Shown here piece after piece: positions 1 through 35,135 of a stretch of DNA of 35,135 bases. The DNA is from a virus. The position numbers and the translations under genes are program-made. The number at the start of each line of letters is the position of its first letter. Within the stretch, counting starts at the first letter, position 1. Location of the stretch: the IMG/VR virus record IMGVR_UViG_3300035199_000383, positions 1 to 35,135 of that record; one strand, given 5' to 3'. The notes below the pieces were generated by a model. It was not told where the DNA came from. It did not search any database and saw nothing but the letters and a program-made list of their open reading frames with translations.

Positions 1-126
1 ACAGTAACCACTCCCCAAGATCACATTCGTATTCCTACAGTTCCTGGCATTCTTACATCTGCCCACCGATTCCTTAGGTAGTGGCTCCTTCGCCAGCGCT
101 ACCCACACACTGTAATCCTTCGCCAT
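1..126 (-). CDS. Small protein of unknown function, cut by the left edge
   Basis: An open frame of 42 codons begins with ATG two bases after the stop of the small terminase gene and runs off the window without a stop. A GGAG Shine-Dalgarno motif lies about 7 nt before the ATG, inside the end of the terminase gene, which argues for translational coupling. The visible protein starts MAKDYSVWVALAK and has three Cys residues (C-x5-C and a later C), which could be part of a metal site. I do not recognise the family. The large terminase subunit normally follows the small one, but this N-terminus does not look like one, so this is probably a small gene between the two. Confidence 0.55.
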   Translation of the reverse strand, partial: MAKDYSVWVALAKEPLPKESVGRCKNARNCRNTNVILGSGYC

Positions 127-128
127 GT

Positions 129-683
129 CTACTCCACGTCCTTATGTTCCGACTGATCGCCTTCTTGCTCTTTCCTTTTCTCAGGTGGATGGCTGCGCTT
201 CTCCAATATCTGTGCAAGCGTCCGTTCCATCGGCACCGAAAGCTCCGTCTCCTGCGGCGGCTGTTCGACCTTCTCCTGCTTGAACACCCGCTTCATCTCA
301 CTCAGCACCTCGCGGGCGTAATCCTGATCCAGAGCAGATGTCTGGCGGTACTTCTGCGGCCAATTCGCATTCAGTAGCCCTATCAGAAGCACATCACTCC
401 CACGATTCCCGTGCGGATCTTTCACCCTGTCGAGAGCTATCTGCTCGAGATACTCCGCAAAGGCACGTCTCGACTGCTCGAAGACATCGACGAAGTCAGG
501 GTCCGTCATCCAGACACGCTGCGTCGAACGGGCGATACCCGCTGCCTCGCAGGCCTTCGCCACCGTCCCGTGCTCCTCGTATGCCGCAAGGAATATCCTC
601 TTACGATCAGCACCATCGATCTGGCGCTCTCGGTTAAGGCGCGTCCTTCCAGCCTTCAGCCCTTCCGTGTCTCCGGTAGGCAT
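129..683 (-). CDS. terS: Terminase small subunit-like DNA-binding protein
   Basis: A 184-aa protein that probably recognises phage DNA for packaging and recruits the large terminase. Residues about 25-60 form a homeodomain-like helix-turn-helix of the phage terminase/phBC6A51 type (RIFLAAYEEHGTVAKACEAA followed by STQRVWMTDPDF). The stretch to about residue 115, ending LIGLLNANWPQKYR, is typical of these small subunits. The C-terminal 60 residues are charged, low in complexity and probably disordered. The ATG has a strong GAGGAG ribosome site 5 nt upstream. It is the first recognisable gene leftward from the divergent control region. No large subunit is visible, because the window ends 128 bases further on. 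The family call is confident; the role is inferred from the family. Confidence 0.78.
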   Translation of the reverse strand: MPTGDTEGLKAGRTRLNRERQIDGADRKRIFLAAYEEHGTVAKACEAAGIARSTQRVWMTDPDFVDVFEQSRRAFAEYLEQIALDRVKDPHGNRGSDVLLIGLLNANWPQKYRQTSALDQDYAREVLSEMKRVFKQEKVEQPPQETELSVPMERTLAQILEKRSHPPEKRKEQEGDQSEHKDVE

Positions 684-701
684 TACTCTCCTCTTACTTG
701 T

Positions 702-743
702 ATTACTTACCCCTGGCTATATAGCCATGGGGGGGTAAGTAAT
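702..743. repeat. Palindrome 1, shared with the convergent junction
   Basis: The left arm ATTACTTACCCC (702-713) is matched exactly by GGGGTAAGTAAT (732-743). Between them is a perfect 14-bp inner palindrome, TGGCTATATAGCCA (714-727), and four unpaired bases. It lies 19-60 bp upstream of the small terminase start and could be an operator or a structured leader. The same outer arms recur at 12592-12644. Confidence 0.75.
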
Positions 744-745
744 TA

Positions 746-779
746 CCGTAATATTACCCTCTATTACTGGGTAATACGG
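746..779. repeat. Second imperfect inverted repeat in the divergent control region
   Basis: CCGTAATATTACCC (746-759) pairs with GGGTAATACGG (769-779), with a 3-base bulge and a 9-base loop. It is three bases beyond palindrome 1 and uses a related TTACCC/GGGTAA core, so both may bind the same protein or fold together in the leader of the leftward transcript. Confidence 0.6.
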
Positions 780-803
780 CATAACTGGCTCCTACACCTC
801 GTG

Positions 804-832
804 ATACTGCACACCTAGCGCACGCCTGTCAA
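804..832 (-). promoter_or_regulatory. Candidate leftward (late) promoter upstream of the small terminase gene
   Basis: On the minus strand a perfect TTGACA (832-827) is followed after 17 nt by CAGTAT (809-804), which matches TATAAT at 3 of 6 positions. The transcript would start near 797 and carry both inverted repeats in its leader. The -35 is convincing and the -10 is weak, so the element may need an activator or be a chance match. Confidence 0.35.
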
Positions 833-1368
833 TAGCGTCTTTAGTCGGAAAAACCTGTCATGGGTATCCTTGACACACCTACACTATCCCTAAGCCATAC
901 CCCTACCCTCGATTGATCACAACACTTGCTGCCGCTCTTCCTACCCACAGCGCATAAGAATGCACTGCTCCCGCTATTGGCTTCCACGAACGTCCCCCCA
1001 GAACCTCCCCCCTCCCGTGCCCACGAACGATCACAGGCAAACGTAATCCACAATCGCCCTTCGTAATCCCTTCTTCCAATAGCTCATCGGAATGCGCTAT
1101 TGGCGGGCTCGGAGAGCCCGGCGCGCGGCCAAGCGCGCTGGCGGGGCGGGCGTCCGGCGCTCCTGGCCGACGTTTGGGGCGGAATCGCTTGCACGGGCGC
1201 GTGTATGGGCCGGAATGGGGCCTGATTCGGCATGATTTGGGGCGTCGTGCTTTTTAAATTGCTCGGACAGGCCTTGACTCCTGCGCTCTCCGCTCCTGGC
1301 CGCTCCTGGCAAGAGCCCTTGCTTTTGGGTGTCGGTTAGGACCTCTCGACGGCTCCAACTAGACAAAC
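833..1368. other. Non-coding divergent intergenic region
   Basis: I see no convincing gene here; the short frames have no ribosome sites and odd composition. From about 1095 to 1250 the sequence becomes very G+C-rich, with potential hairpins (GGGCTCGGAGAGCCC near 1107-1121 and GCGCGC...GCGCGC just after). The decamer CGCTCCTGGC occurs three times, near 1159, 1291 and 1301. The region could hold promoters, a non-coding RNA or a replication origin. Nothing in the sequence decides among these. Confidence 0.5.
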
Positions 1369-1397
1369 TTGAGCGAATGCGCCCACGGTGAGACAAT
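1369..1397 (+). promoter_or_regulatory. Candidate rightward (early) promoter
   Basis: TTGAGC (1369-1374) and GACAAT (1392-1397) are separated by exactly 17 nt. Each hexamer matches the sigma-70 consensus at 4 of 6 positions. It lies about 50 bp before the first gene of the plus-strand operon, the right place for an early promoter. The match is modest. Confidence 0.4.
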
Positions 1398-1445
1398 GTC
1401 CAAACGGCAATCAGCCGAATATGACAGTGAAACGGAGTGCAAAAC

Positions 1446-2294
1446 ATGAGCGAATCCGGCGACAAAGTAGCGGTCAAAATGAGCGACAAAAACATCGCAG
1501 AAACGGAGCGAAAAGTGATTAGGATACACGAGTCCGGCGACGTTCAACTCAGGTTCGGCAAAGCCAATGCAAAGCTTGCCGAATTGGAGCGCGGCGCGAG
1601 CATTAAATACATCGTCGCAACATTCTCATTACCTGCTGGCTGGACTTGTCCGTTCGCTGTCGATTGCTTGACTAAAGCCGATCGAATCACTGGCAAAGTT
1701 ACGGACGGTAAACAGATGGAATTCCGATGCTTTGCAGCATCAGATGAAGCGCGCTCGCCGGACGCTCGCAAACTACGCTGGCACAATTTCGATTCTCTCC
1801 GGCAATTGGATAGTGCAAGCATGGCAAAATTGATAGACCGCTCGCTACACATCGACAAGCATGCTCGCAAGGCAAACGTCATCAGAATCCACGTGTCCGG
1901 AGATTTCTTTAATCAAGCTTATTTCGATGCATGGTGCGCGGTTGCGAACATGAATCCGGACACCGTTTTCTACGCGTACACGAAGTCGATTAACTATTGG
2001 GTTGCCAATCTCGGCGCGATTCCAAACAACCTGAATTTGACCGCGAGTTGGGGTGGTCGCCACGACGCATTAATCGGCGAATATAACCTCAAGTCTGCAC
2101 GCGTTGTCTTCTCTGAAGATGAGGCGCTCCAGCTAGGCCTAACAATCGACCATGATGACTCGCATGCAGCATTCGGAAACGCGTCATTCGCGCTCCTAGT
2201 TCACGGGACACAGCCTAAAGGTTCAAAGGCAAGCGCGGCGCTGTCGACGATGCGCGCCAATGGTACGAAATTCAGCTACAGCAGCAGGAGCTAA
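1446..2294 (+). CDS. Gp88-like phage protein
   Basis: A 282-aa protein resembling the phage 'gene product 88' family known from mycobacteriophages, whose function is not established. The recognisable stretches are SLPAGWTCPFAVDCL near residue 65, FRCFAASDEARSPDARKLRW near 95 and VIRIHVSGDFFNQAYFDAW near 145. Three conserved-looking Cys residues in the first two could bind a metal. The ATG at 1446 is chosen because GGAG lies 8 nt upstream; GTG at 1437 in the same frame is less likely. It is the first gene after the candidate early promoter and stands apart from the operon that follows. It seems to use more AAA/GAA and CGC codons than the early genes downstream, a slight hint of separate acquisition. 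Confidence 0.65.
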   Translation: MSESGDKVAVKMSDKNIAETERKVIRIHESGDVQLRFGKANAKLAELERGASIKYIVATFSLPAGWTCPFAVDCLTKADRITGKVTDGKQMEFRCFAASDEARSPDARKLRWHNFDSLRQLDSASMAKLIDRSLHIDKHARKANVIRIHVSGDFFNQAYFDAWCAVANMNPDTVFYAYTKSINYWVANLGAIPNNLNLTASWGGRHDALIGEYNLKSARVVFSEDEALQLGLTIDHDDSHAAFGNASFALLVHGTQPKGSKASAALSTMRANGTKFSYSSRS

Positions 2295-2330
2295 AACAAC
2301 GGCCCAAAGAGGCCAGGAAAGGAACAGGAA

Positions 2331-2924
2331 ATGGAGCATCTCGAGATCTCGGTTAACACGGGTAATGGCGGAACCGAAAACAGCACAGGAGGAGCCACAG
2401 AAATGGACGCAATAAGAACCGATGCGAACGGCTACGAGCTCGACCTGCGAGAGCGCGGGCTACGTCTCTGCACTAACTGCAAACTCGTCATGTCTGAGGG
2501 CTGGTACGGCGATGGTGAATACGCCTGCTCTGACCGCTGCCTTAATGCCCAGCGATGGCAGGTAACAGACGACTCCATAGGCGGTCGCGATGGGGTGCTG
2601 ACTATCCTCACTAGTTTCAACACTGGCCTGCTTGCAAAACTAGAGAATGAGGACCTGCACATGGACGCCGTATATTGGACTGATTGGGAGGGTGACGAGT
2701 CCGACGATGACGCACTCGAGCGGCTCTTCTCTGCGCCGTACAACATGAGCCTCGAGGACTTGCATCAGGTCGGTGCTCACGATGAGGAAAGTGAGGTGGA
2801 ATGTAACTACTGCAGACAGCTATTCGAGGGGTCGAGTGAGGACGCTGTAGCAGAGGCGATAGAGCGGGGGCTGGACATCATAAGCATGTACCCATTCTGG
2901 GGCGGGACGGTACACGACAGATAG
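2331..2924 (+). CDS. Acidic hypothetical protein with two CxxC motifs
   Basis: A 197-aa protein of no family I recognise. An N-terminal zinc-ribbon-like part has CTNCKLVMSEGWYGDGEYAC followed by SDRC, giving a CxxC...CxxxC set. A second pair, CNYC, lies near residue 160. The centre is rich in Asp and Glu. Two starts are plausible. ATG at 2331 has AGGAAAGGAA upstream, and ATG at 2403 in the same frame is preceded by AGGAGGAG and would remove a Gly/Asn/Thr-rich leader of 24 residues. The shorter form is the better match to the metal-binding core. Its position early in the operon suggests a host-takeover or regulatory role, but that is inference only. Confidence 0.6.
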   Translation: MEHLEISVNTGNGGTENSTGGATEMDAIRTDANGYELDLRERGLRLCTNCKLVMSEGWYGDGEYACSDRCLNAQRWQVTDDSIGGRDGVLTILTSFNTGLLAKLENEDLHMDAVYWTDWEGDESDDDALERLFSAPYNMSLEDLHQVGAHDEESEVECNYCRQLFEGSSEDAVAEAIERGLDIISMYPFWGGTVHDR

Positions 2925-2992
2925 ACGGTCAGAAATACACGTCCTGGGCATGACATTAAACTGCCCAATAACACCACAGTGGAGGCACTGAC

Positions 2993-3559
2993 ATGGGAGC
3001 ATTCGAGACCGGCAAGGTGAGGAGTAGCGTGCGGTTCGAGGAGGACTGGGGCGAGTACGTCGTACGGGTCACCGTTGCAGGCGTTCCGATACGTGGCAAA
3101 GACGGCACCGTGGAGACCAGTGAGTACCGCACCGATGACCGCACCGATGCGATGGACACGGCAGCCCGGATGGTGGCGGAAGAGACCACGAGGCAACAGC
3201 TAGATCGACACCAAGGAGAACTAATGAGTTACATGATTGAAGTAGAAACCACCGCCACATTCACTCGCACCTTTGAGGTCGAGGCAGTAGATGAATGGGC
3301 TGCACTCGCCGCGTACCGGGCCGGTGGAAAGGAGGTCGAATGGGTCAAGGACAGTCTTGACGATGACTTGGACTGTGACGAGAACGAGGACACCGTCTGC
3401 GTATTTACGAACGATGACACCCAGACGCTGTTGATAGACATGAGCACCGCTGTCGTACCGTTCATGAGCGCTGCCAAGCAGGTCGATGCCGGGTGCCTAT
3501 GCGCGGTCAACGAACACCACGCCGGGGCATGCATGGGCCCGGACTGCGACTGCCACTAG
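2993..3559 (+). CDS. Hypothetical two-part protein with Cys-rich C-terminus
   Basis: A 188-aa protein with no recognised family. The start follows GGAGG with good spacing. Residues 1-75 look like a small beta-rich domain. At residue 78 there is an in-frame ATG (position 3224) with its own AAGGAG site just upstream, beginning MSYMIEVETTATFTRTFEVE. The frame could therefore yield both a full-length and a 111-aa product, or the second part could once have been a separate gene. The C-terminus has CLCAVNEHHAGACMGPDCDC, five Cys and three His within 22 residues, which suggests metal binding. Confidence 0.55.
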   Translation: MGAFETGKVRSSVRFEEDWGEYVVRVTVAGVPIRGKDGTVETSEYRTDDRTDAMDTAARMVAEETTRQQLDRHQGELMSYMIEVETTATFTRTFEVEAVDEWAALAAYRAGGKEVEWVKDSLDDDLDCDENEDTVCVFTNDDTQTLLIDMSTAVVPFMSAAKQVDAGCLCAVNEHHAGACMGPDCDCH

Positions 3560-3576
3560 CCCGCCCCGTGAGGGAG

Positions 3577-3596
3577 CCGGGGCCCATCGGCCCCGG
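3577..3596 (+). terminator. G+C-rich hairpin between early genes
   Basis: CCGGGGCC (3577-3584) and GGCCCCGG (3589-3596) form a perfect 8-bp stem with a CATC loop, 18 nt after the preceding stop. There is no U-tract, so it may be a weak or Rho-assisted terminator or an mRNA stabiliser. A second hairpin, GCCCGG...CCGGGC, follows at about 3608-3629. Confidence 0.45.
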
Positions 3597-3655
3597 TCGA
3601 AACGCCAGCCCGGAAATCTCAAGGCCGGGCGGCGGGCATACATGGGAGGTTGAGC

Positions 3656-4693
3656 ATGAGACGCTCAGAGTTAGAGACGGTAGGTATCGCTACGCTCAGG
3701 GAATGGGGCCGTGAGTACGGCGTCGCGTCGACGATGAAGGCCGACATCATCGCCGCCCTGGCGGACGATTACCGCGAGGCGATGGACAGGGTGGTGCCAG
3801 GAGACACATCGGAGCAGGCGATCTGGCCGTTGGTGCCGGATGCGGCATGCGAAATCAACGGCGGATACATCGATCCGCCCTGGCTCGCAGAGTTGGAGGC
3901 CGCGAGCAGCTTTGGGCATGTCGAGTTGCTGGGCCCGGCAGGCTCCGGCAAGAGCCTGGGTGTCCACAAGCTGGCGGCTACGCAACGCCGCAGGCTGGCC
4001 GTGGTCACGGCAGACGGTGGCCTGCGTAAGCGTGACCTCATCGGCGGGGCAGGGCTCCGCAACGGGTCGACGGTGTTTCAGGCCAGCGAGTTCGCAGCCG
4101 CTGCCCGCAGCGGAGCGTGGGCCCTCATCGACGAGGTCAACATGGCGGAGCCGGACGCCATCGCCGTCCTGCTAGGGATGCTCGACCACCCCGGCAGCGA
4201 GGGCTCCACGTTCACGGTTAACGGGCAGGTGGTGCCCGTACACCCGGACTTCCGATGCTTTGTGACCCGCAACCCCGGCTACGCCGGTAGCAAGCGCCTC
4301 AACGAGGCGTTCGCCGATAGGTTCTGGAGCATAGAGGTGCCGCCCCTACTGGGCGACAGCCTCGATGCCATGCTGACATCGCACGGCGTAGACGATGCCA
4401 ACGTACGGCGCATCGCCGTGATGGTGGTCGAGGCGCTGTACCGCAACTGGGAATCGAACCGAATCGTGTATCAGATAAGCCCACGCCGGGCCCTTCAGGC
4501 AGCGGAGATGTACTCCCGCATCGGCAACTCCACGGCGATGTTCTGGACCCTGCTCACCAAGAGCATCACCACCAAGATCGATACCAAGCATGACCGGGAG
4601 GCCGTCGCCCGAATCATCGAGCAGGCTCAGGAAGCATGGCGGCTACTCGACAGGCAGACCAACAACGACACTAGGGAGGCACGTAATGTCTAA
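3656..4693 (+). CDS. MoxR-family AAA+ ATPase
   Basis: A 345-aa ATPase of the MoxR/CobS type, which usually works as a chaperone-like remodeller with a VWA-domain partner. Residues 1-40 look like a small SAP/Rho-N-like helical domain. The AAA+ core follows: Walker A GPAGSGKS at 93-100, Walker B ALIDEVN at 156-162, a sensor-type FVTRNP segment and an arginine-finger segment FADRF. The ATG at 3656 is preceded by GGAGG with 6 nt spacing, better than TTG at 3650. Its end overlaps the next gene by 8 nt, and that gene is a VWA protein, the classic MoxR-VWA arrangement. The substrate is unknown; candidates are a host enzyme, a metal-dependent complex or the replisome. Confidence 0.85.
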   Translation: MRRSELETVGIATLREWGREYGVASTMKADIIAALADDYREAMDRVVPGDTSEQAIWPLVPDAACEINGGYIDPPWLAELEAASSFGHVELLGPAGSGKSLGVHKLAATQRRRLAVVTADGGLRKRDLIGGAGLRNGSTVFQASEFAAAARSGAWALIDEVNMAEPDAIAVLLGMLDHPGSEGSTFTVNGQVVPVHPDFRCFVTRNPGYAGSKRLNEAFADRFWSIEVPPLLGDSLDAMLTSHGVDDANVRRIAVMVVEALYRNWESNRIVYQISPRRALQAAEMYSRIGNSTAMFWTLLTKSITTKIDTKHDREAVARIIEQAQEAWRLLDRQTNNDTREARNV

Positions 4694-5786
4694 GGCAGAC
4701 CAGGGTTACAAGGCAGCCAAGCGCAGCACGGGCGGCGGATACGGGCGGGCCATCAGCACGTCCACGTACCTCGCCAAGGCGGGCAAGGATGAACTCGCAG
4801 ACCTCTACCTGCGGACGCAGCAGCAAGGCATCATCGACTTGCTGGGGCTCGACCATGACAGCGAGCAGGCCATGGTCATCCGACAGGGACTGCTCGAGGA
4901 GTTCAAAGAATCCAAGATGACCAAGGCGGAGATCGATGCCGCCACGCAGGCGGAAGACCAGGGCATCCAAGCCACCGCCAGCAACGCCAGGAGGACCCAG
5001 CTCCTCGAGGCTGCGGCGGTGCTGATCGATGCGCTCCAATCCCGTACCCGCAGCCGGGACAGGCTAGACCTCGAGCAGGGCGACCTCATCGATGACCCCG
5101 CCATGCTCATGGTCGACGGCTCCGGCTGGGGCGAGGAGACCTACACCGGCACGCAGTACCGGAAGCACATCAACATCGCCCTCGACAACTCAGGCTCCAC
5201 CCACATGCCGCAGACGGGGTTCTGCTCCATCGACATGCAACAGGTAGCCCGGAGCCTGATGCAGATCCTTTACGCTGCGGCGGAGCAGTTCCCCGGCGTC
5301 ACCTGGGATGCGTTCACGTTCAACCGGGAAGCGATTCAGCATACCGGGTACTACGGCCAGCAATACCGGGCAGGCCTGGCCCGGCAGGCACTGACTGGTT
5401 TGATAGTGCAAGACCCGCTCACAAAGGATGCCCGCGAGACCAACCTGGCACCCCTCGTCGAGGCGTTCAGCCACAACGAGCAGAAGCGGGGCCTCATCGA
5501 GAGCCCACGTCTCGACATCATCCTGACCGATGGCGACTGGGAGAGCCAGGCGGACGCAGACCTGGCGGCTGACTGGCAGGCACGGCGTGGCTCCGACGTG
5601 AGCACCTACGTAATCAACCTCTGCCCGGACAACGAATCCGATGTGGCGCTGCCGCATCAGTTCCGGGTCATCCCCCTTCACGCCATCTTCACGCCGGATG
5701 ACCCCGGCAGGGCGTGGGTCGACCGCAACGCCCTCCGCACCACCCTCATGGAGGTGGTGAAGCAGGAGGTGGAGCGGCAGGACTAG
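4686..5786 (+). CDS. VWA-domain protein, partner of the MoxR ATPase
   Basis: A 366-aa protein with a helical N-terminal half and a C-terminal von Willebrand factor A domain. The MIDAS motif is visible: DNSGS at residues 167-171 (DxSxS), a later Thr in ETNLAP and the second Asp in LTDGDWE. A bound Mg2+ and ligand site is therefore likely intact. The start is ATG at 4686, preceded by GGGAGG and overlapping the MoxR gene by 8 nt, so the two are translationally coupled. Known MoxR-VWA pairs (RavA-ViaA, CobS-CobT) remodel or load metals into partner proteins. By analogy this pair may act on a host or phage complex. The gene ends at a strong hairpin, so the pair may be one transcription unit. Confidence 0.82.
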   Translation: MSKADQGYKAAKRSTGGGYGRAISTSTYLAKAGKDELADLYLRTQQQGIIDLLGLDHDSEQAMVIRQGLLEEFKESKMTKAEIDAATQAEDQGIQATASNARRTQLLEAAAVLIDALQSRTRSRDRLDLEQGDLIDDPAMLMVDGSGWGEETYTGTQYRKHINIALDNSGSTHMPQTGFCSIDMQQVARSLMQILYAAAEQFPGVTWDAFTFNREAIQHTGYYGQQYRAGLARQALTGLIVQDPLTKDARETNLAPLVEAFSHNEQKRGLIESPRLDIILTDGDWESQADADLAADWQARRGSDVSTYVINLCPDNESDVALPHQFRVIPLHAIFTPDDPGRAWVDRNALRTTLMEVVKQEVERQD

Positions 5787-5803
5787 GCCCGGTCCCCTAC
5801 CCT

Positions 5804-5823
5804 GGCCCGGCTAACACCGGGCC
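5804..5823 (+). terminator. Strong G+C hairpin after the VWA gene
   Basis: GGCCCGG (5804-5810) pairs with CCGGGCC (5817-5823) around a CTAACA loop, 17 nt after the VWA stop codon. The A-rich sequence that follows is not a U-tract in this strand, so termination would be imperfect. Confidence 0.5.
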
Positions 5824-5832
5824 GGGGCCGGG

Positions 5833-5868
5833 GAAAGAAAAAAAGTTTTCTTGGAAAAAAGTTTTTTG
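5833..5868. repeat. A/T paired-palindrome element, copy A
   Basis: Two back-to-back A/T palindromes: AAGAAAA...TTTTCTT, then GGAAAAAAG followed by a run of T. The same arrangement occurs at 5972-6009 and, less complete, at 11978-12010, always in non-coding gaps of the early operon. The role is unknown; a protein-binding site or bent DNA is plausible. Confidence 0.6.
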
Positions 5869-5904
5869 TAGCACCCGGCACCACAACGGAATAGCGGCAG
5901 CGAG

Positions 5905-5934
5905 ACGCCCCGGCACCCCACCGGGGCGTTTCCT
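5905..5934 (+). terminator. Rho-independent terminator
   Basis: ACGCCCCGG (5905-5913) and CCGGGGCGT (5921-5929) form a perfect 9-bp stem with a CACCCCA loop, followed by TTTCCTTGT. This is the most classical intrinsic terminator in the early region and would end the MoxR-VWA transcript before the DUF932 gene. The rest of the 5787-6206 gap holds the two A/T elements and no convincing coding sequence. Confidence 0.7.
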
Positions 5935-5971
5935 TGTGTCCGCTCCCGATCGAGGAGGCCTATCTGGCATG

Positions 5972-6009
5972 GAAAGAAAATTCTTTTCTAGGGAAAAATC
6001 TTTTTTTCC
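5972..6009. repeat. A/T paired-palindrome element, copy B
   Basis: It has the same design as copy A, 140 bp away: AAAGAAAATTCTTTTCTAGG, then GGAAAAATC and a run of T ending in CC. Each half is an inverted repeat. It lies after the intrinsic terminator and about 200 bp before the DUF932 gene. Confidence 0.6.
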
Positions 6010-6206
6010 TGTGCCCGCCTCGATCTGGCAACGACCACCCGAAACGTGCCACCGAATGCTTGCATCTTTGCCTCTGTGGTACGACAATGCTTCAACCTAT
6101 AGACGTGGAGGATGCCCAACGATCAACACAACCGAATAGTCCGCGTTCGATACGTCAGAAACAGCCGGGCCAGGGCTTTGTACGGGCCAGAAAGCGAGAC
6201 AAGGAA

Positions 6207-7295
6207 ATGGAACTCATGCAAGCAAGCAACCAATGGGCGAGCAGGCCAGCCGATCAGCGTTACGAGACGCTGGACGCATTGCAGGTAGCGGTGGCGGATC
6301 GCAGGCAGGAGAGTTGGACCCTCACCACCGATACGAAAGACCTCCGGGTCGGAGCCGCCAGCAATGCGCTTACGGTGGATGCGTACGACGTGACACAGGG
6401 GTACAGGCGCACGCTCGAGCCCAGCAACTGGGCGTTCGGACAACTCGCCATGTACGCACAGGCTCCGGCGAGCTATCTCCGCAAGCTGCCCGCAGAGTTG
6501 GCAGCTATCAACTTGCAATGGGGTCTCGAACACGGCCCTATCCGCAACGATGCACTCGTGTTGGGCCAGACCAACGGCTCCAACAAACTCCGGGCGATGA
6601 CCTCCACGTCGTACGGACGTATCTGGGATTCGCAGGTAGTGGAGGCGGTGCAACGCGTGAACACCGATGGGCGGTGGCAGGTTCCATCCGCCAGCTACGC
6701 AACCACCAACGCCAAGCGTGCCACCACGCTCTACGCATCCGATAGAGACGTGTTCCTCTTCCTCGTCGACCCCGACCATGCCATAGAGGTGGACGGCGAG
6801 ACGTTGTTCCGGGGGTTCTACACCTGGAATAGCGAGGTGGGTTCGGCGGTGTTCGGTCTGACCACCTTCCTCTACCGCTACGTCTGCGACAACCGCATCA
6901 TCTGGGGTGCGACAGATGTGCAGGAGCTACGGATACGCCATACTGGTGGGGCTCCCGAGCGGTTCGCCTACGAGGGGGAGGAGTACCTGAACCGGTATGC
7001 CAACGAGTCCGCGTCCCACCTCGTAGACGGGATCAGGAAGGCCAAGGCCTACGAGCTACCGCAGGCTGACCAGCCCGGCAAGGGTTGGGACTCGTGGCTA
7101 CAGGACCGTGGCTTCACGGCCAAGCAGGCCAAGGCCGCGATAGAGACGGCTCAGGCGGAGGAGGGCGAGGCCCGCAGCCTGTGGGACATCATCAACGGTG
7201 TCACCGCGTCTGCTCGGGCGATCATCCATACCGATGAGCGCGTGAAGGTGGAGGCGGCTGCTGGTAAGTTGATGCGCTACGCAGTCGACCGGTAA
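6207..7295 (+). CDS. DUF932 family phage/plasmid protein
   Basis: A 362-aa protein of the DUF932 family, common in phages and plasmids and without an established biochemical role. The best signature is near residues 220-245: the segment LTTFLYRYVCDNRIIWG, then LRIRHTGGAPERF, matches the usual 'R-V-C-N-x-I ... RHTG' core. The upstream part has the common PASYLRKLP and WDSQVVEAV segments. ATG at 6207 has AAGG just upstream; ATG at 6216 in the same frame is possible. The longer open frame to 5934 crosses terminator and repeat sequence and is unlikely to be translated. It is the first gene of a run that continues into the replication genes. Confidence 0.82.
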   Translation: MELMQASNQWASRPADQRYETLDALQVAVADRRQESWTLTTDTKDLRVGAASNALTVDAYDVTQGYRRTLEPSNWAFGQLAMYAQAPASYLRKLPAELAAINLQWGLEHGPIRNDALVLGQTNGSNKLRAMTSTSYGRIWDSQVVEAVQRVNTDGRWQVPSASYATTNAKRATTLYASDRDVFLFLVDPDHAIEVDGETLFRGFYTWNSEVGSAVFGLTTFLYRYVCDNRIIWGATDVQELRIRHTGGAPERFAYEGEEYLNRYANESASHLVDGIRKAKAYELPQADQPGKGWDSWLQDRGFTAKQAKAAIETAQAEEGEARSLWDIINGVTASARAIIHTDERVKVEAAAGKLMRYAVDR

Positions 7296-7302
7296 GCATC
7301 AC

Positions 7303-7335
7303 AACGGCCCCCTGCCTCCGGGTGGGGGGTCGTTT
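7303..7335 (+). terminator. Possible weak terminator after the DUF932 gene
   Basis: AACGGCCCCC (7303-7312) can pair with GGGGGTCGTT (7325-7334), with one G-U pair, followed by TTT. It sits 7 nt after the DUF932 stop, and the next gene starts only 22 nt later, so it probably attenuates rather than ends transcription. Confidence 0.45.
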
Positions 7336-7357
7336 CATACCTCGAACAGGAGACAAG

Positions 7358-7591
7358 ATGATCACTTTGCAGATCGACGGTGACCAGACCGTGCAGCTAT
7401 ACCAACCCCTCGATGCCCAGCAGTACCTAGGCGTGTCCAACCGGACGATAGACCGCTGGCGCAGAGAGGGGTGGCTGCTGCCTGCGGCCTTGGTAGGCAG
7501 GGGGTACGTCTACGAGAAGAAAGCCCTCGATGAATGCTGGCAACTCAGGAATCAGAATCAGGACAGATTGGATAAGGAGATCACCGAATGA
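7358..7591 (+). CDS. Excisionase/MerR-type helix-turn-helix protein
   Basis: A 77-aa DNA-binding protein with a winged-helix fold of the HTH_17/excisionase type. The recognition part is DAQQYLGVSNRTIDRWRREG, followed by a wing GRGYVYEKKALDECW. The start is ATG at 7358 with AGGAGA upstream; earlier in-frame codons lie in the hairpin. It overlaps the next gene by the ATGA tetranucleotide. No integrase is visible, so a role in excision has no support here. A regulator or replication initiator accessory for the genes that follow is more likely. Confidence 0.72.
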   Translation: MITLQIDGDQTVQLYQPLDAQQYLGVSNRTIDRWRREGWLLPAALVGRGYVYEKKALDECWQLRNQNQDRLDKEITE

Positions 7592-8226
7592 CGCAGCAGT
7601 ATGCACCTAAGAAGAAGCCGGACGCTTTGCTCGTGAAGATCCTCGAATGGCAGAGCCTCGACCCTCCACGCCCGTCTAAGTTCATGGCTACTAGCGATGG
7701 GGATGCCATCGAGTTGACCGTATGGCAGGACGATAAGGCTCAGGTAGATATCCGCGCATACCTGAGCGGCATAGACCCCCGGAGCCTCGCAGGTTCCACG
7801 ATGCTCGCGACGGTACAAACACCGGGCAAGGACTACGCGGGCACGATGCAATACAAGCTGACTGGCCTCAAGGCTACGGGTGGTGACCAGCCCCCTGCCC
7901 CTGCGCCTGCCCAGGCTGACGCACCCGCTGCACCCTCCCCGGACTGGTCAGACTACGTGCCCACAACGAGGCAGGAGATAGGCCTGTCAGTTGGACAAAG
8001 CAAGAATGTTGGTGGCCCGATGATCGCCGCCTACATCACGGCCAACAAGGGCAAGCTGCCCGATGCGGAATGGTTGTATCAAGCAGCGGCAACCGTCAAC
8101 ACGTTCAGTGCAGCTTTACTCTCCGGCGTGAGGCTCGAGGTTGTCGAGGAGCCGGAGCCGGAGGAGCCCGAGGTCGAGGAATCCCTAGGCGTGGTCAGCG
8201 TTGATGAGGTGCAGCATGGCAATTGA
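7588..8226 (+). CDS. Hypothetical protein, possible OB-fold single-strand binder
   Basis: A 212-aa protein I cannot assign to a family. Residues about 10-95 are beta-rich and could be an OB-like fold (IELTVWQDDKAQVDIRAYL, then STMLATVQTPGKDYAG). Residues 95-120 form a Pro/Ala linker. A second helical domain covers about 125-180, and the tail is very acidic (EEPEPEEPEVEES). The order of beta domain, Pro/Ala linker and acidic tail recalls single-stranded DNA-binding proteins, and the gene sits between an HTH protein and a RecB-like nuclease, where such a protein would fit. The assignment is inference only. Confidence 0.6.
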   Translation: MTQQYAPKKKPDALLVKILEWQSLDPPRPSKFMATSDGDAIELTVWQDDKAQVDIRAYLSGIDPRSLAGSTMLATVQTPGKDYAGTMQYKLTGLKATGGDQPPAPAPAQADAPAAPSPDWSDYVPTTRQEIGLSVGQSKNVGGPMIAAYITANKGKLPDAEWLYQAAATVNTFSAALLSGVRLEVVEEPEPEEPEVEESLGVVSVDEVQHGN

Positions 8227-8953
8227 GACACAAGAACATCTGCTACAGGCGCGCCTGACAGGGGATGACACCCTTACCATCAGCCGCAACGGCAACCATC
8301 AGTACTGGACCCATCAGGGCACCAAGGTGCCGTCGGTCACCACGATGGCAACCCACGTAGATGAGGGCTCATTCGGGGCAGCGATGGGCTGGACTTTGAA
8401 TCAGATCAAGGACAACGGCGGCGACCTCGGCGCACCGAACCGCATCAGCAAGCAGGCGATGGAGGACGGCAACCAGCTTCATGCCGCTATCGATGCATAC
8501 ATCCAGAACGGCACCATCGCCGAGGGCAATCCTCTGTTCATCGCTTGGCTGCACGAGGTGGGGGAGAAACATGACTGGCTCGACAGCGAGCAGTTCATCT
8601 ATCACGAGGGGGGACTGTTCGGCGGGACACTCGATGCCCTCAGCAGGGACAAAGAGTACCCGCACAGGGATGACTCGATTTCCTCTATGGTTTGGGACTG
8701 GAAAACGGTGGACCCAAAAAGCTGGGCCAAGCACGGCAGCACGTTCCGCCACGCAAAGGACAGTGCCCAACTCGCAGCCTACGCATCTGCGCTTCAGCAT
8801 ATGGGCAGCATCTACGTTCCGACCAGAGGTTGCATCGCCTACATCATGCGAGATGCCTCCGCCGTGGTGGTGGAAGAGGTTGACCTGGCGTGGGGATGGA
8901 GGCTATTCCAGGCATCGCACATCATCTATAACCTCCGCAAGGACGGGCGATGA
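8216..8953 (+). CDS. RecB/Cas4-like PD-(D/E)XK nuclease
   Basis: A 245-aa protein with the PD-(D/E)XK exonuclease layout of the RecB/Cas4/PDDEXK_1 group. Motifs in order: His89 in GNQLHAAIDAYI, Asp140 in FGGTLDAL, Asp161-x-Lys163 in VWDWKT and the helix QLAAYASAL near 185-193. All catalytic residues expected of an active enzyme are visible. The family processes DNA ends in recombination or replication. The start at 8216 has GAGGT 6 nt upstream and overlaps the preceding gene by 11 nt; its stop overlaps the next gene by ATGA. It sits in the replication/recombination block. Confidence 0.8.
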   Translation: MAIETQEHLLQARLTGDDTLTISRNGNHQYWTHQGTKVPSVTTMATHVDEGSFGAAMGWTLNQIKDNGGDLGAPNRISKQAMEDGNQLHAAIDAYIQNGTIAEGNPLFIAWLHEVGEKHDWLDSEQFIYHEGGLFGGTLDALSRDKEYPHRDDSISSMVWDWKTVDPKSWAKHGSTFRHAKDSAQLAAYASALQHMGSIYVPTRGCIAYIMRDASAVVVEEVDLAWGWRLFQASHIIYNLRKDGR

Positions 8954-9216
8954 GGGGCAACATACAGTGGTGTCCACATCAAGGGTTCTGGATCGCCGTC
9001 ATCCATTGCGAGGCATGCTGGGCAGAGATGCAACGGGACCGCCTGGTCGGAGAGACGCAACGGGCCAACGACCTCAAGGAAGAAGAGTTGGCTCTTCGAC
9101 AGGACGCCAAGTGGGTGGAGCCTAGGCCGCAACCTAGGCCCACCTATGTCCTGCCACCGAAACAAGCTGAAGAGCGTGGAGGTATGCAGATTGAACCTAG
9201 ACGTAAGTCATCCTGA
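8950..9216 (+). CDS. Small hypothetical protein with a possible zinc site
   Basis: An 88-aa protein overlapping its upstream neighbour by ATGA. The N-terminus has C-P-H...H-C-x-x-C within residues 8-23 (WCPHQGFWIAVIHCEACW), a likely zinc-binding knuckle. A charged helix (residues 25-55) and a Pro/Arg-rich tail follow. The end overlaps the start region of the helicase gene. No family is recognised; coupling to the nuclease and helicase suggests a DNA-related accessory role. Confidence 0.55.
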   Translation: MRGNIQWCPHQGFWIAVIHCEACWAEMQRDRLVGETQRANDLKEEELALRQDAKWVEPRPQPRPTYVLPPKQAEERGGMQIEPRRKSS

Positions 9217-10486
9217 TTCACTAGCCGAGTACGATTTCGAGATGGCGGGTAGCCATGGCCTGTACTCCCTCTCGTGGCCGCAGCTAAACATCACGGCCCG
9301 TGTCGACAGGATCAAGGAGTCCACCGATCACGAGGTCAAGGGCGAGGTGCAACTAACAAGCACCAGGCCCACCAGTGCAGGGCATCTGCGTGCCGGGCGG
9401 CTCAACATCACGAGCCCGAGCGCACGCAACACCTTCGGCAAGTCCCTCGCCGCCAGGGACGCCGGTGTAGATTGGGACAAAGTCCTCGAGCAGTTATGCA
9501 TGGCCGTCTTACGGGAGTGGCGACAGGGCAGCCCTGTCGTACAGCTAGACGGGCAGGTGGATGTCAGGGCACAGGCCAAGTGGCTCATCGAGCCGCTGAT
9601 CCAACTCAACAACCCCACCCTGATCTATGGCCCCGGCTCCACCGGGAAGAGTTGGTTCGGGCAGTACCTCGCCACCCTCGCCGATGAGGGTATGCGCCAT
9701 GGAGACCTGTCGGTCGAGCCGTCCTCTGTGCTGTACCTCGACTGGGAGACCGATCAGATAGAGCTAGGAACGCGGATCACGCTACTGAGGCGTGGCCTTG
9801 GCCTGGAGGGGGCATCCCACATCTGGTACAAGGCCATGACCCAGGGGTTGTCCAATGATATCGAGGCCATTCGGAGCGTCTGCGCCGAGAAGATGATCAC
9901 GCTGGTCATCGTCGACTCACTAGGTTCCGCGTGCATGGGTGAGCCGGAGAGTGCAGAGGTTGTGCTGCGGACGTTCACGTCACTGCGAACCCTAGGCATA
10001 AGCAGCCTGCTCATCGACCATACGAACAAAGAGAACAACATGAGCGGTCAGCACGCACAGAACCTGTTCGGATCTGTGTACAAGTACAACGCGGCCCGGA
10101 TGGTATTCCAGACCGTGAAGGATCAGGCACCCGAGGAGGACAAGCTAGTGTTCGGCTTGTTCCATAAGAAGGCCAACAACAGCCGCCTGATGCGACCGAT
10201 AGGCTTCGAGTTCTCGTTCTCCGATGAGGCCGTGAGTGTCATGCGGAGGGACGTGCGAGACACGCCGCTCGAGGAACACATGCGGGTGATCGACCGTATC
10301 CAGAACGTCTTGAAGAACAAGCCCGGCGGTCTCAGCGTAACGGACATAGCCGAGGCCTTGGAGAAAACGGAATCCCACATACGCAAGGAACTCTCCGAGG
10401 GGAAGCAGCGAGGTAGGTTCGTTGTCCTCGAGGGAGGGAAGTACGCCAACCGGGCGTGGGAGGAAGAGGAAGCGTGGAAACTCTAG
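9191..10486 (+). CDS. RepA-like AAA/RecA-fold hexameric helicase
   Basis: A 431-aa ATPase of the AAA_25/RepA-like group (RecA fold). Walker A GPGSTGKS lies at residues 147-154, VLYLDWETD follows at about 180, Walker B LVIVDSLG at about 235 and LLIDHTNKE near 275. The C-terminal 80 residues form a winged helix (SVTDIAEALEKTESHIRKEL). Relatives unwind DNA at plasmid and phage origins. I prefer TTG at 9191 because GGAGG lies 8 nt upstream; ATG at 9146 in the same frame has no ribosome site. No primase or DNA polymerase is seen in the window, so the phage may rely on host polymerase, or its polymerase gene may lie outside. Confidence 0.8.
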   Translation: MNLDVSHPDSLAEYDFEMAGSHGLYSLSWPQLNITARVDRIKESTDHEVKGEVQLTSTRPTSAGHLRAGRLNITSPSARNTFGKSLAARDAGVDWDKVLEQLCMAVLREWRQGSPVVQLDGQVDVRAQAKWLIEPLIQLNNPTLIYGPGSTGKSWFGQYLATLADEGMRHGDLSVEPSSVLYLDWETDQIELGTRITLLRRGLGLEGASHIWYKAMTQGLSNDIEAIRSVCAEKMITLVIVDSLGSACMGEPESAEVVLRTFTSLRTLGISSLLIDHTNKENNMSGQHAQNLFGSVYKYNAARMVFQTVKDQAPEEDKLVFGLFHKKANNSRLMRPIGFEFSFSDEAVSVMRRDVRDTPLEEHMRVIDRIQNVLKNKPGGLSVTDIAEALEKTESHIRKELSEGKQRGRFVVLEGGKYANRAWEEEEAWKL

Positions 10487-10890
10487 AACGGTACGATATC
10501 GGTCTCGCATGTATCGAGACGGCGCTGCGGAACAAGCTGCGGTTGGTGCCGGACGGTAACGAGATCGATATCAAACCTCCGACGGGTGACTACGACAGAG
10601 AGCAGGCTGCTTTCATATTCCGCACGCTGCAAGCCAAGCGTGTAGAGGTGATAGCCATCACCTCGGACCCAGAAGGGGTGCGTACGGCGCTCTGTGAGGC
10701 CCAGCAGGCCCTGTCTGACATCAACAACCAGTGCAACCTACTGCTAGACCGCGTAGACCGCATGGAGAAAGCCTATCGAGCAGTGTTCCCAGGTATCACG
10801 GCGTGTATCAACGGCGAGCAAGGATGCCCGGAAGATGCCGTCGTTCTATGTACAACATGTTGCAAGATTGAGCAAGGAGATCAGAAATGA
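10474..10890 (+). CDS. Hypothetical coiled-coil protein with Cys-rich tail
   Basis: A 138-aa protein beginning at GTG 10474, just after AGGAAGAGGA, and overlapping the helicase end by 13 nt. Residues about 60-110 are predicted helical (ALCEAQQALSDINNQCNLLL) and end in a short coiled coil. The C-terminus has several Cys, including CTTCC. No family is recognised. It overlaps the PP-loop gene by ATGA, so the two are translationally coupled, and it may be an accessory of that enzyme or of the helicase. Confidence 0.6.
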   Translation: METLERYDIGLACIETALRNKLRLVPDGNEIDIKPPTGDYDREQAAFIFRTLQAKRVEVIAITSDPEGVRTALCEAQQALSDINNQCNLLLDRVDRMEKAYRAVFPGITACINGEQGCPEDAVVLCTTCCKIEQGDQK

Positions 10891-11762
10891 CTAACCCATA
10901 CCTATTCGATGGGCCTGCGGTGGTCTCATTCAGTGGTGGTCGCACTAGCGGCTACATGCTCGCATCTATCCTGGCTGCTCATGGCGGTAAGTTGCCAGAA
11001 GATATTGTCGTCGTGTTTGCCAACACCGGACGAGAACGGCTAGAGACACTCGACTTTGTACGTGATGTGCAAGGACATTGGGGTGTTCCTATCCACTGGG
11101 TTGAATACCGTAAGCCTGAGAAGCGTGGAGCCATTCGGTACGAGGAGGTGGACTACGAGTCCGCATCTCGTGACGGTGAGCCCTATTCATCTCTTATCGA
11201 GAGCCGGAACTTCTTACCTAACCCAGTGATGCGATTCTGTACCACTGAGTTGAAGGTCAACACAATGAAAGGCTTCATCCATTATGGGAGGGGATGGGAA
11301 CGGTATACCAACGTGGTTGGCCTACGTGCTGACGAGATGAACCGTGTCACCAAAATGCAGTCCAAGAACGATGACCCAAAGAATAAAGATGCTTGGCGCT
11401 CTATCGCCCCGATGGCTACAGCGGGCCATGTGCTTGCTGACGTGACAGACTTCTGGAAGCAGCAGGAGTTTGATCTGCAACTCCGACCGCACGAGGGCAA
11501 TTGTGACCTATGCTTCCTTAAAGGGGCAGGGACACTTAGCGCAATCATCCGAGAACACCCAGAGCTATCCCACTGGTGGGAGAAACAAGAGGCCCGCGAT
11601 GTCAGGGGCCGTGACGCTGGCGAGGGGCAGAATGCATCACGATTCCGTAATGACAGGCCTAGCTACGCTGCATTAGCAGAAGGGGTACGAAACCAATCAG
11701 CATTCGACTTCGGCATATTCGACGATCTCATGACCTGCGATACAAATGCCTGTACGGACTAA
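10887..11762 (+). CDS. PAPS-reductase-like PP-loop protein
   Basis: A 291-aa member of the phosphoadenosine-phosphosulfate reductase/PP-loop ATP pyrophosphatase superfamily. The nucleotide loop SGGRTSG is at residues 16-22, and VVFANTGRERLETLDFV is the usual second element. Conserved Cys positions are in RFCTTELK (near 117) and GNCDLCFLKG (near 205), with two more near the C-terminus. Cellular relatives reduce sulfate esters or move sulfur onto tRNA or DNA, but phage members have no settled function. The CxxC could carry an iron-sulfur cluster. There is no dndBCDE-like neighbour, so DNA phosphorothioation has no support. ATGA overlap links it to the preceding gene. Confidence 0.78.
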   Translation: MTNPYLFDGPAVVSFSGGRTSGYMLASILAAHGGKLPEDIVVVFANTGRERLETLDFVRDVQGHWGVPIHWVEYRKPEKRGAIRYEEVDYESASRDGEPYSSLIESRNFLPNPVMRFCTTELKVNTMKGFIHYGRGWERYTNVVGLRADEMNRVTKMQSKNDDPKNKDAWRSIAPMATAGHVLADVTDFWKQQEFDLQLRPHEGNCDLCFLKGAGTLSAIIREHPELSHWWEKQEARDVRGRDAGEGQNASRFRNDRPSYAALAEGVRNQSAFDFGIFDDLMTCDTNACTD

Positions 11763-11779
11763 CAAAAAGGAGTGACCAT

Positions 11780-11974
11780 ATGATTACAGAGCAGATTATC
11801 GGAGAAATCACGGCAACGAAACCCAATTCAGAATTCACGGGGCTCGTGCATACACCGTGGCGCTTCATCTCGCCATGGTCTGTCTGGCTAGAGGGTACGA
11901 TCGAGGGGTACGCCCCGGACAGGAACACCGCGCGCGGCCTATTGGCAGTAAAGATGGGACGCCTTCACCACTAA
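11780..11974 (+). CDS. Small hypothetical protein
   Basis: A 64-aa protein with a clear AAAGGAG site 8 nt before the ATG. It starts MITEQIIGEITATKPNSEF and contains PWRFISPWSVWLEG, a Trp-rich patch that could be a protein-interaction surface. No membrane segment or family is recognised. It lies 17 nt after the PP-loop gene and before A/T element C. Confidence 0.6.
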   Translation: MITEQIIGEITATKPNSEFTGLVHTPWRFISPWSVWLEGTIEGYAPDRNTARGLLAVKMGRLHH

Positions 11975-11977
11975 ACG

Positions 11978-12010
11978 ATAAGAAAATCTTTTTTCTAGAG
12001 GAAATGGAAA
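11978..12010. repeat. A/T palindrome element, copy C
   Basis: AAGAAAATCTTTTTTCTAGAGG resembles the first half of copies A and B (AAGAAAA, 2-4 nt, TTTTCT, then AGG). The second half is degenerate (GAAATGGAAAATGG). It overlaps the ribosome site of the sigma-region-4 gene, so a binding protein could control that gene's translation or transcription. Confidence 0.5.
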
Positions 12011-12511
12011 ATGGCAGAGAGAAAATTATATTTCGGAGACGCGGTTGAAGTGTCCGGCGTTAGGGCAAGATCGCACGCCGGGCACATCGCCTCGATCCTC
12101 AGTGCCCATCACATTGCTAACGGGAGTCTCGTCTACCGCACCGCGTGCGAATGCGGCAGGGTGCTTCACAGTCCCGCAACTGAGCTACGGCTTCTCGTTA
12201 GGCCCGAGGTGCCCGGCGATGTCCCGCCCTCTGTGGTGCATGCAAAGATGAGATATCTCCTGCGAGAGCTAGGTGCCTCGGGATACAACCCGGATACGGG
12301 GGAGGCGGAGGTCTATGCTCTTCTGGACAAGCTAGAGGAGAGGAACAGGGAGATCCTAAAGCTGAGGTTCGGCATAGATAAGCTCTCGGGATCGTCACTC
12401 CGAGAGATTGGCCGCCTCTACGGGGTGAGTGGCGAGCGCATCCGGCAGATAGAGGGAAGCGCGCTAAGGAAGATGCGATGGCACCGGGCGATGATGCATC
12501 GCCCTGGCTAG
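12011..12511 (+). CDS. Sigma-70 region 4 protein with an N-terminal Cys domain
   Basis: A 166-aa protein with two parts. Residues 101-157 match sigma-70 region 4, including the -35-binding helix-turn-helix (SLREIGRLYGVSGERIRQIE, then GSALRKMR). Regions 2 and 3 are absent. Residues 7-62 form a small beta domain, with GDAVEV, a GH, then ACECGRVLHSPATELRL, in which Cys47 and Cys49 are probably a metal pair. A domain with the same pattern is encoded alone at 13335-13589. The protein may bind the beta-flap or the -35 element, in the way T4 gp33 substitutes for region 4, to redirect RNA polymerase to late promoters. It is the last gene of the early strand. The fold call is confident; the switch role is inference. 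Confidence 0.75.
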   Translation: MAERKLYFGDAVEVSGVRARSHAGHIASILSAHHIANGSLVYRTACECGRVLHSPATELRLLVRPEVPGDVPPSVVHAKMRYLLRELGASGYNPDTGEAEVYALLDKLEERNREILKLRFGIDKLSGSSLREIGRLYGVSGERIRQIEGSALRKMRWHRAMMHRPG

Positions 12512-12513
12512 AA

Positions 12514-12549
12514 GAAACCCTCCCGGCGATCAAGGCTCGAGAGGGTTTC
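12514..12549 (+). terminator. Hairpin after the early operon
   Basis: GAAACCCTC (12514-12522) pairs with GAGGGTTTC (12541-12549) around an 18-nt loop that itself has short pairs. It starts 3 nt after the last early stop codon. There is no U-tract, but its place suggests it helps end early transcription, together with the palindrome 40 bp on. Confidence 0.55.
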
Positions 12550-12591
12550 GGGGAGGCCTCACGCCATGAGACGGCAACGCGAGACCCAACG

Positions 12592-12644
12592 ATTCTATAT
12601 TACTTACCCCCAAGGGTCTATAAGACCCAGGGTAAGTAATAGAA
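12592..12644. repeat. Palindrome 2 at the convergent junction, shares arms with palindrome 1
   Basis: ATTCTATATTACTTACCC on the left is matched by GGGTAAGTAATAGAAT on the right, with a 2-base bulge. An inner hairpin, GGGTCT-ATA-AGACCC, sits at 12614-12628. It ends one base before the stop of the RusA gene, between converging transcripts. It could be a bidirectional terminator. The outer arms match those of palindrome 1 at 702-743, but the inner stems differ in sequence. Confidence 0.75.
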
Positions 12645-12645
12645 T

Positions 12646-12999
12646 TTAACTTTCCTCAATCTCAATGACCGTATCGTCCTTCTCTCCTCGCTCGTACCGC
12701 AGCGTGTAGCTCACGCAGTCTGCACTATCGTCAGCAATGACACCGGCGAACACGAGCCCGTCGATGGACGCCTTCATAGACGCGAACAAGTTGTCTATGT
12801 CGCGTCTCCTTTTGTCCTTTGCTACCCAGGTGATGGTGATGTGGGCCTTGGGCATGGAGGTGCGTGGCCTACCCGCTTCAAGAACACGCAGGTACGCCTC
12901 CTCCTTGGCGAGGAGCTTGGCTTGGTAGGCGGCCATGTGATGCAAGCGTTTGTTGGGGCTTAGGTCCGGGTCAGGGAGGTGCCCGAGGTGGATGATCAT
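12646..12999 (-). CDS. rusA: RusA-family Holliday junction resolvase
   Basis: A 117-aa endonuclease of the RusA family, which cuts four-way DNA junctions as a dimer. The signature is RRRDIDNLFASMKASIDGLV followed by GVIADDSADCV. The DxDN pair and the DD pair correspond to the metal-binding acidic residues. The length is typical of the family (about 120 aa). The start at 12999 is chosen because it forms an ATGA overlap with the upstream gene and because homologues begin near here. It is the last gene of the long minus-strand operon and would resolve replication intermediates before packaging. Confidence 0.85.
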   Translation of the reverse strand: MIIHLGHLPDPDLSPNKRLHHMAAYQAKLLAKEEAYLRVLEAGRPRTSMPKAHITITWVAKDKRRRDIDNLFASMKASIDGLVFAGVIADDSADCVSYTLRYERGEKDDTVIEIEES

Positions 13000-13220
13000 C
13001 GACCAACCCCGCGGGGGCGCTTCGGGCCTGTCAGGATACCCAGCTTCGACCCGAACTTCGCCCACTCACCCACGGTCACCTTCCCGTCCTTCATCATCTC
13101 GATGCCATACTCCACCGCAGCATTACGCTCATCGGTGGTGTCGAGGCGGGCGATGATCTGCTTCCCTAGCATGATCAACCGGCGTGTCTTATATGGAAGG
13201 AACATAAGTAGCATATCCAT
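12996..13220 (-). CDS. Small hypothetical protein
   Basis: A 74-aa protein beginning MDMLLMFLPYKTRRLIMLGK and ending with a conserved-looking GKVTVGEWAKFGSKLGIL segment. The N-terminal 20 residues are hydrophobic with basic residues and could touch the membrane, but are too short and charged to be a confident membrane span. It overlaps the resolvase gene by ATGA. The family is not recognised. Confidence 0.6.
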   Translation of the reverse strand: MDMLLMFLPYKTRRLIMLGKQIIARLDTTDERNAAVEYGIEMMKDGKVTVGEWAKFGSKLGILTGPKRPRGVGR

Positions 13221-13230
13221 TCCTATTCTC

Positions 13231-13338
13231 CTATTTCTTAGCGTGATTCACGCAATACAGACTAGGCTTGAACCGTGGCAGAGCACACCGACTGCCATCT
13301 CCAGCCCGGTAAACACAGCGTTTCGGGTGGCTCTTCAT
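13231..13338 (-). CDS. Micro-protein with CxH-type zinc motif
   Basis: A 35-aa protein whose ATG overlaps the stop of the upstream zinc-domain gene in an ATGA. It starts MKSHPKRCVYRAGDGSRC and ends SLYCVNHAKK. Three Cys and a His, spaced C-x9-C-x9-C-x2-H, make a small zinc knuckle. The longer open frame to 13482 overlaps the upstream gene throughout and is unlikely. The function is unknown. Confidence 0.5.
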   Translation of the reverse strand: MKSHPKRCVYRAGDGSRCALPRFKPSLYCVNHAKK

Positions 13339-13589
13339 GTGAGATCGAACTCCGATGCCCGAGGGTGGAGGATCACCCCACACCCGCATATGACCTTGTA
13401 GACGGCCCTTAGGCTTCGGCGGTGGCGTTGGGGCTTTAACTGTACCTCTATGACCTCTGCCGTATGCCCTACGTGCGGCCAATACTGGGCCTGACCGTCC
13501 TCGTCGGACCTGAACACAACCGTATCCCCAACGTCGGCCTTCCTCATCAGGCGATTCGGTGGCTTGCTAGGTGCCGTCCTGAAGTTCAT
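13335..13589 (-). CDS. Stand-alone copy of the domain fused to the sigma-region-4 protein
   Basis: An 84-aa protein. From residue 20 it reads GDTVVF, a GHTAEVIEV strand and then YKVICGCGVILHPRASEFDL. This aligns with residues 9-61 of the sigma-region-4 protein (GDAVEV, GHIASIL, then YRTACECGRVLHSPATELRL). The two therefore share a small beta domain with a CxCG metal pair (Cys68, Cys70). It overlaps both neighbours by ATGA. A paralogue on the late strand might compete with, or pair with, the early sigma-like protein. Confidence 0.65.
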   Translation of the reverse strand: MNFRTAPSKPPNRLMRKADVGDTVVFRSDEDGQAQYWPHVGHTAEVIEVQLKPQRHRRSLRAVYKVICGCGVILHPRASEFDLT

Positions 13590-13915
13590 GAGTCGGTAGT
13601 CCCCGTGGTGGCGTTTGGGAGTGCGTAGCGTTCACGGAGCGCGCGCCACAGTACCAGGCGCACCCACTCAGGACTCAACACCAGGAGCAGCCGTATCATC
13701 AGCGCCGTGCTAGATCGCTTGTCCCAACTAGGATGACGACCACGGCTACGAGTGCCAACACTACGAGCGCGAGCTTCTTCTTCATGCTTCATCTCCTGTT
13801 GCCACGAGAGGTTCCGTAGGATGTGCTGGAGAACACTGACCCCCACAGGCTGGTTGACCCGAGCGACCGCGGCGGCGAAGGCAATTATCTTTAGCTGTGA
13901 GGATGTGAAGTTCAC
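13586..13915 (-). CDS. Hypothetical protein overlapping tatC by GTGA
   Basis: A 109-aa frame opening with GTG in a GTGA overlap with the tatC stop. The first 47 residues look like a real protein (MNFTSSQLKIIAFAAAVARV). Residues 48-72 are Arg/Ser-rich, the kind of sequence often produced when a different frame is the coding one, and in that stretch another frame does encode a membrane peptide (13699-13785). The last 37 residues, beginning MIRLLLVLSPEWVRLVLW at 13699, may be a separate gene, because its ATG forms a TGATG with that peptide. The family is unknown. Confidence 0.45.
   Translation of the reverse strand: MNFTSSQLKIIAFAAAVARVNQPVGVSVLQHILRNLSWQQEMKHEEEARARSVGTRSRGRHPSWDKRSSTALMIRLLLVLSPEWVRLVLWRALRERYALPNATTGTTDS
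13699..13785 (-). CDS. 28-aa hydrophobic membrane peptide nested in another frame
   Basis: ATG preceded by AGGAG with 7 nt spacing, reading MKKKLALVVLALVAVVVI and ending in SDLARR. It is three Lys, about 18 hydrophobic residues, then a short charged tail: a typical single-span or signal-anchor micro-protein. The stop forms TGATG with the next possible start. It lies fully within the 109-aa frame, so either both are used or the longer frame is only partly real. Lysis and holin-control peptides often look like this, but there is no proof here. Confidence 0.5.
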   Translation of the reverse strand: MKKKLALVVLALVAVVVILVGTSDLARR

Positions 13916-14820
13916 CTGCGTACCTTTCTGATTACCTTTCCGGTCGCTCTCGCAACCCTTCGGTACATCCAGCGCGGCACCGTGTAGGGAGCCAGCACCA
14001 CCACGCGTATCACCCTTGCCATCCAGACTACCCTATGCCACATCCAGCGTATACCACGGGCTATCGAGCCCAACCACAGATAATCCCCACGGTCTGTGTG
14101 CGTGACCCATGCACAGAACAGGCCCACTTCGTAGAGCAGGATGATCGGTACTGCCACCAGCGTCTGATTGAACGCGTCGAACGTAGGGGTGATGATCGCG
14201 CTCAGGATAAAGGCAAACACCGGAACGAACTTCCGCAGGTTCTTCATACGTCTGTACGAAACAATGTCGGCCTTCGCAAGCAGGTACATCACCACGGGTA
14301 TCTCAAACACAACGCCCAGCCAGAACATCATCGCCATCATCAGGTCGAGATATTCATTTATCGTGATGAGGGGGATCGCTACGCCGTCCCCGAAATGCAG
14401 CAGGAACCCGAGGCCCGTGGGCAGCATCACGAAGTAGGCGAATGCGCCGCCTGTCAGGAAACACATTAGGGTCGCAGGGAAGAACCAGAGGATGAAACGG
14501 CGTTGTGGCCCCGGTATGGTTGGACTGACAAGCGTATAGACGCTAACCACCATGACGGGCGCAGCGGCAAGGGCTCCGCCGCGCAGGGCCAGGCTGATGG
14601 TCGCACCTATCATGGCCGTGGGGCCAGTGAAAACAGGCGCACCACCAAAAGGGGAGAGGCTGCCCTCAGCGGGGGCGAGCAAGAACAAGAAAACGTCCTC
14701 GCGGTAATACCACGTTGACGCAGCACCTATCCCAAAGGCAATGAACAACCAGACGAGGCGCAGGCGGAGACGTTTGCCGAACCGCTGGAACGCGTCACGG
14801 TTTGCGCGACGCATAATCAC
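13912..14820 (-). CDS. tatC: TatC-like membrane protein with altered signal-binding site and basic tail
   Basis: A 302-aa six-helix membrane protein of the twin-arginine translocase TatC family. The hallmarks are GGAFAYFVMLPTGLGFLL (124-141), LGVVFEIPVVMYLL (168-181) and IITPTFDAFNQTLVAVPII (209-227), then LLYEVGL. Compared by eye with E. coli TatC, the membrane-core Glu170 (here 173) and Asp211 (here 215) are kept. The residues that bind the twin-arginine signal differ: Phe94 is Leu97, Glu103 is Gln106, and the N-terminal ELR motif reads FGKR. About 60 C-terminal residues, rich in Arg and Trp, are additional to normal TatC. The start is GTG at 14820 or ATG at 14814. No TatA/B is visible. It may be a translocase variant for phage proteins, or a neofunctionalised pore. 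Confidence 0.9.
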   Translation of the reverse strand: MIMRRANRDAFQRFGKRLRLRLVWLFIAFGIGAASTWYYREDVFLFLLAPAEGSLSPFGGAPVFTGPTAMIGATISLALRGGALAAAPVMVVSVYTLVSPTIPGPQRRFILWFFPATLMCFLTGGAFAYFVMLPTGLGFLLHFGDGVAIPLITINEYLDLMMAMMFWLGVVFEIPVVMYLLAKADIVSYRRMKNLRKFVPVFAFILSAIITPTFDAFNQTLVAVPIILLYEVGLFCAWVTHTDRGDYLWLGSIARGIRWMWHRVVWMARVIRVVVLAPYTVPRWMYRRVARATGKVIRKVRR

Positions 14821-14826
14821 AGCGGG

Positions 14827-14937
14827 TTATTCGTCGCGCCGTCGATCACGCCGCATCAGCGATGCGATCCACCCACCACCGCCAAGCAGAACAACCGTAC
14901 CTGTAACAACAGCTCCTACCATGATCCACTCATTCAT
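14827..14937 (-). CDS. 36-aa single-span membrane micro-protein
   Basis: An ATG at 14937, 4 nt after the end of the preceding frame, reads MNEWIMVGAVVTGTVVLLGG, then WIASLMRRDRRRDE. One hydrophobic helix of about 20 residues is followed by a strongly basic, then acidic, tail. The topology is N-out/C-in by the positive-inside rule. It sits directly upstream of tatC in the same transcript and is a reasonable TatA-like or holin-like partner candidate, although it lacks a TatA-type amphipathic helix of normal length. Confidence 0.6.
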   Translation of the reverse strand: MNEWIMVGAVVTGTVVLLGGGGWIASLMRRDRRRDE

Positions 14938-14941
14938 CAGA

Positions 14942-15213
14942 TTACTTTCCTTTCGTGATGCTGCTCACTTCTGTCAGCAACTCTATCCGCTTCTTCACAG
15001 CAGTACCCTTCAATCGGCACCGCTTTACCATCTTCTCTGCGTCACGCATCCCTGACAGTGTTGTTACCGTTGTCCACGTTCCGATGAAGACCAAAACTTC
15101 CGCCAGATCCTGGACGGCACCCTGAAAAAAGGGTCTGTCACTGCTTCGAAACTGCGAACGACCACCAACGCAGCCGCCATGCTTCCAAGTGTATAACCAA
15201 TCAGCCAGCCCAT
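14942..15213 (-). CDS. 90-aa membrane protein if a -1 frameshift occurs
   Basis: Frame 1 begins at 15213 (ATG in TGATG with the upstream stop) and reads a membrane helix, MGWLIGYTLGSMAAALVVV, up to residue 30. There a T-TTT-TTC heptamer (15130-15124) would let ribosomes slip back by one. They would continue in a frame that stays open to 14942 and reads QGAVQDLAEVLVFIGTW, then a basic helical tail RIELLTEVSSITKGK. A hairpin, ACCCT/AGGGT, encloses the slippery run. The joined product is coherent and fills exactly the gap to the next gene. A missing T in the sequenced run would give the same picture. Confidence 0.5.
15064..15213 (-). CDS. 49-aa unshifted form of the same membrane gene
   Basis: Without slippage the frame that starts at 15213 continues after DPFF for 19 residues, RVPSRIWRKFWSSSERGQR, and stops at 15064. 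The membrane helix is the same; the tail is basic. If both forms are made, the short and long proteins would share the membrane anchor and differ in their cytoplasmic part. Holin/antiholin pairs and tail chaperones are known to use such dual products, but which applies here is not determined. Confidence 0.5.
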   Translation of the reverse strand: MGWLIGYTLGSMAAALVVVRSFEAVTDPFFRVPSRIWRKFWSSSERGQR

Positions 15214-15509
15214 CAGTCGCCCCTCTTCCGCTTGTTACCCTCAAGTGCGCTCAGTAGACCGTCTACCGCGTCCAGCGTTTGGTCTAGGTACGCCCGCACC
15301 ATATTACGGAACGGCTTCAACCCAGCACTCTTGGCGCGGGAGCCTATCTCGTCTATCTCCGCCCGCAGGTTCTCGACCGAGAAGGGCTCGTCATCGGCGT
15401 CAGCGTCTTCTGCCTTGCGCGCAGCAGGCTTTTCCACAGCCTCCTCTGCGGGCGGTCCTTCCTCGTCAGGCACTTGGTCTTCCTGTGGGTCGTCACTCAT
15501 AATGCACAC
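15213..15509 (-). CDS. Acidic hypothetical protein with C-terminal helix
   Basis: A 98-aa protein. The first 45 residues are Asp/Glu/Pro/Ala-rich and disordered (EDQVPDEEGPPAEEAVEKPA). Residues 45-90 form an amphipathic helix region (NLRAEIDEIGSRAKSAGL, then MVRAYLDQTLDAVDGLLSAL) ending in a basic KRKRGD. GTG at 15509, about 8 nt after AAGGAAAG, is the better-supported start; ATG at 15500 gives MSDDP. Its stop overlaps the membrane gene that follows. The family is unknown; it may be a soluble regulator of the membrane cassette. Confidence 0.6.
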   Translation of the reverse strand: MCIMSDDPQEDQVPDEEGPPAEEAVEKPAARKAEDADADDEPFSVENLRAEIDEIGSRAKSAGLKPFRNMVRAYLDQTLDAVDGLLSALEGNKRKRGD

Positions 15510-15556
15510 ACGCTAGCACTTTCCTTGTTTTTGTGACTTGATGTCCATGCTCATAT

Positions 15557-15697
15557 CTACACCTGAGCTACGGGCGTGCCGTAGTCGTCAGGCTCCTCGA
15601 CTACCGTGACCGGCTGCGGCCTACGGTGCATCAGCACGCGCCATACGATCAGCACCATGCCGCCTATCATAGCCGTGACCGGGTAGAGGGGGTTCAT
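15557..15697 (-). CDS. 46-aa single-span membrane micro-protein
   Basis: The ATG at 15697 overlaps the upstream stop as ATGA. The protein reads MNPLYPVTAMIGGMVLIVWR, then VLMHRRPQPVTVVEEPDDYG. One hydrophobic helix (residues 8-23), a basic patch and an acidic soluble tail are visible. It is the first of the tiny membrane genes leading to tatC and is comparable to Rz-like or holin-accessory proteins in size, but no family is recognised. Confidence 0.6.
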   Translation of the reverse strand: MNPLYPVTAMIGGMVLIVWRVLMHRRPQPVTVVEEPDDYGTPVAQV

Positions 15698-15936
15698 GAT
15701 ACGTCCACCGCCGTGTTGCTTGCCGAGATGAACGTGTCACTGCCTGTTCTCTCAAACCATCCTTCAGTTGTCATCGCCGCACGGACTGGGTCGCTGTCAT
15801 TTTGCGACAGTATCAGTGCGCGAAGCTGACGTGGCGTTCGCGAGGTGTAGCTATCGGCACCTAGTGGGAGCGCGTCGATGGCTGCCTTGGCACGGGTCTT
15901 CATCGCCGTACTCATCGGGGTCACTATGTCAGCCAT
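15694..15936 (-). CDS. Small hypothetical protein following the tail fibre
   Basis: An 80-aa soluble protein, MADIVTPMSTAMKTRAKAAI onward, with a mid-section SRTPRQLRALILSQNDSD. The ATG comes just 2 nt after the fibre gene stop. It may be a fibre accessory or chaperone because of its position. No family is recognised. Confidence 0.6.
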   Translation of the reverse strand: MADIVTPMSTAMKTRAKAAIDALPLGADSYTSRTPRQLRALILSQNDSDPVRAAMTTEGWFERTGSDTFISASNTAVDVS

Positions 15937-15938
15937 GT

Positions 15939-18900
15939 CTATGCTCCTAACGCGAGTAGCTTCTGCTCAAGGCTTTCGATACGGGTCTGCATCTCCTGCT
16001 GCCTCACGTAGCCTTGCCAGATAGCACCATTGTGCAGGCGCTGGAGTCCAGTGACGCTCAATAGCCCACCATCTGCCAGCGTAGCACCTAGCACTCCGGC
16101 ATCGACAAGGTCTTGCTCATTGTATTGGATGAACTCATCCCACTTGTCTCGGATGAGGCCCATCGCGCCGTCTGCACTCTTGGCGTGGTCGAGCGCCCGG
16201 ACGAGTTGTGCATCATCGTAGCTGTCAGAGAACGCACCTACCGAAACGTCACCCGAACTAGCGTTGGCCGTCGCCCATAGCATGCCGTCCTCGTCCACGA
16301 GGAACCTGCATTGGTTGCCACTGACATTCCCCTGAACCGAGAACAGGTTGCCACCGGCTGCGACGTTCGCAATGGTATTGCTGCCGTCATGCTCTGTGGC
16401 GTAGAACGAGATGAGGCCCCTGGCTCCGGAACTCTTGGCAGTATCTGCGGTGCCTCCCCAAACCTGAACCACCCATGGTGAGCCGAGGGCACCATCATCG
16501 GCCAATATCTGCCACTTTATCCCGCCGAGACTATCTGACGCCTTCTCGATAGTCCAAATGTCGTCAGTCTCTACGTCATGACCATGAGGGGCAGTCGTCA
16601 GCCCAGTGGTAACGTCTGCACTTTTCAGGGCAAATATAATGTCATCTGCGGTACCGTGATTAATGGTCAGACCCACGCCGCCCATGCCGCCGTTCGCGGA
16701 ATCACCGATAAGCACAGCGCCAGTGAGATTACAAAATACACGCGATGCACCAGCAGAATCATCAGCGATTCTGAAACTTCCATCATTACGGGATGTCAGC
16801 TTCCAGTCATGACCGCTGCTGTCGGTTTGTTTAAGCTGAATCGTCGATTCTTCTGCGGCATCACCCTCCAAGGCAACGGCAACAGTTGGCGTTGTATCAC
16901 CAAATCCCACGTACTGCGTAAAGTACACACGTCCGTTGGACGGTATCGTTATCGCGTCCCCGTCGGAGGCGGAGCCGATGGTGCCGCCATTCGGGACAGC
17001 TATGTTCCCACTGAACAATATACGTCCGTCGGTGCTGTTGGTAATCGTCTCGTCGTTCTCAAGGATGATCCCGCCAGAACCGGTGATGTCGATGCTGACA
17101 GGGAACGTCACCGCACCACCATCCGCGATGGTCATCGCATTGTCCCCGTCGGTGTAGCCGATGCCGGTGGTCTGTACCTCACCAGCTATGTTTGCATCGC
17201 CTGATACATCAAGGCTACCGGCATCTAGCTCGCCCGTTAGGGTGATGTTCCTAAATGACCCGATGTCCTTGTTGCTATCAACAACCACGCCAAGGCTGGC
17301 CGATACCGTCCCTGCGGTCACGGCATCTAGGACGTTCAGTTCTTCAGGTGTAGCTGAAATCTGCGTTGTGCTTGCGGCAGCCAATACTGGAAGATATCCA
17401 GATTGATTAGGCGTATAAACAGTTCTGTCTGCCGTAGGGTCGATTATCGTCAGTGTTGTCTCGTATCCGTCCGCAGTCGCACCCTCAAATACAACGGCGT
17501 TGGCTGCGTTCATCGTCACGGTATCGACAATGGTCTGAGTCCCAGTGACCGTAAGGTTTCCATCAATCTGCACCGCCCCTGCAAAGGTGACGTCAGCGCC
17601 AGCAAAGGTGGCAGCAGTAGTGCCAGAGGAACTGGACTTGATGAGCAGTTCACCGCTGTTGTTCGTCAGCGTCCCGAAAAGCGTGCCATCATCTTTCAGG
17701 AATATGTCAGCGCCACCAGCGTCGAGGATGATGTCTGTTCCAGCGTCGAGTTCGATACCCCCGGCATCAGATAGGAGTTCGATGGACCCAGTACCTGTAC
17801 CTTGGTCAGCGTGTATCTTGATCGTCTCGCTTGTACCCGCATTTGCTCTCAGGTATATGGCAGCGGCGGCGTTATCAGACGATGTAAGGTTGACCGTTCC
17901 TCCAGCAACATCAACATCCTTGCCCGTGGCTGCGTTGATATCAATTCCACCGGCATCGGACAGTAGCTGGATAGAACTCTCGCTCGTCCCTTGGTCTGAC
18001 TGTATGTATATCGTCTCGCTCGTACCACCATCCGCTATCAGTTTGATGGACTTAGCAAGATTGGCCGTTGATTTGAGTTCTACTCCACCCGCGTCGGAGA
18101 GGAGTTGTATAGATGAAGCGCCTTCTGTTACTGAAGTACCTTGGTCATTGAACAGCGTCATAGACGAGGTGGTGCCACCATCAACCGTGATGTTCACGGC
18201 ATTAGCGAGATTGGCGGTACTGCGTATGCCAACCCCACCAGCATCAGAAAGCAGCGAAATAGATTCTGCGCCTTCTGTTACTGAAGTACCTTGGTCATTG
18301 AAGATAGAGATAGAACCCGTTGTACCACCGTCACTCGTGATATTGATTGCGCTTGCTAGATTGGCCGTAGAGCGGATGCCTACCCCACCAGCGTCCGAAA
18401 GGAGGGAGATAGACTCAGCGCCCTCCGTTACCGAAGTACCCTGGTCGTTGAAGATAGCGATGGAGCCTGTAGTTCCCCCATCACTGGTAAGGTTGATTGC
18501 CTTCGCCAAGTCAGCGGTGCTTCTGATGCCCACCCCACCAGCGTCGGAGAGGATGTTTATCGACTCGGCACCCTCAGTAACCGACGTACCTTGATCTGCA
18601 TGGATCTTGATCGTGCCGGAAGTTCCTGCATTTTCACGCAGATAGATGGCGGCAGCAGCGTCGTTGGTGCTTACGAGGTCGATATCCCCAGAGGAGTCCA
18701 CCTGAACGTCAGTAACGTCCCAGTCCACCGAGCCGTTGACATCAAGGATGCCGGGGATTAGCACGCTAGAAGACGCGACAGTTGCATGGGGGGTAATCGT
18801 CATCTGGGCGACGAGGTCGCTGTCACTACTGCCACTTGCTCGGTTGTCGAAAGTAAGTACGCCACCGTCAGCAGCATTGATTCTCCACACGTCTATGTTT

Positions 18901-19232
18901 GCATCGGCCCTGTCAGCAAATAGATAGATCGGTGCCGCAGCCCCATTCACGCCGCGTACCTTCAAGGCTGATGTGTCTACCGTCTTCAGGGTTATCTCGT
19001 CAGACCAAGGGATATACCTGATCTGGGAACCGCTCACTACCTTGATATCGTAGGTTTCAGTAAGGGTTTGTTCTGTAAACGTCCACGTACCATTTGCATC
19101 AGTGGTGGTGGTGGTTTCCTGAGTACCGGCAAGGTTCGCAGCAGTCTCCAGTAGATAGACAGTGAGATCGGCTACCGCAGCGCCAGCATCATCACGTACC
19201 TTTCCGCTTAGATTGATGTCCGTTATAGCCAT
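15939..19232 (-). CDS. Repeat-built tail fibre or receptor-binding protein
   Basis: A 1097-aa protein. Residues 1-75 resemble a CNA-B/carboxypeptidase-regulatory beta sandwich (LSGKVRDDAGAAVADLTVYL, then DANGTWTFTE). From about residue 165 to 470 it is built of 50-residue repeats around DQGTSVTEGAESI, LLSDAGGVGIRSTANLA and ITSDGGTTGSI, of which four are close copies and others are decayed; such repeats usually fold as a beta-helix. A beta-rich stalk and a distal head follow. The last 30 residues are a coiled coil (RIESLEQKLLALG), as expected for a trimeric fibre. It probably binds the host surface. Receptor and polysaccharide specificity cannot be read from the sequence. Confidence 0.82.
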   Translation of the reverse strand: MAITDINLSGKVRDDAGAAVADLTVYLLETAANLAGTQETTTTTDANGTWTFTEQTLTETYDIKVVSGSQIRYIPWSDEITLKTVDTSALKVRGVNGAAAPIYLFADRADANIDVWRINAADGGVLTFDNRASGSSDSDLVAQMTITPHATVASSSVLIPGILDVNGSVDWDVTDVQVDSSGDIDLVSTNDAAAAIYLRENAGTSGTIKIHADQGTSVTEGAESINILSDAGGVGIRSTADLAKAINLTSDGGTTGSIAIFNDQGTSVTEGAESISLLSDAGGVGIRSTANLASAINITSDGGTTGSISIFNDQGTSVTEGAESISLLSDAGGVGIRSTANLANAVNITVDGGTTSSMTLFNDQGTSVTEGASSIQLLSDAGGVELKSTANLAKSIKLIADGGTSETIYIQSDQGTSESSIQLLSDAGGIDINAATGKDVDVAGGTVNLTSSDNAAAAIYLRANAGTSETIKIHADQGTGTGSIELLSDAGGIELDAGTDIILDAGGADIFLKDDGTLFGTLTNNSGELLIKSSSSGTTAATFAGADVTFAGAVQIDGNLTVTGTQTIVDTVTMNAANAVVFEGATADGYETTLTIIDPTADRTVYTPNQSGYLPVLAAASTTQISATPEELNVLDAVTAGTVSASLGVVVDSNKDIGSFRNITLTGELDAGSLDVSGDANIAGEVQTTGIGYTDGDNAMTIADGGAVTFPVSIDITGSGGIILENDETITNSTDGRILFSGNIAVPNGGTIGSASDGDAITIPSNGRVYFTQYVGFGDTTPTVAVALEGDAAEESTIQLKQTDSSGHDWKLTSRNDGSFRIADDSAGASRVFCNLTGAVLIGDSANGGMGGVGLTINHGTADDIIFALKSADVTTGLTTAPHGHDVETDDIWTIEKASDSLGGIKWQILADDGALGSPWVVQVWGGTADTAKSSGARGLISFYATEHDGSNTIANVAAGGNLFSVQGNVSGNQCRFLVDEDGMLWATANASSGDVSVGAFSDSYDDAQLVRALDHAKSADGAMGLIRDKWDEFIQYNEQDLVDAGVLGATLADGGLLSVTGLQRLHNGAIWQGYVRQQEMQTRIESLEQKLLALGA
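18001..18600 (-). repeat. Four tandem 150-bp repeats in the fibre gene
   Basis: The landmark encoding TSVTEGA recurs at 18118, 18268, 18418 and 18568, exactly 150 bp (50 codons) apart. Two neighbours share an identical stretch of more than 30 bases, which argues for recent duplication, while the outer copies have drifted. Repeat number is probably variable between relatives. Confidence 0.85.
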
Positions 19233-19235
19233 GGC

Positions 19236-19631
19236 TTACCCGCCTCCTAGCCTGGAGTGGTCTTGGTAGTTCAGTGCTTCGCGACAATAATACGTGGGAT
19301 CACGAAGCAGGTCATCATCGTCGATGAACACTAGCGTGATGTTCTGCCCGGCCATGGCTGCACGAGCCATGATGTCTCGCGCCCGTGCTTCGACGCCGAA
19401 CTCATAGTGGTAGTACACGCCTTGCACATTGACCGCCAGGTCCGGGGGCTCGGTGAAGAGGAAGTCGATCACGAAGCCGCCCTTGTCGAGACGGCCTCCC
19501 ATCAAGGGGGATTGGTACGTGAAGTCCTGCCCTGGCTCGAGGCCAAGTTTTATGAATGTCTGATAGGCAACATACTCAGGTATGGAGCCAGCCCAATCAG
19601 CAGGAACTTGTATGTCAGCCTGCGTGGTCAC
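19236..19631 (-). CDS. Nuclease-fold-like protein in the tail module
   Basis: A 131-aa protein starting at GTG 19631. The pattern GGRLDKGGFVIDFLFTEPPD, then LAVNVQGVYYHYEFG and an ARARDIMARAAMAGQNI helix with LVFIDDDDLLRDP, resembles the Vsr/DUF559 type of PD-(D/E)XK fold. A Lys or Glu expected at the second catalytic position is replaced by the Asn/Gln of NVQG, so activity is uncertain. Its place between a fibre gene and small virion genes suggests a virion-associated protein. The fold call is by eye. Confidence 0.5.
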   Translation of the reverse strand: MTTQADIQVPADWAGSIPEYVAYQTFIKLGLEPGQDFTYQSPLMGGRLDKGGFVIDFLFTEPPDLAVNVQGVYYHYEFGVEARARDIMARAAMAGQNITLVFIDDDDLLRDPTYYCREALNYQDHSRLGGG

Positions 19632-19632
19632 G

Positions 19633-19926
19633 TCATCCCTCTAGAATCATCGCCCAGCACACCTTGTCGCCATTGGTGGCTGCATCGGCGTAGAAGACAT
19701 TCGCCGGAACGGAGCCACCAAACTCGCCGAAGTTCAGTTCGATCTCATTGCCAGCACTCAGCTCATAGCCTATCGAAGCGGACACGTCATTGACTCCCAC
19801 ATAGGCCAAGCCGGAGTTCCCGGCAAGCGCCTTGAGTTTCAGGTACTTGACTCTGTTCGTAGCATTGAGCACCTGTACCGCCGTCCCTGCTGAAGTGACT
19901 GTTGTCACGCCTGCATCTACCCTCAT
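19633..19926 (-). CDS. Small beta-rich virion protein
   Basis: A 97-aa protein of alternating beta strands (MRVDAGVTTVTSAGTAVQVL, then KYLKLKALAGNSGLAYVGVN, and FYADAATNGDKVCWAMILEG). The pattern fits a jelly-roll or decoration-type virion protein. It has no Cys motif or membrane segment. It lies between the propeller-like tail protein and the nuclease-fold protein, all in one transcript. Confidence 0.6.
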   Translation of the reverse strand: MRVDAGVTTVTSAGTAVQVLNATNRVKYLKLKALAGNSGLAYVGVNDVSASIGYELSAGNEIELNFGEFGGSVPANVFYADAATNGDKVCWAMILEG

Positions 19927-19934
19927 CCTTACTC

Positions 19935-21881
19935 CTAGGGCTCTACGACTTGTATCGTGGTTGAGCCACGCTCGTCATGACCCGTAAATTCCAATCCTTG
20001 TGCAGCTACTACGTCAACGTAATAGTTCCTCGTGCCACCCCCATCATCCCTGAACGTGAACTCCACCAGCGTGGTGCTTTCTATGGCGGTGATCAATGCC
20101 GAGCGTAGGTCTTTGGGCACGTTGCCTTTGTACTCGTTGGTGAGATCAACATCAACGGTATGGCCCCACTTGGCTGGTAGTTTCTTTCGATATTCCAGAG
20201 TCAGAGATATTACGTCTGGCGTCTTGAATTTCTCTAGTCCTGTTGTGGTGGCCGAAGACCGGGCAAGCGTCAGCTTGAATTTGATAGCCCTAAATGCAGT
20301 GCCTGCTTTGCTACCAAAGGTATGGACATGGGTTCCAGAAGCGGCCCCCATCGCACTGGCATTTATAGGGTCATCGCCGATGGGATAGTACGTCTCTATA
20401 TAGTTGACAGCGTACTCGACCTTAACGGTCTCAGTGGACGTAAGGTCTTGTGCCTCTGTCCGAAGGCTGAGTGCGAGCTTATCAACTTCGGATTGACCCG
20501 CATTGAACCACGGTGTCTCGTGGGTACTTTCCAGAGCGTAAGCGAACGCTGATACCTCTGACGGGTTGATGATGTCTTTGGGCAAATCCATGAAGTGGAC
20601 GATGTCGTTGTGCCCCCACCACACCCGGTACTCACCATATGCATCAGAGACATGCATCGCATCGAAGCCCTTACCAGATGTACCAGAAGCCCACTTCACC
20701 TCCCAGCCCATATCGTTATAGCCGAGGATCGAGCTATTGCCAGAACTAGGTTCCATAGTCCTAGCCCCATGATGGCTGATCCATTGATAGGGAAGAGAAG
20801 TAGCAGCGACAGAGCTTGGTGCTGCCGTTGCATCTATCCCAACGAGCAGTTCATTGTGAGAGCCAGCCATATGGCGTATGGCCCCTCGGTATCCTGAAGG
20901 CAGACCATCGTCCCTATCTGGCCCCACTATCGTGATGACAGCGGCATTGTTCCCATTGATGTACTTATAGATGCCATTGCCCGATGGGATGTAAACCGAG
21001 TCACGCCATCGAGTGGTTCCCTTACCGTTGTCCGGGTGAACAGGGAAGTCCATCTGCGTGTCTTCCCACATAGCGTTGTCTGCGTTGTGGGCAAACAGGC
21101 CGTGCGTGGTAGCGGCGTAGATGATCGGCACACCTATGGCATTACGAGCTACGAACAGCTTGGTGATCGAGCCTGCTGGCAAGGGTAATTGAGCGTCATT
21201 GACCTCTGTGCCTATAGTTGTGGAATACCAGAGTAACCCGCCATAGCTGATACCCCAGAGTCTCTCATCCCAGGTCGTAAGGTATTTGGTGTCTTTGCCA
21301 TTAGCAGCCGTAGTCCAAGTAGAACCATTGTAGTAGGTGTAGTTACTTCCGTTAGAATCATAGTGGGCGAAAACGAGGTAGTCATTCGCTGAGGCGTCTG
21401 TCCAGACAATCGAATCTGTGACCTGATCTGCCGTGGTATCGAGCGCACTTCCCCAGCTACCGCTTGCATTACTGTATTTGTAAATCTGTGCGTCTGCACC
21501 AGAACCTGCATTCCATGCTGCATAGACTTCATTCGCGTAGGTATTTATCGCGCCTATCGTCGCACCGTTGATGCTATGAGTAGGGGTAGTGGTCTGGGTA
21601 ACGAGGCCAGGTAGGACGAGATGGTTCTTGTACCGAAGTTGCGAGGTACTGAACCAGGCACGGTTCACCTCTCCGGCACCCTCCATACGGTTGATACCGA
21701 TACCACCGCGCCAGTCAGTCCAGGCGATGATGCTCGAGCGAAGCTGCGAGTCCTTGGTGGTATCCCCGATGATGACCTTGGCTGGGTAGAGAGATGCTAA
21801 CTGAGACCGTACAGGTCTGGTTAGTGGGTAGTACGTGCCATTGAGATAGATCTCATTCTCTTCGACGACTGAATTCGCCAT
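19935..21881 (-). CDS. Large tail/virion protein, possible beta-propeller
   Basis: A 648-aa protein with repeated Trp-containing strands of the kind seen in beta-propellers (VYAAWNAGSG, IVWTDASANDYLVFAH, YLTTWDERLWGIS, GVPIIYAATTHGLFA). Residues about 500-648 form a beta-rich C-terminal domain with LTNEYKGNVPKDLRSALI near its end. In phages with similar neighbours such proteins form part of the tail or baseplate. The start at 21881 overlaps the adaptor gene's stop in a TGATG. No enzyme motif is visible. The structural role is inferred from position and composition. Confidence 0.65.
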   Translation of the reverse strand: MANSVVEENEIYLNGTYYPLTRPVRSQLASLYPAKVIIGDTTKDSQLRSSIIAWTDWRGGIGINRMEGAGEVNRAWFSTSQLRYKNHLVLPGLVTQTTTPTHSINGATIGAINTYANEVYAAWNAGSGADAQIYKYSNASGSWGSALDTTADQVTDSIVWTDASANDYLVFAHYDSNGSNYTYYNGSTWTTAANGKDTKYLTTWDERLWGISYGGLLWYSTTIGTEVNDAQLPLPAGSITKLFVARNAIGVPIIYAATTHGLFAHNADNAMWEDTQMDFPVHPDNGKGTTRWRDSVYIPSGNGIYKYINGNNAAVITIVGPDRDDGLPSGYRGAIRHMAGSHNELLVGIDATAAPSSVAATSLPYQWISHHGARTMEPSSGNSSILGYNDMGWEVKWASGTSGKGFDAMHVSDAYGEYRVWWGHNDIVHFMDLPKDIINPSEVSAFAYALESTHETPWFNAGQSEVDKLALSLRTEAQDLTSTETVKVEYAVNYIETYYPIGDDPINASAMGAASGTHVHTFGSKAGTAFRAIKFKLTLARSSATTTGLEKFKTPDVISLTLEYRKKLPAKWGHTVDVDLTNEYKGNVPKDLRSALITAIESTTLVEFTFRDDGGGTRNYYVDVVAAQGLEFTGHDERGSTTIQVVEP

Positions 21882-23143
21882 CAGTCCACAGACCTCACAT
21901 TAGCCAGCATGGGGAAAGCCCTGCGGGCACGCTGCGCTTGGTCTACCCAGAATGCACTTAGCTGACGCTTTGCGTCCGGGTCTGTAGCTGGGCCGCCAGA
22001 CGTTGAGAGAAGTAACAGAGAGATGGTATTAGCGATAATGTAATCTTCATCTATCTCTGTGGTATCTGAGTCAGCGGTCATCAGCGCAGGCTTGTCGCCA
22101 CCGGTGAGCTTGATGAGCGCATAGCCCACAGCGTCCTGGCCGTCCCGCACGAGGATCAGGTCGCGGGCCTCCTTGTCGATCTTCCAGTTGCGCCGGTCAA
22201 GGGTTTCCCACTCAGCAGTGTCGTTGTGAACCACGCGGAGTTCATCGAATCGCACTGTATTCGTACCTGAATTCGCGTTGTACTCGATCCCAACACTAAC
22301 GATTGCAGTGTCTGACTCAGGGTTCGCGAGTTCTATTCGGAAGAATGTCCATGTATCGGCTGAAGCCGCAGGAACCGCAAGAGTCTCAAGGTCATTTCCA
22401 TCACAGGTACAAGTTGCATTGTCGAGACAGATATTGAAATCTCCAGCCGCGATGGCTGTAGTAGCTTTTACCCAACCCTCAAGATGGGTGTACCCAGAGA
22501 TGTTGAGTGAGTTGAACGAGTCGCTGATGAAGCTACCATCGCCTGCTGAGGTAGTGATCTTGAGCGAGGAACCACGCTTGTAGTCCTTGCTATCTACCGC
22601 CTGCGTCATCTCGGCATCAGTAGACTCATCGAACGTAACACCGCAAGTATGGATACTTGCACTGCTTATCCTGGCCCGGTACTCGATCTTGGAGATCATC
22701 GAGATACCTGACGGGATATCGAATCGAACCTGCTTCCCATCGCCGTGCAGCGTGATGTTTTCGATGGGGTCGTAGACCCAGCCCGTCGCAGCCAGGATGG
22801 ACTGGTTGATGAAGTCATCTATGTGGTCAGGACTATAAGCGCCGTCCCACAACTCATACGATTCTGAAGCCGTTGAAGCCGTAGCGGCAGGCATGAACGT
22901 ATGGGTGGTGACGTTGTTCGTGATTGATGAGTCAGTGATCCGCCTCGTAAGGGTGTCGTTACTGCCACTAGTGAAGCGTATCCATTTGCCTATCTGGGTA
23001 TCAGCCCCGCCGAGAACGATGCTGTTATCGAGAAGCGTTGTTGTGCTACCACTTTCAGTAGCAGCAGACACATAGAGACCACCGACAGCACGGCCTACGT
23101 GCTGCCTTAATTGCTCACGGGTTCTCCCTTGTATCGCAGGCAT
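21881..23143 (-). CDS. Head-tail adaptor-like protein with inserted CBM-like domain
   Basis: A 420-aa protein. The N-terminus (GRTREQLRQHVGRAVGGLYV) and C-terminus (KRQLSAFWVDQAQRARRAFP) resemble adaptor/tail-completion proteins of podovirus-like phages. Residues about 170-310 interrupt this with a galactose-binding-like jelly roll: RGSSLKITT, the FNSLNISGYTHLEGWVKA strands, WTFFRIELANPES, and NTVRFDELRVV as the closing strand. Such CBM_4_9-type modules bind sugars, so the inserted domain could contact host glycans or just decorate the particle. The stop overlaps the next gene by TGATG. Confidence 0.65.
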   Translation of the reverse strand: MPAIQGRTREQLRQHVGRAVGGLYVSAATESGSTTTLLDNSIVLGGADTQIGKWIRFTSGSNDTLTRRITDSSITNNVTTHTFMPAATASTASESYELWDGAYSPDHIDDFINQSILAATGWVYDPIENITLHGDGKQVRFDIPSGISMISKIEYRARISSASIHTCGVTFDESTDAEMTQAVDSKDYKRGSSLKITTSAGDGSFISDSFNSLNISGYTHLEGWVKATTAIAAGDFNICLDNATCTCDGNDLETLAVPAASADTWTFFRIELANPESDTAIVSVGIEYNANSGTNTVRFDELRVVHNDTAEWETLDRRNWKIDKEARDLILVRDGQDAVGYALIKLTGGDKPALMTADSDTTEIDEDYIIANTISLLLLSTSGGPATDPDAKRQLSAFWVDQAQRARRAFPMLANVRSVD

Positions 23144-23159
23144 CGCACTTCCTTCTTAC

Positions 23160-23288
23160 CTAACGAGTGGGCTCTCTGAGCTTGCGGTCCCGTTGGGGCT
23201 TTACGGCTCGAGCAGCGATGATGAAGCGAGGATCTTTGAGCCGTTCCTTCTGTTCCTTGCTCAACTTGCTAGGCTCTTGGGACGGCAT
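23160..23288 (-). CDS. 42-aa basic hypothetical protein
   Basis: ATG at 23288, two bases after the preceding stop, reads MPSQEPSKLSKEQKERLKDP, then RFIIAARAVKPQRDRKLREP. It is a charged, mostly helical, basic peptide. Tight packing between coding neighbours on the same strand supports it. No family is recognised; it may be a minor virion or DNA-binding peptide. Confidence 0.5.
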   Translation of the reverse strand: MPSQEPSKLSKEQKERLKDPRFIIAARAVKPQRDRKLREPTR

Positions 23289-23290
23289 CG

Positions 23291-23416
23291 CTAGTACCCA
23301 CCCTTCTTCTTCTTCTTGTTATTGGTCATCTTCTGCCCAGTACGCTTCGCGTACTTACCCGCAGCTTCTTTGCCACGAGAGGTATAGGGGAATTTCTTAC
23401 CGCCTACCTTTGGCAT
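23291..23416 (-). CDS. 41-aa Lys-rich phage protein
   Basis: ATG at 23416 reads MPKVGGKKFPYTSRGKEAAG, then KYAKRTGQK and ends in a run of five Lys. Small proteins beginning with this 'vGgKkFpYT-GK-AA' pattern are common in the head/tail region of podovirus-like phages, where their role is unknown. The strong positive charge suggests contact with DNA or scaffold. Confidence 0.65.
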   Translation of the reverse strand: MPKVGGKKFPYTSRGKEAAGKYAKRTGQKMTNNKKKKKGGY

Positions 23417-23418
23417 GA

Positions 23419-23619
23419 CTATTTCCCTTTCTGACCGTGCCCGTTCTTAGCCTTCTCTAGCTCCTCGGTCAGTCGAACATTCTCTTGCATGGCACTCTCG
23501 AAAGCGAGGTTGGTCGCTTCCAGTTGCCTGGCAAGAGCATGGTTCTGCACCTTGAGCGTCATGATCGGGTCGGTATTCAGCACGGCCTGGACATCGTCGC
23601 TGGTTATCTGTAGATCCAT
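23419..23619 (-). CDS. Small coiled-coil protein
   Basis: A 66-aa protein. After DLQITSDDVQAVLNTDPI, most of the rest is a heptad-like coiled coil (HALARQLEATNLAFESAMQE, then LTEELEKAKN). It lies two bases before the Lys-rich gene. It is probably a minor structural or assembly protein. Confidence 0.6.
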   Translation of the reverse strand: MDLQITSDDVQAVLNTDPIMTLKVQNHALARQLEATNLAFESAMQENVRLTEELEKAKNGHGQKGK

Positions 23620-23628
23620 TTCCTCTTC

Positions 23629-23985
23629 CTAGTAATACAGTTTGTTATTGGTGCTCTCAGCCCTACGGTCGCGATGCACTCTAAAGTCATGAAGCGCCTT
23701 GCCTGCCTCTTTCATCTCGGCGTGAGTAGCAGGTCGCTTGTTGTACTTCTGCTTCGCGTCTCTGATGTAGTTCTCAGCCGCATAGCCCATCTGATCTTCT
23801 ATCTCGGCATCGCTGGTGAACTCATCAGCCATCACAACTATCTTCTGCTTATGCTTTACACCGAACGTGTCGGTGTAATGCACCTCCATCTGCTTGGAGA
23901 CGATAGTTCCGCCTGTTTCCTTATTCCGCCCAAGGGGGGTGGTACGGATGTACCTGCCCCCCTCGGGTAGCCATAAATCCTGCAT
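23629..23985 (-). CDS. Hypothetical virion-region protein
   Basis: A 118-aa protein whose ATG at 23985 follows GGAG. The N-terminal half is beta-rich (MQDLWLPEGGRYIRTTPLGR, then VHYTDTFGVKHKQKIVVMAD), the C-terminal half helical and charged. It lies between the capsid-associated protein and the coiled-coil protein. The family is not recognised; a head-completion role is possible. Confidence 0.6.
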   Translation of the reverse strand: MQDLWLPEGGRYIRTTPLGRNKETGGTIVSKQMEVHYTDTFGVKHKQKIVVMADEFTSDAEIEDQMGYAAENYIRDAKQKYNKRPATHAEMKEAGKALHDFRVHRDRRAESTNNKLYY

Positions 23986-23998
23986 GCCCACTCCGGGT

Positions 23999-24739
23999 CT
24001 AGAACAAGTTCATTAGGAAGACTGAACTGAACTCGTTGTCCACACCAGCTATACCGTGAACTCTTGCCAGGGCAGGGGTAGTGTCCGCACCGATAGCGAG
24101 AAGCTGTCCTGCGTGGTTGGAGCTTGCACCTACCAGCGTACCGATTGCTGGAGTACCGTCCATCTTGACGTTGGCAATACCTGAAACCTGTACCCAGCCG
24201 AAGTAGTCAGCCTCAAGGTCGGCGCAGGTTACGCCAACGAATCGTCCTGCGACCGCTGCGGGCGCAACCACGATGTCCTTGTAAGGACTCTTGATCAGAC
24301 CAACGGAGTCCGTGCCAGCCGTGATCGCAGTCTGGAAGCCATCAGGCTCATCGATCGTGAATGTGCCCGTTCCACTGCTGTCGATGGCAGGGTGGCTCTT
24401 GATCTTGTACATCTCGTGCGGAGTGGTAGAGGCAAGGTTTGGCCGGATGTAACCCTCTGCATAGAGATTCTTGGCTGCTGCCGTACCACCAAGCGTGATA
24501 CCGATAGTGAAGCCACCTACGGTAGAACTCGTTGCAACCACCAAGTCGTCGTCGTGGTTACCCGCTGGAGCTTCGCTCGCTACGACCAAGCCTTCAGCGA
24601 TGGCAGTCCCGCCATTCTCGACATAACGGAAGATCCGTCCGTCAGGTAGTGCCATGGTTGCTCCGTAGACTTGTCTCTTCTCAGAGTGAGTCTGCTTCTC
24701 GAAACCATAGCGTCCGCTTTGAATCGCTCCGAAAGACAT
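23999..24739 (-). CDS. Capsid-associated (decoration-type) protein
   Basis: A 246-aa beta-rich protein beginning MSFGAIQSGRYGFEKQTHSE. Its composition and segments such as GFTIGITLGGTAAAKNLYAE and GRFVGVTCADLEADYFGWVQ fit proteins encoded next to the major capsid gene in many phages, which decorate or stabilise the shell. It is separated from the next gene upstream by about 76 nt in which I see no gene. The role is inferred from position. Confidence 0.6.
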   Translation of the reverse strand: MSFGAIQSGRYGFEKQTHSEKRQVYGATMALPDGRIFRYVENGGTAIAEGLVVASEAPAGNHDDDLVVATSSTVGGFTIGITLGGTAAAKNLYAEGYIRPNLASTTPHEMYKIKSHPAIDSSGTGTFTIDEPDGFQTAITAGTDSVGLIKSPYKDIVVAPAAVAGRFVGVTCADLEADYFGWVQVSGIANVKMDGTPAIGTLVGASSNHAGQLLAIGADTTPALARVHGIAGVDNEFSSVFLMNLF

Positions 24740-24815
24740 GATGTCTCCTCTCTACAGGCTCAAAGTCCTGCGACCGCCGTTGTTGATGTATCGCCAGGCA
24801 CGGCAATCGTTACAC

Positions 24816-25181
24816 CTAGCTAGCTTTAAAGTGAGGCCCCATTTGCCTCGTCCCTTTTCCTACAAGCACCGGTTCTTCCTTGGAAGCGGGGGCGGCAGGT
24901 GTCCCTACCGCCGCTCGCTCCTTACACCATCGGCATTCACAGGTATCGCTAGGAGGCCAGGTGAATAAGCCGATCTTTGACTTCTTCATCACGTAATCGG
25001 GGTTGCCGGGAACATTCTCTATGAAGGTTCCCACACCATCTGCGATCCCTCCTTCTGCGAAATAAGAAGCTTTGTGTCTGTACAGTATGGTCTTTGGCTG
25101 CCACTCGTCTATATATCTCAATGAGTAGCCTATTCCTACCAACTCATTCTGCATCTTGTTTCGTTCTGTTATTCCTGCCAA
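24816..25181 (-). CDS. Hypothetical protein with CxCxxC motif, next to the capsid gene
   Basis: A 121-aa protein that probably starts with TTG at 25181, because AGGAG lies 8 nt upstream. It contains YSLRYIDEWQPKTILYRHKA and, near residue 82, CECRWC, a likely metal-binding site. The Pro/Ala tail is disordered. It lies just downstream of the major capsid protein. No family is recognised. Confidence 0.6.
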   Translation of the reverse strand: MAGITERNKMQNELVGIGYSLRYIDEWQPKTILYRHKASYFAEGGIADGVGTFIENVPGNPDYVMKKSKIGLFTWPPSDTCECRWCKERAAVGTPAAPASKEEPVLVGKGTRQMGPHFKAS

Positions 25182-25197
25182 GACCTACTCCTAGATC

Positions 25198-26073
25198 CTA
25201 GTTATTACTGGCGAGTGTGGTGACATCGAACGTGATGCCTGCTCCACGGCTGTCATCAAGCTCGAATACTCCGTAGTCCGCAGTCATCACCACTTCGGTT
25301 GCCCGAAGGGATGCGTCTCGCTGACGCTCAGTGCGGGTATCAACACTGGTCAGTGACGCCATCGCCGTCTTGTCAGCGATGACACCGATACCGTCTCCAT
25401 CAGAGTCCTCGGTGATGTTCCCATCCTCGAAGATAGAGACACCGTTCATAGGGCGAAGGCCACTCCAGAAGTTCCCGAGGAGATCTTCAGACCAGCCATG
25501 AGGAATACCGTTGGTCACCGCGGAGGCCACCGTTGCAGCTTCCTTGGAAAGGTAAGCAACTGCGTTTGGGTGGTGGAGGATGTAGAGTTGGTTCCCAAAC
25601 TTGTTGGCCTTTGCGTAGGCGATCACAGCTTGGACGTTGGACGCCTTCATGAACTTCGTTGCGGCACCAAGTTTCGTCCCGCCGTTCAGGTTGGTGTAGA
25701 GGCCCAGCACATCTTCGTCTTTCTTGCGGGCCATGCCGTCCCCGAGTTGTCTGCCGATCATGGAGAACACGTTGTCTGCGGCTTGCCGGACCAGCTTGTC
25801 GGTCAAGATGACCTTGGCTCCCACCTCGGATGCGGTAAGGTCTACCGTGGTCATTCCGATGTCTTCCTCATCGATGATATCGATACCGTCTTGAAGGTCG
25901 CTCATCGACATCTGCCCAACCTTGGGCACCGTTACCTGCTTGGCACCCTTTGGAAGGCTGAATGGCTCGATAAGAGCTAGTGCAGGGGCGTTGTGCTCTT
26001 CGGTGTACCTCGCCGAAGCAAGGATGATCCTCTGAGCATTCTCGAGATTACCAGTCGTTGCGGTCGTTGCCAT
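25198..26073 (-). CDS. Major capsid protein (HK97-like fold)
   Basis: A 291-aa shell protein. The N-terminal arm and E-loop region (ARYTEEHNAPALALIEPFSL, then VTVPKVGQMSMSDLQDG) and the P-domain helix with QLGDGMARKKDEDVL are typical of HK97-fold coats. The late part reads DYGVFELDDSRGAGITFDV. The length is in the normal range. A scaffold-like gene precedes it, as expected for a co-assembled head. It is the most reliable structural landmark in the window. Confidence 0.82.
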   Translation of the reverse strand: MATTATTGNLENAQRIILASARYTEEHNAPALALIEPFSLPKGAKQVTVPKVGQMSMSDLQDGIDIIDEEDIGMTTVDLTASEVGAKVILTDKLVRQAADNVFSMIGRQLGDGMARKKDEDVLGLYTNLNGGTKLGAATKFMKASNVQAVIAYAKANKFGNQLYILHHPNAVAYLSKEAATVASAVTNGIPHGWSEDLLGNFWSGLRPMNGVSIFEDGNITEDSDGDGIGVIADKTAMASLTSVDTRTERQRDASLRATEVVMTADYGVFELDDSRGAGITFDVTTLASNN

Positions 26074-26085
26074 AGGAAGTCTCCT

Positions 26086-26877
26086 TTAACTCCCGAAATT
26101 CAAACGTCGTGCGGCCCTTGTTGCCGCCTCTGACCTATCGCCGTTGATGTAGGCGTCCAGCAAACGGTCCTGATTGGTCGTGACCTCCGCCGATCCCTGA
26201 CTATTGTCGAAAGTCTGCGGTCCGACACGGCCCTGCTTTAGCCTGTCTATCTCCGCTCGTTGAGAGCGGAACTGGGCGATACGTTTAGCTTCGATATCCA
26301 TCTCTTGAGGAGTCCTGCTCCTCGTCAGAGCCTGGATATCTGCAAGCGCTTGTTTAGGCAGCAGGTTGTACTTCTGTGCATAGTGCATCGCAGCATTATT
26401 CCTGCCTTCTACGAAACCGACGAGGTCGAGAGCCTTCGCATCTTGGTCTCTGGTTTTCTGTGCGTGAGCAAGGTGTTGCCTAGCTACCAGTCGAGCACTC
26501 TGTGGGTCGGCACCCTGTTCCTGTGCCCTGCGCTCAACCGTCTGAGCTTCACGCATGAGTTGCTGCTGCCATTCCTTCTGGGCATTCGCCTGTCGGAGGC
26601 GCTGCAACTCCACGAGTTCTTGTACTTGATTGCCAGGTAGCATCTCCTGCGGAGGGTCTAATGACGGAGTGCCATCTTCATCGAGGGCTGGTGCCCCTGG
26701 TTCAGCCGGAGCCCCAGGGACTACCTCTGTCGGTCCTGCTTCTACGACTGGAGCTTCTTGTACCTCTTCCGGTTGCCGTTGCTCTTCAGGTGCATCGGCA
26801 TCACCCAGATCTAACATGGTTGATGGAACAGCTTGTTCCGGCTGCTCTTCGTTGATCGGGTCCGTTGTCATTACCAT
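26086..26877 (-). CDS. Scaffold-like protein
   Basis: A 263-aa protein with no globular domain that I can see. The first 90 residues are Pro/Glu-rich and disordered. Residues 95-165 are a Gln/Arg-rich coiled coil (LVELQRLRQANAQKEWQQQL, then MREAQTVERRAQEQGADPQS). The C-terminus is helical and basic, as needed to bind the coat. Position directly upstream of the capsid gene fits a scaffold. The start at 26877 has AAGGAG 8 nt before it. Confidence 0.72.
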   Translation of the reverse strand: MVMTTDPINEEQPEQAVPSTMLDLGDADAPEEQRQPEEVQEAPVVEAGPTEVVPGAPAEPGAPALDEDGTPSLDPPQEMLPGNQVQELVELQRLRQANAQKEWQQQLMREAQTVERRAQEQGADPQSARLVARQHLAHAQKTRDQDAKALDLVGFVEGRNNAAMHYAQKYNLLPKQALADIQALTRSRTPQEMDIEAKRIAQFRSQRAEIDRLKQGRVGPQTFDNSQGSAEVTTNQDRLLDAYINGDRSEAATRAARRLNFGS

Positions 26878-26922
26878 TTCCTACTCCTTCGGTTCTAGTC
26901 TCGACTTTGTCTTAAAATAAAG

Positions 26923-29900
26923 TCAAGGCGCTAGGATAGCCCCTGCCGTAACCTTAGTTCTTGGTAGCGTTCTTTCTTCTGAAGTCTTTCGCCATGGCTC
27001 CAAGGTGGTGCCTTCACTGACAGCTATCAAGAACTCCGCCATATTGGGTATCGGCTTATCGCCCCTACGATGTCGCTCAAGTATCGCAAATGCCTCTTGT
27101 GCCCGTCGACTATAGGGCTTTTTATTGATGCTGTAGCGTTTGTCTAGAATCGCGAGCATGCTCTCAATATGCGCTCGACCTTCTCTCTCTGCCTGATATT
27201 CTTTCCCTTGTAGATTCTGCGCTGCGGCATCTGTCATATTGAAGTAGCTATCCATATATATCTGTCGCAAACGGTCGATATCTTCGAGATTTACGATACC
27301 GTGTCTTCTCGCTTCATCAGCGATAGTTTTCTTGGCATCACTACTTGCTCCCTTCCATCGGAGATAGAAGGTCTCTACCGTTTCTCGAGGATGACGGCTG
27401 GCTTTCGTTAGCAAGTCGATCCCTATATTGTCGAATTCATAGTAGGTATTCCCATCGACCATGGGTTGCCTGCTGATGTACTTCTGCATCTCGAATAACG
27501 TCTCTGTGAGTGGCGGTGAATCCTTTGTCATCGAGTCTTCTACACGCCAGAGATATCTCTTTAGCCGCTCTCTATCTATCGATGGGTATCGTTCCTCCAT
27601 CATCTCGTACCAGAGTTCGGTCTTCTTGTCCTTCAGATTCCAATCGATCTGTCCAGTGGTGCCACTTACTATCGGTGGCAAGGTATTACCCTTTTTATCC
27701 TTCGTCTCTTCATAGAAGGTAGAGAAGTAGAAATGCTGGGCTGCATCATAGATATCTACATCCCAATCACTGACGTTCCTCGGTAGTTCATTGTCGCCGA
27801 ATAAGTCCTCGACTACTCCGTGAAAATCACCCTCCGGTGAAGTAAGGGTACGTCTTCTCCTTGAGTAGAGACCGTTTATCTGTCTCATCAACCGTGCAAA
27901 CACCTTGAGATCTCCAGGCTCTACACGTTGTCTCTCCGTTTGTTCTTTCCCATCCTCATCGATATAGGAATAGGTGATAAATCCTTTGTCTGCTGGGTCG
28001 GGATTGATAAAGGCATCTTCAGTCGAATGCATCACTTCTAATTGATGTCTATCCAGAGACTCTCTCACTAGCTTGTATTGGTCATAGGCACTTGCACTGC
28101 GCGCTCTGCGTTCGTTGATCCTCGACTCGAAGTCAGCCATCTCTTCAGGGGTCATCACGTCTTTGAATGCTCCGCTGGAGATCATCTCTCTGATCTTCTT
28201 CTTATGGTCATTCGCTAAGTCTTCCCACTTAGGAACCGGATCGCCGAGGCGTCCTCGGAACGCGATGCTAACGCTCAAGTCCTCTCCGATATCGACAGCA
28301 CGGTTCCACCAGGCTTCGCCTGATTGCGCCCAAAGCTGCTTCATCTCTTCCTCGGTCATCGCGCCCGTATCAACGCCGAAGACTTGTAACTTCTGCTCGT
28401 AGGTCAGCTTCTCGAGGATATCGTTGTATGCCTCGTTCTTCGCTTCGTTGATGGTCTCATATGCACTCTTGACACCGAAAAGCTGTCCAACGGTCTGACC
28501 AACTCCAGCGGCTATCGAACTGATGCCCTTCAATGGTTCGCTCGGTAGCTGCTTCGCACCGCCGAATACTCTGCTTACAATCGATCGTTGGCCTGGTTGA
28601 CTGAAAGCAAACTCGGACCAGGCGAAGGGCGTTACATGCTCCATCATTTCTTCCGCGATAAACCCAGGCCATTTATAGACCTCTTCTGGGAGATTACGGA
28701 ACGTGCTTTGACCGATGGCGTCTTGTCCTCTGATCGCATCTATCGCTGCCGCTGTGCCTGGCGCACTGATAGCAGAGCGTAGAGCCCAGAGACTCTTGAA
28801 GCCCTCTTGACCTGCATTCGCAACTATCAAGCCAGGAAGTGACGTAAGCCGTAGCATGCTGTCCCATGGCCCTAGGAGGCTGATATCTATCGGTCCGGCA
28901 TGGATACGCAAGAAGTTGGGATTGTAGTACCACTGTCCTGTAGCTTTATTTCTAACGAACGGATTGATATCGGTCTCTTCTCCGAGCATCTCATTGATCA
29001 TGAATGTCATATAGGTAGCTGTACCGAAAGCTCTGCTCAGGTGTTGAGCAGCGACCCTTCGCTGTGCTGTCTTCTCGAAACCTGGCAGCAATCCTTCTGC
29101 TGCAAGAGACAGCATCTTCATGCGTGCATGGAGAAAACGAGGGGCGAATAGCAACATCTGACCGGCCCCCCCAAGAAATCCGCGTTTCCCCACACCTGAC
29201 ATGAAGTTCGCAACCGTGGCTATCTCGGTAGCGGTGCCATCTTGGACTAATTGCTGCGGAGTCTTGCCTGTACGCAACATCTCCAGGGCCATATCGGTAT
29301 CGAAGCGTTCATATCGAAATACGTTTCCGTAGTGCGTGAATGCTGCATCGAAGTTTTTGATACCGGGAAGATTGCGAAGGGTCGAACTTCCGCTGTAGTT
29401 GAGGTCTGGTGCATTCTTCAGTATCGCAAGGCCCGCATTCGCAGCCTCTGTCGGAGTTAGCGTGCCCATCTGGAGGGCCATCTGCTCCTGCCTCCAGAAG
29501 TACTCACCAACGATCTGGTCTCCTTGCGTCCTAAAGGCTTCCCAGCTTGCTGCAAGCGCAGTAAAGGCATCTCCTCGTCTATTGATCTTCATACCTGCCG
29601 CGCCAGTACGCTGGTCGATCACGCCTCCACGCTCGAGAGCATCGTTTAGGACACCTGTCCATCCCTGTATGCCGAAAGCGCTGAAGTCACCGGTTGCTCC
29701 CACCATCCTTAGCCACGCGTTAAATGTAGCCAAGAAGAAATAATCATTGGCTTTGTCACGAGCTATGTTCGTCTTCAATATGGCGTCTGCGAAGATCTTA
29801 GGGAAATACAATCCTTCCATAACATCATCACCAACACCGGCGATGCTTTTGAAGTCTCTGGTTACGGCCTTCTTCGCCTCGGCAACAGCCTTCTTGTGAT

Positions 29901-32694
29901 TATTCAGTGCCTTCGTTATCTGACTCTTCTCCTGCGCTGTAGCAGCCCAGGCACCCTTCGCTTCTTCTACTTCCTTCCACCATTCATCGGCCTGCTCCTG
30001 AAACTTTCCAAGATGCTTGAGGATCGTCTTATTCATCCCTACATCTTGAGCGCCGAATATAGTATGCAGTTGCTGCCACTCATGCATTTTCTCAAATAGC
30101 TTTTGGGCTTTCTTTATCTTCGCTGCCGTACCCTTCGGATTGATCTCCCTCTGGCGCTTAAGGATATTAGCAAGTGTGTCTTCGAGCTTCTGGCCGTACG
30201 CCAGCATCGTTTGATACTCGGCATGATCTTTAAGCAGATCATCGGCTGTTCCATTAGGGATACCGTATGCGTCAGCTACACGAGAGACGAATTGACCTGT
30301 CTTAATAGCCATGATGTGCTTGGCAACATAGGCGGCGTAGTCGTCCATTGCCATGGATGGATCGATATACCACTGCCCGCCCCATTGGCCCTCTGCCTGG
30401 GAGGCAAATATCCGTTCCTTGCTATGGGTAGAAGGAACGAATCGCCCCGACTGTTCCATGCCGAACGCCAGTTCTGGGTCAGGCTTACCTTCTGGGAGAT
30501 AGCCATTCTTGATCTCACCTGAGCCAAGGACATTCCTCGGAAAGTAACTCCCTCCGGCAGAGACTGATCGTGCCGTGAATGCATGGGTTACACCAGCTCC
30601 AGCAGCACCAAGGGCACTCTCGAGTTCGCGGGCGATATTCGCCATTTCCTCGAATACCTCGTAGGCATTCATCCAGTCGCCTTCTATGGGCTTCCCCTGC
30701 CCATCGATGCGCTGCATGACATTCTTGATAGACCGAAGCGCAGGCTTATAGAGGCCGAGGTTTTCGATGATATCGCCTATCGTCGGATCGAGATTATCGG
30801 CAACCCAATCTACTTGTTTGGTAGCGACACCGGTCTGGGGATCTATAACCGTCATGACCCTGCCATCAGCCTTATAGCGGTCAACTGGATGGATGGGACC
30901 GGCAGAGTTGCCAGCCTCATCGAGGTAATGAGTAGGCCTTCCTGTAGGATCTACCATTACCCGCGTATGTCCACGTAAGGTGTAACCGGATTCACCTATG
31001 CCCTGCTCGAACAATATGCCTTGGTTCTTCGGGCCTACGGTGGCAGATGGAATGTCAGGCATCACTACGCTGTGATTCCCGCGTGTCTGGGCATCTTTAG
31101 CAGTATGCTCTAGAAGCCCAGTGAAGCTATTCCCGCTTGCGAGAGAAGCTGTTCCTTCATCATCGAGTGCTGCTGCTATACGTCCGGTAAAGCCACCGAC
31201 ATTCCAACGCAACATGCCTGCCTTCTCAAGCTGGGCGATGTAGTGATAGGTCTGTGTCCTGGCTTTGGTAATCATCGCCTCCTGACGATTCAGCCATTGA
31301 TCCTGCGCTTTCGTGATAACGTCCCCTATGCGCCTAGCTAGCTTGACCCACCCTTTCGTTTCTTCTGCTATTTCAGGATCGACTCTAGCTTTGTGTCCGA
31401 AGATAGCTTCCTTGCGCTTGCTCACGACCTCCGCAAGATCTCTGCCGATGTCACGAACTGCATCACGGACTGTTTCCATCAGGCCGATGGAACCTTTATA
31501 GAGCAGTCCCTGTGCGTCTGGGGTGTTATCAACAGGCCTGAAGGAATCATAGAGAGCATTCCCTGTTGGCGGAGTGGGGTCGCTACCCTTCGGGTGTGTA
31601 CCCTTGAACCTTCTTCTCCACCACGGCGTGCCGTCTGCACCAGCACTGTCTAGGGCTTCGTTACGCCATAGGTCAGCTCCGCGCTGCCCGAAATGAAGCT
31701 GAGTGCCCTCATCGAGCTTGCCCTCTCTGGAAGCTTGCTCGACGAGATCCACGGCCTTGCGATTCACATCCGAACCCAATGCGCCACGATTCAATGCGTC
31801 GCGACGGTAGTAGTTCACCGCCATTCTCAACCCACCGGTAGTTGCCTTGAGTGGAAGGAAGGTTCCTCTCAGGCCTAAGCCTGCTGCTTTAGCAGTAACC
31901 TTTATAGGTAGTGCTACACCTAACGCTAAAGTTTTGCCTAACGTGGCTCCAACCGCGCGATCAACGTATCGAGGCATATGGAATATCTGATTGACGCTAT
32001 GCCCGGCACCAAGCACTGTCTTACCAGCAGCACGGCCAGCAGCTTCTCGCGTAGCACCTTTGCCTGCTTGGCTCTGTGCGATCTTCACACTGGCTCTGGC
32101 AGCCGTAGAGAGCGCTTTTCTGCCTACCGTCGCCGCTCCTCCGGTGAGTGCTAGCTCTGTCGCTACCGTAGGAATCTCTCCCCCTAGCTCGAGCATCGCA
32201 CGGTTCGAGAATTCCAATGGGCCGAGTTTGCGACGCTTGGTGAGTTCGGGCATGGCGGCATCTTGGATAGAGGTCTTCATCATGTACTGCTCTTCCAGCG
32301 AAGGATCACGTCCTTCATAAGAGCGGAAATCCTCTTTGCTCTGCTCCAAGAGCAATCCCATCTGTGTCTCATCTGATGGATCGAGACGCTCTCCCCACCC
32401 TTCCGGTATCAGACCTTTACTGACATCGGATGTGAAGTCGAGGATATCGCTACCTATCTCTCTCCCGAGATGAGAGGCGAGTCCTCCCAACCCTCGCTCA
32501 CCGTAGACTTCACGCATCTCGCCGAAACGCTGGATATCCTCGGTCACCGCATGACGAGGGTAGTCAATAACACTAAGTGCCCCTCGTGCAACAGGCGCAA
32601 GTGGCCCTAGTTCATCGATGAATGAACCACCATCGCCTGTTTGGGCTTTGATGCGTTCTCGTCGCTTCTGTTTCTCTTCTTCGGAGATAGCCAT
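26923..32694 (-). CDS. Giant 1923-aa virion/internal protein
   Basis: By far the largest gene in the window. Residues about 170-300 contain several hydrophobic, amphipathic helices (ELALTGGAATVGRKALSTAA, LALGVALPIKVTAKAAGLGL). Residues about 865-945 form a coiled coil (FQEQADEWWKEVEEAK, ALNNHKKAVAEAKKAV). Residues about 1180-1320 resemble the LPD38-type part of 'large polyvalent' phage proteins (FAPRFLHARMKMLSLAAEGL). I see no transglycosylase or polymerase motif. Its size and position suggest an internal core/ejection protein that helps DNA cross the cell envelope, as T7 gp16 does; this is inference. ATG overlaps the preceding stop as TAATG. Confidence 0.6.
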   Translation of the reverse strand: MAISEEEKQKRRERIKAQTGDGGSFIDELGPLAPVARGALSVIDYPRHAVTEDIQRFGEMREVYGERGLGGLASHLGREIGSDILDFTSDVSKGLIPEGWGERLDPSDETQMGLLLEQSKEDFRSYEGRDPSLEEQYMMKTSIQDAAMPELTKRRKLGPLEFSNRAMLELGGEIPTVATELALTGGAATVGRKALSTAARASVKIAQSQAGKGATREAAGRAAGKTVLGAGHSVNQIFHMPRYVDRAVGATLGKTLALGVALPIKVTAKAAGLGLRGTFLPLKATTGGLRMAVNYYRRDALNRGALGSDVNRKAVDLVEQASREGKLDEGTQLHFGQRGADLWRNEALDSAGADGTPWWRRRFKGTHPKGSDPTPPTGNALYDSFRPVDNTPDAQGLLYKGSIGLMETVRDAVRDIGRDLAEVVSKRKEAIFGHKARVDPEIAEETKGWVKLARRIGDVITKAQDQWLNRQEAMITKARTQTYHYIAQLEKAGMLRWNVGGFTGRIAAALDDEGTASLASGNSFTGLLEHTAKDAQTRGNHSVVMPDIPSATVGPKNQGILFEQGIGESGYTLRGHTRVMVDPTGRPTHYLDEAGNSAGPIHPVDRYKADGRVMTVIDPQTGVATKQVDWVADNLDPTIGDIIENLGLYKPALRSIKNVMQRIDGQGKPIEGDWMNAYEVFEEMANIARELESALGAAGAGVTHAFTARSVSAGGSYFPRNVLGSGEIKNGYLPEGKPDPELAFGMEQSGRFVPSTHSKERIFASQAEGQWGGQWYIDPSMAMDDYAAYVAKHIMAIKTGQFVSRVADAYGIPNGTADDLLKDHAEYQTMLAYGQKLEDTLANILKRQREINPKGTAAKIKKAQKLFEKMHEWQQLHTIFGAQDVGMNKTILKHLGKFQEQADEWWKEVEEAKGAWAATAQEKSQITKALNNHKKAVAEAKKAVTRDFKSIAGVGDDVMEGLYFPKIFADAILKTNIARDKANDYFFLATFNAWLRMVGATGDFSAFGIQGWTGVLNDALERGGVIDQRTGAAGMKINRRGDAFTALAASWEAFRTQGDQIVGEYFWRQEQMALQMGTLTPTEAANAGLAILKNAPDLNYSGSSTLRNLPGIKNFDAAFTHYGNVFRYERFDTDMALEMLRTGKTPQQLVQDGTATEIATVANFMSGVGKRGFLGGAGQMLLFAPRFLHARMKMLSLAAEGLLPGFEKTAQRRVAAQHLSRAFGTATYMTFMINEMLGEETDINPFVRNKATGQWYYNPNFLRIHAGPIDISLLGPWDSMLRLTSLPGLIVANAGQEGFKSLWALRSAISAPGTAAAIDAIRGQDAIGQSTFRNLPEEVYKWPGFIAEEMMEHVTPFAWSEFAFSQPGQRSIVSRVFGGAKQLPSEPLKGISSIAAGVGQTVGQLFGVKSAYETINEAKNEAYNDILEKLTYEQKLQVFGVDTGAMTEEEMKQLWAQSGEAWWNRAVDIGEDLSVSIAFRGRLGDPVPKWEDLANDHKKKIREMISSGAFKDVMTPEEMADFESRINERRARSASAYDQYKLVRESLDRHQLEVMHSTEDAFINPDPADKGFITYSYIDEDGKEQTERQRVEPGDLKVFARLMRQINGLYSRRRRTLTSPEGDFHGVVEDLFGDNELPRNVSDWDVDIYDAAQHFYFSTFYEETKDKKGNTLPPIVSGTTGQIDWNLKDKKTELWYEMMEERYPSIDRERLKRYLWRVEDSMTKDSPPLTETLFEMQKYISRQPMVDGNTYYEFDNIGIDLLTKASRHPRETVETFYLRWKGASSDAKKTIADEARRHGIVNLEDIDRLRQIYMDSYFNMTDAAAQNLQGKEYQAEREGRAHIESMLAILDKRYSINKKPYSRRAQEAFAILERHRRGDKPIPNMAEFLIAVSEGTTLEPWRKTSEERTLPRTKVTAGAILAP

Positions 32695-33053
32695 TAGTAG
32701 AAGATGTGCCTTGTCCTAGGATCGGTGTAGGTCTTGGTCACGCCGCGCTCGAACTGAGGCAACTGTCCATACCGTTTCGTCCATGGGTCGGTTTCGAGGA
32801 ATTGTTCGAATGAGGCTGGCTCTCTTCCCTCACGCATTGCGGTTCCCCACGCTCCCATGTATTGGCCGAAGACATCGTTGTAGGCCTGCTGGAAGTAACG
32901 TCCGCGGCTCGGGCTAGCTGCACCGAATCGCTGACCGGCAAGTGAACTGTAGTACTGCGGAAGACCTGCGACATACCCTGGCTCCGTCATACTTAATAGC
33001 ATCGAACCCCAGTCGCTATTGGCTAGGAAATCACCGAATACATTCTCTTCCAT
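32694..33053 (-). CDS. Hypothetical virion-region protein
   Basis: A 119-aa protein, MEENVFGDFLANSDWGSMLL onward, rich in Tyr, Phe and Gln (GYVAGLPQYYSSLAGQRFGA, YFQQAYNDVFGQYMGAWG). The composition resembles the next protein upstream, so the two may be parts of one internal assembly. Its stop overlaps the giant gene's start by one base. Confidence 0.6.
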   Translation of the reverse strand: MEENVFGDFLANSDWGSMLLSMTEPGYVAGLPQYYSSLAGQRFGAASPSRGRYFQQAYNDVFGQYMGAWGTAMREGREPASFEQFLETDPWTKRYGQLPQFERGVTKTYTDPRTRHIFY

Positions 33054-33065
33054 GCCATGTTCTCC

Positions 33066-33818
33066 CTACCCGCCGAATGCCAACCGTCCCGCTGCCTGAG
33101 CCGGTTTCCCTTCGCCAGCCGCCACCGCTGGCTTGCTCGCATCAAGCCACCACTGAAGGAAACTTCCCGCTCCTGCTGTTGGATTCTGCCCTATGTATGC
33201 GGTGAAGAGTTCATCGACAAGGCTAGAGATAGCTTGGCCCGTGGCTCCAGCATACTGGCGCTCACCGCCCATCTCATCGGGGCGTTGCATCGCCATAAGC
33301 TTGATGAGGTTTTGGACGTTCGTGCCAGCCTCTGCTCCGGTGCCATAGGTCTCTCGGTATTGAGCAAGCTCCGCCGGTGTCAGATTTTGTATCGCTGCGT
33401 AAGGGAGTGTCCCCAATCCATAGGTCATTGCTCCCCCGCCAGGAGCGGCAGAGTAATCGAAGAATTGATCAGATGTCATCCCTGCCAGGCCAGCGGCGGC
33501 GGTTGCCCTATTACGGATGTCGGCTCCTGTTAATGGAGTAACTCCTATGTTCGCTCCAGTAGGGACTGCGGGATAATTAAATCCAGGGTTTATACCTCCA
33601 CCAGCGCCATAGGCACCGAGGAAGTTGGTGAATTGACCACCATATTCAGGTTGCCGCAACTGCCATCTTGCGGTTAGTGGATCTTGTTGCCCCCAGAAAG
33701 CTTGCCGTGCTGGGCCTGGGGCCATACCGCTTGCGAATTGATAGAACTGTTGCCCAGGTTGTTGCATCCCTGTGACGCTAGCACCATACGAGGCCAGGAT
33801 ATCTTGGAGCGTTGCCAT
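33066..33818 (-). CDS. Gly/Ala/Gln-rich virion-region protein
   Basis: A 250-aa protein of low complexity: Gly-, Ala- and Gln-rich (MQQPGQQFYQFASGMAPGPA, FTNFLGAYGAGGGINPGF), with a helical stretch near residues 150-215 (LTPAELAQYRETYGTG, LIKLMAMQRPDEMGG). It begins after GGAGAG with a good ATG. The composition fits an internal virion or ejection-associated protein next to the giant gene. No family is recognised. Confidence 0.6.
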   Translation of the reverse strand: MATLQDILASYGASVTGMQQPGQQFYQFASGMAPGPARQAFWGQQDPLTARWQLRQPEYGGQFTNFLGAYGAGGGINPGFNYPAVPTGANIGVTPLTGADIRNRATAAAGLAGMTSDQFFDYSAAPGGGAMTYGLGTLPYAAIQNLTPAELAQYRETYGTGAEAGTNVQNLIKLMAMQRPDEMGGERQYAGATGQAISSLVDELFTAYIGQNPTAGAGSFLQWWLDASKPAVAAGEGKPAQAAGRLAFGG

Positions 33819-33828
33819 AGTTCTCTCC

Positions 33829-35135
33829 TTATTTCACATATGCTCGGAGGTATGATTCGACTGATCTGCCAGAGCGTACCCATGAAGAAAGCCCGCTTGT
33901 CATCAATTTCTGATTCTCTATGATGTCGTATCGGCCTGCTCCTTTTGGCGAGATGTAGGTTCCAATCATCGCACCGGTACGGTTTATAGCTTTACTATCG
34001 GTTGGGTCTATAAATGCGGCACGTTGCCACGCCAGATCAGCCCCCGCTTCACTCACAATTTGTTGGTGATCATCGTACGATAGACCTTCGAGTGCTGACA
34101 TCGCATCTACCATCTCACGTACGCTCTCACGAGTCTCTTCGCTAGTCAGCACAGATATATCACCGAGGAAGTCGCCTACATACTTGCCATAGTCGGTCAT
34201 TCGGTCTTGGTCACGCTCGGCATCCATCTCCGTCTCGCCTCCCCATCCGTACTCTGGGATTAATCCGTAATCGGTAACCCCGCTTACCGATGGAGGTCGC
34301 GTGAGGTAGTAATGCACATCAGCATCAGCACTGAGGTGTGGAAGTACCTGTTGTGCATTGTGTGAAGAGGAGCCTTTTATCTGGTTGAATTGTCTTTCAA
34401 ATATGATCGAGTGCGGTGAGATATCTGCCCCCGGACTTCTAAATACATCTGTTAAGGGATCGAGCGGCGTAGGGGTAGGTGTCATTTTCTCTGGTCCGTG
34501 AGGAAGGGCTGTCACGGTCAATGGTTGCGTAGGCTTATCCGTCGTAGGGGTAAGAACAGTAGAGACAGGATCAGTAGAGACAGGATCAGTAGCATTCCAT
34601 CCGGGGAAAACAACATCGAGTGCATTGGCGACATTGCCTAATTGCTGCTCATTCATAGCGTCACTAACTGCATTCTTATCATCTTCATCGAGCGTACCCC
34701 AGTACGTCATCGCACTGGCAAGGTCTTCGGTAGGCCGATCTCCACGCGGTAGACTCTGGTCAAGACCCCCTCCTCCAAAAGGTAAGTATCCGGTCTGCAT
34801 AGTTGGCGTGTAGTCCACCGCGAGATTCGGCTGAACGCCCGGTCCGCCATCAGCAACCGTAGTATTGGTTCCTTCTGCCTGTGCAAGTATGTTGTCTATC
34901 GAGTCTACGATGAAACTCGATGTGCCCTGATCTCGCAACTGATTGACGAATATCCGCACATCCTCTGGCAATGCCCATGGATTCGGGTCTGTAAGCGAGG
35001 CAGTGAGATCCGCGAGGAATTCGGTAGGATCTTCTGCATTCTGGTAATCACTGTGAAGGTCACGCACGGCCTGGTTCGCTGCTGTCGTTTGGATGACTTG
35101 TTCCAAACCACTTTGAGTTCTTGAGAGGGATGCAC
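33829..35135 (-). CDS. Hypothetical protein, cut by the right edge
   Basis: At least 434 residues. The first in-frame start candidate is TTG at 35106, but the frame is open beyond it to the window end, so the true start may lie outside. The N-terminal third is helical (DPTEFLADLTASLTDPNPWA). The middle has a Thr/Pro-rich linker with a tandem TDPVS repeat, and the C-terminal 200 residues are mixed (DYGKYVGDFLGDISVLTSEE). No enzyme motif is visible. It leads the block of virion proteins that continues to the giant gene; portal or terminase would be expected further upstream. Confidence 0.6.
   Translation of the reverse strand, partial: ASLSRTQSGLEQVIQTTAANQAVRDLHSDYQNAEDPTEFLADLTASLTDPNPWALPEDVRIFVNQLRDQGTSSFIVDSIDNILAQAEGTNTTVADGGPGVQPNLAVDYTPTMQTGYLPFGGGGLDQSLPRGDRPTEDLASAMTYWGTLDEDDKNAVSDAMNEQQLGNVANALDVVFPGWNATDPVSTDPVSTVLTPTTDKPTQPLTVTALPHGPEKMTPTPTPLDPLTDVFRSPGADISPHSIIFERQFNQIKGSSSHNAQQVLPHLSADADVHYYLTRPPSVSGVTDYGLIPEYGWGGETEMDAERDQDRMTDYGKYVGDFLGDISVLTSEETRESVREMVDAMSALEGLSYDDHQQIVSEAGADLAWQRAAFIDPTDSKAINRTGAMIGTYISPKGAGRYDIIENQKLMTSGLSSWVRSGRSVESYLRAYVK
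34557..34592 (-). repeat. 15-bp tandem repeat
   Basis: CAGTAGAGACAGGAT occurs twice in tandem, followed by a partial third copy. It encodes two TDPVS units in the linker of the right-edge protein. It is a likely slippage site with variable length. Confidence 0.75.

Follow-up and report, generated by a model that had tools for sequence, protein, structure and literature searches.

TatC normally couples the reading of a signal to the thinning of the membrane. In the cryo-EM structure of the E. coli TatBC-substrate complex from 2026, the SRRxF motif is held by H12, E15, F94, Y100, and E103, and E8 of TatB docks on T208 and Q215 of TatC (PMC13323110). E. coli translocase containing TatC with the exchange E103G, E103K, or F94S is inactive (PMC3827258). 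TatA is laid out as a polar residue, 12 hydrophobic residues, a glycine, and an amphipathic helix (PMC9527704); in two-component TatAC systems, TatC is accompanied by a very small protein of one helix, the outer end of which bears an acidic residue. The holins TpeE and BhlA, small single-helix membrane proteins with a short cytoplasmic part and encoded in phage late regions, have a TatA-like layout (PMC9527704). As for TatC in viruses, the literature search returned one automatic annotation (Fig. 6 of PMC10564846), a PF00902 protein in a circular marine virus, and, within the accessible parts of the sources, no analysis of a phage TatC. In the accessible part of that paper, which discusses neither residues nor neighbors of the protein, it carries an automatic label only; it resembles the one described here by being encoded in an environmental phage of ~35-40 kb. 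The papers searched yielded no described lysis system for Chloroflexota with S-layers instead of peptidoglycan.

The window, i.e., the whole stretch of 35,135 nucleotides that was analyzed, is a linear IMG/VR virus record. It encodes tail proteins, a 1923-aa late protein, a terminase small subunit, and a major capsid protein, whose relatives in viral contigs number in the hundreds (Table 1). Directly after the tail genes, at their downstream end and in the direction of the late structural genes, lies a tatC-like gene, which has a GTG start at 14820 with an in-frame ATG two codons further on and at which the base composition of the window shows no break. Its product matched PF00902 (E=1e-46, 159.8 bits; cut-off 25.1) and TIGR00945 (145 bits, above the curated equivalog cut-off of 132.7). 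Its PDB sequence matches were TatC without exception, and so were, in a Foldseek search with its AlphaFold model (pLDDT 62, low confidence), all seven PDB hits at E<=0.001. Judged by its sequence, the protein is a true TatC homologue, and the membrane core that the preliminary description of this DNA had recognized in a phage-borne TatC is borne out. The AlphaFold comparison proposed there returned TatC exclusively at this threshold; the models were too weak for reading the geometry of the pocket.

Table 1. Positions of the tatC-like gene, its neighbors, and the late structural module in the window.
Feature	Position	Strand	Description
Late structural module	15939..35106	minus	tail protein, major capsid protein (25198-26073), 1923-aa protein; cassette joined to the downstream end
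Gene 1	15213..15500	minus	95 aa; acidic N-terminal part and conserved helical part (RAKxAGLxPxxxM)
Gene 2	14942..15213	minus	MGWLIGYTLGSMAAALVVV...; N-terminal membrane helix (MGWL) and long helix
Gene 3	14827..14937	minus	36 aa, one predicted membrane helix: MNEWIMVGAVVTGTVVLLGGGGWIASLMRRDRRRDE
tatC-like gene	13912..14820	minus	302 aa; TatC core (residues ~17-240) and Arg/Lys/Trp-rich C-terminal tail
Small downstream gene	12996..13220	minus	relatives in L167 (near its tatC), L126, and L128

Single-protein scans of viral and genome collections returned no relatives; five further viral contigs (L143/G051, L167/G360, L169/G361, L170/G363, and L173/G362) encoding TatC 50-62% identical to the window protein emerged from a tail-gene scan, from a motif pattern, and from alignment queries. 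In a maximum-likelihood tree with Chloroflexota TatC, the six phage proteins form one clade with a long stem and 100/100 support, nested among the Chloroflexota rows near Dehalococcoidia, which settles the question raised earlier of whether the phage copies group together. Because this one clade lies inside Chloroflexota TatC, tatC was, most simply, acquired from Chloroflexota a single time, and we infer that the six phages probably also have their hosts in this phylum. A second hint at such hosts may come from the capsid protein, relatives of which (of only ~32% identity) were found in 18 of 400 Chloroflexota genomes versus 0 of 294 Planctomycetota genomes. Apart from the small genes beside it (see below), TatC is the only protein common to all six contigs, which are incomplete; five share a capsid and tail gene set that G361 lacks. 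TatC as a general trait of this capsid family is ruled out, since none of 50 contigs with related capsid genes, many of them fragments, encoded it. The TatC hits among INPHARED "phage" records were likewise discarded: the annotated ones adjoin tatB in bacterial DNA (AFYI01000004, CAKLQH020000005, and CAKLQH020000024, i.e., mislabeled or contaminated phage records), and the others lack annotation or have a doubtful origin.

In the phage proteins, the residues by which E. coli TatC grips the twin-arginine motif are replaced. In the window TatC, E170 and D211 of E. coli correspond to E173 and D215, F94 and E103 to L97 and Q106, and H12, E15, and Y100 to F14, R17, and P103; the HLxELR motif is absent. 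The preliminary description had assigned the first four of these positions in the same way and had noted the missing N-terminal ELR, all of which the alignment confirmed. Throughout the six phage proteins, H12 is exchanged for F or L, E15 for R, F94 for L, and E103 for Q (four proteins), K, or H. Among 59 Chloroflexota TatC, H12 is present in 56, E15 in 54, an aromatic residue (F or Y) at position 94 in all, and E103 in 58; position Y100, occupied by T, R, K, or M in Chloroflexota, is uninformative. Considering all 66 comparison TatC, 59 have the full set of H12, E15, F94, and E103, and the other seven lack one or two of the four, never more; position 94 is aromatic in every one. L97 and Q106 are, therefore, not typical of the likely host group, and because the loop proved to be correctly aligned, neither of the two objections foreseen for an altered site holds. 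T208, P209, D211, and Q215, on the other hand, are unchanged in all six phage proteins and E170 in five (Q in L169). For the closest pair, L143 and L167, dN/dS of tatC is ~0.12, which indicates purifying selection. The exchange of E15 for R in every copy is, as far as the alignment tells, no sign of decay but a charge reversal that became fixed before the clade began to diversify. The phage TatC cannot use the known RR contacts, yet it has retained the docking site for TatA and TatB.

The long C-terminal addition, put at about 60 Arg/Trp-rich residues previously, was found again: the window protein has 71 residues with a net charge of +13 beyond the E227 position. In all six phage proteins, the tail is basic (43-71 residues, net +7 to +17) and rich in Trp and Arg/Lys, compared with 9-47 residues (median 20) and a net charge of -2 to +9 in 39 Chloroflexota TatC. 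The notion that this tail forms an amphipathic helix was dismissed, as its helical amphipathicity did not exceed that of shuffles in four of the six. Thus, the phage proteins share with cellular Chloroflexota and Dehalococcoidia TatC (PF00902, TIGR00945; the nearest three are 37-43% identical) the core, the docking residues, and an ITPTFD..NQ motif but differ in lacking H12, E15, F94, E103, and HLxELR, in their longer basic tail, and in being encoded next to three orphan genes instead of tatA or tatB.

These three genes, which the preliminary description did not include, directly precede tatC in constant order in all six phage contigs: gene 1 with an acidic start and the conserved RAKxAGLxP helix, gene 2 with the MGWL membrane helix and a long helix, and gene 3 with a single membrane helix. 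In most of the contigs, the stop of one gene overlaps or adjoins the start of the next. The L143 copies had no Pfam match and nothing convincing in PHROGs; all contigs returned by a family search with gene 2 also carry tatC. The gene 3 product (36-41 aa) has a Glu, 14-16 hydrophobic residues, a glycine run, and a basic end in all six phages. Compared with the layout of TatA, it has the acidic residue, the hydrophobic helix, and the glycine, but the hydrophobic stretch comprises 14-16 instead of 12 residues, and the amphipathic helix is absent or very short. Aligned to TatA with hhalign, it reached a probability of 7.5%, and two of 150 column shuffles scored as high; gene 2 as a TatA or TatB was rejected for want of profile support (hhalign 1.4%). 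PF02416 (TatA/B/E) gave no match in the window or in the five other TatC-carrying contigs, even at E<=10. Gene 3 is, by these comparisons, TatA-like in layout only, kinship not being established by sequence comparison. The earlier statement that TatA and TatB are missing from the window consequently stands with respect to the protein family, yet it overlooked three conserved membrane or helical orphans, one of which has a TatA-like layout. In the pairing of TatC with a very small protein of one helix and an acidic residue at its outer end, the arrangement resembles two-component TatAC systems, although no TatA homology is detectable in gene 3, its cytoplasmic part is shorter, and the phage TatC lacks RR recognition. 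Gene 3 shares with TpeE and BhlA the features mentioned above, but there is no sequence match, and gene 3 is tied to TatC and two further proteins; its only hit in PHROGs was phrog_2658 ("hol-like chemotaxis"), and a weak one (E=0.23). A simple scan of the incomplete contigs for hydrophobic stretches and RR pairs revealed no clear RR signal except the N-terminus of TatC itself and chance or overlapping ORFs, in agreement with the previous impression that no protein with an obvious twin-arginine signal is present. Two irregularities of the cassette were observed. A -1 shift at the slippery-type sequence C_CCT_TTT (~15133-15125, minus strand) interrupts gene 2 of the window; this may be an assembly or sequencing indel, a real lesion, or a programmed frameshift, and in the other phages, the gene runs in one frame. 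In L170, an HNH endonuclease gene (L170:666-1238:+) is inserted between genes 2 and 3.

The reading we favor, with a probability of roughly 0.4, is that TatC and the three small proteins constitute a phage-owned complex, derived from Tat and independent of a signal, by which the membrane is opened at a late stage of infection. A TatC derived from Chloroflexota would no longer read twin-arginine signals and would form a membrane complex with its three co-inherited neighbors, in which the gene 3 protein may dock on TatC via its conserved Glu, as TatA and TatB do. Freed from control by a signal, TatC could gather gene 3 helices, and these might thin or open the cytoplasmic membrane late in infection. 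This would amount to lysis or exit by a holin-like step. Such an opening is favored on several grounds: the cassette closes the tail module; capsid relatives devoid of TatC have other small membrane proteins in this slot behind the tail genes; the 45 proteins encoded by the window and by G360 include no member of an endolysin or holin family; and peptidoglycan is missing from SAR202 and Dehalococcoidales (PMC11994032, PMC10608941). Were these the hosts, no endolysin would be needed. That a signal-stripped TatC recruiting its own miniature TatA-like helix is a lysis machine replacing both holin and endolysin in hosts without peptidoglycan is a tentative idea, and we would sooner doubt it than assume it. 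The lysis role is a best guess from the position of the cassette and from the lack of known lysis genes in contigs that are incomplete. Against the favored reading, gene 3 has neither detectable TatA homology nor a full amphipathic helix, and its hydrophobic stretch is slightly longer; the retained E170 and D211 suit a functional translocase no less than a pore; and some Chloroflexota do have peptidoglycan, while the host is inferred only to phylum level. The proteins in the post-tail slot of TatC-free relatives are unknown membrane proteins (L088:11748-13109, L094:6779-8149, L097:9242-10882). Irrespective of which reading is correct, a natural TatC lineage without the signal pocket but with the TatA/TatB docking site uncouples signal reading from membrane thinning and can serve to test whether the membrane-opening step of Tat can run without a signal peptide. 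The cassette further hints at a way in which phages might affect, or lyse, Chloroflexota with S-layers in place of peptidoglycan, and it suggests that viruses have made an export machine over into their own membrane tool.

Two further readings are close rivals of the lysis role. A phage TatC that docks but cannot bind RR signals would poison the host Tat receptor: by joining host TatA and TatB, it could shut down export, save membrane energy, or keep other phages out. Retention of T208, Q215, and D211 in all six proteins that have lost the signal residues speaks for this, as does the single origin of the phage TatC from the likely host phylum, and since the phages carry no gene of the TatA/B family, host TatA could be the partner. 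However, poisoning leaves the three co-inherited genes, the late position behind the tail module, and the long basic tail unexplained, and we consider it possible but somewhat improbable. Alternatively, the pocket may have been re-aimed rather than lost. Its acidic residues E15 and E103 have become basic or neutral (R and Q/K/H), so that another, perhaps acidic or unpaired, peptide might be bound and a specific phage or host protein exported. The concerted and conserved nature of the change, with E15 replaced by R in every copy instead of random decay, the purifying selection on tatC, the retained core with E170 (5/6) and D211 (6/6), and the strongly acidic N-terminal part of gene 1 all speak for a translocase of this kind. 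In the simple scan, no potential substrate whose N-terminus resembles a signal was common to the six contigs, in which, incomplete as they are, TatC was the sole common protein. We regard a re-aimed translocase as rather unlikely.

The membrane location, the adjoining tail genes, and a basic tail that could touch DNA or lipid would also suit an inner-membrane protein that helps or blocks the passage of DNA, at entry or in superinfection, apart from any lysis or export. As no link to virion or DNA was seen, and given the poor amphipathicity of the tail in four of the six, we deem this very unlikely. Least credible is an ordinary auxiliary gene, i.e., a host TatC that supports host export during infection and accepts RR substrates via relaxed contacts. 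The protein does pass the TatC family models PF00902 and TIGR00945, and a viral PF00902 protein has been annotated once, in a marine virus (PMC10564846). But none of the four signal-holding residues survives in any phage copy, and in E. coli, E103K or E103G alone suffices to inactivate TatC (PMC3827258).

Several neighboring genes deserve mention besides the complex with TatC that we favor. In two TatC phages, a gene for a VTT/DedA membrane protein adjoins tatC on the opposite strand (L231:925-1470:+, L233:12244-12807:+); going by its title, an E. coli study cited in PMC10846249 ties loss of DedA to poor Tat export. An association of the small gene downstream of tatC (Table 1) with the cassette is possible, judging from the distribution of its relatives. 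Lastly, the Chloroflexota loci L249-L252 contain the distant capsid relative (MCP at L249:9838-10692:- and L250:8462-9316:-). In the three of these capsid cassettes viewed in detail, the MCP gene is accompanied by tail-type genes related to window positions 19935-21881 and lies near the same sulfatase-like gene; these loci are possibly a domesticated phage cassette.
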